64,000 nucleotides of DNA from Deltaproteobacteria bacterium (GTDB taxonomy: Bacteria > Desulfobacterota > Desulfarculia > Desulfarculales > Desulfarculaceae), in assembly GCA_020444205.1 (NCBI GenBank), contig JAHLLJ010000002.1:25860-89859 (forward strand), written 5' to 3'. The notes below the pieces were generated by a model. The model was given only the letters and a program-made list of their open reading frames with translations. It was not told the origin of the DNA and did no database searches. Shown here piece by piece: positions 1 through 64,000 of the stretch; the first letter of the stretch is position 1, and each line of letters opens with the position of its first letter. Position numbers and translations under genes: made by a program.

Positions 1-2
1 TG

Positions 3-185
3 GCCCAGGAGATCAAGGGCTGCCTATACGGCCAAAGCCAGGCTCAGGTGCACGGCTTCATCGCCGGTGCCGGAGGCATGGACATAACCGAGGAACTCTT
101 GGCCGACATGGCCCGCGAGGCCCTGAGCGGCCGGACTACGGGCCAGCAACTGGGCGACTCAATCTGGATCAAGGTGCTGCCGTGA
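3..185 (+). CDS. 2-oxoacid (pyruvate):ferredoxin oxidoreductase alpha subunit, C-terminal fragment (truncated by window start)
   Basis: Open frame ...AQEIKGCLYGQSQAQVHGFIAGAGGMDITEELLADMAREAL... ending TGA at 183-185, immediately upstream of and overlapping the beta-subunit start. Confidence 0.6.
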   Translation, partial: AQEIKGCLYGQSQAQVHGFIAGAGGMDITEELLADMAREALSGRTTGQQLGDSIWIKVLP

Positions 186-1069
186 ATAGCGACAAGATAC
201 TGAAGCAGGAACTACTGGCGCCCGGACACATGGGCTGCCCCGGCTGCGGGGCCTCCTTGGTGATGCGTTACGTTTTGGAGGTGTTGGGCCCCCAGACCAT
301 GGTGGTCATGCCCGCCGGTTGCTGGCCCACCTTTGTTGGCCTCTACCCCAGCACCTGCCTGAGGGTGCCGGTGATGTCGGTGCCTTTCGCCACTACGGCC
401 ATGGCCGCCGCCGGAGTGCGCGCTTCCCTGGACCGCCAGGGCAAGGGCGACACCAACGTGCTGGCCTGGGCCGGTGACGGCGGGACCTTTGACATCGGCC
501 TGCAGGCGCTCAGCGGCGCGGCCGAAAAGAACACCGACCTCATCTACGTATGCTACGACAACGAGGCCTACATGAACACAGGCATCCAGCGCTCCTCGGC
601 CACCCCGCCGGGTTGCTGGACCACCACCACCCCGGCCTCGGCCCCCAAGGTGGAGCCCAAGAAAAACATCGTGGAGATCATGGCCGCCCACCGCATTCCC
701 TACCTGGCCACCGCCTCGGTGGGTTATCCTCGCGACCTTATGGACAAGGTGAACAAGGCCAAAGGCCTCAAGGGCACCCGCTTCTTGCACATCCTGGCCT
801 CTTGCCCCACCGGCTGGCGTCACGACACCCAGCTGACCATGGAAGTGGCTCGCAAGGCGGTTGAGTGCCGCGCCTTCCCCCTGTACGAGGTGTGGGACGG
901 AGTGCGCTGGTCCCTGACTCCCATGGCCGCCAAGACCCCGGTTACCGACTACCTGAACATGCAGGGCCGCTTTAAGGCCATGAGCGAGCCCCGGCGCGAG
1001 GTGTTTCAGAAGTGGGTGGACGAGGACTGGGAGCGCCTGCAGGAAAAATGCGGCGACGCCCAGGCCTAG
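182..1069 (+). CDS. porB: 2-oxoacid (pyruvate):ferredoxin oxidoreductase beta subunit (PorB-like, TPP-binding)
   Basis: HMGCPGCGASL and GDGGTFDIGLQALSGA TPP-binding motifs, NEAYMNTGIQRS signature. Confidence 0.9.
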   Translation: MNSDKILKQELLAPGHMGCPGCGASLVMRYVLEVLGPQTMVVMPAGCWPTFVGLYPSTCLRVPVMSVPFATTAMAAAGVRASLDRQGKGDTNVLAWAGDGGTFDIGLQALSGAAEKNTDLIYVCYDNEAYMNTGIQRSSATPPGCWTTTTPASAPKVEPKKNIVEIMAAHRIPYLATASVGYPRDLMDKVNKAKGLKGTRFLHILASCPTGWRHDTQLTMEVARKAVECRAFPLYEVWDGVRWSLTPMAAKTPVTDYLNMQGRFKAMSEPRREVFQKWVDEDWERLQEKCGDAQA

Positions 1070-1084
1070 CGAAGAGGTAGAGCG

Positions 1085-2314
1085 ATGGCTCAGCCCCAGG
1101 TCCTGATCATGGCCACCCTGGACACCAAGGACGAGGAGACCCTCTACGTCCGCGAGGTGCTCCAAGCGCAAGGCGTCAAGGCCCTGATCATCGACTGCGG
1201 CAGCCTGGGCACTCCACCGCCGGTGGCGGACATCACACGCCAGGAGGTGGCCCGCCGGGCCGGGGTGGAGCTGGCCGAGCTGGTGGCCACCAGGGACAAG
1301 GGCCACATCATCGCCACCATGGGCCGGGGGCTGGCCCTGTACGTAGAAGACATGTACAAGGCCGGTGAGCTGCAAGGGGTCATCGGCCTGGGGGGAGGCC
1401 AGGGCACGGCCATGGGCACCGGTGCCATGCAGTTGTTGCCCCTGGGCTTCCCCAAGGTAATGGCCACAACCCTGGCGGCGGGCAATATGCGCCCCTTCCT
1501 GGGCACCAAGGACATCGCGGTGTTTCCCTCGGTGGCCGACATCCTGGGCATGAACTTCATCCTGCGCCGCACCCTGTACAACGCGGCCCTGTGCCTGGCG
1601 GCCATGGTCAAGCAGCCCGCTCCCACCGGGCGCGCCCCCGGCGTGGTCATCGGGGCCACCGCCTTTGGGGTGGTCACCGCCGGGCTACTCAAGTTGCGCA
1701 AGCTTCTGGTGGGGCCCGAACTGGAAATGGCCTTTTTCCATGCCAACGGCATGGGCGGAGCGGCCATGGACGAGCTGGCCGCTCAAGACGCCTTTGACGC
1801 CATCCTGCACTGGTCCACCCACGAGATCACCGAGCGCATGGGCGGCGGCATTTTCCAGGCTCGGCCCGAGCATCTGGACGTGCTGGCTGAAAAAAGCCTC
1901 CCCTGCCTAGTGAGCATGGGCGCGGTGGACTACTTTTGCATGGGGCCTCATCTGGAGCTGGACGAAGAGTGGAAAAAGGGGCGCAATTACATTGTGCACA
2001 ACCGCAACATCACCTTGGTGCGGGCCACGGCCGAGGAAATGGTGAGCGCGGCGGAGTTTCTGGCCGTCAAACTCAACAAAGCCTTGGGTCCGGTGAAAGT
2101 AATGGTGCCGCTAAAGGGTTTCTCCGAGCCCAATGCCAAGGGTAAGCAATTCTACGATCCCGAAGCGGACCGCCGCTTTCTGGAGGTTTTGGAGCGGCGG
2201 CTGGCCGGGCACATTGCTATCATTAAACACGACTATCATATAAACAGCGACGAGTTCGTGGCCGAGGCAGCCACGGAAATGCGGGCCATGCTGGCCGAGG
2301 CGGCCAAGGCCTGA
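1085..2314 (+). CDS. Tm-1-like ATP-binding domain protein (UPF0261 family)
   Basis: MATLDTKDEETLYVREVL N-terminus and GVIGLGGGQGTAMGTGAMQLLPLGFPKVMATTLAAGN motif. Confidence 0.85.
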   Translation: MAQPQVLIMATLDTKDEETLYVREVLQAQGVKALIIDCGSLGTPPPVADITRQEVARRAGVELAELVATRDKGHIIATMGRGLALYVEDMYKAGELQGVIGLGGGQGTAMGTGAMQLLPLGFPKVMATTLAAGNMRPFLGTKDIAVFPSVADILGMNFILRRTLYNAALCLAAMVKQPAPTGRAPGVVIGATAFGVVTAGLLKLRKLLVGPELEMAFFHANGMGGAAMDELAAQDAFDAILHWSTHEITERMGGGIFQARPEHLDVLAEKSLPCLVSMGAVDYFCMGPHLELDEEWKKGRNYIVHNRNITLVRATAEEMVSAAEFLAVKLNKALGPVKVMVPLKGFSEPNAKGKQFYDPEADRRFLEVLERRLAGHIAIIKHDYHINSDEFVAEAATEMRAMLAEAAKA

Positions 2315-2333
2315 AAAGAAAGGCGCATCGCCG

Positions 2334-3086
2334 ATGAGCAATAAAGTCTATCCCATGAACACCGGCATGATCCGCCTGAACAAGGGCGTGTACATCACCG
2401 GCGGGCACGGATACGACCAGGACGTGGAAGTGCCCACCAACGCTTTTCTGGTGCTGGCCGACGGCAAGAAGGTGCTGGTGGACACCGGCATGTCCGAGAC
2501 CAAAAAGGCCGACTGGCACCACCCCGGCTCCTACCAGCCCGAGGGGTATCGCATCGACCAGCGCCTGGCCGAGCTGGGGGTGAAGCCAGAGGAGATCGAC
2601 GCGGTGATCTTTACCCACCTGCACTGGGATCATTGCGCCAACATGAAGATGTTCAGCAGCGCCGAGTTTTGGGTGCATTCCACCGAGCTGGCCTTTGCCC
2701 TGGACCCCCACGTGCTCTACTACAAATCCTACGAGTCGGAAAAGCTGGGGGTGGAGGCGCCCTTCAAGGGAGTGGAGTTCCACACCGTGGACGGCGAGTA
2801 CCAGTTCAGCCCCAGCATCTCCATGTTTCCCACCCCGGGCCACTGCCCCGGGCACCAGTCAGTGGCCATCGAGACCGACGGCGGCACGGTGGTGGTGGCC
2901 GGCGACGCGGTGTTCGCCGACGAGAACATGGAGCCCGACCCCAAGCGGGGATTGAACTTCACCCCCATGGGCCGCTTTGTCAATGTATTCGATCTCTACG
3001 ACAGCATGGAGAAGATTTTGGCTCGCGGCGACACCGTGCTCACCAGCCATGGCATGGGGGTCTACGACCAAAAGGTGTGGCCGTAG
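2334..3086 (+). CDS. MBL-fold metallo-hydrolase (N-acyl homoserine lactonase-like)
   Basis: FTHLHWDHCAN (HxHxDH) motif, TPGHCPGHQS and VVVAGDAVF. Confidence 0.85.
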   Translation: MSNKVYPMNTGMIRLNKGVYITGGHGYDQDVEVPTNAFLVLADGKKVLVDTGMSETKKADWHHPGSYQPEGYRIDQRLAELGVKPEEIDAVIFTHLHWDHCANMKMFSSAEFWVHSTELAFALDPHVLYYKSYESEKLGVEAPFKGVEFHTVDGEYQFSPSISMFPTPGHCPGHQSVAIETDGGTVVVAGDAVFADENMEPDPKRGLNFTPMGRFVNVFDLYDSMEKILARGDTVLTSHGMGVYDQKVWP

Positions 3087-3089
3087 GCC

Positions 3090-3692
3090 ATGGGCATGCC
3101 CGAGCAACCGCGCCGGGATTTCGTGGCTGCCTGCCAGCGGGCCTTCAGCCTGGGCCTGCAGATGAGCACCGGAGGCAACCTCAGCCTGCGCCTGGACAGT
3201 GGCTACCTGTTGGTCAAGCCCAGCGGTCTGTCCCTGTGTGAGCTGGAGCCGGACCATCTGCTGGTGTGCGACGATCAGGGACGGGTGGTGCAGGGCGAGG
3301 GCAAACCCACCAAGGAGTTGCGCTCCCACCTGGCCATCTACCAGGCCAAGCCCGAGGCGGGGGCGGTGGTGCACTACCATCCGCCCCACGCCACCGCCTA
3401 TGCGGTAAGCCGCCGCCAGATTCCCCTGCTGACCGTGCACGCCAAACGCATCCTGGGCCGAGTGCCCCTGGTGGAGGCGGTGGGCGAGGGCAGCGAGGAA
3501 CTGGCCTCGGCCGTGGGGGAGGCCTTTGCCGCGCCCCAGGTTAAGGCGGCCCTGTTGGCCGAGCACGGCATCATCGCGGTGGGCGAGAACCTGCGTCAGG
3601 CTCAGAACCTGGCCGAGCTGGTGGAAGAGTGCGCCCGGGTGGCTTTGCTGAGCGGCCTGCTGCGCGGCCTCGCGCCGAACGCTGATCAATAA
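3090..3692 (+). CDS. class II aldolase/adducin family protein
   Basis: STGGNLSLRL, KPSG, HYHPPHATA and EHGIIAVGEN motifs. Confidence 0.85.
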   Translation: MGMPEQPRRDFVAACQRAFSLGLQMSTGGNLSLRLDSGYLLVKPSGLSLCELEPDHLLVCDDQGRVVQGEGKPTKELRSHLAIYQAKPEAGAVVHYHPPHATAYAVSRRQIPLLTVHAKRILGRVPLVEAVGEGSEELASAVGEAFAAPQVKAALLAEHGIIAVGENLRQAQNLAELVEECARVALLSGLLRGLAPNADQ

Positions 3693-3704
3693 AGGACCTA
3701 AAGG

Positions 3705-4385
3705 GTGCGTGTGGAGATAATCACCCGCCGGGACGACCTGGAGCAGGTCACCGGCTGCGTGGTGGTGCTGGATGTGATCCGAGCCAGCAATACGGTGATC
3801 GCGGCGCTCACCTCCGGGGCCCATGAGGTACACCTGGTGGCCGAGCTGGATGAGGCCCTGGCCTGCAAGCGTGAGCATCCCGACTGGCTGGCCTGGGGCG
3901 AACGGGAGGGGGTGCAGCTGGCCGGTTTTGACGGCGACAACTCCCCGGCCCAGGCCATGGCTAAACCACTAACCGGCAAGACGGTGGTGCTTACCACCAG
4001 CAACGGCAGTCAACTCCCCAGGCGATTGGCCAAGGCCGACACCGTGCTGGTGGGCTCCCTGGGCAATGCCGCCGCTTTGGTGGAGGCCATCCGGCGCCGC
4101 GAGTTTGAGGAAGTCAACCTGCTGGCCGTGGGCACCGAGCACCCTTACGGTGCGCCCGAGGACTGGCTGGTGGCCGAACACCTGGCTGCCATGCTGGCCG
4201 GGGAGCAGCCTGACGCCCCCGCCTTGGGAGCCCATCTTCTGGAGCTGGCCGCTCAGCACAAGCTGCGCCCCATGTGCCAGGCCAATGACCTGGAAATTTG
4301 CGCCCGCCCGGATTACAGCCGGGTGGTGCCCCTAATCAGCCGAGAGCCCGGCCCCGTGGCCCGGCCTTGGCCCCCCGCTCTATAA
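3705..4385 (+). CDS. 2-phosphosulfolactate phosphatase family protein (ComB-like)
   Basis: [35 protein letters not shown] and [10 protein letters not shown] motifs typical of ComB. Confidence 0.75.
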
Positions 4386-4415
4386 CTACCGAGCGTGCCC
4401 GATAGGAGAAGGACC

Positions 4416-5285
4416 ATGTCCACGACTCGCGCCATGCTTTGCTTCACCCCCTCCCTTTCCCGGCGGCTCATCGCCAAGGGCATAGCCTCGCTGCCTCAGG
4501 TGCAAAAGGCCTTCAAGAGCGGCAAGGTGTTGCTCTCCAGCGGCACCACCGGGGCCCATATTTTCGTGGAACTCACCGGCGCCTGGACCGGCGGGGCCTT
4601 GGCCTGCGGCATGATTTCCCTGAAGGGCACCTGTGTGGGAAGCGCCATGAGCCAGATTCTGGCCAAGCAGGGGCACGCCGCTTTTTGGTTTTTCGAAAAG
4701 GGCGAGCTCAAGCCGGTGAACGACATGGACCAGGCGCTGGACAGCATGGGAGCCGAGGACGTATTCATCAAGGGGGCCAATGCCCTGGACAACCACGGCA
4801 ACGTAGGCGTTCTGCTGGGAGTGGAGACCGGGGGCCTTATGGGCAAATCCCTGGGCTACGTCATGGCTCGGGGCATCCACTGCCTGCTGCCCGGCGGCCT
4901 GGAAAAGACGGTGATGGGCTCCATCATGGCCACCGCCAAGGAGATGGGCACCCGCCGGGTGGACTACACCACCGGTATGCCCGTGGGCTTGGTCCCGGTG
5001 GCCGGGGCCCGTTTCTGCGAGATCGAGGCCCTTAGCCAGCTCACCGGAGTGGAGGTCTTCCACGCCGCCTCGGGCGGTTCGGCCGGAGCAGAAGGTTCGG
5101 TGGTGCTCCTGACCAAGGGCGAGAGGGAGCAGGTAGAGCGCACCATGGAGCTGTATAAGGCCATGCGCGAGGACACCCGCTTTGAGGGGCTGACCACCGA
5201 GCCCTCGCGGTGCGGCGAGCACAAGTGGGTGCCCTGCGCCAAGCACAACTTCCTTTACACCGACAATGTGAAGAAGGGCCTTTAG
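4416..5285 (+). CDS. conserved-looking protein of unknown function
   Basis: Long ORF in operon context with RBS-like aggag; Gly-rich HIFVELTGAWTGGALACGMISLKGTCVGSAMS; no family recognised. Start placed at ATG 4416 rather than GTG 4395. Confidence 0.6.
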   Translation: MSTTRAMLCFTPSLSRRLIAKGIASLPQVQKAFKSGKVLLSSGTTGAHIFVELTGAWTGGALACGMISLKGTCVGSAMSQILAKQGHAAFWFFEKGELKPVNDMDQALDSMGAEDVFIKGANALDNHGNVGVLLGVETGGLMGKSLGYVMARGIHCLLPGGLEKTVMGSIMATAKEMGTRRVDYTTGMPVGLVPVAGARFCEIEALSQLTGVEVFHAASGGSAGAEGSVVLLTKGEREQVERTMELYKAMREDTRFEGLTTEPSRCGEHKWVPCAKHNFLYTDNVKKGL

Positions 5286-5304
5286 TGTTCGCCCCGGTGG
5301 CTGC

Positions 5305-6450
5305 ATGAACCGCTACGTCGCCCTGGCCCTGGGCATGGGCCCCGCCCTGGGCGTCATCTTCATGAACCTACCGCCGGCCATGGATCCGCTTCTCGCGGTC
5401 TATGGCTGCTCATACACCGGCTTTTCGGTTATCGTCAGCGCCCTGTTCTGGGCCTACACCCTGATGCAGGTGCCCGGCGGGCTGATCCTGGACCGCCTGG
5501 GCCTGAGGCGCACCCTGCTCATCTGCCTGAGCGGCCTGGTGGCGGCCAACCTGCTGCCCGCGCTCTACCCTAGCTGGGGCCTGGCCCTGGCGGGACGGCT
5601 GCTCACCGGCATGAGCGCGGGTCTGGTGTTCGTCACCCCCATGAAGATGATGGCTCTCTATGCCCCGGCCGGACGGGGCGGGGTGTTTCAGTCGTTTTAT
5701 GGAGCCCTGGTGCCAGTGGGCAGTGTGCTGGCCTATCTGGTGGTGCCCCTGCTGGTGCCTTTTGGCTGGCAGTGGGCTTATGGCGTGGCGGTGTTGAGCT
5801 GGCTGCCTCTTCTAGTTGCGGTGCTGCTGGTCAGGCTGCCCCGGGAAGAGGCTGAGCCCCCGCGCCGCCTGGAGCTGGGGAGCATCGCCCGCGATGCCCG
5901 GGTGTGGGTGGTGGGCATCTATCTGTCCCTGTCCTTTGGCGCCGGCATAACCATGGCCATCTGGGTGCCCACCCTGCTGGCCGAGGTGATGCCCGGGCGT
6001 AGCGCGGCCCAGCTGGCCTGGAGCGGGGCCTTGATAATGGGCCTCAGCTTTGCGGGGCGCCTGGTGGGAGGGTTGGTGCTGTTTGGTCTCTCCGCCTACT
6101 GGGTGGCCGGAAGCACCCTGGCCCTTTTATGCCTTATTCTGGCGGCCATGGGTTGGGGCGGGCTTCCCCCAGTCTTGACTTTGACCCTGGCCCTGGCCGC
6201 CACCGGCTGTGGCTCCTTCAACTTCGGGGCCATGTTTCAGCTGGCTAATAAGATGGCCCCGCCGGAGCGCCTGGGCGGGCTCATCGGCTCGGTGAACTTT
6301 CTCTCCAACCTGGGGGCCGGGCTGATGATCCTGTTCTTCGGCATGCTCAAGGACCTTGCCGGTGACTTCACCTGGGGCTTCCTGGTCCTGGCCGCCCTGT
6401 GCCTGGCCGTGCTCATCCCCGGCCAGGTTATCCTCAAAAACCTCCGCTGA
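5305..6450 (+). CDS. MFS transporter
   Basis: 12-TM-like hydrophobic pattern, GGLILDRLGLRRTLL motif, GRLLTGMSAGLVFVTP. Confidence 0.85.
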   Translation: MNRYVALALGMGPALGVIFMNLPPAMDPLLAVYGCSYTGFSVIVSALFWAYTLMQVPGGLILDRLGLRRTLLICLSGLVAANLLPALYPSWGLALAGRLLTGMSAGLVFVTPMKMMALYAPAGRGGVFQSFYGALVPVGSVLAYLVVPLLVPFGWQWAYGVAVLSWLPLLVAVLLVRLPREEAEPPRRLELGSIARDARVWVVGIYLSLSFGAGITMAIWVPTLLAEVMPGRSAAQLAWSGALIMGLSFAGRLVGGLVLFGLSAYWVAGSTLALLCLILAAMGWGGLPPVLTLTLALAATGCGSFNFGAMFQLANKMAPPERLGGLIGSVNFLSNLGAGLMILFFGMLKDLAGDFTWGFLVLAALCLAVLIPGQVILKNLR

Positions 6451-6471
6451 AAAACCCGCCCCCATAAAAAA

Positions 6472-6497
6472 GCGGCCCCCGCCGTAGCAGGGGCCGC
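6472..6497. terminator. hairpin between convergent genes, probable terminator
   Basis: gcggcccc-cgccgtagca-ggggccgc between convergent MFS and ilvD-like genes, A-run on the left side. Confidence 0.6.
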
Positions 6498-6518
6498 CGC
6501 TGATCAGCGTGTGATGTG

Positions 6519-8192
6519 CTACTCGGACCGGTGGCGGATGATGGCTCCCTTGTCGGCCGACTCGGCCAGGCGGGCGTAAAGGGTCAGGTAGCCGCTGGTG
6601 AACTTGGGGGCCGGGGCTTTCCAGGCGGCTTTGCGCTGGGCCAGCTCTTCGTCGCTCACCTCGAGATGCAGCTTGCCCGCCGGGATGTCGATGAGTATCT
6701 CATCGCCGTCGGCCACCAGGGCCAAGGGACCGCCCTCGGCCGCCTCGGGCGAGACGTGGCCCACGAAGCAGCCGTTATTGGTGCCCGAGAAACGGCCGTC
6801 GGTGACCACTGCCGTGGACAGAGCCAGGCCCTTGCCGTAGAGGAGCTTCATGGCCTTGTACATCTCGCGCATGCCCGGCCCGCCCTTGGGGCCTTCGTAT
6901 CGGATCACCACCACCTCGCCTGGCTTGACCTCGTTGTTTAGGATGGCCTGGTTGGCCGCCTCCTCGGAATTAAAGCAATGGGCCTTGCCCTGGAACACCC
7001 GCATCTCCGGCTTGATGGCTGCCGGTTTGGTGATGCCGGTGTTAGGGGCCAAATTACCCCGTAGTACGGCCAGGCCGCCGCCCACTCCCCAAGGGTCCTC
7101 CAGGGGGCGGATCATTTCGGAGTTTTTTACCTCGGCCGGGGCTACGTTTTCAGCCACGCTTTTGCCGCTCACCGTCAGGGCCGCGCCGTCCAAAAGGGGC
7201 AGGATGGTTTTCATAACCGCGGGCACCCCGCCTGCTTGGTGGAAGTCGGGCACGTTGTCCGGGGCGGCTGGGTTCATCTTGGCCACGTGGGGCGTTTCCT
7301 TGGAGAGCTGCTCGATCTGGTCCATACCCAACTCGCAGCCCGCTTCGTAGGCCACGGCCGGCAGGTGGAGCACCGCGTTGGTGGAGCCGCCGATGGCGTT
7401 GTTGACCCGCACCGCGTTGGCCAGGCTGGCCGGGGTGATGATCTTGCGGGCGGTGAGATTTTCCTCCACCATCTGCACGATACGCCACCCCGATTCCTGG
7501 GCCGCGCGCAAGCGGTCGGCGAAAAAGGCGGGGATGGTGGCGGTGCCGGGCAGGGACATGCCCAGGGCTTCGGCCAGGCAACACATGGTGTTGGCCGTAC
7601 CCAAGAAGGAGCAGGACCCGCAGGTGGGACCGGCGCAATCTTCCAGGCGGCGGTAGTCCTCCTCGGTGATCTTGCCGTCGCTGAGCATGGCCAAGCCTTC
7701 GGTGAGAGAGGTGATGTCGCTGGGGCGGCCGTCAAAGGAGCAGCCTCCGGCCATGGGCCCGCCCACCACCATGATGGCCGGAAGGTCCAGGCGGGCGGCG
7801 GCCATGAGCATGCCCGGCACGATCTTGTCGCAGGAGCAAAGCAGAACCACCGCATCCAGGCGGTGGGCCTGCACCATCACCTCCACGTCGTTGGCTATGA
7901 GGTCCCGGCTGGGCAGGATGAAGTGCATGCCTTCATTGCCGTTGGCGATGCCGTCGCAGGCGGCGATGACCCCGAACTCCACCGGGGTGCCCCCGGCCTG
8001 ACGGATACCCTGCTGCACGTAATCGGACACCTGCCGCAGGTTGTAGTGGCCCGGAACCACCCGATTCCAGGAGTTAGCCACCCCGATCATGGGGCGTTCC
8101 AGATCGTAGTCGCTGTAGCCCATGGACTTGTACAAGGACCGGTTCATGGCCCACTCGGGCCGCTCCAGTATTTTTTGGCTGCGCCGTTTCAT
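6519..8192 (-). CDS. dihydroxy-acid dehydratase family protein (IlvD/Edd)
   Basis: CDGIANGNEGM, SCDKIVPGMLMAAARL, CAGPTCGSCSFLGTANTM FeS-cluster motifs, DGRFSG motif. Confidence 0.92.
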   Translation of the reverse strand: MKRRSQKILERPEWAMNRSLYKSMGYSDYDLERPMIGVANSWNRVVPGHYNLRQVSDYVQQGIRQAGGTPVEFGVIAACDGIANGNEGMHFILPSRDLIANDVEVMVQAHRLDAVVLLCSCDKIVPGMLMAAARLDLPAIMVVGGPMAGGCSFDGRPSDITSLTEGLAMLSDGKITEEDYRRLEDCAGPTCGSCSFLGTANTMCCLAEALGMSLPGTATIPAFFADRLRAAQESGWRIVQMVEENLTARKIITPASLANAVRVNNAIGGSTNAVLHLPAVAYEAGCELGMDQIEQLSKETPHVAKMNPAAPDNVPDFHQAGGVPAVMKTILPLLDGAALTVSGKSVAENVAPAEVKNSEMIRPLEDPWGVGGGLAVLRGNLAPNTGITKPAAIKPEMRVFQGKAHCFNSEEAANQAILNNEVKPGEVVVIRYEGPKGGPGMREMYKAMKLLYGKGLALSTAVVTDGRFSGTNNGCFVGHVSPEAAEGGPLALVADGDEILIDIPAGKLHLEVSDEELAQRKAAWKAPAPKFTSGYLTLYARLAESADKGAIIRHRSE

Positions 8193-8216
8193 GATGTCTC
8201 ACTCCTGTCCACTGCT

Positions 8217-9662
8217 CTAGGCGATGCCCAGCATACTTTTTACCTGCTCCACTTTTTGCTCCAGATTGGCCTGGCGGCCGATCATGATGCGCTGGGCGGT
8301 GGGCGGTCCGGCTCCGTGCATGGATTCCACCAAATAGCCCACCGCTCCGGCACCAACCACCAGGTTCTCGATGAGCCTGAGCACCTTCATGCGGTCTACC
8401 ACCGGGTAGTCGGGGTTGGCGGCCAGATACTTCTTTATGTAAGGACCGGCCACCGGGTCGTTGAGGTCCGCCGCCGAGGGCATGGTGCCCAGCAGGCCAC
8501 CGGCCACGTCGGTGGCCAAACGGGCCAGCTCATAGGGGAAGCGGGTCACGTTTAGCTTGCATACGTTGGCCAAAAGCAGGTTGACCAAATAGTTGCCAGA
8601 GGCGGTGGCCGCGCCGGTGGCCGAACAGGCGATGCCGCAAGAGAAGATGGTCTCGTTGAGATGAATCATCTCCACGATTTTATCCTTGATGTGGCTGGCC
8701 TTGGCCACTCCGTTCATCTGGGCAATGAGCGCGGTGGCTCCGATCAGGGCGTCACCTACCCCCACTTTGCAGCCGCCGTAGCTCTGGCGGTGGTAGGAAG
8801 CAAAACGCTCAACCAGGATGCCCGAGAAATCCACCTCGCCGTCCAGAAACACCCGCTCGTTGGGCACGAATACATCCTCGAACACGGTCATAACCTCTTG
8901 GCCGCCGAAACTGTTGCCCACGTCCAAGAGGTCGGCTTCGAGCTTGCGGGTGTCGCTGGCCTGACGGCCGTAGATATAACGCACACCCTTTTCGTTGGTG
9001 GGCACCGCGCAGCATACCGCCCAGGCTTCCTCGCCCGGCCGCATGGTCAAGGTGGGCATGACCAGTATCTCGTGGGAGTTGACCATGCCGGTCTGGTGCA
9101 GCTTGGCCCCACTGATTATGATGCCGCCTTCGCGGCGCTCCTTGACCCGCACAAACAGGTCGGGGTCGAGCTGGTCCTTGGGGCGCTTGCCCCGGTCACC
9201 CTTGGGGTCGGTCATGGCTCCATCCACCACCAAGTCGTTCTGCTGAATCCAGCTCCAGTAGTCCTTGAAGCGCTGGTGATAGTCGGTGCCGTGCTCCTGG
9301 TCGCAGTCGTAGGTGGTGCTGAAGATAGCGTTGGCCGCGTCCAAGCCCACGCAACGCTGGAAACAGCAGGCGGTGCTCACGCCGCAATAGCGCTGCATCT
9401 TGACCTTGTTGACCAAGTCCTCGGTGCTCCGGTGCAAGTGACTGAAACGATTGACCACGTCATTGCACAATGACGACTCCACGCAAAACAGGTCCTGGGT
9501 AGCGGGGTCGTGAGCCGCGTCAAAGGTAAAGGCCACCGCCTTTTGCGAAGGCCTGACCAGCCCGTGTTCACCCAGATCACCGGATTTTTGGCCCAGCATG
9601 TGGGCCTCCAGTTTCAGGTCTGCCACGGACTTCAGGTATTCGTCGCCAGTTTTAAGAGCCAT
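8217..9662 (-). CDS. 4-hydroxybutyryl-CoA dehydratase/vinylacetyl-CoA isomerase family protein (AbfD-like; 4-HPA 3-hydroxylase superfamily)
   Basis: Family sequence pattern; putative 4Fe-4S ligands CxxxC (CFQRC) and HxxxxxxC (HRQSYGGC) both present. Confidence 0.8.
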   Translation of the reverse strand: MALKTGDEYLKSVADLKLEAHMLGQKSGDLGEHGLVRPSQKAVAFTFDAAHDPATQDLFCVESSLCNDVVNRFSHLHRSTEDLVNKVKMQRYCGVSTACCFQRCVGLDAANAIFSTTYDCDQEHGTDYHQRFKDYWSWIQQNDLVVDGAMTDPKGDRGKRPKDQLDPDLFVRVKERREGGIIISGAKLHQTGMVNSHEILVMPTLTMRPGEEAWAVCCAVPTNEKGVRYIYGRQASDTRKLEADLLDVGNSFGGQEVMTVFEDVFVPNERVFLDGEVDFSGILVERFASYHRQSYGGCKVGVGDALIGATALIAQMNGVAKASHIKDKIVEMIHLNETIFSCGIACSATGAATASGNYLVNLLLANVCKLNVTRFPYELARLATDVAGGLLGTMPSAADLNDPVAGPYIKKYLAANPDYPVVDRMKVLRLIENLVVGAGAVGYLVESMHGAGPPTAQRIMIGRQANLEQKVEQVKSMLGIA

Positions 9663-10103
9663 GAGTTCTCCTCGGTCCCCCCTGATCGTAAGGGTTCACA
9701 CCGGCTGGCATTGCAAGGGCCCACGTCTGACCGTGGGCATTGAGTCTCCCCTGGGGAGCGTGATGCCCCCAGTGGTTTATCCGCCAGACTGAGCCGAATA
9801 ACAGCCGGTGGGTTGCCGGGTTATTTTCAACGTTTTCATCTTATCTCCGGTGACGCAAAAGGACAACAATCAATTGACTTTTCAAAGAGGTTTTTCTAGT
9901 GTTTTAAGTGGTGTTTTTCGGCGCTTAATAGATTGATTTGTGGTTCCAGTTGGCGGGACAAAATATCGGCGCAAAGTCTTTTCAAATAACGGAATAAAAC
10001 CCTAACCGCGGGCGCGGACCAAAGGTGCCAACCAGGTCCAGGATGCGGGCTGCGGTGTAGAGAGTCACGCAATGGCCGCCTCAAGGGCCTTGGGAGGATC
10101 AAG

Positions 10104-10529
10104 TTGAAATCTGGAATCGACATCCAACACTTAAGGGTAGGGCAATCCTATAGCAAGGACGTGGTGATCACCTCTGAAAGGGTGGAGTTGTTCGCCAAGG
10201 CTAGCGGGGACTTCAACCCCTTGCACCTGGATGATGAGTTTGCCCGCAGCACCCGCTTTGGCCAAAGAGTGGCCCACGGCATGCTCACCGGTGGGATTGT
10301 TGGTGGCATATTGGGCACCGAGTTTCCAGGTCACGGAACGATTTATCTTTCACAGGACATTAAATTTCTACGGCCGGTTTTCATTGACGACGTATTAACT
10401 ATAAAACTTGAAATAAACGAGGTGATAATAGATAAAAACAGGTTGGTATTGACCACCGAGGTTAGCAATCAAAGAGGAGAGAAAGTGGCAGTGGGCACGG
10501 CCAGGGTACTGCCCCCAGTCAGTGAGTAG
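10104..10529 (+). CDS. MaoC family dehydratase
   Basis: FAKASGDFNPLHLDDEFARSTRFGQRVAHGML hotdog/MaoC signature. Confidence 0.9.
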   Translation: MKSGIDIQHLRVGQSYSKDVVITSERVELFAKASGDFNPLHLDDEFARSTRFGQRVAHGMLTGGIVGGILGTEFPGHGTIYLSQDIKFLRPVFIDDVLTIKLEINEVIIDKNRLVLTTEVSNQRGEKVAVGTARVLPPVSE

Positions 10530-10675
10530 ACCTAGATGACTCCTGAAACCCGCTGAGGCTTAAAACAAAAGCCCGGACATGGCCAGACCCGTACCCTTGG
10601 GAAAGGTTCATGGGGTGCGGTATGAGCCGCTTGGAGATGGCCGGTTCAGGTTATTGCGCATAGGGTGACATAAAG

Positions 10676-10710
10676 AGTACGCCCCGGCCCGCGTGGGACC
10701 GGGGCGTACT
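10676..10710. terminator. hairpin terminator between convergent genes
   Basis: Perfect 12-bp stem agtacgccccgg / ccggggcgtact. Confidence 0.7.
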
Positions 10711-10727
10711 TTAGTATCGGACGTGAG

Positions 10728-11723
10728 TTAGGCTTCCTTGGCATCCAAGGCGCGCAGCACCTTCTCAGGAGTGGCCGGCAGGTTGGTTATCCAGATGCCC
10801 ACCGCGTCGTGGATGGCGTTGACAATGGCCGGGCCGGGGGTATTGGCGGTCATCTCGCCGATGCCCTTGGCTCCGTAGGGGCCATTGGTGGAGGGGCACT
10901 CGTAGATCACCGACTCCATGTCCGGCACGTCCATGGTGGTGGGTATGGCGTAGTCTCCCAGGTTGTCCGGCTGGAACTCCAGGCTGGGGAAGAAGGGATG
11001 CAGGTCCTCGGACATGGCCGCGCCCACACCCATGGTGGCCCCGCCATCGATCTGGCCCTCCAGATGGGTGGGATTCATGGCCTTGCCCACGTCATAGGAG
11101 TTGACCAGGCGCAAAATTTCCACCTGGCCGGTCTCGGTGTCCACCTCCACTTCGGCGTAGCTGGCCGCCCAGGCCAGGGTGCAGAAGGGATCGCACTCGC
11201 CTGTCTCCGGGTCCATGGCCGCGGGGTCGCGCATGTAGTGGCCCAGGCCCAGGATGAACCGGCGCATGCCAAAGGTGCCCGCCCCGGCCACCTCGCCGAT
11301 GCTCATGGCCTTGTCCGGGTTGTCCTTCACCCTAATCTGGCTGTCCACCGCCTCCAATTCGTCCGGGGAGCATTCCATCAGCTCGGCGGCTATCTCGAAG
11401 AGGATGCGCCGTGCGTCCTCGGCGGCCATCTTGGCTGCCAGACCGTCAACATAGGTGACCCGGCTGGCAAAGGTGCCGAAGCTCAAGGGGCAGTTGTCGG
11501 TATCATCATTGACCACCTTGACCGCTTCGTAGTCTATGCCCAACACCTCGGCGGTGATCTGGGCCATGATGGTCTTGCAGCCCTGGCCGATGTCGCAGGA
11601 ACCCACGGTCACCACGGCCGAGCCGTCAGGCTGGACTTTGACCATGGCCTGGCCGGAGTCGCCTCCGCCGCTCATGCCCGAGGGGTACATTCCCGCGGAG
11701 ATGCCTTTTCCTATCTTCTTCAT
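10728..11723 (-). CDS. xanthine dehydrogenase family, molybdopterin-binding subunit, C-terminal half (split gene)
   Basis: GISAGMYPSGMSGGGDSGQAMVKVQPDGSAVVTVGSCDIGQGCKTIMAQITAEVLG; start placed at ATG 11723, not at the longer ORF start 11816. Confidence 0.85.
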   Translation of the reverse strand: MKKIGKGISAGMYPSGMSGGGDSGQAMVKVQPDGSAVVTVGSCDIGQGCKTIMAQITAEVLGIDYEAVKVVNDDTDNCPLSFGTFASRVTYVDGLAAKMAAEDARRILFEIAAELMECSPDELEAVDSQIRVKDNPDKAMSIGEVAGAGTFGMRRFILGLGHYMRDPAAMDPETGECDPFCTLAWAASYAEVEVDTETGQVEILRLVNSYDVGKAMNPTHLEGQIDGGATMGVGAAMSEDLHPFFPSLEFQPDNLGDYAIPTTMDVPDMESVIYECPSTNGPYGAKGIGEMTANTPGPAIVNAIHDAVGIWITNLPATPEKVLRALDAKEA

Positions 11724-11727
11724 CTGA

Positions 11728-13092
11728 CTACCCCCTTTCCTGAGTGGAAGCCATGGCCTTAAGGTTGTCGGAAAGCTCCACCCCCGCCTTGGCGGCCAAG
11801 TTTTGCAACACCTCAATCACGGCCACGCTGTTAAGCACCCGCTTGGTGGGGGTGTACTCACCCTTGCGGAAGGCGTTGATCATGCGCACCTCCCAGGGGC
11901 TTTTGCCCAGGCGCTCGGCGATCTGGTCTATCTGCACCTCGGTGGCAAAGGCCGCCGGGGTGATGCCGAAGCCGCGCATGGAACTGGCCGGGGGCTTGTT
12001 GGTGTACACGCAATAGCCCCGGATGCGTACGTTGGGGATGAAGTAGGGGCCCGCCCCCAGGTAGCAGTGCTTTTCCACCACATAGGGGTTGAGGGAAGCG
12101 TAGGAGCCGGCGTCGCGGATGGAGGTCATCTGCCGGCCGATGATGCGGCCCTCTTTGGTCACCGCATCCTTGATGGTGATGTGCCAGGCGCCCCGGAAGG
12201 TGCTGTAGAGCAGGTCTTCCTCGCGAGTCCAGCGCCACTTGCAGGGGCGGCCGGTCTTTAGCGCCAGCAAGGCGGCTACGTGGTCGGCCTGAATGTCGTT
12301 CTTGCCGCCAAATCCTCCGCCCACCGTGCCGCCAACATAGTTCAGGTCAGCATAACCGGTATTGTGCCGCCAGGCGCTGCCGGTCTTGGGCTTCCACTGC
12401 TTGCAATGAACATCGCCGGGCTCCATCTGCAGAATGCCGCAGAGCATGCCCAGGTGGAAGTACAGGGCTTGGCTGACTGTGTAGACGGTCAGCTTGGGAC
12501 CGGCGTGGGGCACCGCCAAGGAACAGATGGGCTCCATGGGGGCGTGTTCCACCGAGGGATGCAGGTGAACGCTTTCCACGACCTCGTCGGCTTCGGCAAA
12601 GGCTTGGTCAACGTCGCCCAGGTTCACCTGGCGGTAGCCGTGGCCGTCCCACTCTTGCAGGTTGCCTTCCGGGCGCACCTTGGGCGCGCCTTGCTTCATG
12701 GACTCCAAGGGGTCGAGCACCGCCTGTTGTTCTTCGATCTCCAGGACGATCTTGTCCAGGGCCTCCATGGCGGTGTCTTCATCCACCGCGGCCACCGCCG
12801 CGATAACCTCGCCCTTGAAGCGGATGTTTTCCTCCACCAGCACCGGCTGGTCGGGAACCAGGCCGTAGGCGTTGCAGGGCACGTCGGCCGCAGTGATGAT
12901 CCCGGCCACGCCGGGCATGGCCTCGGCCGCGCTGGTATCCAGCTTTTTGACCTTGCCCTTGCTCACCGGGCTGCGCAGGGCCTTGACGGTCAGGGTGCCG
13001 GGCACCACCTGGTCGTCCACGAACTTGGTTTCGCCGGTGACGTGGGCCATGCCGTCGTAACGGGTGACTCTTTGTCCTATTACCTTGCTCAT
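11728..13092 (-). CDS. xanthine dehydrogenase family, molybdopterin-binding subunit, N-terminal half (split gene)
   Basis: DGMAHVTGETKFVDD..., GGTVGGGFGGKNDIQADHVAALLALKTGRPCKWRWTREEDL. Confidence 0.88.
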   Translation of the reverse strand: MSKVIGQRVTRYDGMAHVTGETKFVDDQVVPGTLTVKALRSPVSKGKVKKLDTSAAEAMPGVAGIITAADVPCNAYGLVPDQPVLVEENIRFKGEVIAAVAAVDEDTAMEALDKIVLEIEEQQAVLDPLESMKQGAPKVRPEGNLQEWDGHGYRQVNLGDVDQAFAEADEVVESVHLHPSVEHAPMEPICSLAVPHAGPKLTVYTVSQALYFHLGMLCGILQMEPGDVHCKQWKPKTGSAWRHNTGYADLNYVGGTVGGGFGGKNDIQADHVAALLALKTGRPCKWRWTREEDLLYSTFRGAWHITIKDAVTKEGRIIGRQMTSIRDAGSYASLNPYVVEKHCYLGAGPYFIPNVRIRGYCVYTNKPPASSMRGFGITPAAFATEVQIDQIAERLGKSPWEVRMINAFRKGEYTPTKRVLNSVAVIEVLQNLAAKAGVELSDNLKAMASTQERG

Positions 13093-13104
13093 GTGATCAC
13101 CCCC

Positions 13105-13572
13105 TTAGCCCTTCATTTCATCGGCCGCGGCCAAAACCGAGTCGATGATTTTCACGTACCCGGTGCAACGGCAGAGGTTGCCCGAGAGCGCCTCTTTCAC
13201 CTCGTCCCTGGTAGGGGAGGGGTTGGCGTCCAGCAGGGCCTTTGAAGCCATGATCATGCCCGGAGTGCAGAAGCCGCACTGGCTGCCGTAATGCTCGTGA
13301 AAGGCCTTTTGCAGAGGGTGGATATCGCCTGGTTCGGTGATGCCTTCCAGGGTGGTGACCGACTTGCCCTGAACCGACATGGCGTTGGTGATGCACGAGC
13401 GCACCAACACGCCGTCCAGGAGCACCGAGCAGGTGCCGCAGTCGCCGGTGTTGCAGCCCACCTTGGGGCTGGTGATGTGTAGCTTGTCGCGCAGGACCTC
13501 CAGCAGGGTGGTCTTAAGGCCCACCTCCACCTTGTAGCCCTGACCGTTTACGGTGAGTTCCAGAGTCTGCAT
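13105..13572 (-). CDS. xanthine dehydrogenase family (2Fe-2S)-binding subunit
   Basis: GCNTGDCGTCSVLLDG and CGFCTPGMIM...GNLCRCTGY cluster motifs. Confidence 0.93.
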   Translation of the reverse strand: MQTLELTVNGQGYKVEVGLKTTLLEVLRDKLHITSPKVGCNTGDCGTCSVLLDGVLVRSCITNAMSVQGKSVTTLEGITEPGDIHPLQKAFHEHYGSQCGFCTPGMIMASKALLDANPSPTRDEVKEALSGNLCRCTGYVKIIDSVLAAADEMKG

Positions 13573-13585
13573 GGAGCCCTCCCTT

Positions 13586-14434
13586 CTAACCGGCCAGCTC
13601 GGTGAGCAGTTGCTTGACCACCGCCTCGGAGGCCCGCTTGCGATACCAGGCGGTGCCCCGCGCGTCGTCGATGGGGCTGGTGGCCTCTGCCGCGGTCTTG
13701 GCCGCCGCCGCTGCGTTTTCCTCGTCCAAGGCCTTGCCCTGGAGCAGGGCGGCCGCTTCGGTGGCCAGCAGGGGAGTGGGAGCCACCGCGCCCAGGGCGA
13801 TGGCCGCGCCGTCCACCTTGCCGCCGCTCAGGGGGCAGTAGATGGCCACCGACACCACCGATAGGCTCTGCGCCTTGCGCTTGCCCACCTTGCGGTAAGC
13901 CCACTTGGCCTCGGCCGACTGAGCGGGCACCTTGACCTGAGCGATGATTTCATCGGCGGCCAGCACGCTCTGGCCTGGGCCGGTGAAGAACTCGGCCAGG
14001 ACTACCTCGCGTTCGCCGCCCGCGCCCACCAAAAGCAGACTGGCGCCCAGGGCCAGCAGGGGAGTGGCCGTGTCCGCCGCTGGAGAGGCGTTGGCCAGGT
14101 TGCCGCCGATGGTCCCGGCGTTGCGGATGGCCGGGGAAGCCATCTGCTTGATGGCCGCGGCCAACAGAGGCGCCTTTTCGGCCACCAGGGAAGAATCCAA
14201 GATTTGGTTCAACGGCGTAGCCGCGCCAATAAGCAGAGAATCACCCTCTTGGCTGATACCGTCCATTCCAGCATCGCCCAGGTAGATGAGTACCTGTGGT
14301 TTGAACGCGCGTTTGTTTACGGCGACCATGAGGTCGGTCCCTCCGGCCAAGACGCGGGCAGCTTCGCCGTGTTGGGCCAGAAGGCCCGCGGCCTCCTGCG
14401 GGCTGACAGCCCGGAAGAATTCACCTTCAGCCAT
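13586..14434 (-). CDS. xanthine dehydrogenase family FAD-binding subunit
   Basis: VLAGGTDLMVAVNKR, IRNAGTIGGNLANASPAADTATPLLAL. Confidence 0.92.
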   Translation of the reverse strand: MAEGEFFRAVSPQEAAGLLAQHGEAARVLAGGTDLMVAVNKRAFKPQVLIYLGDAGMDGISQEGDSLLIGAATPLNQILDSSLVAEKAPLLAAAIKQMASPAIRNAGTIGGNLANASPAADTATPLLALGASLLLVGAGGEREVVLAEFFTGPGQSVLAADEIIAQVKVPAQSAEAKWAYRKVGKRKAQSLSVVSVAIYCPLSGGKVDGAAIALGAVAPTPLLATEAAALLQGKALDEENAAAAAKTAAEATSPIDDARGTAWYRKRASEAVVKQLLTELAG

Positions 14435-14533
14435 AACAGTTCTCCTCCAAATAAGGGAATGTAGATAAATAAAACCCTCTGATTAACTCGTAGCTCATCA
14501 AGGGGTAGGCATCAGTCTCTAGCGGGAATGCGC

Positions 14534-16186
14534 CTACAACCAGGCGGCCCCATCCTCAGCGCCGGCCACACCCGACCGGTATGCCCGGAGCATTCCTTTG
14601 GCCGGATGCTCGGGCCGCTTGAGGCCCCCACCCCTACGGCGATTCATTTCCTCCTCAGGCACCAACAACTCCAGGCGGCCGCCAGGCACGTTGATGACGA
14701 TCTCATCGCCGTCCTCCACATAGGCCAGGGGCCCTCCTTCCCAGGCCTCGGGCGAGACGTGACCCACGCATGGCCCCCTGGTGGCCCCGGAAAAGCGGCC
14801 ATCAGTGACCATGGCGACCGAGGTGTGCAGGCCCATGCCCACCAGCATGGCCGCCGGTATGGACAGCTCGCGCATGCCGGGGCTTCCCTTGGGTCCCTCG
14901 TGACGCACCACCAACACGCTGCCCGGCTTGACCTCCTTTTCCATGAGGAAGCTCCTCACGTCTTCCTCGGAGTCGAAGACCACGGCCGGTCCTTGGTGCT
15001 TGAGCATGGAAGGCTCCACCCCGGTTTTTTTGACCACCGCCCCGGCCGGGGCCAGGCTGCCGTAGAGCAGGCCGAAGCAGCCAGACGAGGCCAGGGGATC
15101 GTCGGCTGCGTGGATCACCTCGCCGTCCGGTTCGGGCGCGGCGTCCAGGGCCTGGCCCAGGGTGCCGCCCATGGCCAAGGGGGCCTCCAGGTCCAGGTGC
15201 TCGCTAATCGCTTTGAGCACTGTGGGCACCCCTCCGGCGGCGTGATAATCCTCCAGGTTATAGGCGCTGGAGGGCTTGAACTTGGCCACCACCGGCACCG
15301 AGGCCTGGAGGCGGTCGAACTGGGCCAGGTCCATGTCCAGCTCCAGACGCCGGGCCAGGGCCATGAGGTGCAGCACCGCATTGGTGCTGCCGCCCGAAGC
15401 GGAGACGTACTTCACGCCGTTGGCCAGGGAAGCGGGAGTCATCAAGGAGCGGAAGTTAACCCCCCGTCGCGTTAGCTCCACCGCCGCCTCGCCCGCGTCG
15501 CGGGCCTGGCGCACCTTGGCCGCGGCAAAAGTGAGCATGGTGGCCGAGCCGAAGGGGGCCACTCCGGAGGCCTCCAGGAAACAGCCCATGGTGTTGGCCG
15601 TGCCCATCATGGAGCAGGTCCCGGCACTGGGGCAGAAGCTCTCCTGCCAGGCCAGGAAGGTATCCTGATCTATGTCCTCATTACGCCGCTGGCCGATGGC
15701 TTCCTTGAGGTCGCTGGTCACCATCTGGCGCTCGCCCTGGCGGCAGGGCATCATGGCCCCGGCGGTGAGGAACACCGTGGGGATGTTCAATCGGGCGGCG
15801 GCCAGGAGCATGCCGGGGATGATCTTGTCGCAGGAGGCCAGCATGACCATGCCCTCAAAGCCGTGGGCCGCCACCATGGCCTCTATGCTGGCGGCTATGA
15901 GGTCGCGCTGGGGCAGGATGTAGCGCTGCCCCGGACCCTGAGCCATGCCGTCGCAAGGGGCGGGCACGTTGAACTCGCCCGGCGCGCCTCCGGCGGCCCA
16001 GATGCCCTCCTTCACCCGGGCGGCCAGATCGCGCAGAGGCGCGTGGCCCGGGTTCACCTCGGTAAAGGAGTTGACCACCGCGATCATGGGCTTGGCCAGA
16101 TCGGCGGAGCGGTAGCCCACCGAATGCATGAGCCCCCGGTAATAAGCCTCGGTTATGTCGGTGGCGTCGCCGCGATGTTTCGTCAT
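14534..16186 (-). CDS. dihydroxy-acid dehydratase family protein (IlvD/Edd), second copy
   Basis: [41 protein letters not shown] motifs, [15 protein letters not shown]. Confidence 0.92.
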
Positions 16187-16188
16187 CG

Positions 16189-17082
16189 TCAGATCTTCCT
16201 AAACTCCACGCCCAGCAGCCGCTCGAACACCTTGAACATGGCCCCCTTGCCCAGGTCGCCGTGGCCCTCGGCCAGGGCCATCTGATAGGTGGTGGTGGCC
16301 GCGCTGGTCATGGGCAGGGGTATCTGCTTGTTGGCCGAGATCTCGGCCGCGCTGATCATGTCCTTGTAGGCGTGCTTCAGGGGATAGCCCTGGTCGAACA
16401 CCCCATCCAAGGCCAGGGGCGCGAAGAACTCGGCTGCAAAGCTGCGCCCGGTGCCGGTGGTCACCACCTGGGTTACCTTTTCCGGGTCCAGGCCCAGCTT
16501 GGCGGCCATGGGCAGAATCTCGGCTATGGCCGCGCAGGAGATGTTGAACAAAAGCTGGTTGACCAGCTTGGTGAGCTGGCCGCTGCCCACCTCGCCCATG
16601 CTCAGCACCTTGTTGCCCATGGCGTTAAAGGCCGGGGTCAAGGCCTCGAACACCTCGGGCGAGCCGCCATACATGATGGTCAGCTCGCCGGTCTTGGCCC
16701 GTGCCTCCATGCCCGATACCGGGGCGTCCACCAACACCACGCCCTGGCCGGCCAGGCGCTCGGCCATGTCCAGGGTGGGCAAATAGCTGGTGGTGCCGCA
16801 GTCGCAGATGATCAGGCCGGGAGGGGCAGTGGCGGCCAGGCCGTCCTTGCCGAAGATGACCTCTTCCACTATGGCGGTGTTGGGCAGGCTCAGGAACACC
16901 CAGTCGCTGCCCTGGGCCAGGGCAGCCGGGCTGGCCGCCTGCTTGGCTCCGGCCTGCATAAGTTCGTCGACCGCCGCCTGGTTCAGGTCGAACACCGTGG
17001 TGTCGAAACCGGCCTTGACGATGTTGATGGCCATCCATTTGCCCATCTGCCCCAGGCCGATGAATCCTACTTTCTTGCCCAT
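16189..17082 (-). CDS. NAD(P)-dependent oxidoreductase, 3-hydroxyisobutyrate/tartronate-semialdehyde/2-(hydroxymethyl)glutarate dehydrogenase family
   Basis: [21 protein letters not shown] Rossmann motif, [36 protein letters not shown]. Confidence 0.9.
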
Positions 17083-17093
17083 AAATTGCGTCC

Positions 17094-17981
17094 CTAATCC
17101 AGACCCAGCATGGCCGCCGGGTTTGTTTGCACCATTTTTTTCACCTCAGCCTGGCTAAAGCCGAAGTTCAATACATCGGTGATGTAGATGCCCATCTGTT
17201 GGGCGGGTATGGGGTTGAGCCATTGTCCGCTGTCGGTGCTCATGATGCAGTGCCCCGCGCCCACCGCCTTCATGCCCTCGAACAAGGTCTCGCGGGTGAT
17301 GGGGTGGCCTACCTGGCGAGTGGTGTCGTTGAACACGTGCTCCAACCAAGTGGCCCCCAGGTCCAACAGCTCCTTCATTTCCTCTACGCTGTAGTTCACA
17401 AAGCTGGCCATGGGGTGGGTGACCACGATCTTCTTGACTCCGCGCTGAGCAGCCTCGGCCACCAGCACCTTGGCCTCGGGCTTGCTCACGTGCCCGGTGG
17501 CCAGGGAGGAGTCGTGGGCGATGATATGGTCAAAGATGGCGTAGCACTCGTCCAACAGGCTGCCGTCTTCCTTGAGGATGTACAGGCCCTGTAAATCCGC
17601 GCTGATTTCCCCGGCCAGATTCTTGACGTGACTCTTGTTGGCCACGAACTCCCGAGAGTGCAGGGTGGGCATCCACACCGTCTTGGCCCCCATCTTGAGC
17701 GCCGGGCCCACTGCCTGGGGATTGACCCCGCCCACTGACATGTTCAGGGCGATGCCTCCGAACACCGGAAAGCCGGTGACCTCGCTGGCAACCTGGGCCC
17801 GGGCCGCGGTCTCGGTCCAGTGGTTTTTTATAAGGATGGCCCGCATGCCGACCTCTTGGGCGGTCTGGGCCAGCTCCACGTCGTTCATGATGCGCGGGTA
17901 TACGTCGGGCGCGGAGTGGATGTGAATGTCGCAGGCCCCTTCCAGGAGGCCCCGCACCGTGGGTGTAAAGCGCAGGTTCAT
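17094..17981 (-). CDS. DUF6282-like/amidohydrolase-superfamily protein
   Basis: CDIHIHSAPDVYPR metal-binding-like motif; start placed at ATG 17981. Confidence 0.65.
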   Translation of the reverse strand: MNLRFTPTVRGLLEGACDIHIHSAPDVYPRIMNDVELAQTAQEVGMRAILIKNHWTETAARAQVASEVTGFPVFGGIALNMSVGGVNPQAVGPALKMGAKTVWMPTLHSREFVANKSHVKNLAGEISADLQGLYILKEDGSLLDECYAIFDHIIAHDSSLATGHVSKPEAKVLVAEAAQRGVKKIVVTHPMASFVNYSVEEMKELLDLGATWLEHVFNDTTRQVGHPITRETLFEGMKAVGAGHCIMSTDSGQWLNPIPAQQMGIYITDVLNFGFSQAEVKKMVQTNPAAMLGLD

Positions 17982-17983
17982 AT

Positions 17984-19288
17984 CTAATACCTCTCGGGTC
18001 GCTTGTTGGGATCGTTGAGGCCGGTGGGCAGCACCCACTTGCCGTAGGGGAAGTTGCCCACTCGCATGGAATCTCCGTGCTTTTCCCGGGCCAGCTCATA
18101 GGCCTGTTCCAGGGAGGTGACCGCGGTGATGCGGTTCATGGCAAAGTCCTCCAGGCGCTCGGGCTCGGTGACCACGATCACTTCCTTGCGGGCCATGATT
18201 TCGATGATGGGCATCCAAAGGCAGGCGTGCCAAAGGGCCTGCTTGCCGTAGAAAACGTCTTCGAACAGCCGTCGGATGGCTTGGGGGATAGGGGGCATGT
18301 AGTCCTTGGCATAGGAGTAGTGAGCCATTCCGCCGGGCACCGGGGTGGCCAGGATAATGGTGCCTCCGTCCTCTACGAAATGGTCCAGATTGGCCACCGG
18401 CCAGCAGGCGTGCGCGAAAAAGAAGTCTCCCTGGAAGCTGCCGGCAATGGCCAGGTCCACCTTGCCCCCGGCACGCTCCACGTCAAAGGTGTAGTGCCCG
18501 TCGTACTTGGCCACCGAGGCCCGGTGAGCGGCAATGGTCTCACCGGAGGTCAGCTCCATCACCTCCAGCTCCGGGTTGAGCACCGCCAGCAGGGACATGT
18601 CCAGGCCGGACAGACGGCAGGCATCCTCGATGTCCTCGCGCATGCGGTTTAGCGGCGGCTCGTATCCTACATTGGAATAGGGCGAGGTCATCAGCCGGTG
18701 GTTCCACTCGATGGTCTCAAAGGAGCTGACCCCGGGCACGATCATGGAGCCTCCCCCGCCGTAGCCCCACAAGGTGGCTTGGGTCATGGTCACCGCCAGG
18801 GTGAGGTCGGCCTCCAGAAAGCGCTTGTGGCAGCTCAGGGGGGTGCCGTAGGTGGTGACTCCCACAAAATCGAAGTCCCAGGTTTCGCGCGCCTTGCTTT
18901 GATACACCGGCACGTCCGAGGCCAGAATCTGCTTACCCAGCTTGCGCTCCAACTCGGCCTCGTTCATTTCGCGCAGCAGGCCGCTGGCCACCAGTATCTC
19001 GGCCTTTTTACCGGCCCCGGCGATGGCCTCCAGGATGGGTGGAAGCAGTTTGTGGGCCGGAGTGAGGCGAGCGAAGTTGTCCACCAGAATGCACACGTTT
19101 TGCGCCTGGTTCAGGCGCTCGCTGAAGGGCGGGCCCTGAATCGGATTTTCCAGGGCGTTCATGACCGCCTGCTCCAGGCCGGCCAGGGGAGCGGGAAATT
19201 TTTTAGCGGTATCCAGGACCAGGCTTTCGCTAGGCAGGTCGAAGTCCAGGATGCCCTTTACTCCGTAGGGCACTTGGATGTGGGCCAT
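17984..19288 (-). CDS. LarA-like nickel-dependent lactate racemase family protein
   Basis: DLPSESLVLD N-terminus, LVDNFARLTPAHKLLPPILE, GYGGGGSMIVPGVSSFETIEWNH LarA-family signatures. Confidence 0.8.
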   Translation of the reverse strand: MAHIQVPYGVKGILDFDLPSESLVLDTAKKFPAPLAGLEQAVMNALENPIQGPPFSERLNQAQNVCILVDNFARLTPAHKLLPPILEAIAGAGKKAEILVASGLLREMNEAELERKLGKQILASDVPVYQSKARETWDFDFVGVTTYGTPLSCHKRFLEADLTLAVTMTQATLWGYGGGGSMIVPGVSSFETIEWNHRLMTSPYSNVGYEPPLNRMREDIEDACRLSGLDMSLLAVLNPELEVMELTSGETIAAHRASVAKYDGHYTFDVERAGGKVDLAIAGSFQGDFFFAHACWPVANLDHFVEDGGTIILATPVPGGMAHYSYAKDYMPPIPQAIRRLFEDVFYGKQALWHACLWMPIIEIMARKEVIVVTEPERLEDFAMNRITAVTSLEQAYELAREKHGDSMRVGNFPYGKWVLPTGLNDPNKRPERY

Positions 19289-19339
19289 GGGCGCCTATGC
19301 TCCTTGCCCACCCGCTGCCGAAAAGCCGGTCCAGGTACT

Positions 19340-20074
19340 TTATCTGGCCTGGACCTTTTGCACGGCCTCGGGATGGTGGCGGTAGTAGTCTTCAAGGCTG
19401 ATGCGGAAATCCTCTATGTGGCGGCGCATGGCCTCACTGGCCGCGGCTGGGTCGTGATCGGCTATGGCCTGGTAAATCTCCCGGTGTGATTTCACCGAGC
19501 GTTGGGACAGGCCGGGCAAGATGTTCAAGGACTCGGCGGTCCAGCGTTCCATGAATCCCCGGATGGTGGCCAAAAGGTGGCCCATGAAGCGGTTGCCCGA
19601 GGCCTCGGCGATGAGCAGGTGGAAAAGCATGTTCTTTTTGCCGTAAGAGTTGATGTCGCCCTTTTTCTGGAACTTTTCCATCTCCTGCAGCAGGCGTCCC
19701 AGCTCCTTGATCTGCTTGGCCGAGGCATTGGCCGCCGCCAGCTCCACCGCTCCCACTTCCACCACCCGGCGAGCCTCAATCAGCTCCACTGTGGCGTTGG
19801 GGTCATCGATGAGCGGGGCGTTGATGTGCTCGGTGTAGATAAGCGGCGCGCTGGTTATGATCACCGTGCCGATCTTGGGCCGCTGCTCCACCACCCCCAA
19901 AATGGCCAAGGTGTGCAGGGCCTCGCGCAGCACAGTGCGGCTCACCCCCAGCTGTTCGGCAAATTCGTTCTGATTGGGAAGCTTGTCGCCTTCGCCCAAC
20001 TCCCCTGCGGTTATCATCCGCTTGATCTCGTCGATGACGCGATCAGCCAGCTTCTTCTTATTGATAGACGCCAT
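19340..20074 (-). CDS. FadR/GntR-family transcriptional regulator
   Basis: N-terminal wHTH GEGDKLPNQNEFAEQLGVSRTVLREALHTLAILGVVEQRPKIGTVI plus FCD-like C-terminal domain. Confidence 0.92.
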   Translation of the reverse strand: MASINKKKLADRVIDEIKRMITAGELGEGDKLPNQNEFAEQLGVSRTVLREALHTLAILGVVEQRPKIGTVIITSAPLIYTEHINAPLIDDPNATVELIEARRVVEVGAVELAAANASAKQIKELGRLLQEMEKFQKKGDINSYGKKNMLFHLLIAEASGNRFMGHLLATIRGFMERWTAESLNILPGLSQRSVKSHREIYQAIADHDPAAASEAMRRHIEDFRISLEDYYRHHPEAVQKVQAR

Positions 20075-20259
20075 GTTCTCCTCGGCAATGCGCTGGGCCC
20101 GCCGGAGCAGTCTCCGGACCGGCCTGGAAAAGGGGAATCGCGATCTGGGTCCTATGATAGCGCAATATGTTCACCGTACATGCCACCAGAACGCGCCTGT
20201 CTCCGGCTGCGGGGCGGTAGAAACTGGCCGGAACCTCCGCCTGAGCCGGATAGAATCAA

Positions 20260-20276
20260 ATGATAGTATTTTATTA
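20260..20276. repeat. left arm of 17-bp inverted repeat, candidate operator
   Basis: atgatagtattttatta, exact reverse complement of 20462-20478. Confidence 0.75.
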
Positions 20277-20300
20277 TCAAAAGACTAAAAGAGCAGTCAA
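20272..20300 (-). promoter_or_regulatory. predicted sigma70-type promoter of gntR/larA direction
   Basis: On minus strand: TTGACT (20300-20295), 17-bp spacer, ATAATA (20277-20272). Confidence 0.55.
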
Positions 20301-20437
20301 GCCCCAAAAAGGGCTGAGGCGATCAATAAAATCCGTCCTGCCATGTGGAACAATCCCAAAAGCCTCGCTCTTATAACTATCTAATATAAAATAATAAATA
20401 AACCTTAATCTGAAATTGCTTGCGCACCAGGTTTGGC

Positions 20438-20466
20438 TTGACAGGCCGGGGCACAGCTTGTTAATA
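20438..20466 (+). promoter_or_regulatory. predicted sigma70-type promoter of second XDH operon
   Basis: TTGACA (20438-20443), 17-bp spacer, TTAATA (20461-20466). Confidence 0.6.
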
Positions 20467-20478
20467 AAATACTATCAT
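20462..20478. repeat. right arm of 17-bp inverted repeat, candidate operator
   Basis: taataaaatactatcat, exact reverse complement of 20260-20276. Confidence 0.75.
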
Positions 20479-20635
20479 ATTATTTAAAACCGCAGGCCGC
20501 GCGGGCATTGGGCGCGGTGCTGGCGATCGTTCCTCATGTTGGAAAAACTTGGCGCATTCCATGACCGCCGCTGCCAGTGCCCCGCTCGGGCGGGACCACC
20601 CGGTGGGTGGCGGGCGCAAAGGAGATTCTCACCTC

Positions 20636-21103
20636 ATGACTCATATATTGAGCTTCACCCTCAACGGCGCGCCGGTGCAGGCCTTGGTCAAGCCCAGCGA
20701 CAGCCTGTTGGATGTATTGCGGGAAAGGCTGGATGTGACCAGCCCCAAGCGGGGATGCGACAGCGGCGACTGCGGGGCTTGCACGGTTCTCTTGGAGGGC
20801 AAGGCGGTGCGCGCCTGCCTCACCTGCGCGCTCACCGTGGAAGGCAAGCAGGTAATCACCGTGGAGGGCCTGAGCCAAAACGGCAAGCTGCAACCCCTGC
20901 AGGAGGCCATCATATCCCATGGCGGCACCCAGTGCGGCTTTTGCACCTCAGGCATGCTCATCAGCGCCACGGCCCTTTTGGCCAAAAGCCCTCATCCCCA
21001 ACGGCAGGAGATAGCCGAGGAGATGTCGGGGAACCTGTGCCGTTGCGGCTGTTATGAAGAGATAACTCAGGCCATTCTGGACACGGCCCGCAAGGGCGAG
21101 TAG
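20636..21103 (+). CDS. xanthine dehydrogenase family (2Fe-2S)-binding subunit
   Basis: GCDSGDCGACTVLLEG, CGFCTSGMLIS, GNLCRCGCYEE; start at ATG 20636 after ggag. Confidence 0.92.
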   Translation: MTHILSFTLNGAPVQALVKPSDSLLDVLRERLDVTSPKRGCDSGDCGACTVLLEGKAVRACLTCALTVEGKQVITVEGLSQNGKLQPLQEAIISHGGTQCGFCTSGMLISATALLAKSPHPQRQEIAEEMSGNLCRCGCYEEITQAILDTARKGE

Positions 21104-21114
21104 GGGGCGAGGCC

Positions 21115-22434
21115 ATGAACCAATATATAGGCAAGGCCATGCCGCGTTACGACGCTCAGGGCCAGGTAAACGGCCAGGCGCAGTATGTGGACGACATTAA
21201 AGTGCCGGGCATGAAGTGCGTCAAGGTGTTGCGCAGCCCGGTGCACAAAGGCATCATCCGCAACCTCGATTTCAGCAAGGCCATGGCGGTCCCCGGCGTG
21301 GTGGGCTTTGTCACTGCCCAGGACATTCCCGGCAAGAACGCCTATGGCCGCTTCCAGGACATGCCGGTGCTGGCCCCCGACAACCGGGTGCGCTACAAGG
21401 GCGAGCCCATCGCGGCGGTGGTGGCCGCGGACACGGACACCGCCCTGGAGGCCCTGTCCCTTGTGGATCTGGACATCGAGGAACAGACCCCGGTGTTCGA
21501 CATGTTCGAGGCCATGAAACCGGATGCTCCCTTGGTGCGCCATGACTCCACCAGCAACCTGTGGGTGCATTACCCGCCGGACATCACCGAGGTGACCATG
21601 GTAAAGGGCTCGGTGGATGAGGGCATGGCCCAGGCCGATCAGATCGTGGAAGGCCGCTACTCCACCGGGGTGCAAGACCACGCACCCATGGAGCCCAACG
21701 TGTCGGTAGCTTACCGGGACGAAATGGGCCGCCTGGTCATCCATACGGTCAGCCAGACCATCTACGCCCACTTGGGCATGCTCTGCAACATCCTGGCCAT
21801 GCCTATGAGCCATATTCGCTACATCGGCGGCCGGGTGGGCGGAGCCTTTGGCGGCAAAAACGACATACATACCGACCACGTGGCCGCTCTGGCAGTGCTC
21901 AAGTTCGGCCATCCGGTGAAGTACCGCCTGACCCGCGAAGAGGACCTGCAGTTCACCACCAAACGCGGCGCCTTTGTGCTGGACTTCAAGACCGGGGTGA
22001 AAAACGACGGCAGACTCACTGCCTGCCATATCGACATCTGGCACGACACCGGGGCCTATGCGGGCATGTCGCCTTATGGGCTGGAAAAGTGCGCCATGTT
22101 CGCGCCCGGGCCTTATGACTTCCCGCACATCAAGGTGACCGCGCGAACTATATTCACCAACCGGCCCATATCCAGTTCCATGCGCGGCTTCTCGGTTATC
22201 AACGGCCAGATCGCCTCGGAGATTCACATGAACCGGGTGGCCGAGGCCCTGGGCGTGGACCCCTGGGAGCTGCGCTTCAAGGGCGCCTGGCGAGACGGAG
22301 ACCAGGGTGTGTCCGGCTACAAGGTACGTGGGGCCGGGGCCTTGGAGGCCATGAAAAAGGCGGCGGAGCTGGCGGGCATCGATCTTCCGGAAAAGCTGAC
22401 GTCCATGAGTTCACGGGGGAGGCAGGCATCATGA
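21115..22434 (+). CDS. xanthine dehydrogenase family, molybdopterin-binding subunit, N-terminal half (split gene)
   Basis: GGRVGGAFGGKNDIHTDHVAALAVLKFGHPVKYRLTREEDL. Confidence 0.88.
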   Translation: MNQYIGKAMPRYDAQGQVNGQAQYVDDIKVPGMKCVKVLRSPVHKGIIRNLDFSKAMAVPGVVGFVTAQDIPGKNAYGRFQDMPVLAPDNRVRYKGEPIAAVVAADTDTALEALSLVDLDIEEQTPVFDMFEAMKPDAPLVRHDSTSNLWVHYPPDITEVTMVKGSVDEGMAQADQIVEGRYSTGVQDHAPMEPNVSVAYRDEMGRLVIHTVSQTIYAHLGMLCNILAMPMSHIRYIGGRVGGAFGGKNDIHTDHVAALAVLKFGHPVKYRLTREEDLQFTTKRGAFVLDFKTGVKNDGRLTACHIDIWHDTGAYAGMSPYGLEKCAMFAPGPYDFPHIKVTARTIFTNRPISSSMRGFSVINGQIASEIHMNRVAEALGVDPWELRFKGAWRDGDQGVSGYKVRGAGALEAMKKAAELAGIDLPEKLTSMSSRGRQAS

Positions 22435-23483
22435 AAAAGACAGGCATGGGCATGTGCCTGGTACTCCATCCCACCGGCCGCAAGGGCGGCGGCGATCCCA
22501 GCCAGGCCATCATCCAACTGAAACCAGACGGCAGCTTGCTGCTCAAGGTGGGTGCGGTGGATCACGGCCAGGGAGCCCTGACCATTTTGCGCCAGGTGGC
22601 GGCCGAGGCCATGGACGTGGACATAAATACGGTTTACGCCAGCAACCGCTCCGATGACCTGGCTCCGCTCAGCGCGGGCAGCGCGGCCAGCCGGGTCACC
22701 CTGGTGGACCCCCATGCGGTGGAGGAGGCGGCCAAGGACCTCCGGGCCAAAATCGCCGCCTTCGCAGCTCACCGCCTGGAGGTTCCGGTGGAGGAGGTGG
22801 AGCTGGCCGACGGCAAGGCCTTTGCTAAGGACAATCCCCATCACCACATGACCTTTGCCGAGATCGGCATGATCGCCAACTTGGGCGAAGGGGTGATCCT
22901 GGTGGGCACCGGGGCGTGGCAGCCGGCCCCGGTACAAGGCCACGATCCCCAGACCGGCTTCCTGGACCAGGAAAGCGTTATTTCCTTTGGCTGCTGCGTG
23001 GCCGAGGTTAGCGTGGACACCGGCACCGGCGAGGTGGAGGTGACCAAGCTGGTGCAGGTGTGGGAGGTGGGCAAGGCTATAAACCCCCTAATGGTCAAGC
23101 AGCAAATCAACGGCGGCCTGCAAATCGGAATGGGCTTTGCCCTGCGGGAGAACCTGTTCCCCAACTACCCGGACCCAGCCAACTCTGTTGAGTCGCTGGC
23201 CGATTATTCCATGCCCACTTTCATGGATTATCCCCCAGAGTTGATCCACGGCATCGAGGAGGTGCCTCATCCCATGGGGGTCAAGGGAGCCAAGGGCTTT
23301 TCAGAGGGCAGCGCCACGGCCCCGGGGCCGGCCATTATTTCAGCCATCCACGACGCGGTGGGGGTTTGGATTCATGAGGTGCCCGCCACCGCGGAGGTGG
23401 TGCTTAGGGCCCTGGAGGCCAAGGAGCGCGAGGGAGCCACGGATTACTGGTCTCACCAAGACCGCGAGGCTTGGCTGGCTTAG
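22431..23483 (+). CDS. xanthine dehydrogenase family, molybdopterin-binding subunit, C-terminal half (split gene)
   Basis: QLKPDGSLLLKVGAVDHGQGALTILRQVAAEAM, GVKGAKGFSEGSATAPGPAIISAIHDAVG; overlaps preceding gene by 4 bp. Confidence 0.88.
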   Translation: MKKTGMGMCLVLHPTGRKGGGDPSQAIIQLKPDGSLLLKVGAVDHGQGALTILRQVAAEAMDVDINTVYASNRSDDLAPLSAGSAASRVTLVDPHAVEEAAKDLRAKIAAFAAHRLEVPVEEVELADGKAFAKDNPHHHMTFAEIGMIANLGEGVILVGTGAWQPAPVQGHDPQTGFLDQESVISFGCCVAEVSVDTGTGEVEVTKLVQVWEVGKAINPLMVKQQINGGLQIGMGFALRENLFPNYPDPANSVESLADYSMPTFMDYPPELIHGIEEVPHPMGVKGAKGFSEGSATAPGPAIISAIHDAVGVWIHEVPATAEVVLRALEAKEREGATDYWSHQDREAWLA

Positions 23484-23620
23484 GCTGCCTTGGCCGTGGG
23501 GACAACCAGTTAGCCGAGTATTGCCAATCCTTGGAACAGCCCCAAAATACTCCCTATGGTGACTTCTGAAAGATACCATGGTGACTCCGATTTATACCTT
23601 AAGGGTTACGGAGGCATTCC

Positions 23621-24439
23621 ATGCTCAAGCTAGATCAGTCATTCAGTCACCAGGGAAGTTCAGTTGCCTGGGGGAAAATGGGTAAAGGCTACCCATTGGT
23701 TCTTATTCACGGAACCCCGTTTAACTCGCAGGTCTGGCGAAATATAGCACCGCTTCTCGCCGATCACTGGGAGATCTTCTTTTTTGACCTGATCGGATAT
23801 GGCCAGTCCGAAATGCGACCGGGACAAAATGTATCCCTTGGCGTTCAAAACGGTCTGCTTGCCGCACTTCTTGATCACTGGAAGATTGACCGGCCGGATG
23901 TTCTTTGCCATGATTTCGGCGGCGCGACCGCCCTACGCGCCTACCATCTCGATGGTCTTCGATACAGAAAGCTCACCATGGTTGATCCGGTTGCTGTGGC
24001 GCCTTGGGGGTCGCCTTTCGTTTCCCATGTGCGCAAGTTTGAGGAGGCCTTTGCCGGCTTACCGGAATATGCGCATGAAGCCCTTTTGCGCGCCTACATT
24101 TTAGGAGCCGCCAACAAGCCTCTACATGAGCAGACGCTACAAACCTATATGAAGCCATGGATGGGTGATATTGGGAAAGCGGCATTCTATCGCCAAATCG
24201 CCCAGATGGATCAGCGTTTCACAGATGAAGTAGAACCGCTTTATGGGCCCATGGAAGGGGAAGTGACCTTGCTTTGGGGTGAGATGGATGCATGGATACC
24301 CCTTGAGAGAGGCGAGAAATTGGCGGCCAGAATTACCAATGGCAATTTAGTTCGCGTGCCAAACGCTGGCCATCTCGTTCAAGAGGATGCTCCGGAAGCC
24401 ATCGTTGCAGCCATGCTGTCCGGATTGCTGCGCCGGTAG
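23621..24439 (+). CDS. alpha/beta hydrolase
   Basis: LVLIHGTPFNSQVWRNI oxyanion region, CHDFGGATAL nucleophile elbow (Asp), NAGHLVQEDAPE. Confidence 0.85.
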   Translation: MLKLDQSFSHQGSSVAWGKMGKGYPLVLIHGTPFNSQVWRNIAPLLADHWEIFFFDLIGYGQSEMRPGQNVSLGVQNGLLAALLDHWKIDRPDVLCHDFGGATALRAYHLDGLRYRKLTMVDPVAVAPWGSPFVSHVRKFEEAFAGLPEYAHEALLRAYILGAANKPLHEQTLQTYMKPWMGDIGKAAFYRQIAQMDQRFTDEVEPLYGPMEGEVTLLWGEMDAWIPLERGEKLAARITNGNLVRVPNAGHLVQEDAPEAIVAAMLSGLLRR

Positions 24440-24679
24440 CTTGATGAACCAATGTCCTATGAAGGCTCAGGCGATATCCCGCCGCAGCAAGAAAAAATTC
24501 GGAAGGCGGAAAGGAAACCGAGACTGCCTAGCCAATCCTACGTGGGGCACTTTGCCCAATTGCGCGAAGACAGCGAATAGACCAGCCCAAGAGACCTCCA
24601 GAATGTCCAATAAAAAGATCCCCTTTTAACAATTTTAAAAATAAGGGCCATACCAATGCTTGACGCGGACTGCGGTTGT

Positions 24680-24890
24680 TGGTTCTAGATTTCCTGAAAA
24701 TGACGGTTGTGTGGGGAATCCCGTGAAACTCGGGAGCGGGCCCGCCGCTGTAAACGGGGACCGAGGCCGCTGGAGCCACTCGCCTTGGAGCGGGGAAGGC
24801 GCGGTCATCGGGTCGATCCGCAAGCCAGAATATCCACCGTCCGTCTTCGCTGTCTGAGGCTCCCCGTGGAACGGGACGCCGCAACAGAAG
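24680..24890 (+). promoter_or_regulatory. cobalamin riboswitch (RS1); boundaries approximate
   Basis: ggggaatcccgtgaaac...cccgccgctgtaaacgggga...gccact...ggggaaggcgcgg...aagccagaatat B12-box architecture. Confidence 0.88.
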
Positions 24891-24915
24891 TCGTGGCCAA
24901 AGGACAGGGACGTCG

Positions 24916-24944
24916 CCGGACTCTTTTGTGAGTCCGGTTTTTTA
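24916..24944 (+). terminator. intrinsic terminator following RS1 (attenuator)
   Basis: ccggactc-ttttgt-gagtccgg-tttttt. Confidence 0.8.
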
Positions 24945-24970
24945 TGCCCGGTCGCGCCGAACAGGGGCGC

Positions 24971-25459
24971 ATGGTCTGTCCGTTTTCAGCCATCGTGGGC
25001 CAGGAGCAGATAATCGACTTGCCTTTTAACGCCACCGAGGACATGGTTCTGGGGGGCTTGGATTTTGAAGAAGTTCTACAAAACGGGACGCGCCGCTTTT
25101 AGGCCGGGCTATTAGCCAAGGCTCATAGGGGATTTCTCTACATGGATGAGGTCAACCTCCTACCAGATCATCTGGTGGATGTGATCATGGACGCGGCATC
25201 CGCTGGGTTCAACCTGGTGGAGCGGGAAGGATTCCGCTATCAGCACGGAGCCCGCTTTTCCCTGGTGGGCATCGACGGCCACCGGGGCGATATTATCACC
25301 CTAAAGGCCGCCAAGACCTTGGCCGCTTGGCAAGGTCGCGACGCGGTGGAGACCCAGGATGTGGAAACAGCTGCTGAATTATCTTTGCCCCATCGTATGA
25401 GGCGGCAACCCTTCAGTGAGATGGGTTCGGCTCCCACGGCTCAAAACACCGCATTTTAA
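24971..25459 (+). pseudogene. Mg/Co-chelatase ATPase (ChlI/ChlD-like) remnant with two in-frame internal deletions and an in-frame TAG
   Basis: [76 protein letters not shown]...[28 protein letters not shown]...; TAG at 25100-25102; lacks Walker A and MNPEEGELRPQLLDRFG regions. Confidence 0.85.
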
Positions 25460-25529
25460 GGGGGCGTGCACGCTGATATTGTTGACACTGCCCTGCATTG
25501 TTGGTATTGGCTTTAAAGAACATATGCTG

Positions 25530-25700
25530 GAGCGGGCGCCTGTGAAGGCCCTGAGGGAAGCCGGTGCGAATCCGGCGCGGTCCCGCCGCTGTAACCAGGA
25601 ACGAAAGCCGTTATTAAAGCCACTGTCCGCGTTAGGGGATGGGAAGGCAACGGCCGGTAGGATGATCTGGGAGCCAGAAGACCTGCTTGCTCTGTTTAGG
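25530..25700 (+). promoter_or_regulatory. cobalamin riboswitch (RS2); boundaries approximate
   Basis: gggaagccggtgcgaatccggcgcggtcccgccgctgtaaccagga...gccactgt...gggaaggc...gagccagaagacctgc. Confidence 0.92.
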
Positions 25701-25761
25701 CCGCCGACGCCGGGTTATGCGTTGAGGCGGTCGGCCTAGGGGTGAAGCAAGCTGGGTGCAG

Positions 25762-25796
25762 TCCCTCGGTTCCATGAGGACCGGGGATTTTTATTT
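25762..25796 (+). terminator. intrinsic terminator following RS2 (one bulge)
   Basis: tccctcggttcc-atga-ggaccggggatttttatttt. Confidence 0.65.
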
Positions 25797-27169
25797 TGGG
25801 CACCCGCATAAAGGCACTCAGCATAGGAGCGACGGGCAGCGGCGCGGGAAAAACCACCGTGACCCTAGCCTTGCTGGCTGCCCTGCGGCGCCGCGGCCTG
25901 CGGGTCCAACCCTTCAAAGCAGGCCCTGATTTCATAGACCCTGGCCATCATTTCACGGCCTCCGGCCTAATCTCCCACAATCTGGATACCTGGATGCTCT
26001 CGCCCGAGGAGAACCGGGCCATCTTTGCGCGCCATGCCTGCCAAGCCGACCTGGCGGTGGTGGAAGGGGTAATGGGCCTATTTGACGGCTTTGGCCCAGA
26101 GGGCGAAGAAGGTTCCACGGCTCACTTGGCCAAGCTGCTGGGCATTCCGGCGGTTTTGGTGGTCAACGCCAAGGGCATGGCCGGCAGCATTGCGGCTATG
26201 GCCGGAGGTTTCCAAAACTTTGATCCAGACTTGCGCTGGGCCGGCGTGATCGCCAACAAGTGCGGCAGCTTCGGCCATATTCAGATTCTGCGCCGGGCCA
26301 TGAGCTCTTCTTCGCTCATGCCCTTATTGGGCGGACTGCTCAGAGCCTCCTCCCTAAGCATGCCTGAGCGCCACCTGGGTCTGATAACCGCCGAGGAGGG
26401 CGGCCTAGCAGAGGATACCTTGCAGCGCCTGGCCGACCTGGCCGAGGAGGCCATTGACCTGGACCGGCTGCTGGAGAGCCTACCCGAGGTGGCGGTGGAG
26501 GCGCCGATGCCGCAGCCGCCGGTTTCGCCCAAGGTGCGCATCGGTGTGGCTCGCGATCAGGCCTTCTGCTTTTACTACGAGGAGAACTTGCGCCGCCTGC
26601 GCCGGGCCGGCGCGGAGCTGGTTCCCTTCTCCCCTATGCGCGACGCCCATTTACCCTCCAATCTACAGGGCCTGTACCTAGGCGGCGGCTATCCCGAGCT
26701 GTTCGCCCCCATCTTGGCGGAAAACATCGACTTGCGCTGCGATATCGCGGCCGCAGCCCGCAACGGGCTGCCTATCTTCGGCGAATGCGGGGGCATGATT
26801 TATTTGGGCCGCTCCCTGCGCGACCTGGAGGGGCGTGTCTGGCCCATGTGCAAGGTTTTGCCCCTGGACACGGCCATGAATCCCAAGTTGCGCAGGTTGG
26901 GTTACCGACAGGCGACGTTCGTGAAGGATACCCCCCTTGGACCCCAGGGCGCCGTAGCCCGGGGGCACGAGTTTCATTACTCCGAAATAACTACTCTGCA
27001 TGGCGGCGCTAGCGAGGATCTTTTTCAGCTCAGCGGCCGTAATGGGAGTTCCCCCGCGTTTGCCGGATTGCGCGTGGCCAATACTCTGGGCAGCTACCTG
27101 CATTTTCATTTCGGCAGCAACCCCAAGCTGGCGGAGCACTTCGTGGCTTTTTGCCGGAGAAATGCCTGA
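25796..27169 (+). CDS. cbiA: cobyrinate a,c-diamide synthase
   Basis: IGATGSGAGKTTVTLALLAALRRRGLRVQPFKAGPDFIDPGHH, FGECGGMIYLG glutaminase motif; start codon (TTG) uncertain. Confidence 0.93.
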   Translation: MGTRIKALSIGATGSGAGKTTVTLALLAALRRRGLRVQPFKAGPDFIDPGHHFTASGLISHNLDTWMLSPEENRAIFARHACQADLAVVEGVMGLFDGFGPEGEEGSTAHLAKLLGIPAVLVVNAKGMAGSIAAMAGGFQNFDPDLRWAGVIANKCGSFGHIQILRRAMSSSSLMPLLGGLLRASSLSMPERHLGLITAEEGGLAEDTLQRLADLAEEAIDLDRLLESLPEVAVEAPMPQPPVSPKVRIGVARDQAFCFYYEENLRRLRRAGAELVPFSPMRDAHLPSNLQGLYLGGGYPELFAPILAENIDLRCDIAAAARNGLPIFGECGGMIYLGRSLRDLEGRVWPMCKVLPLDTAMNPKLRRLGYRQATFVKDTPLGPQGAVARGHEFHYSEITTLHGGASEDLFQLSGRNGSSPAFAGLRVANTLGSYLHFHFGSNPKLAEHFVAFCRRNA

Positions 27170-27810
27170 TGGAAAGAGATACCTGGAATCTGAACCCCAG
27201 CGACATCGAAACCCGCAGCATGGCCATCATAGACGCCCAAGCGGGCGAGCACGGCTGGCTTCCGGATCAATGGCAAATAGTGCGGCGCATGATCCACACC
27301 ACGGCTGATTTCGAGTGGGCGGGCATCACCATCATGCAAGACCAAGCTTTGGAAAGCGGCCTAAAGGCCTTGACCAAAGGATGCACCATATTCACTGATA
27401 CCCAGATGGCCATGATGGGCATTTCCCCGTGGCGGGTAGGGCCCCTGGGGGTGGATGTGCGTTGTCTGATCAACTATGAACCGGTGATGGCACGCGCCGC
27501 CGAAAATGGCACCACGCGGGCGGTGGCCGCCGTGGACCTGGCCGTGGAGAGCGACTCCAGGGCGGTGTTCGTCGTCGGCAACGCGCCCACCGCCTTGCTG
27601 CGCTTGCTGGAGCACGCCGAGGCGGGCCGGGCGCACCCCCCCTTGGTGGTGGGACTGCCGGTGGGCTTTGTCAACGCGGCCGAAGCCAAGGCAGCCCTGG
27701 CCCAGAGCGATCTTCCCTACATCACCGCCCTAGGACCCAAAGGCGGTTCGGCGGTGGCCGCCAGCGTGATCAACGCTCTGGCCATCATGGCGCAGGAGCA
27801 ACGGAAATGA
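27169..27810 (+). CDS. cbiC: precorrin-8X/cobalt-precorrin-8 methylmutase
   Basis: RRMIHTTADFEWAG, IFTDTQMAMMGI, PVGFVNAAEAK; start set to ATG 27169 (overlaps cbiA stop). Confidence 0.93.
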   Translation: MERDTWNLNPSDIETRSMAIIDAQAGEHGWLPDQWQIVRRMIHTTADFEWAGITIMQDQALESGLKALTKGCTIFTDTQMAMMGISPWRVGPLGVDVRCLINYEPVMARAAENGTTRAVAAVDLAVESDSRAVFVVGNAPTALLRLLEHAEAGRAHPPLVVGLPVGFVNAAEAKAALAQSDLPYITALGPKGGSAVAASVINALAIMAQEQRK

Positions 27811-28538
27811 GCGGGCAGGCCTACGGCACCCTTTACGGCATAGGGGTGGGGCCCGGCGACCCCGAGCTGGTTACCATCAAGGCCGCCAAGGTGTTGAGCC
27901 GGGTTGAAGTGGTTTTCGCGGCCAGCTCACCCAAAAACGGCTACAGCCTGGCCCTCAATACGGTGGCGGAGCTGATTCCCGCAGGCACCCAGGTGGTCAA
28001 GCTGGCCTTCCCCATGACCAGCAAGGCCGCCACGCTCAAGAAAGCCTGGCACGATAATGCTCATGCGGTGCGCCGGGTTCTGGAGAAGGGGAGCGACGCA
28101 GCTTTCCTAACCATTGGCGACCCCTTGACCTACAGCACCTACGGCTACCTGCTGGAGACCCTGCGGGGTCTGGGCTGTGGCGCGCCGGTGGTCACCATAC
28201 CAGGAGTGACCGCCTATCATGCCGCTGCCGCCCGGCTCAACATCCCCCTGGTGGAGAGCAACCAGTCCTTGGTGGTGGTCAGCGGAGTGGGGGACCCCCA
28301 GAGCATCCGGCGATTGTCCGAGTTCAGCGAGAACATAGTCATCATGAAGGCCTATCGCCGCTTCGATGACATTATCGACACGGTCGAGCATTTGCCCTAC
28401 GCCTCCACCGTGTCCGCGGTGTCCCAGATCGGGCTCCCCGACGAGCAAGTCGTACACGACGCCACCGTCTTAAAGGGGCAGGAAATGCCCTACCTGACCT
28501 TGTGCGTGGTAAAGCGCCAAAGGGGAGGCAAGGCCTGA
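27807..28538 (+). CDS. cbiL: precorrin-2/cobalt-factor II C20-methyltransferase
   Basis: LYGIGVGPGDPELVTIKAAKVL, TIGDPLTYSTYGYL, PGVTAYHAAAARL. Confidence 0.92.
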   Translation: MSGQAYGTLYGIGVGPGDPELVTIKAAKVLSRVEVVFAASSPKNGYSLALNTVAELIPAGTQVVKLAFPMTSKAATLKKAWHDNAHAVRRVLEKGSDAAFLTIGDPLTYSTYGYLLETLRGLGCGAPVVTIPGVTAYHAAAARLNIPLVESNQSLVVVSGVGDPQSIRRLSEFSENIVIMKAYRRFDDIIDTVEHLPYASTVSAVSQIGLPDEQVVHDATVLKGQEMPYLTLCVVKRQRGGKA

Positions 28539-28542
28539 GACC

Positions 28543-29658
28543 ATGGCACGGCGGGAGCTAAAAAGCGGCTTCACCACCGGCACCGCGGCTGCTGCTGCGG
28601 CCAAGGCGGCGGTGATGCTGGCCTTTGGGCAGAGCGCCGATCAGGTTGAGGTAAGCCTGCCCGAGGGAGGCAAGGTGCTGAGCATCCCGGTGGCGGTTGC
28701 TCAACGCAAGAAATCAGGGCACTGCGAGGCGGTGGTGGTCAAGGACGCGGGCGACGACCCGGACGTGACCAACAAGGCCAGAATCAAAGCCGAGGTGCAA
28801 TTGCTTCCCGCGGAGGCCGATGGCGCCTGCCTGGAAATATGCGGCGGTCAGGGGGTCGGCCTGGTGACCAAGGCGGGTTTGGCGGTGGAGCCGGGTAAGC
28901 CCGCCATCAACCCGGTGCCTCGGGAGATGATCTGCCGCGCGGTACGCCAGGCTCTGGCCTGGGTCGCGCCGGAAGAGCACTTCGCGGTAAAGGTGACCAT
29001 CAGTGTGGATGAGGGGGAGCGCCTGGCCCGTTACACCCTGAATCCGCGTCTGGGAGTTATGGGGGGCATCTCCATCTTGGGCACCAGCGGCCTGGTGAAG
29101 CCTTTCAGTCACGAGGCTTACACCCAGACCATCGATGTGGCCCTCTCCGTGGCCCAGGCCGCCGGACACCAAGAGGTGGTGCTGACCACGGGAGGTAAAA
29201 GCGAGAAACGGGCCATGATTTTGCGGCCGGATTTGAACTCCGCCGCCTTTGTGCAGATCGCCGACTTTTTCGCCTATTCCTTGCGGGCTTGCGCCCAAGC
29301 GGGCATGCATAGGGTTGGCCTGGTCTCCTTCTTCGGCAAGGCGGTGAAACAAGCAGCCGGGATGGAGTACACCCACGCGCACAAAGCAGCCATGGACCTG
29401 CCCCGGTTGGCCCAGTGGCTGGGCGGGGCCGGGTTGGAAACCGGCACGTGCCAAGAAATAGCCCAAGCCAACACCGCTCGCCATGCTTTGGATATCTTGC
29501 GCCTGGTAGGCCGTTTGGCTTTGGTCAGCGAAGTGGGCAAGCGCATGCTCGCCTCGGCACGAGAGTTCGCCGGACCTAGCGTGGATATCTGGGCGATCAT
29601 CATCGATTACAACGGCGCAGGGCTATATGGCGGTAATCAACCGGCGGTGTCTTCATGA
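28543..29658 (+). CDS. cbiD: cobalt-precorrin-5B C1-methyltransferase
   Basis: LKSGFTTGTAAAAAAKAAVMLAFG, VVKDAGDDPDVTN, LTTGGKSEK. Confidence 0.95.
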   Translation: MARRELKSGFTTGTAAAAAAKAAVMLAFGQSADQVEVSLPEGGKVLSIPVAVAQRKKSGHCEAVVVKDAGDDPDVTNKARIKAEVQLLPAEADGACLEICGGQGVGLVTKAGLAVEPGKPAINPVPREMICRAVRQALAWVAPEEHFAVKVTISVDEGERLARYTLNPRLGVMGGISILGTSGLVKPFSHEAYTQTIDVALSVAQAAGHQEVVLTTGGKSEKRAMILRPDLNSAAFVQIADFFAYSLRACAQAGMHRVGLVSFFGKAVKQAAGMEYTHAHKAAMDLPRLAQWLGGAGLETGTCQEIAQANTARHALDILRLVGRLALVSEVGKRMLASAREFAGPSVDIWAIIIDYNGAGLYGGNQPAVSS

Positions 29659-30890
29659 AACCGGTGCAGGTGGTCGGCCTGGGCCTGGGCCTCCAGGACG
29701 TCACTCCCGCCATGGCCGCGGTCATCGACCAGGCCGAGATCCTGGCCGGGGGCAGACGTCTGCTGGATTGGTTCCCCAACCACCAGGCGCCACGCTTGGT
29801 GTTGGAAACCGGGCTCCACTCCTGGCTGGAAAAAGTCGCCGAGGCGGCCAAGGAAATGCGGGTGGTGGTGCTGGCCTCGGGCGATCCCGGCTTCTTCGGG
29901 GTGGCCGGAGCCCTGCGGCGCCGCTTGGGTTCGGACTTGGTAAGAGTCATGCCCAACGTGAGCGCCATGCAGGCAGCCTGCGCCCGCTTAAACCTGTCGT
30001 GGGATCATGCCGCCCATGTTTCCTTGCATGCCGGCGGCGATGACTTGTCAACCTTGTGGCGCGCCATGAGCAGCGCGGACCTGGTGAGCGTGTACACCCG
30101 GCCCGGCCTCGGACCAAAAGAGTTGGCCGTGGCTCTGCATGAACGGGGCATTAACAACTGGCACATGCACATCCTGCAAGCCCTGGGATCTCAGCACGAG
30201 CTTGTCGACAGCTTTTCGCCGTCCGAGGCCATGGGCCGGGATTTTTCCGCATTGAGCGTAGTGCTTTTACAAAGGACCGGCCTTGCTTCGCCATTGAGCA
30301 TGGGCATGCCGGAGGATGACTACCTTCATGAGGGTGGCCTTATCACCAAGGCGGAAGTGCGGTCGGTTGCCTTGGCCAAGCTGGCATTAGGCCCCGGCAT
30401 GACCTTGTGGGACATCGGAGCGGGCAGCGGTTCTCTGGGCCTTGAAGCGGGCTTGTTAATGCCCGGCGGCAGGGTGGTGGCCCTGGAGAGGAAGCCGGAG
30501 CGGATAGCCGTGATCAGGGCTAATCGTGCCAAGTTCGAGATGGGCATGCTGGAGATCGTGCAGGGTGAGGCGCCTGCGGCCCTTTCGGATATGCCTGATC
30601 CCCACCGAGTGTTTGTTGGCGGAGGCGGTAAGGACCTGGTGCCTATCGTACGGGCCTGTGCCCAACGCCTTCATCCCAACGGGGTGATGGTGGTCAACGC
30701 GGTGCTGCTGCAAAGCCTAGAAACAGCGCGCCGGGCCATGCGGGAAGCTGGATTGATAATAGACGAAACCTTGCTGCAGATCAGCCGGGGCCGGAGCGTG
30801 GCCGGGCAAACCATGATGAAGGCCCTGAATCCCGTGTGGCTGCTCAGGGGCCGCAAGCCCAAAGGAGCAAATCAGCATGACCAAGCATGA
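29655..30890 (+). CDS. cbiET: CbiE-CbiT fusion (precorrin-6Y C5,15-methyltransferase, decarboxylating)
   Basis: N-terminal tetrapyrrole methylase domain (VVLASGDPGFFGVAGAL) plus C-terminal SAM-MTase domain LWDIGAGSGSLGLEAGLLMPGGRVVALERK. Confidence 0.92.
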   Translation: MKPVQVVGLGLGLQDVTPAMAAVIDQAEILAGGRRLLDWFPNHQAPRLVLETGLHSWLEKVAEAAKEMRVVVLASGDPGFFGVAGALRRRLGSDLVRVMPNVSAMQAACARLNLSWDHAAHVSLHAGGDDLSTLWRAMSSADLVSVYTRPGLGPKELAVALHERGINNWHMHILQALGSQHELVDSFSPSEAMGRDFSALSVVLLQRTGLASPLSMGMPEDDYLHEGGLITKAEVRSVALAKLALGPGMTLWDIGAGSGSLGLEAGLLMPGGRVVALERKPERIAVIRANRAKFEMGMLEIVQGEAPAALSDMPDPHRVFVGGGGKDLVPIVRACAQRLHPNGVMVVNAVLLQSLETARRAMREAGLIIDETLLQISRGRSVAGQTMMKALNPVWLLRGRKPKGANQHDQA

Positions 30891-31683
30891 CGCTAATCCG
30901 GTGATCTTCGTGGGAGCAGGGCCGGGCGATCCCAAACTGGTCACCGTGGCCGGCAAAGAGGCTTTAGAGCAGGCGGACCTGGTGGTTTACGCGGGGTCCC
31001 TAGTAAGTGAGGAGATGCTGGGCTGGTGCCGTAATGACTGTCAAACGGTGAGTAGCGCGGGCCTGAACCTGGAGGAGATCATCGCCGCCATGGCCCAAGC
31101 CCATGGTCAGGGGCAAAAGGTGGTGCGTTTACAAACCGGCGATATCAGCCTCTACGGCGCGCTGCCTGAGCAGTTGGCCGCCTTGGAGCAGCGCGGGATC
31201 ACATATCTCATTCTCCCGGGAGTAAGCGCTGCCTTTGCCGCGGCCGCTGCCTTGGGCCTCAGCTACACCCTGCCCGAGGTTTGCCAGAGCCTCATCTTCA
31301 CCCGGGCTGGAGGCCGCACACCCATGCGTCGGGAGGAAGAATTGGCTTCCATGGCCGCGCATGGTTGCAGCTTGGCCATTTATCTCTCCGCTGCCCTTAG
31401 CCAAGAGGTGGCCGACACCCTGGCCAAAGCCTACGGCCCGGAGTCTCCCATCGTGGTGGTGCAGCGGGCAACCTGGCCGGACCAAAAGGTTCTTTGGACT
31501 ACCGCGGCTAGTTTGGCCGAGGATCTGCGCCGCGATGGAATCGGCCGGCAAGCCTTGATTTTGACCGGCCCGGCAGTGGCTGAGCTGCGCCAAGGATACG
31601 GCGGTGGGGCGAAATCCAAACTGTATGACAAGACCTACAGCCATGGCTGGCGCGGTGGACAAGAAGGGGAGCCTGGCGCTTGA
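30877..31683 (+). CDS. cbiF: cobalt-precorrin-4 C11-methyltransferase
   Basis: VIFVGAGPGDPKLVTVAGKEALEQADLVVYAGSLVS, RLQTGDISLYGALPEQ. Confidence 0.93.
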   Translation: MTKHDANPVIFVGAGPGDPKLVTVAGKEALEQADLVVYAGSLVSEEMLGWCRNDCQTVSSAGLNLEEIIAAMAQAHGQGQKVVRLQTGDISLYGALPEQLAALEQRGITYLILPGVSAAFAAAAALGLSYTLPEVCQSLIFTRAGGRTPMRREEELASMAAHGCSLAIYLSAALSQEVADTLAKAYGPESPIVVVQRATWPDQKVLWTTAASLAEDLRRDGIGRQALILTGPAVAELRQGYGGGAKSKLYDKTYSHGWRGGQEGEPGA

Positions 31684-32729
31684 TGCAAACCACAAGCAAA
31701 GTGGCGCTCTATGCCTTGGGCGCTCCGGGAGCCGGAATATGCCGCCGTTTGGCGGCGGGCATGGCCTCGGCCGAGGTGTTTTTGCCTCAGCGCCATGCCA
31801 GACCGGAAAATGGCGAGCGCCCTTTTAGATCCCTACACGCCGTGTTGGTCGATAATTTTTCCCGCTACCAAGGTCATGTTTTGGTCTGCGCGGCGGGCAT
31901 GGTGGTTCGTTGCTTGGTTCCGCTGTTACGGGGCAAGGCCCAGGACCCGGCAGTGGTGGTGGTGGATCAAAAAGGGCAATACGCGGTGAGTCTGCTTTCC
32001 GGGCATTTGGGTGGAGCCAATGAGCTGGCTCAGCGCACCGCCCTTATCCTGGGCGGCGAGGCGGTGATAACCACGGCCACGGACAACCTGGGCCTGCCCA
32101 GCCTGGAGATGGAGGCGCGGCGCCTGGGGATGGGAGTGGAGAATCTTTCAGCCCTGGCCGGGGTAAGCGGGGCCTTGGTTGACGGCCGCAAGGTGCCGGT
32201 ATGCGACCCAGAGGGTTGGCTGGATCCGGTGACCAACGAGCATGGCGAGCTTTTCACGCCGGTGGACACGGATCAGGCCAATACCCTACTTGAGCAGCCA
32301 GTGGTCTGGGTGGGTTGGCGAAAGCTACGGCCCCCTCGGTCGTGGTTGGTGTTGCGCCCGCGCTGCCTGGTCCTGGGCATGGGCTGCAACCGGAACACCG
32401 GAGTGGACGAATTGATGGGCCTGGCTTCCGACGCCTTGGACAGGGCAGGTGCCGCGCGAGGAAGCTTGAAAAGCCTGGCAAGTGCCGAGGCCAAACGCCA
32501 CGAGCCTGGATTGCTTGAGTTGGCGCAACGCCTGGATGTGGAGCCGGTTTTCTTTACCCATGAGCAGCTGGCAGAGGTGGAGGTGCCCAATCCATCCAAG
32601 ACAGTCCTGCGCTGTTTGGGCACCTCCAGCGTGTGCGAGGCGGCGGCGCTGCTGGCCTCGCAAAACGGCAAACTAATTCTCCCTAAAATCAAGAGCGCAA
32701 ACGCAACGGCGGCGGTGGCATTGATATGA
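31680..32729 (+). CDS. cbiG: cobalt-precorrin 5A hydrolase
   Basis: AGMVVRCLVPLLRGKAQDPAVVVVDQKGQYAVSLLSGHLGGANELA, LVLGMGCNRNTG. Confidence 0.92.
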   Translation: MMQTTSKVALYALGAPGAGICRRLAAGMASAEVFLPQRHARPENGERPFRSLHAVLVDNFSRYQGHVLVCAAGMVVRCLVPLLRGKAQDPAVVVVDQKGQYAVSLLSGHLGGANELAQRTALILGGEAVITTATDNLGLPSLEMEARRLGMGVENLSALAGVSGALVDGRKVPVCDPEGWLDPVTNEHGELFTPVDTDQANTLLEQPVVWVGWRKLRPPRSWLVLRPRCLVLGMGCNRNTGVDELMGLASDALDRAGAARGSLKSLASAEAKRHEPGLLELAQRLDVEPVFFTHEQLAEVEVPNPSKTVLRCLGTSSVCEAAALLASQNGKLILPKIKSANATAAVALI

Positions 32730-33514
32730 GCGGCAAACTTTTCATCGTGGGGCTGGGCCCCGGCGGCCAGGAGCACATGACCTTGCGGGCCAGACAGGCC
32801 CTGCAAGAATCCGAGGTGGTGGTGGGCTATAAAACCTACCTGCGTCACATCCAGGAACTGGTCAAGGACAAGGAAGTCCTGGCCAGCGGCATGACCAAGG
32901 AAATGGATCGCGCCTGGACCGCCATTCAAGCAGCCAGGCAGGGTAGAGTAACCGCCCTGGTCTCCGGTGGCGACCCTGGCATCTACGCCATGGCTCCGGT
33001 GGTGTTTGAACTCCTGCATGACAAGGGCATAGTCCCCGGCCCGGACGGGCTTGCAGTGGAGGTTGTCCCCGGCGTACCAGCCGTGGCTGCGGCTGGAGCC
33101 TTCTTGGGCGCGCCCCTGTCCCACGACTTTGCCTGCATTAGCCTCAGCGATCGCCTTACCCCTTGGGAAGTGATCGAGAAACGCCTGCTGGCCGCTGCGG
33201 GAGCGGACTTTGTCATCGCTCTTTACAACCCCAAGAGCAAGGGGCGTGACTGGCAGCTAGGCCGGGCCCTGGAGATCATAGCCGGGCACCGCGCAGCGCA
33301 AACCCCGGTGGGAGTGGTGCGGGCGGCCATGCGCGCCGACCAGAGTGTGCGGTTATGCACCTTGGCCACCGCAGCCTCCGCGCCGGTGGACATGGCCACC
33401 ATCCTCATTATCGGCAACAGCAACAGCTTCACTTTCCAAGATGTCATGGTCACTCCCCGGGGATACCTGGCCAAGTATGGCTCCCCAGGGGGGGAGGAGG
33501 TCGGCGATGAGTAA
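32726..33514 (+). CDS. cbiH: precorrin-3B/cobalt-factor III C17-methyltransferase
   Basis: LFIVGLGPGGQEHMTLRARQALQESEVVVGYKTYL, VSGGDPGIYAMAPVV, LYNPKSKGR. Confidence 0.93.
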   Translation: MSGKLFIVGLGPGGQEHMTLRARQALQESEVVVGYKTYLRHIQELVKDKEVLASGMTKEMDRAWTAIQAARQGRVTALVSGGDPGIYAMAPVVFELLHDKGIVPGPDGLAVEVVPGVPAVAAAGAFLGAPLSHDFACISLSDRLTPWEVIEKRLLAAAGADFVIALYNPKSKGRDWQLGRALEIIAGHRAAQTPVGVVRAAMRADQSVRLCTLATAASAPVDMATILIIGNSNSFTFQDVMVTPRGYLAKYGSPGGEEVGDE

Positions 33515-34412
33515 AACAGCCATCGTCCTGGCGGCCTTTGGGGTCAGCCTGCCCGAGGCCCTGCCCGGCATCACTAACGTTGTCCAGAGGGTGCGCCAGT
33601 CTTTTGCTTGCCCGGTGGAGGTCTGCTTCACCTCCAATATCGTGCGCGGCATGTGGCAGAAGCGCTTGGCCGATCCGCAATGGGTAAAGGACAATCATCA
33701 CACTCCGGACTATGTGCGCCGCATCAAGGGCCCCCTGGCCACCATAGCCGCCCTTCAGGACAGCGGGCATAAAACCCAGATCATCCAACCCTTGCATGTG
33801 TACGCGGGCGAGGAGTACCACGACCTGCGCAACTTTGTGGCCGCTTTGGCCAGTATAGAGACCATCAAGCCCAAATGGCGTCCTTTCCAAAAAGTGATGC
33901 TGGGGAGGCCCGCCTTAGGTGAGCCCGGGGTAAAGCACCCCTATCTACATGACATCGAGCGGGCGGCACAGGCTCTGGACGGTGATGTGCAAGAGGCCCG
34001 CGAGATGGGCGCGGCCTTGGTTTACGTAGGCCACGGCAACCATGTTTTTTCCACCGGCGTTTATCACGAAATGCAAATGATGTTGCAACAACGGCACCCT
34101 GATGTGGCCATAGAGATCGGCGCGGTTGAAGGCATGTTCGGCGTGGACTACGTGGCCGGCCGCCTTAGCGACTGGGGGGTAATGCGGGTATTGCTCAAGC
34201 CCCTCATGCTGGTGGCGGGGGTGCATGCCCGTGATGATATGGCCGGTGGTGCAAAAGACTCTTGGCGCTCGGTACTGGCTCAAATGGGCTTTAGAGTCGA
34301 ATGCCGCTTACAAGGCTTGGGTGAGATCGACGCCTGGGCCGGCATCTATGTGCAAAACATCAATGAATGCGCCGCCGAGGCGGGCATAGAACTGGAATGC
34401 GAGGCGGCATAA
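33507..34412 (+). CDS. cbiK: sirohydrochlorin cobaltochelatase, CbiK type
   Basis: KTAIVLAAFGVSLPEA, QPLHVYAGEEYHDL, LVYVGHGNHVFSTGVYHEM; start set to ATG 33507. Confidence 0.9.
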   Translation: MSKTAIVLAAFGVSLPEALPGITNVVQRVRQSFACPVEVCFTSNIVRGMWQKRLADPQWVKDNHHTPDYVRRIKGPLATIAALQDSGHKTQIIQPLHVYAGEEYHDLRNFVAALASIETIKPKWRPFQKVMLGRPALGEPGVKHPYLHDIERAAQALDGDVQEAREMGAALVYVGHGNHVFSTGVYHEMQMMLQQRHPDVAIEIGAVEGMFGVDYVAGRLSDWGVMRVLLKPLMLVAGVHARDDMAGGAKDSWRSVLAQMGFRVECRLQGLGEIDAWAGIYVQNINECAAEAGIELECEAA

Positions 34413-34439
34413 CTTAGGGAAAAAATCAGGGCAAGCGCG

Positions 34440-34600
34440 CATCGGCGCTTGATCGGGAATCCCGTGAAAACCGGGAGCGGACCCGCCGCTGTAACCGGGG
34501 ACGAAAGCCGCGAAAATGCCACTGGCCTTTCAGGTCGGGAAGGCGCGGTGACTAGGATGATCCGGAAGCCAGAATACCGAACTGCCCTGACATCATCGGC
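34440..34600 (+). promoter_or_regulatory. cobalamin riboswitch (RS3); boundaries approximate
   Basis: cgggaatcccgtgaaaaccgggagcggacccgccgctgtaaccggggacgaaagccg...gccactgg...cgggaaggcgcgg...gaagccagaatacc. Confidence 0.92.
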
Positions 34601-34660
34601 GCATCCCGTGGAGTGGATGTGAGCCGGTAAAGAGTCTTAAGCGCGTAATGCGGGAAATCG

Positions 34661-34694
34661 CCGGACTCTCCCACGGGAGTCCGGTTAATTTTTG
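34661..34694 (+). terminator. intrinsic terminator following RS3 (attenuator)
   Basis: ccggactc-tcccacgg-gagtccgg-ttaattttt. Confidence 0.75.
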
Positions 34695-34705
34695 AGGACG
34701 CTTGC

Positions 34706-35554
34706 ATGAGCACGGCGGTAATCGAGATACGAGGCCTGACCAAGTCCTACGGCAAGACCAGGGCGCTGCAAGGGTTGGACCTGACAGTGGAGCGGGGCGA
34801 GATATTCGGTTTCCTGGGGCCAAACGGCGCAGGCAAGACCACTACTTGTCGTGTCTTGACCACCTTGACCAAGCCAACCCTGGGAAAGGCGTCGGTGTCC
34901 GGCTTCGACGTGGTGCGTCAGCCGGTGCAAGCCAAGAGTGGCATGGGCGTGGTGGCCCAGCACACCAATGTGGACGGTGAGCTGAGCGTCTACGCCAACC
35001 TGAGACTGCACGGCCTGTTGCACCACATGCCCTCGGCCCTCAGAGAAAAACGCATAGACGAGTTGCTCGAGTTTGTGGGCCTGACCGACCGCCAGGGCGA
35101 TTTGGTGCGCCGTCTTTCCGGCGGACTCAAACGACGGCTGATGATCGCCCGGGCCCTGCTGCATGAACCCAAGGTGTTGTTTTTGGACGAGCCCACCGTG
35201 GGCCTCGACGCCCAGACCCGCCGCCGCATTTGGGACCTTATTCGACGTAGTCATCAAGCGGGAGTCACCATTATGCTCACCACCCATTACATCGAAGAAG
35301 CCGAATCCCTCTGTCACCGGGTGGGCATCATTGACAACGGCAAGCTGATTGCCCTGGACACTCCGGCCAGCCTATTGGCCAGCACCGGCAGCCACGTGGT
35401 GGAGGAGGTGGACGGCAGCGGGCGATGTTGCTTTTTCGATAGCCGTGAAAAGGCTTCGGCGCATGCGGCACGCACCTCGGCCACGGTGATAATCCGCCGG
35501 GCCAACCTGGAGGACGTTTTTATTCGCCTCACCGGGCGGAGGGTTCGGCCGTGA
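34706..35554 (+). CDS. ABC-2 type transporter ATP-binding protein
   Basis: FLGPNGAGKTTTCRVLTTL Walker A, RLSGGLKRRLMIARALLHEPKVLFLDEPTVGLD. Confidence 0.92.
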   Translation: MSTAVIEIRGLTKSYGKTRALQGLDLTVERGEIFGFLGPNGAGKTTTCRVLTTLTKPTLGKASVSGFDVVRQPVQAKSGMGVVAQHTNVDGELSVYANLRLHGLLHHMPSALREKRIDELLEFVGLTDRQGDLVRRLSGGLKRRLMIARALLHEPKVLFLDEPTVGLDAQTRRRIWDLIRRSHQAGVTIMLTTHYIEEAESLCHRVGIIDNGKLIALDTPASLLASTGSHVVEEVDGSGRCCFFDSREKASAHAARTSATVIIRRANLEDVFIRLTGRRVRP

Positions 35555-36285
35555 GGGGGGTGTGGCCGATCTTTTACCGGGAGCTGTTGATTCTGCGCAG
35601 TCGCCTGTGGCGGCAGTTGGCTAATTACGCGGTCAGTCCCTTGCTCTACATCATCGCCTTCGGCTGGGGCATGGGTAGAGGGGTGACCATGGAAGGTGTC
35701 GAGTATCTGGCATACATGCTGCCGGGGCTCATGGCCCTGTCTTCCATGAGCCGCTCCTTCGGCATCTCTTCGGAGATAAACATTGCCCGTTTTTATTGGC
35801 ACACCTTTGAGGAGTTTCAGACTTCACCCATATCCCCAGCCGCTATCGCCTTGGGCGAGGTATTGGGCGGCATGGTGCGCGGTTTGCTCGGGGCGGTGGT
35901 GGTGGTCTGCTTGGCCCTGCTCAATGGGGTGAAGCTTCATTACGGCAGCGTGCTTTGGCTGGGCTTGCTCGTAAACTGTTTCATGTTCGCTTCGGCCGCG
36001 GTATGGGCGGCCATGGTGGTGCGTTCCCATGCTGATCAGTCCAATCTCACTGGGTTCATCATTACACCCATGTCCTTTTTGTGCGGCACCTTTTTCAGCT
36101 TGGACAAGCTGCCCGCATGGGCGGCGGCAGTCATCAACACCCTGCCGCTGACCCATGCCAGCCACTTCATACGAGCTTCGGCCCTGGGGCAAAGCCCGCC
36201 CTGGCTGTCCCTGGCGGTGATGGCTCTTTATGCGGCGGTATTTTTTGCCATGGCCGTGTGGCACGTGCGAAAGGCCAGCATCTGA
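35551..36285 (+). CDS. ABC-2 type transporter permease
   Basis: Hydrophobic ABC-2 membrane protein pattern; 4-bp overlap with ATPase gene. Confidence 0.85.
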   Translation: MRGVWPIFYRELLILRSRLWRQLANYAVSPLLYIIAFGWGMGRGVTMEGVEYLAYMLPGLMALSSMSRSFGISSEINIARFYWHTFEEFQTSPISPAAIALGEVLGGMVRGLLGAVVVVCLALLNGVKLHYGSVLWLGLLVNCFMFASAAVWAAMVVRSHADQSNLTGFIITPMSFLCGTFFSLDKLPAWAAAVINTLPLTHASHFIRASALGQSPPWLSLAVMALYAAVFFAMAVWHVRKASI

Positions 36286-38042
36286 TGGGCGCCGCGAGGA
36301 TCATTAAAAGGGCTTGGCTCTGCTTGTGCCTGCTGGTCCTGTTGGTTTCGGCCGGCCCATCCTTATCCGCCGGTTTGCCTGATGGCGACGCCGTGGAACT
36401 GGACTCCGAGATCATAAGTGAGCAAAAGGTGCGTACCGTGCAGGAGCTATTGAACCTGATACCAGGGGTCAAGGCTGGCAGCTCCTCAGTGAGCATCCGT
36501 GGAAACTCCTCGGTGGCCGTTTTCCTGGACGGCATGAGCCTGATCAACACCGCCAGCGCCCATCGTAGCGTGAAGTGGGACTTGGTGTCCCTGGAGGATA
36601 TCGCCAGCCTGAGGATCCTAAAAGGCGGCGGCGCGGTGGCCTATGGCGATAACTCCAGCGGTGGGGTGATTATCATAAAAACCAAAAGCGTTGACCGCAC
36701 CAAGGCCAACCTGTCTTTTGAAGCTGGAAACCAGAACTACTGGCGGGCGCGCGGCAACCTTACCCAAAAGACAGGTCCTTGGGGGCTAGCGCTTAACGGC
36801 GATTATTTCACCACCGACGGCTTTCGGGTGAACGGAGACAAGGAGCAGGGCAGGGCGGGAATCAAGCTCTCTTGGGCGCCGGAAGCCTGGATGCGTTGGG
36901 CCGGGCCGGATTCGGCGGCTCCAACCTTGGCCGCGGACTATGGCGAGACGCGCAGAGGCAGCCCTGGATTGCCAAAATACGCCACGCCTCACGCCCGCTC
37001 CCGGGACGAGGCCCTAGGCGTTTCACTCAACTTCAAGGCCTTGGGGTGGAAGAACGCCACCTCCTTCACCCATTTCCAAAACGACTATACCAACCCTGAC
37101 TCGGGCACCTATACCAAGTTGCGCAGCTGGAGCATAAAGGAGGACCTGCGCAAGGGCTTCAAGCTCCCCCTGCTGGGCCGGATCAGCACCGGCCTCATGC
37201 TCTCCCAGGCTCATGCCCAGGGCAACAAAGTGCAGGCGGTGGACGAGCAGAGCTACAGCCTCTTCGGCATTAAGAGCTACCGATTCAAGGCTGTGCCGGT
37301 GAGGTTGAACCTAGGCCTGCGGGCCAACCTGTATTCGGCTTTTGACACGGCGGTGAATCCCGAGGTAAAGGCCGTTTGGAAAAAGGGCATGCTCAGGCTG
37401 GAAGCGGGCTTTCAGATGACCAACAACACCCCCACCTTCCGTCAGCGTTTTTATGAAACCTCCAGCACCAAACCAAATCCCGGCTTGGGCATGGAGTACG
37501 GCACCAACTACAGCTTCGGGGCCAGTTTTAGACCGATTGATTGGTTTATGGTATCGGCAACCGTCTTTTACAACCAGATCAACGACCGCATCACCTACAT
37601 GCGCGGCAATGATGGAGTGGGTCAGTACCAGAACGTAGGTGAGACCCACCTCAGCGGGGTGGACGCCTTTATGTCCTTCACGCCTTTTGATTGGCTGGTG
37701 TTTCGGCCCTCATATACCTACCTGGAAGCCATCAACGACGACACCGGGCTGTGGCTGTCGGCCAAGCCGCGTCACAAGCTCAAGGCCAACCTGCAGCTGC
37801 GGCCCTGGCCGGGCCTGATGTTGGCTTGCCAAGGCACCTACAGTTCCATGGTCTACACCAACGCGGCCAACAGCACTACGGCGCCGTCCTATTTCACTTT
37901 GGACGCTTGGGGCGAGTACAGCCTGGGCCCGGCCCGCTGGTTCTTTCGCGTAGAGAACCTGATGGACGAGGACTACCTCTACGCCGACGGCTACCCCGCT
38001 CCGCCTCGCACCTGGTGGCTGGGCATGGGATGGGATTTCTAG
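36285..38042 (+). CDS. TonB-dependent outer-membrane receptor
   Basis: Signal peptide-like N-terminus, plug domain (VQELLNLIPGVKAGSSSVSIRGNSSVAVFLDGM), beta-barrel C-terminus ending WLGMGWDF; start set to ATG 36285. Confidence 0.88.
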   Translation: MGAARIIKRAWLCLCLLVLLVSAGPSLSAGLPDGDAVELDSEIISEQKVRTVQELLNLIPGVKAGSSSVSIRGNSSVAVFLDGMSLINTASAHRSVKWDLVSLEDIASLRILKGGGAVAYGDNSSGGVIIIKTKSVDRTKANLSFEAGNQNYWRARGNLTQKTGPWGLALNGDYFTTDGFRVNGDKEQGRAGIKLSWAPEAWMRWAGPDSAAPTLAADYGETRRGSPGLPKYATPHARSRDEALGVSLNFKALGWKNATSFTHFQNDYTNPDSGTYTKLRSWSIKEDLRKGFKLPLLGRISTGLMLSQAHAQGNKVQAVDEQSYSLFGIKSYRFKAVPVRLNLGLRANLYSAFDTAVNPEVKAVWKKGMLRLEAGFQMTNNTPTFRQRFYETSSTKPNPGLGMEYGTNYSFGASFRPIDWFMVSATVFYNQINDRITYMRGNDGVGQYQNVGETHLSGVDAFMSFTPFDWLVFRPSYTYLEAINDDTGLWLSAKPRHKLKANLQLRPWPGLMLACQGTYSSMVYTNAANSTTAPSYFTLDAWGEYSLGPARWFFRVENLMDEDYLYADGYPAPPRTWWLGMGWDF

Positions 38043-38044
38043 TC

Positions 38045-39097
38045 ATGAGGCGCCGTAGACCGCCGATTATAAGGCACTTGGTGCTGTGGCTGACCACCGC
38101 CTGCAATCTCAATTGCGCCTATTGCTACCGCGGTGACCCCAGCAAAGTTCTGGCCCTGGACCGGGACATGGTGCGCCGCGCCCTTAGCTTGGCCGCGGCG
38201 GGCGGCGGACCCTTGCACGTGCAGATGGCCGGTGGTGAGCCCACCCTGGTGCCGGAGCTCATGGAAACCGTGGCCCGCGAAGTGCACCGCCTGGAGGTCC
38301 CTACCACCCTGGCGGTGCAGACCAATGGCGTGGCTCTGGACCATGCCATGGCCCGTCTATTCAAACGCTGGAGTATAGGAGTTGGGGTCAGCTTGGACGG
38401 GCCGCCCGAAGTGCAGGAACGCCTGCGAGGCCGGGCGCCAGAGGTCTGGCAAGGCTTGGAAGAGCTTAACCGGGCCGAGGTGGACTTTGGCGTTACCGCC
38501 GTGGTCTGCGCAGAAAACCTAATTGAGTTGCCCCGCTTGGCCATGCTGCTGGGGCACTGGACTCACGCGCGGGGCCTGGGCCTGGACCTTCTGGTACGCA
38601 GGGGCCGCGCCATGCAGGGCGGACCCAGCATGGCCGAGCCCGAAGCCCTTATCCGAGCCATGCAGGAGCTGGCCGGCGCGGTGGCCTGGATCAGCAGTCA
38701 GCGGCGCAGGCCCCTGGTGTTGCGCGAGCAGAAACGATTGCAAAACTTATTGCACCCCTTTTGCCAAGCTGCCTTGGGAGCCTCCCTGGCGGTTCATCCT
38801 GATGGAAGTTTGTATCCCTGTGGCCAGACCATGGGCGACGAGGACTGCGAGATGGGCACTTTGGACCGGCCCGACTTCACCCGCGCCGCCGCCCTGGCCG
38901 CTTATCGCCTGGAGCAAGATGATTGCGCCAGCTGTCCCTTGGAGGCGCGTTGCCCTGGCGAGTGCCCCAGCCGCCTTAAGTACAACGGTCCTCAGGGGCG
39001 GGTCCTGGCCTGCGCTTTGCTGCAAGGATTGACCAGGGCGGCGGGCTCTCCTTGGCATCCCCCCCGCCTCAAGGAGTACAGACATGCCGCAGCTTGA
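38045..39097 (+). CDS. radical SAM protein with SPASM-like C-terminal Cys cluster
   Basis: LTTACNLNCAYCYRG CxxxCxxC motif, MAGGEPTLVPEL, C-terminal CGQTMGDEDCEMGTL...CASCPLEARCPGECPSR; start set to ATG 38045. Confidence 0.88.
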   Translation: MRRRRPPIIRHLVLWLTTACNLNCAYCYRGDPSKVLALDRDMVRRALSLAAAGGGPLHVQMAGGEPTLVPELMETVAREVHRLEVPTTLAVQTNGVALDHAMARLFKRWSIGVGVSLDGPPEVQERLRGRAPEVWQGLEELNRAEVDFGVTAVVCAENLIELPRLAMLLGHWTHARGLGLDLLVRRGRAMQGGPSMAEPEALIRAMQELAGAVAWISSQRRRPLVLREQKRLQNLLHPFCQAALGASLAVHPDGSLYPCGQTMGDEDCEMGTLDRPDFTRAAALAAYRLEQDDCASCPLEARCPGECPSRLKYNGPQGRVLACALLQGLTRAAGSPWHPPRLKEYRHAAA

Positions 39098-42000
39098 TCT
39101 GGTCTACTTCAGCACCACCTCCAACGACCTGCCCAACCTTATCCAAGCAGCAAAAAGCCTGCGCGAGCAGGGCGTAAATATAGCACTCAGGGCCTTTACC
39201 AAACCTCAACTTTTGAGTGAGGAAGACAAGCGCAAGTTCGTGGCTAAGGCCCTGCAGGCCAATGCGGTGGTGGTCACCCTAATGGGAGGCGAGAGCTCCT
39301 GCCCGGTGTGGGACCAACTTCTCGTTGCTCTGGGTGAAGCGCGCCGAGCAGGAGATGCACCATATTTTCATGTGCAGCCCACCGGTGCCAACCAGGAGGC
39401 CTGGCAAGCAGCGGTGGATCATGCCGATGGCTTAGACGGCGGCTCCTGGCAAGACCTGAACGCCTATTACCGTCACGGCGGGCGGGGCAACGCTGAACAG
39501 CTCCTGCGCTTGCTGTGCAACGCGGCCACCGGGGCCTCTTTGCCCCTGCTTCCTCCAGAGGTGCCTCCCACCGAAGGGGTTTATCACCCTGACTGGCCGG
39601 GCAGCCCGCCCCTGGAGGACTACCTGGCCTCTTTGGACCCGGCCAAGCCGCTCATCGGCATCTGGTTCTATCAGAACCTGTGGGTCAACAGAGCGGTGAA
39701 ACACATCGACGCCCTCATCCACGAAGTGGAGGCCCAGGGCGGTGAGGCTCTGGCTGTGTTCCACTACCGCTTCATGGATCAGGTGGTGGGTAACCTGGGG
39801 GCGGACGAGGTGGCTGAGCGCTTTTTCCGCCGCGACGGCAAGACCATCATCGACGCCTTATTGAGCCCCATGATGTTCAGTCTGGGCATGGCCTCGGAAA
39901 AATATCATGGCATCCTGAAGCATCTGGACGTGCCGGTGATCCAGGCGGTGAGCACCATGCAACCGGTGGAGCAGTGGCGCGAAAGTATGCAGGGACTCAG
40001 CGCCATGGACGTGACCATGTCCCTGGCCCAGCCCGAGTTCGACGGGAATTTGATCTCCGCGCCGGTGGCCTCTAAACAAGAAACCAGGCGCGATCCTATT
40101 AGCGGAGCGGCCCTGGCCGAGTACCTGCCCATCCCCGACCGGGTGGCCCAGGCGGTGTCCTTGACCTTGAACTGGGCCGCCCTGCGGCGCAAGCCCAATA
40201 GCGAAAAGCGGGTGGCTATCGTCTTTCACCACTATCCGCCTCGCAACGACCGCATCGGCTGCGCCGCGGGGTTGGACAGCTTTGCCAGTGTGCAGGACCT
40301 GCTACGGCGCATGGCCGAGGGAGGCTACCGCTTGGAGGACACCTTCCAAGGCGAGGACGTCTTGGCCCATGCCCTGCTGGCGGGCATGACCGGGGACCGT
40401 CGTTGGTTGCCTCCAGAGGAGATGGCCCGGCGGGCGGCGGCCACCGTGGGCAGCACCCATTTCCATCCCTGGCACGAGGCTCTGCCCGAGGCAGTGCAGG
40501 CCAAGATGGTGGCCGACTGGGGGTCCATGCCCGGCGAGCTGTTCACCCACGACGGCAAGCTGCTGGTCCCCGGCCTGGTGACCGGTAACGTGTTCATCTC
40601 CATGCAGCCGCCACGCGGCTTTTTGGAGCAGGCGGACAAGATTTACCACGACCCACATCTGTCGCCGCCCCATCACTATCTGGCCTTTTACCGCTGGATC
40701 AAATACGTGTTCAAAGCCGACGTGGTGCTGCACATCGGCAAACACGGCTCCCTGGAGTGGCTGCCCGGTAAGGGAACCGGCCTCAGCCGAGAGTGCTATC
40801 CCGAGCTGGCCATCATGGACCTGCCCAACGTTTACCCCTACATCATCAACGATCCGGGGGAAGGCACCCAGGCCAAGCGGCGCTCGGCCGCCTGCATCAT
40901 CGACCACATGACTCCGGTGATGGTCAACGCTGATCTGTACGAAGACCTGGCCCAGGTGGACAACCTGATCAAGGAGTACAACGAGGCCCGCGTGGAAGAT
41001 CCCGGCAAGCTGGAAATTCTACGCCCCATGCTCTGGAACGCGGTGGAAAAGGCCGATTTGCAGCGCGACCTGGAAATGGACCAGGAGCAGGCCTTGGCCG
41101 ACTTCGAGGCCTTCCTGGAGAAGCTGCACGCCTATTTAGGAGAGATGGCCGACACCCTGATCAACGATGGTTTGCACATCATGGGCCGTCCGCCCCAGGG
41201 CCAGGCCTTGACTGACTGCCTGGCCCAGCTCACCCGCCTGGCCAACGGCGAGGCTCCCTCCCTGCGCCAGGCGGTGCTGGCCGCCCAGGGTCATGACTAT
41301 GACTTCGTGCTGGAAAAGCGGGGACAAGTTCTCTCCCCAGGCGGTCTCACCGGAGGCCAGGTTATCGCTCAAGCTCAGGAGCAGTGTCTGGAACTGCTGC
41401 GCGCCATGGCCGAGAGGGACTACCAGCCCGAGGCTGCTGAAGCGGTTACCGAGACTGTCTTGGGCAAGAACCATCCTGCCGTGGCCGAGGCCCTGCGCTA
41501 CGCGGTCCAGGAGGTGTTACCCCGGCTATTGGCCATCACCGAGGAGACTGACGCTTGCCTGGCGGCTATGGATGGTCGCCATGTGGCTCCAGGTCCCTCC
41601 GGGGCACCCAGCCGAGGCCAGGTGGAGGTGCTGCCCACGGGGCGCAATTTTTTTTCCGTGGACCCCCAGAAGATACCCACCCCGGCTGCCTGGAAGGTGG
41701 GCAAGGCCCTGGGCGAAGCCATGCTGGAGCGGCATCTGAAGGACCACGGCCGCTATCCCGAGAACATCGGCTTCATCCTCTGGGCCAGCCCAACCATGCG
41801 CAACAAGGGCGACGACGTGGCCGAGATCCTTTGGCTCATGGGCCTCAAGCCGATGTGGCAGCAGGGTTCGGGCAATGTGCGCGGCCTGGCGGTGATACCT
41901 CTGAGCGAGTTGGGCCGCCCTCGTCTAGACGTCACTCCCCGTATGTCCGGCATCTTTCGCGATGCCTTCCCTACGGTGGTGGAGCTGTTGGACAAGGGCG

Positions 42001-42872
42001 TGCGCATGGCGGCCGCCCTTCAGGAAGACACGGCCATGAACTACCTACGAGCCCACGTGGTGAATGATTCGGCCTTGTACCGCCAAGAGGGATTGGACGA
42101 TGAACAGGCCTTTCGCCGTGCCACCCTGCGCCTGTTCGGCGCTCCGCCTGGGGCATATGGAGCGGGAGTGGCCGCCCTAATGGAGGCCAAGAACTGGAAA
42201 GACATACACGACATCGGCGACGTGTTCGTGGGCTGGTCCTCCTATGCCTACGGCCAGGGAGTGAACGGCATCAAACAGGAGAGCGCCTATCGCCGGTTGC
42301 TGGGGCGCATGGACGTGACCGTGAAGAACGAGGACAGCCGAGAGTACGACATGATGTCCTGCACGGACTTCTACTCCTATCACGGCGGGCTCATTGCCGC
42401 GGTGCGCTCGGTGCGCGGCCAGGCCCCGGAGTCATTCGCCGGTGACAGCTCTGACCCCGAGCGGGTCAAGGTGCGCACCGCCGCCGAGGAGGCCAAGCAT
42501 GTATTCCGCTCACGCCTGCTCAATCCCAAGTGGGTGCGCGGCCTGATGCGCCACGGATACAAGGGCGCGGGCGACGTTTCCAAGGCGGTGGACGTGGCCT
42601 TTGGCTGGGACGCCACCGCCGATGTGGTGGATGACTTCATGTACGAGCGCCTGGCCCAGCGGGTTGCCTTTGATCCCGAGGTGCGTCGCTGGATGGAGCA
42701 GGTAAACCCCTCCGCCCTACACAACATTGCCGAGAAGCTATTGGAAGCCATAGGTAGGGGAATGTGGCAGGCCGAGGAAGAGACTCACCAGAGGCTTCTG
42801 GATCTGTATCTGCAAACCGAGGGAGAGGTGGAGCAGGCCATGGACCCGGAGCAGGACGGAGCGAGGTCATGA
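39084..42872 (+). CDS. cobN: CobN-type chelatase large subunit (CobN/ChlH family)
   Basis: HIGKHGSLEWLPGKGTGLSRECYPELAIMDLPNVYPYIINDPGEGTQAKRRSAACIIDHMTPVM, TPRMSGIFRDAFPTVVELLD. Confidence 0.93.
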   Translation: MPQLDLVYFSTTSNDLPNLIQAAKSLREQGVNIALRAFTKPQLLSEEDKRKFVAKALQANAVVVTLMGGESSCPVWDQLLVALGEARRAGDAPYFHVQPTGANQEAWQAAVDHADGLDGGSWQDLNAYYRHGGRGNAEQLLRLLCNAATGASLPLLPPEVPPTEGVYHPDWPGSPPLEDYLASLDPAKPLIGIWFYQNLWVNRAVKHIDALIHEVEAQGGEALAVFHYRFMDQVVGNLGADEVAERFFRRDGKTIIDALLSPMMFSLGMASEKYHGILKHLDVPVIQAVSTMQPVEQWRESMQGLSAMDVTMSLAQPEFDGNLISAPVASKQETRRDPISGAALAEYLPIPDRVAQAVSLTLNWAALRRKPNSEKRVAIVFHHYPPRNDRIGCAAGLDSFASVQDLLRRMAEGGYRLEDTFQGEDVLAHALLAGMTGDRRWLPPEEMARRAAATVGSTHFHPWHEALPEAVQAKMVADWGSMPGELFTHDGKLLVPGLVTGNVFISMQPPRGFLEQADKIYHDPHLSPPHHYLAFYRWIKYVFKADVVLHIGKHGSLEWLPGKGTGLSRECYPELAIMDLPNVYPYIINDPGEGTQAKRRSAACIIDHMTPVMVNADLYEDLAQVDNLIKEYNEARVEDPGKLEILRPMLWNAVEKADLQRDLEMDQEQALADFEAFLEKLHAYLGEMADTLINDGLHIMGRPPQGQALTDCLAQLTRLANGEAPSLRQAVLAAQGHDYDFVLEKRGQVLSPGGLTGGQVIAQAQEQCLELLRAMAERDYQPEAAEAVTETVLGKNHPAVAEALRYAVQEVLPRLLAITEETDACLAAMDGRHVAPGPSGAPSRGQVEVLPTGRNFFSVDPQKIPTPAAWKVGKALGEAMLERHLKDHGRYPENIGFILWASPTMRNKGDDVAEILWLMGLKPMWQQGSGNVRGLAVIPLSELGRPRLDVTPRMSGIFRDAFPTVVELLDKGVRMAAALQEDTAMNYLRAHVVNDSALYRQEGLDDEQAFRRATLRLFGAPPGAYGAGVAALMEAKNWKDIHDIGDVFVGWSSYAYGQGVNGIKQESAYRRLLGRMDVTVKNEDSREYDMMSCTDFYSYHGGLIAAVRSVRGQAPESFAGDSSDPERVKVRTAAEEAKHVFRSRLLNPKWVRGLMRHGYKGAGDVSKAVDVAFGWDATADVVDDFMYERLAQRVAFDPEVRRWMEQVNPSALHNIAEKLLEAIGRGMWQAEEETHQRLLDLYLQTEGEVEQAMDPEQDGARS

Positions 42873-43642
42873 ATCCGCTTACACCGTGGGTTGGTTATCT
42901 GTTTCAGGCGGGAACCCTGCTGTATCTGCTGGCCGCGTTGAGCGCCCGGCCCCGTCTAACCCGTCTGTGCCTTGGGACCCTGGGAGCGGCCATGGTTGCC
43001 AATTTGGCTTCCATGGGGCTGAAGCTTTACTTGTCCTGGCCCATGCAATCGCCCTTTCAGGAGCCTTTTTGGTTGCCTGTGGCCGTAGCCGGACTTGCTC
43101 TGGGCTCCTTTGCCAAGGGGCGGCCTTCCCTGGGGCGGGGTCTGGTGGTGGTCACCGCCACCCTGGCCCTGATCGCCGCCCTGTTCCCCAAGGATTTCTA
43201 TTTGCCTTTTCCACGCTCGAACACCATTGTGGCCCACATCTTTTTGCCCATGAGCGCCATAGGCAAGGCCTGTTTTTACGCGGCCGGGACGGCGGCGGTG
43301 ATGTACCTGTCCCATTGGAAGGAGACCACTGAGCTGGACCGTGGGCGCCCCCTGTTCGGCCGCCTCATCGTGTGGGGCTTCGTCATCTTCACCCTCAGCC
43401 TGTTCTTGGCCGAGATCTGGTCTTACCTGGGTTGGGCCAGCCCGGTTATCTGGAACAACGCCACCATGACCTCCACCATGGCGGTGTGGTTTTATTACGG
43501 CTGCTTTTTACACCTGTACTTGTTGCGCGCCTGGAGCGCCCGGCGCCGGGCTTGGTTCGCGGTGGCTGGGGTGCCTCTGCTCATCGTCTTTACCCTGCTT
43601 CCCGAGACCGGCGGCTTTCAATGGCCGGAGTGGTGGCTATGA
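42869..43642 (+). CDS. CcsA/ResC-like cytochrome c assembly-family membrane protein (divergent)
   Basis: Multi-TM; AEIWSYLGWASPVIWNNATMTSTMAVWFYYGCFLHLYL resembles the CcsA WWD region; start set to ATG 42869. Confidence 0.7.
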   Translation: MNPLTPWVGYLFQAGTLLYLLAALSARPRLTRLCLGTLGAAMVANLASMGLKLYLSWPMQSPFQEPFWLPVAVAGLALGSFAKGRPSLGRGLVVVTATLALIAALFPKDFYLPFPRSNTIVAHIFLPMSAIGKACFYAAGTAAVMYLSHWKETTELDRGRPLFGRLIVWGFVIFTLSLFLAEIWSYLGWASPVIWNNATMTSTMAVWFYYGCFLHLYLLRAWSARRRAWFAVAGVPLLIVFTLLPETGGFQWPEWWL

Positions 43643-44466
43643 ATATTTTGCGAGGACTGTGGCGATTTTTCGGCTCGGCGGCTCTCAGTGTTGTTTTGCT
43701 GCTGTCATTGGTGGTGGTGCTTTGCTGCGGCTACTATCTGTTCGAGGCCGCGCCCCAGGTGTACGAGCCTCTCAACCGCCTGCTGTTGTGGGACTGGTTG
43801 GCCTCTTACGGCATGGGTGAGCTGGGCAATGCCTGGTGGTTTTTTGCTTTCCTCATTCTACTGGGGTTGCTGGTGGCCAACACCATGGTGTGCACCTGGC
43901 AAAAAGTGGCAGTCCTGGTCCGCCGGGGGACCAAGGGCTCACGCCTGGATTTCATCCTGCGCTTCTCGCCGCACCTGATGCATCTGGCCTTCATAATCAT
44001 CCTGGCCTCCCACCTGGTCACCTATGTCTTTGGGCTCAACGTGCAAAACAACGTGGTGCTGCCGGGGCGGGAGATCACCATCCCCGGCTCAGACATCAAG
44101 CTCAAGCTCATGGGTATAAAGTCACTTTTTTATGAAGGCGACCGCCTGGCCTTTTATCGCAATCGGGCCCTCACCCAAGACATCACCCTTTCCCTGCGCC
44201 ACGGCCAGGGCGAGGCCACGGTCAGAAGCTTGGCCTTTAACAGCCCCATCTGGTACGGCGGCTACAGCATTCACTTGAAAAACTATTTTCCCCGCTCCAA
44301 AAGCGGTATGAAGCGGCGGCCTTATGCCAACCTGATCATCCGCCGCGACCCCGGTGTGAAGGCCTTCTTTTTTGGGACCGTGGTTTTTGCCATCGGCCTG
44401 TTGGCCTATTTATGGCAAGCCCTGCGGCAACATCGGCAACGCGCGGTACGAGAGGCGCAATTATGA
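43639..44466 (+). CDS. ResB-like cytochrome c biogenesis-family membrane protein
   Basis: WRFFGSAALSVVLLLSLVVV N-terminal TM, LANTMVCTWQ, LMHLAFIIILASHLVTYVFG, C-terminal TM; follows CcsA-like gene with 4-bp overlap. Confidence 0.7.
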   Translation: MNILRGLWRFFGSAALSVVLLLSLVVVLCCGYYLFEAAPQVYEPLNRLLLWDWLASYGMGELGNAWWFFAFLILLGLLVANTMVCTWQKVAVLVRRGTKGSRLDFILRFSPHLMHLAFIIILASHLVTYVFGLNVQNNVVLPGREITIPGSDIKLKLMGIKSLFYEGDRLAFYRNRALTQDITLSLRHGQGEATVRSLAFNSPIWYGGYSIHLKNYFPRSKSGMKRRPYANLIIRRDPGVKAFFFGTVVFAIGLLAYLWQALRQHRQRAVREAQL

Positions 44467-45530
44467 AAAAAAGCATCTTAGTGTTTTTGGCGCTACTAAT
44501 AATTAGCTTGGCGGCACCGTTGCCGCCCAGGGCGGCGTTCAGGGCCATCGGCCCATTCAGCGTGGAGAGTCACGAAGACGGCTCTTTCATAATCACCGAC
44601 GGTATCGGCAGGCGGATCTATCTGGTACCCAGGGGCAAGACGCCCCCGCCTGGAGTGCCCCCCCAAGAGGTGGTGCGCATTCCCGTAAAAAGCATAGCCA
44701 GCGATTCGGCGCGAGACACCTCCCTGCTGCTTGCCCTGGACGCCATTAACACGGTTAAGGCGGTTACCGGCAAGCCCCAGGACTGGACCATCCCCTATAT
44801 CCATCAAGGCTTGGTCCAGGGGAGCATTGTCTCCTTGGGTCAGAGCCATGGCCTGGATTACGAACAGCTGGCCAAGGTGAAGCCCGACGTGTTTTTCACC
44901 TGGGACGAGTCGCTGATTCCCATGATGGACGAGTTGGGCATTCCCACAGTCATCACCAACACTGACCTTGCCCGTGATCTGGATACTCAGATCGGCTTCG
45001 TCAAGTTCCTGGCCCCGTTTTTTGGCAGTCACCGCCAGGCCGATGATTACGTAGCCAAGGTTTACACCGCCCTGGACGGCATCAAGACCAAGACACAGCA
45101 AGCCGATAGTAAGCCCAAGGTTATTTGGGGAGATGTGTATTCCAAGCGGGTTTTGGTTGAACCGGGCAACTCCTGGGCCGCTCAGATCGTGCAAGCGGCG
45201 GGTGGGGATTATCTTTTCGCGGACGTTTCCGGCGACACCTGCTTGGAAATAGCCTTGGAGCGCTTCTTTTCCAGCGGAAATGAGGCTGAGGTGATGATTA
45301 CCTATCGCACACCCCGCCAAGGCATGGCCACCAAGGCCAGAATGAAAGCTACTAACCGTACCATAGCTGGTATCAAGCCCCTCAACAGCGGCAAGGTTTA
45401 TTACCCCCTGAAACACTACCGGCAGTCGGCCCAAAAGCTGGATGAAATACTGCTGGATTTGGCGGCAATCATTCACCCGGAGCTTTATCCGGGCCATCAA
45501 CTGCGGTATTTCGCCGAACTGCAGGAGTAA
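44463..45530 (+). CDS. ABC transporter periplasmic substrate-binding protein (FecB/BtuF-like)
   Basis: Signal peptide; LLLALDAINTVKAVTG..., DYEQLAKVKPDVFFTWDE; start set to ATG 44463. Confidence 0.85.
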   Translation: MKKSILVFLALLIISLAAPLPPRAAFRAIGPFSVESHEDGSFIITDGIGRRIYLVPRGKTPPPGVPPQEVVRIPVKSIASDSARDTSLLLALDAINTVKAVTGKPQDWTIPYIHQGLVQGSIVSLGQSHGLDYEQLAKVKPDVFFTWDESLIPMMDELGIPTVITNTDLARDLDTQIGFVKFLAPFFGSHRQADDYVAKVYTALDGIKTKTQQADSKPKVIWGDVYSKRVLVEPGNSWAAQIVQAAGGDYLFADVSGDTCLEIALERFFSSGNEAEVMITYRTPRQGMATKARMKATNRTIAGIKPLNSGKVYYPLKHYRQSAQKLDEILLDLAAIIHPELYPGHQLRYFAELQE

Positions 45531-45534
45531 TTGA

Positions 45535-46560
45535 GTGGACTCGGTAATGTCCCAAGGCCGCCGCAGGATCCTGGTCATACCGCTATTGGCCATGTCTGTG
45601 ATGGCGGTGTTTTGGGCCAGCCTAAACCTGGGCAGCGTGCCCTCCACCGCCGGGGAGGTGTGGCGCATACTGTGGAGCCAGGGGGAGCCTGGCTCCCTGA
45701 CCTTCATCGTGCAAAGCATCCGCTTGCCCCGGGCCCTGGCCGCCCTGGGCGGCGGAGCCATGCTGGCGGTGAGCGGCCTGCTGTTGCAGGTGTACTTCCG
45801 CAATCCCATCGTGGGCCCCTTCGTTCTGGGCATCTCCTCGGGGGCCACCCTGATGGTCTCGCTGGTGATGCTCACCTCAGTGGCGGTGGGCATGGTGGGG
45901 GTGATGCCATATCTCACCCCGGTGGCTGCTTTCCTGGGAGCCCTGGGGGCCATGTCCTTGGTGATGAGCATCGCGGCCAGGGTGAAACAGGGGGTGACCT
46001 TGCTCATCGCGGGCATCATGATCGGCTATCTGAGCAGCGCGGTGACCAGCCTGCTGATCACCTTTGCCGAGGCCGAGCGGATCAAGGGCTTCAACCTGTG
46101 GCAGCTGGGCAGCTTCAGCGGCTACACCTGGAACGAGTTGGCGGTGATGATGAGCGCGGGCTCTGTGCTGTTGGTCATCGTCTACGGCCTCAGCAAGCAG
46201 CTCAACGCCTTTTTGCTGGGGGAGAACTACGCCGCCACCATGGGGGTGCACACCCGCCGCTTCCGCCTGGCCCTGATCTTCACTTCCTGCGGGCTCTCGG
46301 CCCTGGTCACGGCCACGGCCGGGCCGGTGGCCTTTGTGGGCCTGGCTGTGCCCCACATGGCCCGCCTGGCCATGGGCACCTCGGACAACAAGCTGCTCAT
46401 CCCGGCCACCGCCCTGATCGGCGGCCTGGTGTGCGGCTTCTGCGACATCGTGGCCCGCCTGCTCTTCGCCCCGGTGGAGGCGCCGCTGAGCGCCATTACC
46501 TCTTTCTTCGGTGCGCCGGTGGTGATCATGCTGCTGCTCAAAAGGAGGGCCGCGCGATGA
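45535..46560 (+). CDS. FecCD/BtuC-type ABC transporter permease
   Basis: IRLPRALAALGGGAMLAVSGLLLQVYFRNPIVGPFVLGISSGATL; GPVAFVGLAVPHMARL. Confidence 0.93.
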   Translation: MDSVMSQGRRRILVIPLLAMSVMAVFWASLNLGSVPSTAGEVWRILWSQGEPGSLTFIVQSIRLPRALAALGGGAMLAVSGLLLQVYFRNPIVGPFVLGISSGATLMVSLVMLTSVAVGMVGVMPYLTPVAAFLGALGAMSLVMSIAARVKQGVTLLIAGIMIGYLSSAVTSLLITFAEAERIKGFNLWQLGSFSGYTWNELAVMMSAGSVLLVIVYGLSKQLNAFLLGENYAATMGVHTRRFRLALIFTSCGLSALVTATAGPVAFVGLAVPHMARLAMGTSDNKLLIPATALIGGLVCGFCDIVARLLFAPVEAPLSAITSFFGAPVVIMLLLKRRAAR

Positions 46561-47807
46561 GCGCCCATCCCGCCAAATCAGAGAACCTGCTGCGGGTGGA
46601 AAACCTGGCCGTGGGCTACGGCCGCCGCCCGGTGCTGACCGGGGTGAGCTTCAGCCTGCACTCGGGCCGCTTCCTCAGCCTGCTGGGCCCCAACGGCGCG
46701 GGCAAGACCACCTTGCTGCGCAGCATGGCCGGCCTGCTGCCGGTGCTGGGGGGCAGCATCCACATCGCGGGCCGCGAGCTGGGCAAGATAAGCCAGATCG
46801 AGCTGGCCCGCATGCAGGCGGTGGTGCTCACCGACCGCCTGAACCCCGGCCTGCTCACCGCCCACGAGGTGGTGTCCCTGGGCCGCCATCCCCACACCGG
46901 CTTTTTCGGCAAGCTGGGCCCGGAGGATCACCGGGCGGTGGAGCGGGCCCTGGCCATGGTGGGGGCCGAGGATCTGGCCCAGCGCTACTTCGAGCAGTTC
47001 AGTGACGGTGAGAAGCAAAAGGTGGTGCTGGCCCGGGCCCTGGCCCAGGAGCCCCGCCTGATCCTCTTGGACGAGCCCACGGTGCACCTGGACCTCAAGC
47101 ACCGTCTGGAGGTGATGTCCATCCTGCGCGGTCTGTGCCGTCAGATGAACATCGCGGTGGTGGCTTCCCTGCACGACGTGGACGTGGCCTCGCGGGTCTC
47201 GGACCAGGTGGCGCTGATCTCCGGGGGCGGCATGAGCGCCTTCGGCCCTCCGGAGGGCACCCTGGACGACCGCACCGTGGCCGAGCTGTACAACCTGCGC
47301 GGAGCCCGCTACGACAGCCGCCTGGGGGTCATGGAGCTCACCAACGGCAAGCACCTGGGCCCGGTTATGGTGGTGCCCGGCGGCGGGGCGGCCTGCGCCG
47401 CCCTGCGCCTGCTTCACAAGCGCGACTACGGCCTGCTGGTGGGAGTGGCTCATCAGGGGGACATGGACGCCCACGTGGCCGATGCCCTGGGAGCGGAGGT
47501 GGCCCTGGCCCCGGCCTTTGGCCACGCCACCGCCCAGGCCATGAACCAGTGCCGGGAGATGCTTTCGCGGGCGGTGGCCGTGGTGGACAGCGGCTTCCCC
47601 CTGGGGCCGGGCAACGTGGAGAACCTGGAGCTTATAAACCTGGCCCTGGAGCAGGGCAAGCCGGTGTTCAGCCTGCGGCCCGAGAGCGAGGCCGGGGTGA
47701 CCTGGCATGGCTTGGATGAGCGGGTGGTGCGCTGCTCCGACGAGATTGACCTGGCTGCCCGCCTGAGCGCCCACCAGCACCGGGCAGGGGACAAGGCCCA
47801 GGACTGA
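46557..47807 (+). CDS. FecE/BtuD-type ABC transporter ATP-binding protein with ~150-aa C-terminal extension
   Basis: LLGPNGAGKTTLLRSMAGLL, FSDGEKQKVVLARALAQEPRLILLDEPTVHLD; start set to ATG 46557. Confidence 0.9.
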   Translation: MSAHPAKSENLLRVENLAVGYGRRPVLTGVSFSLHSGRFLSLLGPNGAGKTTLLRSMAGLLPVLGGSIHIAGRELGKISQIELARMQAVVLTDRLNPGLLTAHEVVSLGRHPHTGFFGKLGPEDHRAVERALAMVGAEDLAQRYFEQFSDGEKQKVVLARALAQEPRLILLDEPTVHLDLKHRLEVMSILRGLCRQMNIAVVASLHDVDVASRVSDQVALISGGGMSAFGPPEGTLDDRTVAELYNLRGARYDSRLGVMELTNGKHLGPVMVVPGGGAACAALRLLHKRDYGLLVGVAHQGDMDAHVADALGAEVALAPAFGHATAQAMNQCREMLSRAVAVVDSGFPLGPGNVENLELINLALEQGKPVFSLRPESEAGVTWHGLDERVVRCSDEIDLAARLSAHQHRAGDKAQD

Positions 47808-47837
47808 CCCACCCCCTATTCCATCGGATCAAATAAA

Positions 47838-47864
47838 AGGAGGCGTCCCGAGCGGGACGCCTCC
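47838..47864. terminator. bidirectional hairpin terminator between convergent operons
   Basis: aggaggcgtccc-g-agc-gggacgcctcct, flanked by A-run and T-run. Confidence 0.8.
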
Positions 47865-47886
47865 TTTGCTTGTGGGGTGGTAATGG

Positions 47887-49902
47887 CTACAGGAGGTTCA
47901 GGTCGATCTCCACGCCGGCGTAGACCCACAGGCCGGGGTCCAGCACCTCGTACTGGCTGGAGTAGCCCGGGGTCATGTTTCCGTAGACCGCCAGATCCTG
48001 ATCCAACAGGTTGTCGGCCTTTACCCGCAGCTTGAGCCAATTGGTGAGCTTGTAGGAGCCAGTGAAGTGCAGGTTGAAGTAATCGTCCAGGCCGCGCTCC
48101 CGCTCCAGCATGGTGGTGGCGTTGAGGCCTAGCTGCAAAGTGCCGTCATCATAATATATGCCGGGCACCATCTGCCATTTGGGGCCGGCCTGCTCGCGCT
48201 CGCCGTCTTCTTCCTCCCAGGGATCGGCCGCGTAACCGCCGAAGGCCAATTGCAGGTACTCATGCACCTGGGCGGTCAGCTTCCACTCCACGCCCGTGGT
48301 GCGGTACTTGTCCATGTTCTGGGCGTAGTAGCGGTCATCCTCTGGGTTTTTCACATAGCGGATCTTGTCGGTGTAGTCCATCAGGAAAGCGGCCAGGGTG
48401 CCGGTGAAGATGCCGTAGGATACCTTGTAGCCCAACTCATAGGTCCAGCCGTACTCGGGCTCCAAGTTGGGATTGCCCACCAAGGTGGCGGTTTCGGAGT
48501 AGAGCTGGTTAAAGGTGGGCACCCTAAAGGCTCGGCCCACATTGCCGTAAAAGGATTGCCGGTCGGTGAGCTTGTAGACCGCCTGGAACTGAGGCACAGG
48601 CTCGTAGTAGTTGTCGGAGTCTTCCTCGGTGCTGATGACACCCTGGCCACGGATACCCAAGGTGAGGATCAAGTCGCTGAAAAAGGTCTTTTCCGCCTGG
48701 ATGAACAGCGAGGGCAGGTGGCGGGTGTTGTCCAGGTCGATGGAATCGATGTAATAGCCCGAGGAACTGGAGCCCTTCACGTCCTGGCGAACCTCATCTT
48801 GCTGCTCAAAGATGTAGGTGCCGCCGTAGAGGAATAGGGTGTTCCACAGCATCGTGCTGTTCTGGGCGTCCAGACCGGTGGTGAAGCTTTTCTTTTCGTT
48901 ATCACGGCCCGGTTTGCCCGCGGCACCGTAGTAGTCATAGTCGGTGTCCATATAGTTATAGTTGAAAAAGCCGGTGGCCCGGAAGGCGCCCCGCTCATAG
49001 GTGGCGGTCAGGTAGTGGTGGTACACCTTTTCGTCCACCTCGTAGCTGCTGGTAGGCTTCTTGGTGTACTGGGCGTTGTAGCCGGTATTGGTGTAGTTGA
49101 ACATGTAGCTTATAACCACCGGGGTCCAGGGCTGAACCGCAATCATGGCCGAGTACTTCTGGGGCGCGTTCAGGCTGGTGTTGTAGGGGCTGCGAGTGCT
49201 GTAGTTGCGCTTGGCGTCGGTGATGTCGTCATAGCGCATGTAGCTGGCGCCCAGGAAGACATACTTGTTACGGTACCAAGCGTCGCCGTTGAAATAGTCG
49301 TTGGAGCCGCCCAGCAGGCGGCCGCCGATGGCGTCTTCACCGGGACGGCGGGTGCGCATGTTGACCACGCCGGTCATGGCCCGCGAACCGTACAGGGCAG
49401 AATTGGCCCCTTTTACCACCTCAATGCGTTCCAGAAAGGCCGAGGGGATCTGGTCCAAATCATAGCTGCCCGCCGTGGGTTCGATTATGGGAATGCCGTT
49501 AAGCATGATCTGCTCGCCGCCGCTGATGCCACGGATGCCGATTTCGCCGTTCATGCCTCCCTGGGTTATGCCGCCGGGCAGGGAAGATGAGAAGTTCATA
49601 CCCTCGGTGCGCTGCAGCACCTCATAGGCGTTGTCGCCGCCTTTTTTCTCGACATCCTGAGCGGTAATCACCGTGGTAAAGGAACCGGTGTCCAGATCTT
49701 CTGCCTGGTAGCGCTTGGCCGTTACGTTCAGGGTATCCATGACCACCTTAGCCTGAGCGCTTTGGGCTTTGGCCTTGCTATCTTCGGCCTTGGCCTCGGC
49801 TTGGGTTTCAGCGCCGGTTACATTCTGCGCGGCCAGCGCGGGTGCCAAGGCCCACGTCAGTACGCAACCAGCGCACATTAAGATTCTCGCTATTTGCCGC
49901 AT
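47887..49902 (-). CDS. TonB-dependent receptor, BtuB-like
   Basis: Signal peptide, plug (GEIGIRGISGGEQIMLNGIPIIEP; LERIEVVKGANSALYGSRAMTGVVNMRTR), barrel; preceded by a cobalamin riboswitch; start set to ATG 49902. Confidence 0.9.
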   Translation of the reverse strand: MRQIARILMCAGCVLTWALAPALAAQNVTGAETQAEAKAEDSKAKAQSAQAKVVMDTLNVTAKRYQAEDLDTGSFTTVITAQDVEKKGGDNAYEVLQRTEGMNFSSSLPGGITQGGMNGEIGIRGISGGEQIMLNGIPIIEPTAGSYDLDQIPSAFLERIEVVKGANSALYGSRAMTGVVNMRTRRPGEDAIGGRLLGGSNDYFNGDAWYRNKYVFLGASYMRYDDITDAKRNYSTRSPYNTSLNAPQKYSAMIAVQPWTPVVISYMFNYTNTGYNAQYTKKPTSSYEVDEKVYHHYLTATYERGAFRATGFFNYNYMDTDYDYYGAAGKPGRDNEKKSFTTGLDAQNSTMLWNTLFLYGGTYIFEQQDEVRQDVKGSSSSGYYIDSIDLDNTRHLPSLFIQAEKTFFSDLILTLGIRGQGVISTEEDSDNYYEPVPQFQAVYKLTDRQSFYGNVGRAFRVPTFNQLYSETATLVGNPNLEPEYGWTYELGYKVSYGIFTGTLAAFLMDYTDKIRYVKNPEDDRYYAQNMDKYRTTGVEWKLTAQVHEYLQLAFGGYAADPWEEEDGEREQAGPKWQMVPGIYYDDGTLQLGLNATTMLERERGLDDYFNLHFTGSYKLTNWLKLRVKADNLLDQDLAVYGNMTPGYSSQYEVLDPGLWVYAGVEIDLNLL

Positions 49903-49967
49903 GCGTCTCTCCTCTTTCCTCTCAAAGATGTGTAAGGGCACACGTGGCCAATAGGTGGCGGGTAAAC

Positions 49968-50009
49968 AAAAAACGCTCCGAGAATGCATAATCATGCAGT
50001 CTCGGAGCG
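49968..50009 (-). terminator. intrinsic terminator downstream of RS4 (attenuator, minus strand)
   Basis: Minus strand cgctccgaga...tctcggagcg followed by T-run. Confidence 0.8.
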
Positions 50010-50069
50010 CACCCAGTTTCTTTGCTCCCGCCACACCCCTTGCGCATGTCCACGTGCGCACCAGGGATT

Positions 50070-50235
50070 TCTCCGGATAGGTCTTCTGGCTCTCGGGTCA
50101 CCCTACTCGCCGCGCCTTCCCACCGTCATGAAAAACGGCAGTGGCAACAAGCGGCTTTCGTCACCGATTACAGCGGCGGGACCGCGCCGGATTCGCACCG
50201 GCTTCCCTTTTAAGCCTTTTAGGCATCCGTAGAAA
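50070..50235 (-). promoter_or_regulatory. cobalamin riboswitch (RS4), minus strand; boundaries approximate
   Basis: Reverse complement reads gggaagccggtgcgaatccggcgcggtcccgccgctgtaatcggtgacgaaagccg...gccactg...gggaaggcgcgg...gagccagaagacctatcc. Confidence 0.92.
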
Positions 50236-50430
50236 ATATGTAGGAAAATTTATAGCAAGACCATTGAGGAGTGTCAATCTGATTTGCCCGCATCAGAGCT
50301 GGTCATCGACGAATTTGCCTTGTAGATCAGCAATGATTCGCAGGTCAAGGCAGGACAGAAAAAAGAGAGCTTGCCGGATGGTCAGATACTACTTGTCTAA
50401 TATTTAAGCCAGGATTTTGGGCCGAAGACT

Positions 50431-51484
50431 CTCCCCTAGGTGTAGCTGCTAAAGAGGTTGTTCACACGGTTCCAGTCTTGGAGACTGGTGGTTGACAAGA
50501 CTACCAAACCCAAGCTGGAAGAGCCGCGTGAACAACCACCATCAGAATGCCAGGACCACGATTTATAGTCGAGGCCTGATCGTGAAGAGGGTTTTGAAGG
50601 AAGGAAAGAGTGTGCGGGAGGTGGCCGAGGCCTTGGGTGTGAGCCGGCGCACAGTCTACAAATGGCTTGCCCGCTACAGGGCCGGAGGACTGGACGCCCT
50701 GCGTGATAGAAGCTCCCGACCCCTTTGCAGCCCCCGGCGTTTGCCGGTGGAGCGGGTGGCCACCACCGCGGCCATGAAGCGTATGCGCATGAATTCGCCC
50801 CAAATAGCTTTTTCCCTTCTCATGCCTCTTTCCACGGTGACCCTTGAGCTGAGGCGTTTGGGTCTGAATCGTTTGCCGCACCTGGAGCCTAGGCCGCCGG
50901 TGATTCGATACGAGCACAAGTCCCCAGGTGACATGATTCATCTGGATATCAAAAAGTTAAGCAGGATAGACGGGGTGGGCCACCGCATCCATGGCGACCG
51001 CACCAAGTGAGGTCGCGGGGCCGGCTGGGAATATTTGCACGTATGCGTGGACGACCACAACCATTTAGTTTACACCGAACTGCTGCCCGACGAGAAGGCC
51101 ACTGCAGCCACCTGCTTTTTGATCCGTCCCGCTGATTGGCTGGGGCGTCACGGGGTCATGGTGCGGCGGGTGATGACCGACAATGGAAACTGCTATGTTT
51201 CTCATTTATTCCAAACAGTGGTGCGCAGCTTGGGGGCACGGCATGTCAGAACGAGGCCCTACGCCCCCAGGACCAACGGCAAGGCCGAGCGCTTCATCCA
51301 GACCAGCATCAAGGAGTGGGCCTACAAACGGGCTTACGAGAGCTCCGAGGAAAGGAATGAGCGGCTGGGGCCATGGCTGGATTACTACAACCAGACCAGA
51401 CCCCACACCGCTCTTAACTACCAACCGCCGATCTCAAGATTGGCAAAGTGTGAACAACGTCCTTGCTAACTACAGCTAGGGGAA
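50431..51484 (+). mobile_element. IS481-family-like insertion sequence with imperfect terminal inverted repeats
   Basis: Left tcccctaggtgtagctgctaaagaggttgttcacac matches the reverse complement of right gtgtgaacaacgtccttgctaactacagctagggga (imperfect); DDE transposase inside. Confidence 0.8.
50492..51469 (+). pseudogene. IS481-family-like transposase interrupted by one in-frame TGA
   Basis: HTH VREVAEALGVSRRTVYKWLARYRAGGLDALRDRSSRP; DDE region MIHLDIKKLSRI...VDDHNHLVYTELLPDEK...MTDNGNCY...RTNGKAERFIQT; TGA at 51008-51010 separates two same-frame ORFs. Confidence 0.85.
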
Positions 51485-51602
51485 GACTAAATGACGGTCT
51501 CACTAAAAAAATTTTATCATACCCCCAAATTCATAGTAAAATAGTATGTAAATAGGAATAAAGTGGCTGCAACGAACCCGCTGGTTGAAAAGGAGGCCGC
51601 GA

Positions 51603-52322
51603 ATGCCAAAACCTGACCAGCTTCTAAGCAGACGCAGGTTTCTTGGGAAGGCCGGAGCAAGCTTGACCGCTCTGGGGACCGGGATGGTACTGGTTCAACC
51701 TCCTAGGGTGGCCCAGGCCGCGGGCCGGCCCAAGAAGTACGGAATGGTGATCGACACCAACCGCTGCCTGGCCTGCCACGGCTGCACCATAGCCTGCACG
51801 AGCGAGAACAACGTGCCCGACGGCCACTACCGTAGCTGGGTGAAAGTTATGGAAAAGGGAAACTACCCTGATGTGAGCAGCCACTTCCTGCCCAGGCTTT
51901 GCAATAACTGCGAGGACGCACCCTGCCTGAACCTATGTCCCACCGGCGCGACCTACCGCACCACAGAAGATGGCGTAGTGCACGTGAACCGAGAAATTTG
52001 CGTGGGCTGCCGTATCTGTGTTGAGGCCTGCCCCTATGGGTCGCGCTTTGTCAACCCTCTGACCAACACCGCGGACAAGTGCGATTTCTGTTATCACCGA
52101 ATCACCCGCGGGCTGGAGCCCGCCTGTGTGGATGCCTGCACGGGACGGGCGCGCATCTTCGGGGACCTTAACGACCCCCAAAGCGCAGTGTCGATCTACA
52201 TGGCCGATAAATCCACCCAGCGCCTGCGCGCCGACCTCAACACCCGGCCCAAGGTCTACTATGTGTACGCCGACGAAGCCGTGATGGGGCCGGATTACAG
52301 CCTGCTCTTGGCGGGGAGGTAA
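51603..52322 (+). CDS. 4Fe-4S ferredoxin-type electron transfer subunit (PsrB/TtrB-like) with Tat signal
   Basis: SRRRFLGKAGASLTALG twin-arginine motif; multiple CxxCxxCxxxC clusters; RBS aaaggagg before ATG 51603. Confidence 0.88.
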   Translation: MPKPDQLLSRRRFLGKAGASLTALGTGMVLVQPPRVAQAAGRPKKYGMVIDTNRCLACHGCTIACTSENNVPDGHYRSWVKVMEKGNYPDVSSHFLPRLCNNCEDAPCLNLCPTGATYRTTEDGVVHVNREICVGCRICVEACPYGSRFVNPLTNTADKCDFCYHRITRGLEPACVDACTGRARIFGDLNDPQSAVSIYMADKSTQRLRADLNTRPKVYYVYADEAVMGPDYSLLLAGR

Positions 52323-52324
52323 CC

Positions 52325-53488
52325 ATGGATCAGTCAGTGCAGTATATTTACTGGATTCAGCACGGCGTGCCCCTTGGTTACCTCATCGCATGGTATCTAT
52401 GGCTGATATCTCTGGCTGAGGGCACCCATATCGTGGCGCACCTGAGCTGGCTCTACTACCGCAGCGAGGACTACCGGCCGCTGGAAAAGATAGGCACCTT
52501 TCAGCCCTTTATCATCCTGGCCCTGGTGCCGTTGTTCCTAGTGGCCGACCTGGGCCACCCTGAACGCTTCTACACCATGTTCTATAACTGGCACTGGACC
52601 TCCCCGGTTGCCTATGGCGTGTATATCATCACCTTCTGCATGATTTCCTACGCCATTCACTCTTACTACCTATTCCGCCCCGAGCTGATCATCCGCGCCC
52701 GGCAGGGCGGAGCCCTGGGCGGTCTCTATCGGCTGTTGTTGTTGGGCCAGAGCGAAGATGGCGGCCGGAGCGAGATCCTGGCCAGGCAACGGGGCCGGGA
52801 GCGCACCTGGGCAGGGATTAGCCTTTTCTTTTCCTTCCTGGGCCTCATCTACCTGGGCATCCTGCTCTCGGCCTTCAAGGGCCGGGTCATGTGGAGCTCC
52901 TCGATGATGGTGTTCATCTTCGTCGCGGTGGGGATCACCGGAGGCGCGGCCTTCTTGATCCTACTCACCCATCTCAAGAATCTGCTGGCTAAGACCCCGA
53001 GTCAGGCGCTTGCGTCCCAACAACGCTACCTGGCTGAGTTCGGCATCATCCTGAAATACTCCCTCCTGGCCCAGGCCGCGGTTTGGTTCGTCTATCTGGT
53101 GCTCCTGCAATACACCGGCATGGGCGGCAGGGTGGCTAGCTACTTGTTCATGGATGGGCCGCGAGCCTTGCAGTTCTGGTTCTTACAGGTGGCGGTGGGC
53201 CTGGCCCTTCCGTTCCTGCTCACTCTTTTCCGCGGCTTGCGTGAACAGCCCCTGATTGCCTCGCTGGCTGCGGTGGCAGCACTGGTGGGGACTCTGTCTG
53301 GGGTGGTCAACATCTTCATGGGCGGCCAAAGTCTTCCCATGACCAACTTCCGTTGGGAACAACTGGCGCCCGAACCGGGAAAGATGATCTTCGGCATTGT
53401 GACCATGGTGGTGATGTTCCTGGTCTTCTTGGTCACCTATCGGATTTTGCCTTATGAAAACGCCGATGTCTCTGAGGGAGGTGCTTAA
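52325..53488 (+). CDS. NrfD/PsrC-family polytopic membrane subunit
   Basis: Multi-TM with VPLGYLIAWYLWLISLAEG, DLGHPERFYTMFYNWHWTSPVAYG. Confidence 0.9.
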   Translation: MDQSVQYIYWIQHGVPLGYLIAWYLWLISLAEGTHIVAHLSWLYYRSEDYRPLEKIGTFQPFIILALVPLFLVADLGHPERFYTMFYNWHWTSPVAYGVYIITFCMISYAIHSYYLFRPELIIRARQGGALGGLYRLLLLGQSEDGGRSEILARQRGRERTWAGISLFFSFLGLIYLGILLSAFKGRVMWSSSMMVFIFVAVGITGGAAFLILLTHLKNLLAKTPSQALASQQRYLAEFGIILKYSLLAQAAVWFVYLVLLQYTGMGGRVASYLFMDGPRALQFWFLQVAVGLALPFLLTLFRGLREQPLIASLAAVAALVGTLSGVVNIFMGGQSLPMTNFRWEQLAPEPGKMIFGIVTMVVMFLVFLVTYRILPYENADVSEGGA

Positions 53489-53490
53489 TC

Positions 53491-56292
53491 ATGAGTACCA
53501 ATCGAAGAAACTTTATCAAGGGAGCCATGGCCCTCTCCGGGCTGATAGCGACGGGGGGCTGTCTGCAACCCACCGAAAAGGCCAAGACCTGGAATAAGGG
53601 CGGCCCCGATCCCGACCCCGCGGCTGGGGCCAAGGTGGTGCGCACCGTATGCCTGGGTTGTCACAGCGCTTGCGGGCTGCAGGTCAAGGTCAAGGACGGG
53701 GTGGTCATCAAAATTGACGGCAATCCCTACCACCCCAACAATAAGGAAGACTTCCTGTCCTATGGCACCGATCCCCGCCAGGCGGAAAAGGTCAACGGCA
53801 CGGTGTGCGCCAAGGGCGGCGCCACCATGCAGACAATGTACAACCCCTACCGTGTGCAGCACCCCCTCAAGCGGGTGGGGCCACGGGGCTCGGGCAAGTG
53901 GAAGAGCATCACCTGGGAGCAGGCCTATAAGGAAGTCATCGAAGGCGGTGATCTTTTCGGCGAGGGCCATGTGGAGGGGCTCAAGGCCATACGCAGCTTC
54001 GATCCCATCAATCCCGCCGCGCCGGAGCTGGGTCCCAAGGCCAACCAACTCTGCTTCATGCCCGGCCGCATTGAGCACGGCCGCAAGGAGTTCACCGACC
54101 GTTGGTTCAAGGACGCCTTTGGCACGGTCAACAAGCGGCTGGACCACACTTCCATTTGCGAAACCAGCCACCATGTGGGCTTGGATCTGTGCTTTCACAA
54201 AAAGCACCACATCAAGCCCGACATCATGAACTGTGAGTACATCATCTTTTTCGGCACCAGCCCCTACGAGGCCAACTTCCCCATGCAGGCTCTGGCCCGC
54301 AAGCTCAACTTCTTCCGGGAGCGCGGGGGCCAAATGGTGATCGTGGATCCGCGCTTTTCCAACTCCGCGGCCAAGGCCGCCCGCTGGATTCCCATATTGC
54401 CGGGCACCGACGCCGCCTTTGTCCTGGGTATGATGCGCTGGATGATGGAGCACGATCGGGTGGATCTGCAGTACCTATCTTTTCCCAACCTCAAGGCGGC
54501 CAAGGAGGGGGCGGGCCATCTTACTTGGTCCGACGCCACCTATTTGGTCAGGGCCGATGACGGCACCCTGCTCAAGGAAGGCAAGGAAATCCTGGTCATG
54601 GCCGGCGGCAAACCGACCCCGGCTTCGCAGGTGAAGCAGGCGGAGCTTTTGGTGGATGCCTCGGTCAAGGGAGTCAAGGTCAAGAGCGTTTACCAGCTCC
54701 TCTTGGAGCGGGTCAAGGAGCGCGCCGTCAAGGAGTATGCCGCCATTTGCGGGGTTGAGCCACGGGCTATCGAACGCGAGGCCGATGCCTTTACTTCGCA
54801 TAGCCGGAGGGCGGTAGCTGACTTCTACCGCGGTCCAGTGCAGCACACCAACGGAACCTATGCCGCCCGCACCATCGGCATCCTGAACTTCCTGATCGGC
54901 AATGTTTCCTGGAAGGGTGGCTGCGAGGCTCATGGCGGCGGCCACTGGCATGAAATGGGTGGCAAGCCAGGCAACCCTTACAACCTGGCCAAGGATCTCC
55001 ATCCCGGCAAGGTCAAGGCCAAAGGGGTGAACATTGACCGCCACAAGAACCGGTATGAGGACACCAGTGAGTTCAAGCAGAATGGCTATCCGGCCAAGCG
55101 CCCTTGGTTCCCCTTTGCTTATCACAACGTTTATCAGGAGGTGATTCCCAGCATCGCCGCCCAATATCCTTACCCCATCAAGTGCTTGATCACCTATTGG
55201 AACAACGTAGTCTACTCGGCTCCGGCCGGCAGCCATCAGATCGAACTGCTCAAGGACACCAAAAAGCTGCCCCTGCACGTGGCCATAGACATCGTGATGG
55301 GCGAGACTTCCTCCCTGGCCGACTACATTCTACCCTGCCGGCATTTCCTGGAGGATTACGCCACTCCCCACGTGGCCCCCACCATCCTGACCCAGACCAG
55401 TGGGGTGCGCCAGCCGGTGGCGCAGCCGGCCTTTAAGGACACCAAGGTGATCGAGCAGATATTCATAGACTTGGCCCTGAAGATGGGGTTGCCCGGCTAT
55501 GGCAAGGACGGCCTGGGGCCGGGGCACGACCTCAACGAGCCCAAGGATTGGTACAAGCTGTTGGTGGCCAACATCGCTTATGGCGACAAGAAGGACCATG
55601 CCGTGCCTGGGGCCACAGAGGAGGATAAGGTCCGTTATGTCCTGGAGCGGGGAGGGCGTTTCCAAAACCGCGACAAGGCCTACAAGGGGCCCTACACCAG
55701 CCACGCCTACAAGGGCATTTGCCGCATCTACAGCGAGAAGCTGGCCACGGCCCGTGATTCCATGACCGGCAAGCCCTACGATCCCCTGCCTTTCTATGAA
55801 CCGGTTCGCGACTGCCTGGGGAGGCCCCTGCAGGTGGACCAGGGCAAGTATCCTTTCTATATCCTCACCTATCACCCGGTGTATCATGCCCAGGCCCGCA
55901 CCGCGGCCAGCAGCTGGCTCATGGGGGTCACCCCCGAGAATTGGGTCCAGATCAACGCGGCCGACGCGCGCAAGCTGGGTATTGAGAGCGGCAATCTGGT
56001 GCGGGTCTCTTCGGTCAGCAACCAGCAGGGCGTGCGGGGCAAGGCCCTGGTTACCCAGGCGGTGCGTCCGGGTATCGTGGTGATACCGCATTCCTTGGGA
56101 CACTGGCAGTACAGCAGCAAACCGTACGACCTTAACGGCAAGGAGACCGCCTCCGCGTCTTGGATCGGACGCGGTTGTTCGGCCAACCCGGTTATGTTGG
56201 TGGACCCCCACCTCAAGGACGTGTGCTTGCAGGACCCCATCGGTGGCAGCTCCTCTTTTTACGATTCAAAGGTGGCTGTGGATAAGGTATAG
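53491..56292 (+). CDS. molybdopterin oxidoreductase catalytic subunit (tetrathionate/arsenate/polysulfide reductase-like) with Tat signal
   Basis: TNRRNFIKGAMALSG Tat motif; VCLGCHSACGLQVKVKDGVVIKIDGNPYHP FeS/Mo-bisPGD signature; substrate not assignable by eye. Confidence 0.88.
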   Translation: MSTNRRNFIKGAMALSGLIATGGCLQPTEKAKTWNKGGPDPDPAAGAKVVRTVCLGCHSACGLQVKVKDGVVIKIDGNPYHPNNKEDFLSYGTDPRQAEKVNGTVCAKGGATMQTMYNPYRVQHPLKRVGPRGSGKWKSITWEQAYKEVIEGGDLFGEGHVEGLKAIRSFDPINPAAPELGPKANQLCFMPGRIEHGRKEFTDRWFKDAFGTVNKRLDHTSICETSHHVGLDLCFHKKHHIKPDIMNCEYIIFFGTSPYEANFPMQALARKLNFFRERGGQMVIVDPRFSNSAAKAARWIPILPGTDAAFVLGMMRWMMEHDRVDLQYLSFPNLKAAKEGAGHLTWSDATYLVRADDGTLLKEGKEILVMAGGKPTPASQVKQAELLVDASVKGVKVKSVYQLLLERVKERAVKEYAAICGVEPRAIEREADAFTSHSRRAVADFYRGPVQHTNGTYAARTIGILNFLIGNVSWKGGCEAHGGGHWHEMGGKPGNPYNLAKDLHPGKVKAKGVNIDRHKNRYEDTSEFKQNGYPAKRPWFPFAYHNVYQEVIPSIAAQYPYPIKCLITYWNNVVYSAPAGSHQIELLKDTKKLPLHVAIDIVMGETSSLADYILPCRHFLEDYATPHVAPTILTQTSGVRQPVAQPAFKDTKVIEQIFIDLALKMGLPGYGKDGLGPGHDLNEPKDWYKLLVANIAYGDKKDHAVPGATEEDKVRYVLERGGRFQNRDKAYKGPYTSHAYKGICRIYSEKLATARDSMTGKPYDPLPFYEPVRDCLGRPLQVDQGKYPFYILTYHPVYHAQARTAASSWLMGVTPENWVQINAADARKLGIESGNLVRVSSVSNQQGVRGKALVTQAVRPGIVVIPHSLGHWQYSSKPYDLNGKETASASWIGRGCSANPVMLVDPHLKDVCLQDPIGGSSSFYDSKVAVDKV

Positions 56293-56303
56293 AGGAGCCA
56301 GGC

Positions 56304-56987
56304 ATGGGCTATGAAAACCGGCAATTGGACGCCGGCTGGGAACGCCCCAGAGGACAGATATACAGCTTCTTTGCCTACGTTCTGCTCAACCGGCCCGACC
56401 AGCAGATGCTGACGGGCCTGTTGAGCGAACAGGTCCTGGCGGCCTTGCAGTTGATCTTTCCGGATCACTCCGCAACAAAACGCCTGGCTCGTTTGGTTGC
56501 CGAGCCTCTGCGCATACATCATCTGCGTGAGGATTTTCTCCTGGATTACGAGGCTCTGTTCAGGGTGCCGGGGGACACCTATACCCATCCCTATGAGTCG
56601 GCTTACTTGGCGGCCCAGGATCGGAATGTGGGTTTGGATAAGCTCGTTCTAAACCCTAACCGGGCTCGTTTGGTGGTCGAGTCCTACCAGGAACTGGGGC
56701 TGACCCCTGGCGGAAATTTTGACGAACAACCCGACCATTTGGGAGCTCAGTTAGACTTTGCGGCCCACCTATGCCGGCTGACCGCCGAGGAATTGGACAA
56801 AGGCGAATCCCAAAACGCCTTACGCTTGAAGGATCATCAGGAGTCGTTTCTGCGGGAGCACTTGCTGGCCTGGGGAGGCGAGTGCCTGGCCAAGGTAGAA
56901 CGTCAAGCCTCTACTGAACTCTATCAATGCTTAGCTGGATTGGGAAAGGCCTTCTTAAATTCGGAGCGGCAGGAAATCTTACATTAA
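56304..56987 (+). CDS. TorD-family molybdoenzyme chaperone
   Basis: REDFLLDYEALFRVPGDTYTHPYESAYL; immediately downstream of Mo subunit. Confidence 0.8.
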   Translation: MGYENRQLDAGWERPRGQIYSFFAYVLLNRPDQQMLTGLLSEQVLAALQLIFPDHSATKRLARLVAEPLRIHHLREDFLLDYEALFRVPGDTYTHPYESAYLAAQDRNVGLDKLVLNPNRARLVVESYQELGLTPGGNFDEQPDHLGAQLDFAAHLCRLTAEELDKGESQNALRLKDHQESFLREHLLAWGGECLAKVERQASTELYQCLAGLGKAFLNSERQEILH

Positions 56988-57115
56988 TCGAAAAACCTTG
57001 CGACATAAATAGGCTTCCCGGCCACCGCGCATGTCGGATTCCGTCCTGCTGGTGATGGAACCTTACCGAATCACCGTGGAAAACCCTCCCTTTATCAACC
57101 GCCCGCCGAGCTCAG

Positions 57116-57226
57116 CGCATCTTGGTGATGCGCGGCGGGCGGCTGGTGGAAGAGGGCGATCACCAACGGCTGATGGAAGCGGGCGGACTTTACGCCGCCA
57201 TGGTGTCACTGGAGAATCTGGGCTAA
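57116..57226 (+). pseudogene. C-terminal remnant of an MsbA-type ABC exporter ATPase
   Basis: 37-codon frame RILVMRGGRLVEEGDHQRLMEAGGLYAAMVSLENLG* matching the usual C-terminus of ABC exporter NBDs; no upstream NBD. Confidence 0.6.
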
Positions 57227-57294
57227 ACCCCGGATATTCAGAGACCTTGGTGTTATAGCTTGACACTAACCACTGCGGCTGCTAATTGAAAATT

Positions 57295-57475
57295 ATTGGT
57301 GCCCTTAGGGGCTTGAAAGGGAAGCCGGTGAGAATCCGGCGCGGGCCCGCCGCTGTAACCGGGAACGAAAGCCGCAGGCGTCCATGGGAGACGCCGGCCA
57401 CTGCGCAAAGGCGTGGGAAGGCGCGGGGAGTAGGTTGATCCGGGAGCCAGAAGACCTGCCAAACCAACATACTTC
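57295..57475 (+). promoter_or_regulatory. cobalamin riboswitch (RS5); boundaries approximate
   Basis: gggaagccggtgagaatccggcgcgggcccgccgctgtaaccgggaacgaaagccg...ggccactg...gggaaggcgcgg...gagccagaagacctgcc. Confidence 0.93.
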
Positions 57476-57543
57476 GGCCTCCGCGAGCGCAGGGTAGCGC
57501 CGAAGAACGAGTTTGCGACTGATCAGCGGGCGATTGCGTAACT

Positions 57544-57571
57544 CCTTCCATGATTTTGGAAGGGGTTTTTT
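57544..57571 (+). terminator. intrinsic terminator following RS5 (attenuator)
   Basis: ccttcc-atgatttt-ggaagg-ggttttttat. Confidence 0.75.
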
Positions 57572-57595
57572 ATTTGCTCTTCAGGATGACTAGGC

Positions 57596-59089
57596 ATGTC
57601 CGACACCCTTAACGTTGCTTTGGTCCATTGCCCTCTGATCAATGGCGACCTCGCCGGTAACCAGGCTTTGCTTTTGGATCTCAACCGCAAGGCGGCCGGG
57701 CTGGGCGCAGACCTCATCGTCAATACGGAAATGGGCCTGAGCGGCTATGGTTTCGACTCCAGGGCCGAAATCGCTTCTCTGGTGCAGACCGAGGAAAGCC
57801 CGGTGGTGCGCGCCTTTGCCGAGTTGGCCGCCACCCGTGGCGTGTATCTGGCCTTGGGACTGGCCAAGCGCGATCCGCAAAACGACATTTATTACAACGC
57901 GGCCATCCTGTTCGGTCCCGATGGTCGCAGCCATGCCCTGCGCCACAAAATAACCGCTGAAGCCAAATGGGCCTGCCCTGGCGAGGTACAGCAAGACGAC
58001 ATGGCTGTCACTCCCTGGGGAAACCTGGGCCTTTTGATCTGCTCGGAGACCTATTTCAGCCTAATTCCCAGGGCCATGGCCCTCAAGGGTGTTGAAATGT
58101 TGCTGGTTCCGGCCAACTGGCCGCCCAGCGGGCTGGACCCGGCCACCTTATGGCGAGCCAGGGCCATTGAAAACGGCATATATCTGGCGGCCTGCAACCG
58201 GGGGGGCCAGGACAAGCGCATGGATATGGACCAGGCCCGGTCGTACCTGTTCGACCCTCAGGGCAATAACCTGCTGCGTCCGGTGGAGTCTGAGCCTCAC
58301 ATCTTTCTAGCCCACCTGCCGTTGGAAGGGGGGCAACTGGCCGCTGCCGACCAACGCCGGGCAAGGCTCAGCACGCGAAAACCCGGCGGGTATCACTACA
58401 TCTACTCCCAGCTCAACCGTATCAAGGACCCCGGATCCTACCTGGGACTACCCGATCCGGGGGTGATGGAAGTGCACACCCTGGGTTTGGGCCCGGACCA
58501 ACAAGGCACCGATATCGCAGCGCGTCTGGAGACCCTGCCCGCTGCGGCCAGCCGAATGGCGGTTTTGCCTTCCAAGGCGGCGTGGCTCCTGACCGCTTCG
58601 GATCTGGCCGAGCTGGCTGATAGGTTGAAGATGCGTCTGATCTGCCAGGCCCCGCAGACACAAGACATCAACTTGTACTCGTCGGACCGATCCACCCAGA
58701 GATGGAGCTTGCCTGAGCAAGGCAATTGCGAACCGCCGGTGGTGGACCTGGGACCGGCCAGGGTTGGGCTTTGCATGGCCCGGGACTTGTTGCACCCCGA
58801 GCTGGCTCTGGCCATGGCCAAACGCGGCTGTGACTTGGTGGCGGTCAGCGGCGCGGAATTGGCGCCGGAGGAATGCCATGTGCTGTCCATGCGCAGCCTG
58901 GAACGTCTTACCGTGGCCCTGGCCCATGACCACGGCTGCCTCATCAGCTCCCCACCCGAGGGCCACAAGTGCGGCACGCTTTTAAAGGCCCAGGGGGCTG
59001 GAGCCTGCCGTCTGGCCCTTGACACCTCACAAGGACGCTACAAGCAATATGAACAGCGGCTCGATTACCAGCTTTTGCTGGCTCAGTAG
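57596..59089 (+). CDS. carbon-nitrogen hydrolase (nitrilase superfamily), apparently two tandem domains with a degenerate second domain
   Basis: First domain TEMGLSGY (Glu), RHKITAEAKW (Lys), GLLICSETYF (Cys); second domain PARVGLCMARDLLHPELALAMAKRGCDLVAVSGAEL resembles the Cys region but lacks a clear Glu motif. Confidence 0.8.
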   Translation: MSDTLNVALVHCPLINGDLAGNQALLLDLNRKAAGLGADLIVNTEMGLSGYGFDSRAEIASLVQTEESPVVRAFAELAATRGVYLALGLAKRDPQNDIYYNAAILFGPDGRSHALRHKITAEAKWACPGEVQQDDMAVTPWGNLGLLICSETYFSLIPRAMALKGVEMLLVPANWPPSGLDPATLWRARAIENGIYLAACNRGGQDKRMDMDQARSYLFDPQGNNLLRPVESEPHIFLAHLPLEGGQLAAADQRRARLSTRKPGGYHYIYSQLNRIKDPGSYLGLPDPGVMEVHTLGLGPDQQGTDIAARLETLPAAASRMAVLPSKAAWLLTASDLAELADRLKMRLICQAPQTQDINLYSSDRSTQRWSLPEQGNCEPPVVDLGPARVGLCMARDLLHPELALAMAKRGCDLVAVSGAELAPEECHVLSMRSLERLTVALAHDHGCLISSPPEGHKCGTLLKAQGAGACRLALDTSQGRYKQYEQRLDYQLLLAQ

Positions 59090-59101
59090 GCGTGAAATAA
59101 A

Positions 59102-61183
59102 ATGAACCAGCCAGCTAATCGCACGGAACACGGCCATCCGTCGGATACGCATCCCCCTGTGCGCGGCAGAGTGTTTCCCTTCAGCGCCCTGGTGGGCCAG
59201 CAGGAAATGAAACTGTCCCTGAAACTCAACGCCGTGGACCCGGGCGTGGGTGGTGTTTTGGTGCGCGGCGAAAAGGGAACCGCCAAATCCACCGCAGTTC
59301 GCGCCCTGGCGGCCATCCTGCCCCAAATCGAGACGGTGGAGGACTGCTCATTCGGCTGCGATCCCACCGACCCCCGCCTGATGTGCGACCACTGCCTCGA
59401 AGCATTTCAGACCGCTAGGCAGGGCAGCGTTGTTAGCAAAAAGGTGCGGGTGGTGGATCTACCGCTGAACGCCACCGAGGACATGGTCTTGGGCGGACTG
59501 GATTTCGGCAAGGCGGTCAAGACCGGCCGACGCCACTTTATGCCCGGCTTGCTGGCCAAGGCCAACCGGGGCTTTTTGTATATCGATGAAGTCAACCTGC
59601 TCGACGACCATCTGGTGGACGTGATCTTGGACGCCGCCTCCAGCGGCCAGAACTGCTTGGAGCGCGAGGGGGTCTCATTCAGCCATCCCGCCTGTTTCGT
59701 GCTGGTGGGCACTATGAACCCCGAGGAAGGCGAGCTGCGGCCCCAGCTTTTGGACCGTTTCGGCCTGTGTGTGGAGGTGGGCGGCGAACCGGAGCCCGAG
59801 GCTCGCGTGGAGCTGATGGAACGGCGCGAGGCCTTTGACCGGGACCCCGAGGCTTATGGCAGACAATACCAACAAACAGACCAGGTCGTGGCTAATGAGG
59901 TGGAACGGGCCCGCAAACTCCTGCCATCGGTGAGCTTGCCCCGCCGCTTGCGCAGCTTCATCACCGCCTTGTGCGTGGAAAACAACGTAGCCGGACACCG
60001 CGCCGACCTGGTCATCGAGCGGGCCGCAAGGGCCTTGGCCGCCCTGCAGGGCCGCCGCGAGGTAGACCAAGAAGACATCTCCGCCGTGGCTCCGCTGGCC
60101 CTGCGCCACCGCCGGCGCGATGCCGCCCCGCCACCGCCCGAGCCACCCGAGCCACCCGAGGAAGAACTCAACGACCAGGAAGACCGGGAGCAGGAGGATC
60201 CGGATCAGCCCGAGCCATCGCCCGAGCAGGACCAGGGCCAGCTGGACCAGGGCGACGGAGAGGAAGGCTTTGAGCTGCCCCTGCCCGAGCCTCCGGAACA
60301 AGGCCCGGACAATGACAGCGAGGCGGGCAACGATCCCCCCGAGGAGGTTCACCAGATCGGCCAGACCTTCAAGGTCAAGCCCATCAAGCAGCCCAAGGAC
60401 CGCAAGTTGCGCCGGGGCTCGGGTCGCCGCTCGGCCACCCGCACGGCTCAGAAGCTGGGGCGCTACGTAAAAAGCTCCCTGCGTGGGCCGGAGCAGGACC
60501 TCGCCCTGGATGCCACCTTGCGGGCCGCCGCTCCCTATCAACTCTCCCGGCGGGAGCAGACCGGTTTGGCGGTGTGCGTCAAGCCCCAGGACCTGCGCCT
60601 GAAGGTCCGCGAAAAGCGGGTGGGCAACTTCCTGCTGTTTCTGGTGGACGCCTCGGGTTCCATGGGAGCCCAGGCCCGCATGTCGGCCACCAAGGGTGCT
60701 GTACTTTCGTTGCTGTTGGATGCTTACCAGAAGCGTGACAAGGTGGCGCTGATCACCTTCCGGGGCTGGGAGGCCCAATTGGCCCTGCCACCCACCAACT
60801 CCATCGAACTGGCAGCCAAGTTGCTGGCCGAACTGCCCGTAGGCGGGCGCACGCCCCTGACCGCTGGTCTGGTCCAGGCCCAGGAACAGCTGACCCGCCA
60901 CCTGCGCAAAGACCCGGACAGCAGGCCCATAGCGCTGATTCTCACCGACGGCCGGGCCAATGCCGGCCTTGGCTCGGACGCGCCGCCTCATGAAGAAGCA
61001 ATCAACTTGGCTGCTCGCATGGGCCAGGACGAACGGGTCCGCTATGTGGTCGTGGATACCGAAGCACCGGGTATCGTGCGCCTCAACTTAGCCTCGCATC
61101 TGGCCACGGCCCTGGGCGGGGAATATTTCAAGATCGACGACCTAAAAGTCCAAGACCTGGTGAACCTCGCCAGGAAGGAATGA
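59102..61183 (+). CDS. chelatase AAA+ ATPase with acidic/Pro-rich linker and C-terminal VWA domain (ChlD/BchD-type, full-length ChlID)
   Basis: VRGEKGTAKSTAVRALAAILP, MNPEEGELRPQLLDRFGLCVEVGG, PEPPEPPEEELNDQEDREQEDPDQPEP linker, LFLVDASGSMGAQARMSATKGAVLSLL VWA/MIDAS. Confidence 0.92.
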   Translation: MNQPANRTEHGHPSDTHPPVRGRVFPFSALVGQQEMKLSLKLNAVDPGVGGVLVRGEKGTAKSTAVRALAAILPQIETVEDCSFGCDPTDPRLMCDHCLEAFQTARQGSVVSKKVRVVDLPLNATEDMVLGGLDFGKAVKTGRRHFMPGLLAKANRGFLYIDEVNLLDDHLVDVILDAASSGQNCLEREGVSFSHPACFVLVGTMNPEEGELRPQLLDRFGLCVEVGGEPEPEARVELMERREAFDRDPEAYGRQYQQTDQVVANEVERARKLLPSVSLPRRLRSFITALCVENNVAGHRADLVIERAARALAALQGRREVDQEDISAVAPLALRHRRRDAAPPPPEPPEPPEEELNDQEDREQEDPDQPEPSPEQDQGQLDQGDGEEGFELPLPEPPEQGPDNDSEAGNDPPEEVHQIGQTFKVKPIKQPKDRKLRRGSGRRSATRTAQKLGRYVKSSLRGPEQDLALDATLRAAAPYQLSRREQTGLAVCVKPQDLRLKVREKRVGNFLLFLVDASGSMGAQARMSATKGAVLSLLLDAYQKRDKVALITFRGWEAQLALPPTNSIELAAKLLAELPVGGRTPLTAGLVQAQEQLTRHLRKDPDSRPIALILTDGRANAGLGSDAPPHEEAINLAARMGQDERVRYVVVDTEAPGIVRLNLASHLATALGGEYFKIDDLKVQDLVNLARKE

Positions 61184-61190
61184 AAAGACT

Positions 61191-62219
61191 ATGAACACCA
61201 CCTATCCCTTTGCGGCCATGGTCGGCCAGCAAGACATGAAACTCTCGCTGATACTCAACGTGATCAATCCAGGTCTGTCGGGGGTTTTGATCAGAGGCGA
61301 AAAAGGCACGGGTAAATCCACCGCTGCCAGGGCCCTGGCCGAAATTCTGCCGGATATCGAAGTGGTGGACGAGTGTCCCTTCAACCTGGAGCCCGGCGAG
61401 TGCGGGGGGGAGTTGTGCCAAACCTGTACCGTGGTTGACTGCGGCTACAAACAGGCTGCGGAGCAAGGGACCAAAAGTCACGCCCGGCCGGTGAAAGTGG
61501 TGGAGTTGCCCGTGGGGGCCACCGAGGACCGGGTGGTGGGGGCCATCGACCTGGAACGCGCCCTCAAGGAGGGCGAAAAGCACTTTGAGCCGGGCATCCT
61601 GGCCCAGGCCCACCGGGCCATTCTTTACGTGGACGAGGTGAACCTGCTGGAAGACCATGTGGTGGACGTGCTCCTAGACAGCGCGGCCATGGGGGTGAAC
61701 ACCGTGGAGCGCGAGGGTGTCTCCTTCACCCACCCCGCCCGCTTCACCCTGGTGGGCACCATGAACCCCGAAGAAGGCGAGTTGCGGCCCCAGCTGCTGG
61801 ACCGTTTCGGCCTATGCGTGCTGGTCCAGGGTCTGGGCAACGCCGAGGAGCGGGTGGAGATCATGGAGCGTCGCCTGGCCTATGAACAGGGCCCAGAAGC
61901 CTTTGCCCGCGGTTATGAAAGGGAATCGGCCAAGCTAACCGAAAAGATTAGCCAGGCCCGCGAACGCTGGCCCCAGGTGGAGGCTGACCGCCAAATCATG
62001 TTGCGCATCGCCCAGGCCTGTCTACAGGTGGGCGTGGACGGCCACCGGGGCGACATCATAACCCTTAAGACGGCCAAGGCCCTGGCTGCCTGGCAGGGCC
62101 GTGTGCAAGTGGAGGCCGCCGACGTGGACCGGGCCTTGGAGCTGGTCCTACCACACCGGGTGCGGCGTAAGCCTTTCGAGGAAGTCGCCTCATCCGGTTC
62201 CGCCTTCCGGGCGGCCTGA
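61191..62219 (+). CDS. chelatase AAA+ ATPase (ChlI/BchI-type)
   Basis: [84 protein letters not shown]. Confidence 0.93.
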   Translation: MNTTYPFAAMVGQQDMKLSLILNVINPGLSGVLIRGEKGTGKSTAARALAEILPDIEVVDECPFNLEPGECGGELCQTCTVVDCGYKQAAEQGTKSHARPVKVVELPVGATEDRVVGAIDLERALKEGEKHFEPGILAQAHRAILYVDEVNLLEDHVVDVLLDSAAMGVNTVEREGVSFTHPARFTLVGTMNPEEGELRPQLLDRFGLCVLVQGLGNAEERVEIMERRLAYEQGPEAFARGYERESAKLTEKISQARERWPQVEADRQIMLRIAQACLQVGVDGHRGDIITLKTAKALAAWQGRVQVEAADVDRALELVLPHRVRRKPFEEVASSGSAFRAA

Positions 62220-62225
62220 TAGGCC

Positions 62226-62339
62226 ATGGACGACAGGGCCGAATTCCTGGTTCTGTCGCTGACCCAGCGCTGCAATCTGCGCTGTGTCTATTGCTTCGCC
62301 GGGGCTGATCCAGCCCATATTTGTCGGACACCTTGCTAA
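62226..62339 (+). pseudogene. radical SAM protein N-terminus, truncated by IS insertion after the CxxxCxxC motif
   Basis: MDDRAEFLVLSLTQRCNLRCVYCFAGADPA then IS-end sequence; last few codons derive from the IS. Confidence 0.82.
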
Positions 62340-63170
62340 GCGAGTAAATTGCTTTACGGAGGTGATCCATGACCGATCAGAAGAATCGGAGGCAGGTAAG
62401 CCGGCGGCGGTACTCGGGCTAGTTCAAGACAGAAGCCCTTGGCCTCGCCGAGCAGGTGGGGGGTTGTCCGGTGCGGCCAAGCAGCTTGGCCTGCATGAAT
62501 CTCCGCTTTATGCTTGGCGCAAGAAAGCCCGGTATGAGGCCAGCTGGAGCGAGACCGAGAAGGCACTGGCCATTGAGAATGCTAGGCTCAAGCGCCAACT
62601 GGCCAAACAGGAAGAGAAGTTGGCTCTGTTAAAAAAGGCGGCCGCGTACTTCGCGAAAGGCCTGAAGTAAAGTACGCATTTATACACAAGCATGTAGGCC
62701 AAGCCAGCATCCGAGCTCAGTGTGAGGTTTATGGCGTGTCGCGTAGCGGCTATTACGCTTGGCGGCGCAGGCAAGATCGCCTCAGCCGAAGACAGTTTGC
62801 CCGTTATCATCTAGACCTGTTGGTGGCAGAGGCCTTTGCCGCCCCTAGGGGCCGTAGCGGCTCGGTGGGGCTTACCCTTGACCTTGATGAGTTGGGCCAC
62901 AAATATAATCGCAAGACCGTAGCAGCCAGCATGAAAAGGCAGGGGCTGGTTGCTATGACAATGCCTTGGGCGGAGAGTTTCTTTCACACTCTCAGGGTGG
63001 AGATGGTCCACGGCGAGAGCTGCGCCACACGTGAGGACATGCGTCGAGCCATATTCGAGTATATTGAAGTGGACTACAACCGATCCAGGAGGTATAGCGC
63101 CAACGGCTACATCAGCCCATTGGCCTTTGAACAAAAAATGGCCGTTTAACGAATTGTCCGCTGTTACTGG
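62322..63170 (+). mobile_element. decayed IS3-family-like element (boundaries approximate)
   Basis: tgtcggacacc left end; orfA with TAG at 62420-62422 and a frameshift (GAAKQLGLHESPLYAWRKK); orfB fragments SRSGYYAWRRRQDRLSRRQ...NRKTVAASMKRQGLVA fused directly to AESFFHTLRVEMVHGE...NRSRRYSANGYISPLAFE, i.e. DDE core deleted. Confidence 0.8.
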
Positions 63171-63247
63171 ATAAGATCAATTGGACTGGGTTAAGGGGGA
63201 CAGGTCAGGTTAGCAGGAAATAGAAAAGTAGTTGATAGTTTTGATCA

Positions 63248-63264
63248 GTGCGTGTTACACACAT
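63248..63264. repeat. palindrome GTGCGTGT-T-ACACACAT, candidate operator
   Basis: Near-perfect copy of the palindrome at 63850-63866. Confidence 0.6.
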
Positions 63265-63268
63265 CAAA

Positions 63269-63829
63269 ATGAAAAAGAATAGCGATTTAGAATTTTCCTC
63301 AGGCGGCGTTTGTCGTTTGTTGGGCATAGCGCGCGAGGCGCTACGTGAGTGGCAAGTACGCGGGTATGTGGTTCCTAGCAGGTTTGTTCCATGGGGTTCA
63401 CGCGAAAAGGCGATGTTCAGTTTGCGAGAGGTTTACTTGGTGGAAACCTTTCGCCGACTGCTTGCCTTTGGCCTGTCACGGGATCAGGCCAGTCGTGTTA
63501 TTGCTCACATGCGCAGCAAACATGCTCCGCCTATAACCGCTTGGCAGGACAGCACCAATTCCTTAGATCAAGAAGATGAGTCCCGCAGTGTGATTTATCT
63601 GGCTGATGGGATACCGGTAGGGATGGTGAGCATTAGCGATGATGGTGATTATGGTCTGGAGTTCAAAAAGGGAGAGTTGACCGTCCTAAGTGGTGGACGT
63701 CTTAGGAGGTTAACGGACTTGAGAAACAGGAAGGGAAAACCTGTGATGAGTAGGCCACCTGCTTGGGACACTATTTTGGTCTTTGACGTTGCAAAGGTTC
63801 GCCAGTTTGTTAACGAGCGAGTAAGCTAA
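63269..63829 (+). CDS. MerR-like HTH DNA-binding protein
   Basis: SSGGVCRLLGIAREALREWQVRGYVVPSRFVPWGSREKAMFSLREVYLVETFRRLLAFGLSRDQASRVI; start set to ATG 63269. Confidence 0.65.
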   Translation: MKKNSDLEFSSGGVCRLLGIAREALREWQVRGYVVPSRFVPWGSREKAMFSLREVYLVETFRRLLAFGLSRDQASRVIAHMRSKHAPPITAWQDSTNSLDQEDESRSVIYLADGIPVGMVSISDDGDYGLEFKKGELTVLSGGRLRRLTDLRNRKGKPVMSRPPAWDTILVFDVAKVRQFVNERVS

Positions 63830-63849
63830 AAATTTTTGAATCATTATAT

Positions 63850-63866
63850 ATGTGTGTTACACACAT
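63850..63866. repeat. perfect palindrome ATGTGTGT-T-ACACACAT, candidate operator
   Basis: 8-bp perfect arms; second copy upstream at 63248-63264. Confidence 0.65.
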
Positions 63867-63913
63867 AAAAAAGAATTAAGGACCTATTTCACCACCTACT
63901 TCACCAAAAAGAA

Positions 63914-63953
63914 GGAGGGGCAGCGGTGAAGCTGCAACCCTCCGATATTTTTT
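63914..63953 (+). terminator. probable intrinsic terminator of the MerR-like gene
   Basis: ggagggg-cagc...gctgc-aaccctcc followed by gatatttttt. Confidence 0.6.
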
Positions 63954-64000
63954 GGCAGTCCCAACGGGACTCGAACCCGTGTCTTCGGCGTGAGAGGGCG
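63953..64000 (-). tRNA. partial tRNA (3' portion), possibly tRNA-Glu(CTC); truncated by window end
   Basis: Minus strand CGCCCTCTCACGCCGAAGACACGGGTTCGAGTCCCGTTGGGACTGCCA: T-arm ACGGG-TTCGAGT-CCCGT and CCA end; anticodon-stem has an apparent C-C mismatch so isotype is tentative. Confidence 0.65.

Follow-up and report, generated by a model that had tools for sequence, protein, structure and literature searches.

Background

Why anaerobes with an early-cobalt pathway keep a late-type CobN is a standing puzzle in haloarchaea, Chlorobium and Geobacter, as far as the available passages of the respective reports go (PMC8305020, PMC8620254, PMC3403914). For the haloarchaeal CobN-ChlID, which has an early-cobalt pathway alongside it, excerpts of the published work suggest a role in salvage (PMC8305020). 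According to the accessible portions of two further papers, purple sulfur bacteria deprived of cobalt make cobalt-free corrinoids, and cobalt is very hard to remove without destroying the ring (PMC6771967, PMC5103170). Homologues of the membrane proteins CcsA and ResB handle heme (PMC6299221).

Here we describe a locus that brings to this puzzle defined, repeatedly conserved partners, along with a logic of regulation and substrates open to testing. It lies in a window of 64,000 nt, the whole stretch of DNA that was analysed (contig JAHLLJ010000002.1, assembly GCA_020444205.1), and all coordinates are positions within this window.

A ten-gene operon behind a cobalamin riboswitch

Ten plus-strand genes, with intergenic gaps of -14 to +16 bases, follow a riboswitch and an attenuator in this order:

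34418..34597, +, cobalamin (B12) riboswitch aptamer governing the ten-gene operon (Rfam RF00174, 100.4 bits against a gathering threshold of 31.5)
34660..34685, +, intrinsic terminator (attenuator) between the aptamer and the first start codon (11-pair stem, tail TAATTTTTGA)
34706..35554, +, ABC-2-type exporter ATPase, DrrA-like (PF00005, 108 bits; TIGR01188, 301 bits, slightly below cut-off)
35551..36285, +, ABC-2-type exporter permease (PF01061, 65 bits)
36285..38042, +, TonB-dependent outer-membrane receptor (PF07715 Plug; weak TIGR01783 and TIGR01779; hydrophobic segment at residues 6-24)
38045..39097, +, radical SAM/SPASM enzyme (PF04055, 60 bits; TIGR04085, 40.5 bits against 27; CNLNCAYC; C-terminal Cys-rich SPASM region)
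39084..42872, +, CobN, class I cobaltochelatase large subunit (TIGR02257, 976 bits against a cut-off of 822; GKHG and NDPGEGTQAKRR signatures)
42869..43642, +, CcsA-like membrane protein with a degenerate WWD heme-handling core (PF01578, 44.9 bits; motif comparison with the host's own canonical CcsA)
43639..44466, +, short ResB-like membrane protein with two invariant His (PF05140, 29.3 bits)
44463..45530, +, BtuF-like periplasmic binding protein (PF01497, 64 bits; signal-like N terminus)
45547..46560, +, BtuC-like importer permease (PF01032, 250 bits; best NCBIfam match BtuC NF003001, below cut-off)
46557..47807, +, BtuD-like importer ATPase extended at its C terminus by ~150 residues (PF00005, 102 bits; best NCBIfam match NF007082 over residues 11-347, below cut-off)

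The first-pass annotation had reported a B12-riboswitch operon of ten packed genes, and we recovered the riboswitch, the terminator and all of the family matches; only the operon start, placed at 34440, has to be moved, since that position falls 22 bases inside the aptamer. With an RF00174 aptamer and an expression platform ahead of its genes, the operon belongs to the cobalamin-riboswitch regulon. Two terminator-like sites were found against 0.4 expected from shuffled sequence, and the operon leader has a folding energy of -47.5 kcal/mol (z = -3.0).

Conservation and linkage across genomes

Surveying co-occurrence in 395 genomes of the host's phylum, we observed that CobN is present in all 24 genomes with this radical SAM enzyme, against 113 of the 395 overall (Fisher p=1e-14), and that the radical SAM gene lies within 5 kb of CobN in 18 of those 24. 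In the same survey, 12 of the 14 genomes with the CcsA/ResB module have the radical SAM enzyme. In the CobN tree, the sequences from radical-SAM genomes all fall into one clade, save for divergent second copies, and among the genomes searched the other large clade holds no CobN from a radical-SAM genome. Not every carrier has the complete set, some being short of one part or more. CobN, the radical SAM enzyme and the CcsA/ResB pair are found together in many families, repeatedly behind cobalamin riboswitches, with RF00174 aptamers at most related loci. The first-pass annotation had proposed a functional unit, for which such recurrence was the test set beforehand, and the proposal passes that test. 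A chance gene neighbourhood is ruled out by the recurrence and by the co-occurrence across genomes of the phylum: the ten-gene assembly is not due to chance.

This radical SAM enzyme is absent from seven genomes of the same genus, and the five of them surveyed for the ResB-like protein and CobN lack those too. Mis-binning of the contig was considered and rejected: by tetranucleotide composition the window most resembles other contigs from its own genome or genus, though the same-genus genomes are without the genes. Neither the radical SAM nor the CcsA-like protein has a match in the plasmid collection.

The conserved unit appears to be undescribed in the literature searched. The portions of it that were available yielded nothing on CobN together with ResB, and the abstracts and passages covered describe no equivalent set of CobN with a radical SAM enzyme or a nitrilase. 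Likewise, no earlier tie of the radical SAM enzyme, the amidase described below or the modified CcsA/ResB pair to B12 appears in the literature searched.

CobN and its motor subunits

The window CobN (1262 aa, with an unbroken PF02514 match along it) has the equivalog score and the GKHG and NDPGEGTQAKRR motifs of a class I cobaltochelatase, and carries neither a signal peptide nor a TM segment.

A second riboswitch operon in the same window (57280-62219), overlooked in the first-pass annotation, encodes motor subunits for CobN together with a nitrilase-fold amidase:

57280..57475, +, cobalamin riboswitch of the partner operon (RF00174, 110.4 bits)
57596..59089, +, nitrilase-superfamily (CN_hydrolase) amidase of double length (PF00795, 128 bits)
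59102..61183, +, ChlD-like (AAA+ plus VWA) cobaltochelatase subunit (TIGR02442 putative cobaltochelatase, 801 bits against 779)
61191..62219, +, ChlI-like AAA+ motor subunit (TIGR02442, 487 bits, N-terminal half; TIGR02030, 423 bits, below the cut-off of 467)

The AAA+ and VWA domains of a class I cobaltochelatase motor are both present, the ChlI-like gene adjoining the ChlD-like one, and ChlD/ChlI genes also lie beside the module or CobN in loci L042, L045, L049, L050, L115, L120, L121, L123, L127 and L131.

CobN might in principle run in reverse, as a de-chelatase acting on imported corrinoids to release cobalt or on heme to release iron, with the exporter expelling the empty ring. HmuS, a CobN-like protein found with a TonB receptor and an importer, does strip iron from heme (PMC12583661), and the heme handling of CcsA/ResB homologues (PMC6299221) would be in keeping with such a role. 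However, the window CobN lacks each hallmark of HmuS/BtuS: motif comparison finds GKHG and the CobN motifs in it, not the HmuS heme-dechelatase signature HFG(T/A)HG, it has no methionine-rich insertion and no membrane anchor, and it does have ATPase partners. In the PDB comparison it scores 809 bits to Mtb CobN (7c6o) and 372 bits to HmuS. Motif, topology and ATPase partners rule out an identity as an HmuS-like heme de-chelatase, and because corrins give up their cobalt only with great chemical difficulty (PMC6771967) we favour insertion over extraction and consider a reversed CobN unlikely. Judged from their sequences, CobN, ChlD and ChlI would together insert cobalt into a corrin.

A late-insertion-type CobN with motor subunits under B12 control, and the presence of CbiD, for corrin-ring synthesis, in 23 of 26 carriers, would also suit a second, late-insertion route of de novo cobalamin synthesis in anaerobes, the radical SAM enzyme substituting for an oxygen-dependent step. 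Against this, the same genome encodes a complete, cobalt-dependent early route that includes CbiK, CbiD, CbiG and CbiH, the first of them directly ahead of the operon:

33507..34412, +, CbiK, early-cobalt sirohydrochlorin cobaltochelatase, at the end of the upstream cbi cluster (PF06180, 189 bits)

Because the host carries this route with CbiK, late insertion is dispensable for de novo synthesis; moreover, synthesis would need neither importers nor CbiZ. We regard a second de novo route as distinctly improbable.

Transport genes, radical SAM enzyme and amidase

Family matches to a FecCD permease, a Peripla_BP_2 protein and an ABC ATPase identify a BtuFCD importer. Its specificity for corrinoids is putative: the best NCBIfam families are BtuC for the permease and a corrinoid ABC ATPase family (NF007082) for the ATPase, both under cut-off. 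Next to the operon lies a divergent receptor gene with a riboswitch of its own:

47887..50061, -, BtuB-like TonB receptor, divergent neighbour of the operon (PF00593, PF07715)
50059..50245, -, cobalamin riboswitch of the BtuB-like receptor gene (RF00174, 118.5 bits)

The BtuB-like receptor adjoins the operon in loci L008, L009 and L040 as well. CbiZ is encoded beside CobN or the radical SAM gene in about half of the carriers; in the host genome it is encoded elsewhere, not at the operon. From the riboswitch, CbiZ and BtuFCD we infer a corrinoid substrate. The earlier suggestion of tetrapyrrole acquisition or modification fits these observations, with the CbiZ neighbours narrowing the substrate to corrinoids.

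The radical SAM enzyme has the CX3CX2C motif, its cysteines invariant in the homologue alignment, and a SPASM domain. All named families score far under cut-off, the best being PapB, of the peptide-maturase type (94 bits against 340), followed by AhbC (45.5 against 650) and NirJ (38.8 against 515); the enzyme may carry out a reaction on the ring or on the side chains. The amidase retains the Glu-Lys-Cys triad of the nitrilase superfamily (E45, K118 and C149, invariant in 8 homologues), and its genomes contain CobN in 18 of 18 cases and the radical SAM enzyme in 15 of 18. Its target may be corrinoid side chains.

A peptide-maturase-type radical SAM/SPASM enzyme in one operon with an ABC-2 exporter and an importer is also what a metallophore cycle would require, in which the radical SAM enzyme makes a cobalt binder that ABC-2 exports and TonB and BtuFCD re-import. 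However, the operon contains no precursor peptide (there is no intergenic room, and leader peptides reach only 15-21 aa), which, with none beside the maturase, rejects a RiPP metallophore cluster. ABC-2 genes or the radical SAM gene are missing from module loci L009, L041 and L045, where some contigs are short, and the locus fetched from Dethiosulfatarculus lacks exporter and radical SAM while keeping receptor, CobN, CcsA, ResB and BtuFCD together; the CbiZ neighbours, again, indicate corrinoids. Of the first-pass reading as a whole, the functional unit stands and its metallophore-type export and re-import does not; we hold such a cycle to be very improbable. Any cargo of the ABC-2 exporter would be putative.

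The CcsA/ResB-like membrane pair

Homology to System II (PF01578, PF05140) raises the possibility of a role in maturing one dedicated c-type cytochrome, with no more than a loose tie to the corrin genes. A canonical CcsA is, however, encoded separately in the same genome, and its WGTYWSWDPKE reads WASPVIWNNAT in the CcsA-like protein, with the WWD Asp gone. Of the P-His1, P-His2 and WWD core of a System II CcsBA synthase, the CcsA-like protein retains P-His1; GLHSY (P-His2) is missing. Its H215 is invariant and aligned to the TM-His of canonical CcsA, and H112 and H115 of the ResB-like protein are invariant in an alignment of 11 homologues that does not include canonical ResB. More than ten loci keep the pair joined to BtuF-BtuC-BtuD. 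Cytochrome c maturation is contradicted by the lost WWD core and P-His2, and is to our minds the least probable of the explanations considered. The pair may form a heme-based conduit for electrons, or one for tetrapyrroles. Profiles from the alignments of the CcsA-like and ResB-like proteins matched nothing in the PDB at E<=1, and a scan of genome contigs with the CcsA-like protein gave two close relatives only.

Proposed function

We tentatively hypothesize, putting the chances a little short of even, that the locus is a B12-repressed system for corrinoid acquisition and late metalation, conserved among bacteria of the sulfate-reducer type, that operates alongside a complete early-cobalt pathway. 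At low adenosylcobalamin the riboswitch would permit read-through past the terminator; corrinoids would enter via the TonB receptors and BtuFCD, with the CcsA/ResB-like pair acting beside the latter. In the cytoplasm, CbiZ and the nitrilase-type amidase would cut side chains toward a partly amidated form acceptable to CobN, and CobN, powered by ChlD and ChlI from the second riboswitch operon, would put cobalt into corrins that lack a metal or carry the wrong one; neighbours' cobalt-free rings could thereby be reused.

A more specific version, possible but on balance doubtful, is an anaerobic rescue of metal-free or mis-metalated corrins in which a new radical SAM reaction and the amidase prepare the ring, the B12-repressed CobN-ChlD-ChlI adds cobalt, and a repurposed CcsA/ResB pair that has ceased to be a cytochrome synthase carries electrons or tetrapyrrole across the inner membrane for corrin uptake. 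If true, metal-free corrins would be recycled in anoxic sediments, the radical SAM enzyme and amidase would represent a new class of corrin-acting enzymes, and the CcsA/ResB fold would be used outside cytochrome assembly.

Comparison with known systems

With CobNST and CobN-ChlID the locus has in common the CobN equivalog, the CobN motifs, the AAA+ and VWA motors and the B12 context; it differs in its hosts, anaerobes equipped with CbiK and the early-cobalt route, and in the linked radical SAM enzyme, amidase, CcsA/ResB pair and importers. Haloarchaeal CobN-ChlID is likewise a late chelatase beside an early-cobalt pathway, but radical SAM, nitrilase and CcsA/ResB go unmentioned next to it in the excerpts of that study (PMC8305020). 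Anaerobes also provide the cobN-exbBD-tonB cluster of Geobacter lovleyi, with TonB-type transport genes (PMC3403914), and the cobN-bchHID cluster of Chlorobium, with BchI/BchD (PMC8620254); in the passages available, both have an unassigned role and neither is mentioned with radical SAM, CcsA/ResB or amidase. The HmuS/BtuS heme systems of Bacteroidota also combine a CobN-family protein with a TonB receptor and an importer (PMC12583661, PMC6460266), but HmuS is membrane-anchored, with HFG(T/A)HG, a Met-rich insertion and no ATPase partners, and the window CobN differs in each respect (PMC12583661). System II CcsBA is a homologous membrane pair whose P-His1 the CcsA-like protein keeps, with its H215 aligned to the TM-His position, whereas here the WWD core is degenerate, P-His2 is absent and ResB is without the large periplasmic region. 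Finally, BtuB/BtuFCD uptake with CbiZ remodelling shares the receptor, the importer, the riboswitch and, in many carriers, CbiZ, to which the present locus adds a chelatase, a radical SAM enzyme, an amidase, an ABC-2 exporter and the CcsA/ResB pair.

Operon layout in the window

Contig C317, to which the window belongs, comes from a draft genome with 82% completeness and 5.3% contamination; the family of this genome includes Desulfocarbo. The window contains the following features:

34418-34597: cobalamin riboswitch (100 bits), ahead of the first operon
34660-34685: intrinsic terminator, between riboswitch and ten-gene operon
34706-47807, plus strand: first operon, ten genes
47887-50245: BtuB-like receptor with its own riboswitch
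57280-62219, plus strand: second operon, opened by another riboswitch (57280-57475)
within the second operon: double-length CN_hydrolase (nitrilase-fold amidase)
within the second operon: ChlD-like subunit (801 bits to TIGR02442, 'putative cobaltochelatase', whose cut-off is 779)
within the second operon: ChlI-like ATPase

The genes of the first operon overlap by at most 14 bases, the largest gap being 16, and family models identify, in order, ABC-2 ATPase, ABC-2 permease, TonB receptor, radical SAM/SPASM, CobN, CcsA-like, short ResB-like, BtuF, BtuC and BtuD. Riboswitch, terminator, gene spacing and family models thus bear out the ten-gene riboswitch operon with attenuator described in the first-pass annotation. 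The second operon was overlooked there; because it contains the ChlD-like and ChlI-like genes, the motor subunits of CobN are encoded in the same window. Upstream of the first operon is an early-cobalt corrin pathway cluster (CobB, CbiC, CbiL, CbiD, CbiET, CbiF, CbiG, CbiH, CbiK), preceded by tandem cobalamin riboswitches (24687-24856 and 25517-25704); the window has five such riboswitches within 33 kb. Between both corrin operons lies an operon for an NrfD/molybdopterin oxidoreductase (51585-56987), which also encodes subunits of ferredoxin type and chaperone type. Two neighbouring open frames at 50492-51469 resemble a transposase gene broken in two, a helix-turn-helix frame followed by an integrase-like one.

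Recurrence across the phylum

We searched 395 phylum genomes with a ResB-like profile and inspected the neighbourhoods. The CcsA-ResB-BtuF-BtuC-BtuD block, hereafter the module, recurs in about nine family codes with shuffled surroundings, and is accompanied by ABC-2 genes at seven loci (L008, L040, L042, L048, L049, L050, L131). The entire ten-gene order is retained in Desulfocarbo and in one further genome, G001, while the fetched Dethiosulfatarculus locus keeps receptor-CobN-CcsA-ResB-BtuFCD and lacks the exporter and radical SAM genes. At a threshold of E<=1e-40, the radical SAM profile matched 24 of the 395 genomes. All 24 encode CobN, which across the full set of 395 is found in 113 (Fisher p=1e-14, ignoring shared ancestry); the two genes lie <=5 kb apart in 18 of the 24. 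Radical SAM is present in 12/14 module genomes versus 12/381 others (p=9e-15, likewise ignoring shared ancestry). Radical SAM, CcsA/ResB-like and CobN genes thus recur together elsewhere, the outcome named in the first-pass annotation as support for a functional unit. The amidase profile matches 18 genomes, all with CobN and 15 with radical SAM. Carriers of the linked genes are spread over many families and gene orders. Beyond the window, 9 of 13 module loci have a cobalamin riboswitch upstream (three of those without one are truncated), as do 11/16 radical SAM/CobN loci.

In the first operon of G001 the radical SAM gene is broken across frames (L040:5929-6959); a second copy (L127:10441-11454) is intact, with CobN, ChlI, ChlD and amidase behind its own riboswitch. 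At another locus, a CbiK with an N-terminal extension (L126:3475-4359), possibly periplasmic, precedes TonB receptor, radical SAM and CobN.

Radical SAM is absent from seven same-genus genomes, as are CobN and the ResB-like gene where tested. Six of the seven also lack CbiD. In a comparison of G004-G009 with the window genome (G000), the majority of same-genus genomes are without CbiD, and hence without de novo corrin synthesis, whereas the window genome has it. We found no foreign-contig signal in sequence composition, so strain-level gain or loss is likely; mis-binning of the contig from a close relative is a less probable alternative.

The CcsA/ResB-like pair

We aligned the CcsA-like protein with the genome's own canonical CcsA and with two relatives. 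It retains P-His1 and the transmembrane His, but has WASPVIWNNAT in place of the heme-presenting core WGTYWSWDPKE and lacks the P-His2 region GLHSY. Cytochrome c synthesis requires WWD and both P-His (PMC6299221, PMC11322641). Given the degenerate core and missing P-His2, the pair is not expected to make cytochrome c; it may retain a transmembrane heme site that would pass electrons or a tetrapyrrole.

More distant pairs (L051:609-9899, L053:3846-9716, L052:4554-12883) neighbour TonB receptors and ExbBD/TonB, together with proteins fusing Oxidored_molyb and tetrapyrrole-methylase domains behind a signal-like N terminus. If located beyond the cytoplasm, this methylase fold would be without SAM and may bind a tetrapyrrole; these loci represent a possible sister system.

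Assignment of the CobN protein

The window CobN exceeds the CobN equivalog cut-off and, against solved structures, scores 809 bits with CobN, 492 with ChlH and 372 with HmuS. In a tree of 40 proteins, the CobN proteins of radical SAM genomes form one supported clade (23 rows), except for three divergent second copies; a second clade comprises 14 others, all from genomes without radical SAM. The window clade carries GKHG then LEW, plus NDPGEGTQAKRR, as do solved CobN proteins, whereas the second clade carries GTHG and DNPPEG, and HmuS HFG(T/A)HG. Together with the lack of a membrane anchor and the presence of ATPase partners, these motifs and scores argue for cobalt handling on a corrin and disfavour heme iron removal.

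A third clade lies beside or near the main CobN (L115:16593-19901, L127:2944-6666, L122:4285-8151); two of its three proteins have lost the catalytic His of GxHG (GTGG, GSEG), which suggests inactive paralogues.

Proposed mechanism

The cobalamin riboswitch family responds to B12 shortage, and its presence here points to a system with the same role. CbiZ, an amidohydrolase of corrinoid salvage, adjoins CobN or radical SAM in about half of carriers (Pfam-confirmed in L044 and L047, elsewhere called by profile at >280 bits); in the window genome it is at another site. Because CobNST accepts hydrogenobyrinic acid a,c-diamide (PMC7689651), CbiZ and the amidase could trim imported corrins towards a state that CobN accepts. 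We prefer cobalt insertion over extraction, since removing cobalt from corrins without ring destruction is very difficult and purple sulfur bacteria without cobalt produce cobalt-free corrinoids (PMC6771967, PMC5103170), and since intact corrinoids could be remodelled without demetalation. As CbiD is also present in 23/26 carriers tested, salvage would supplement synthesis rather than replace it.

Relation to known systems

Among anaerobes and archaea, CobN alongside the early pathway was noted before in haloarchaea (PMC8305020), Chlorobium (PMC8620254) and Geobacter lovleyi (PMC3403914), its function left unassigned or given as 'possibly salvage'. Studies of the HmuS/BtuS group have dealt with heme (PMC12583661, PMC6460266). 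In the literature searched we found no description of a conserved set that includes radical SAM, amidase, CcsA/ResB and ABC-2; we place it among B12-regulated corrinoid uptake and cobaltochelatase systems.
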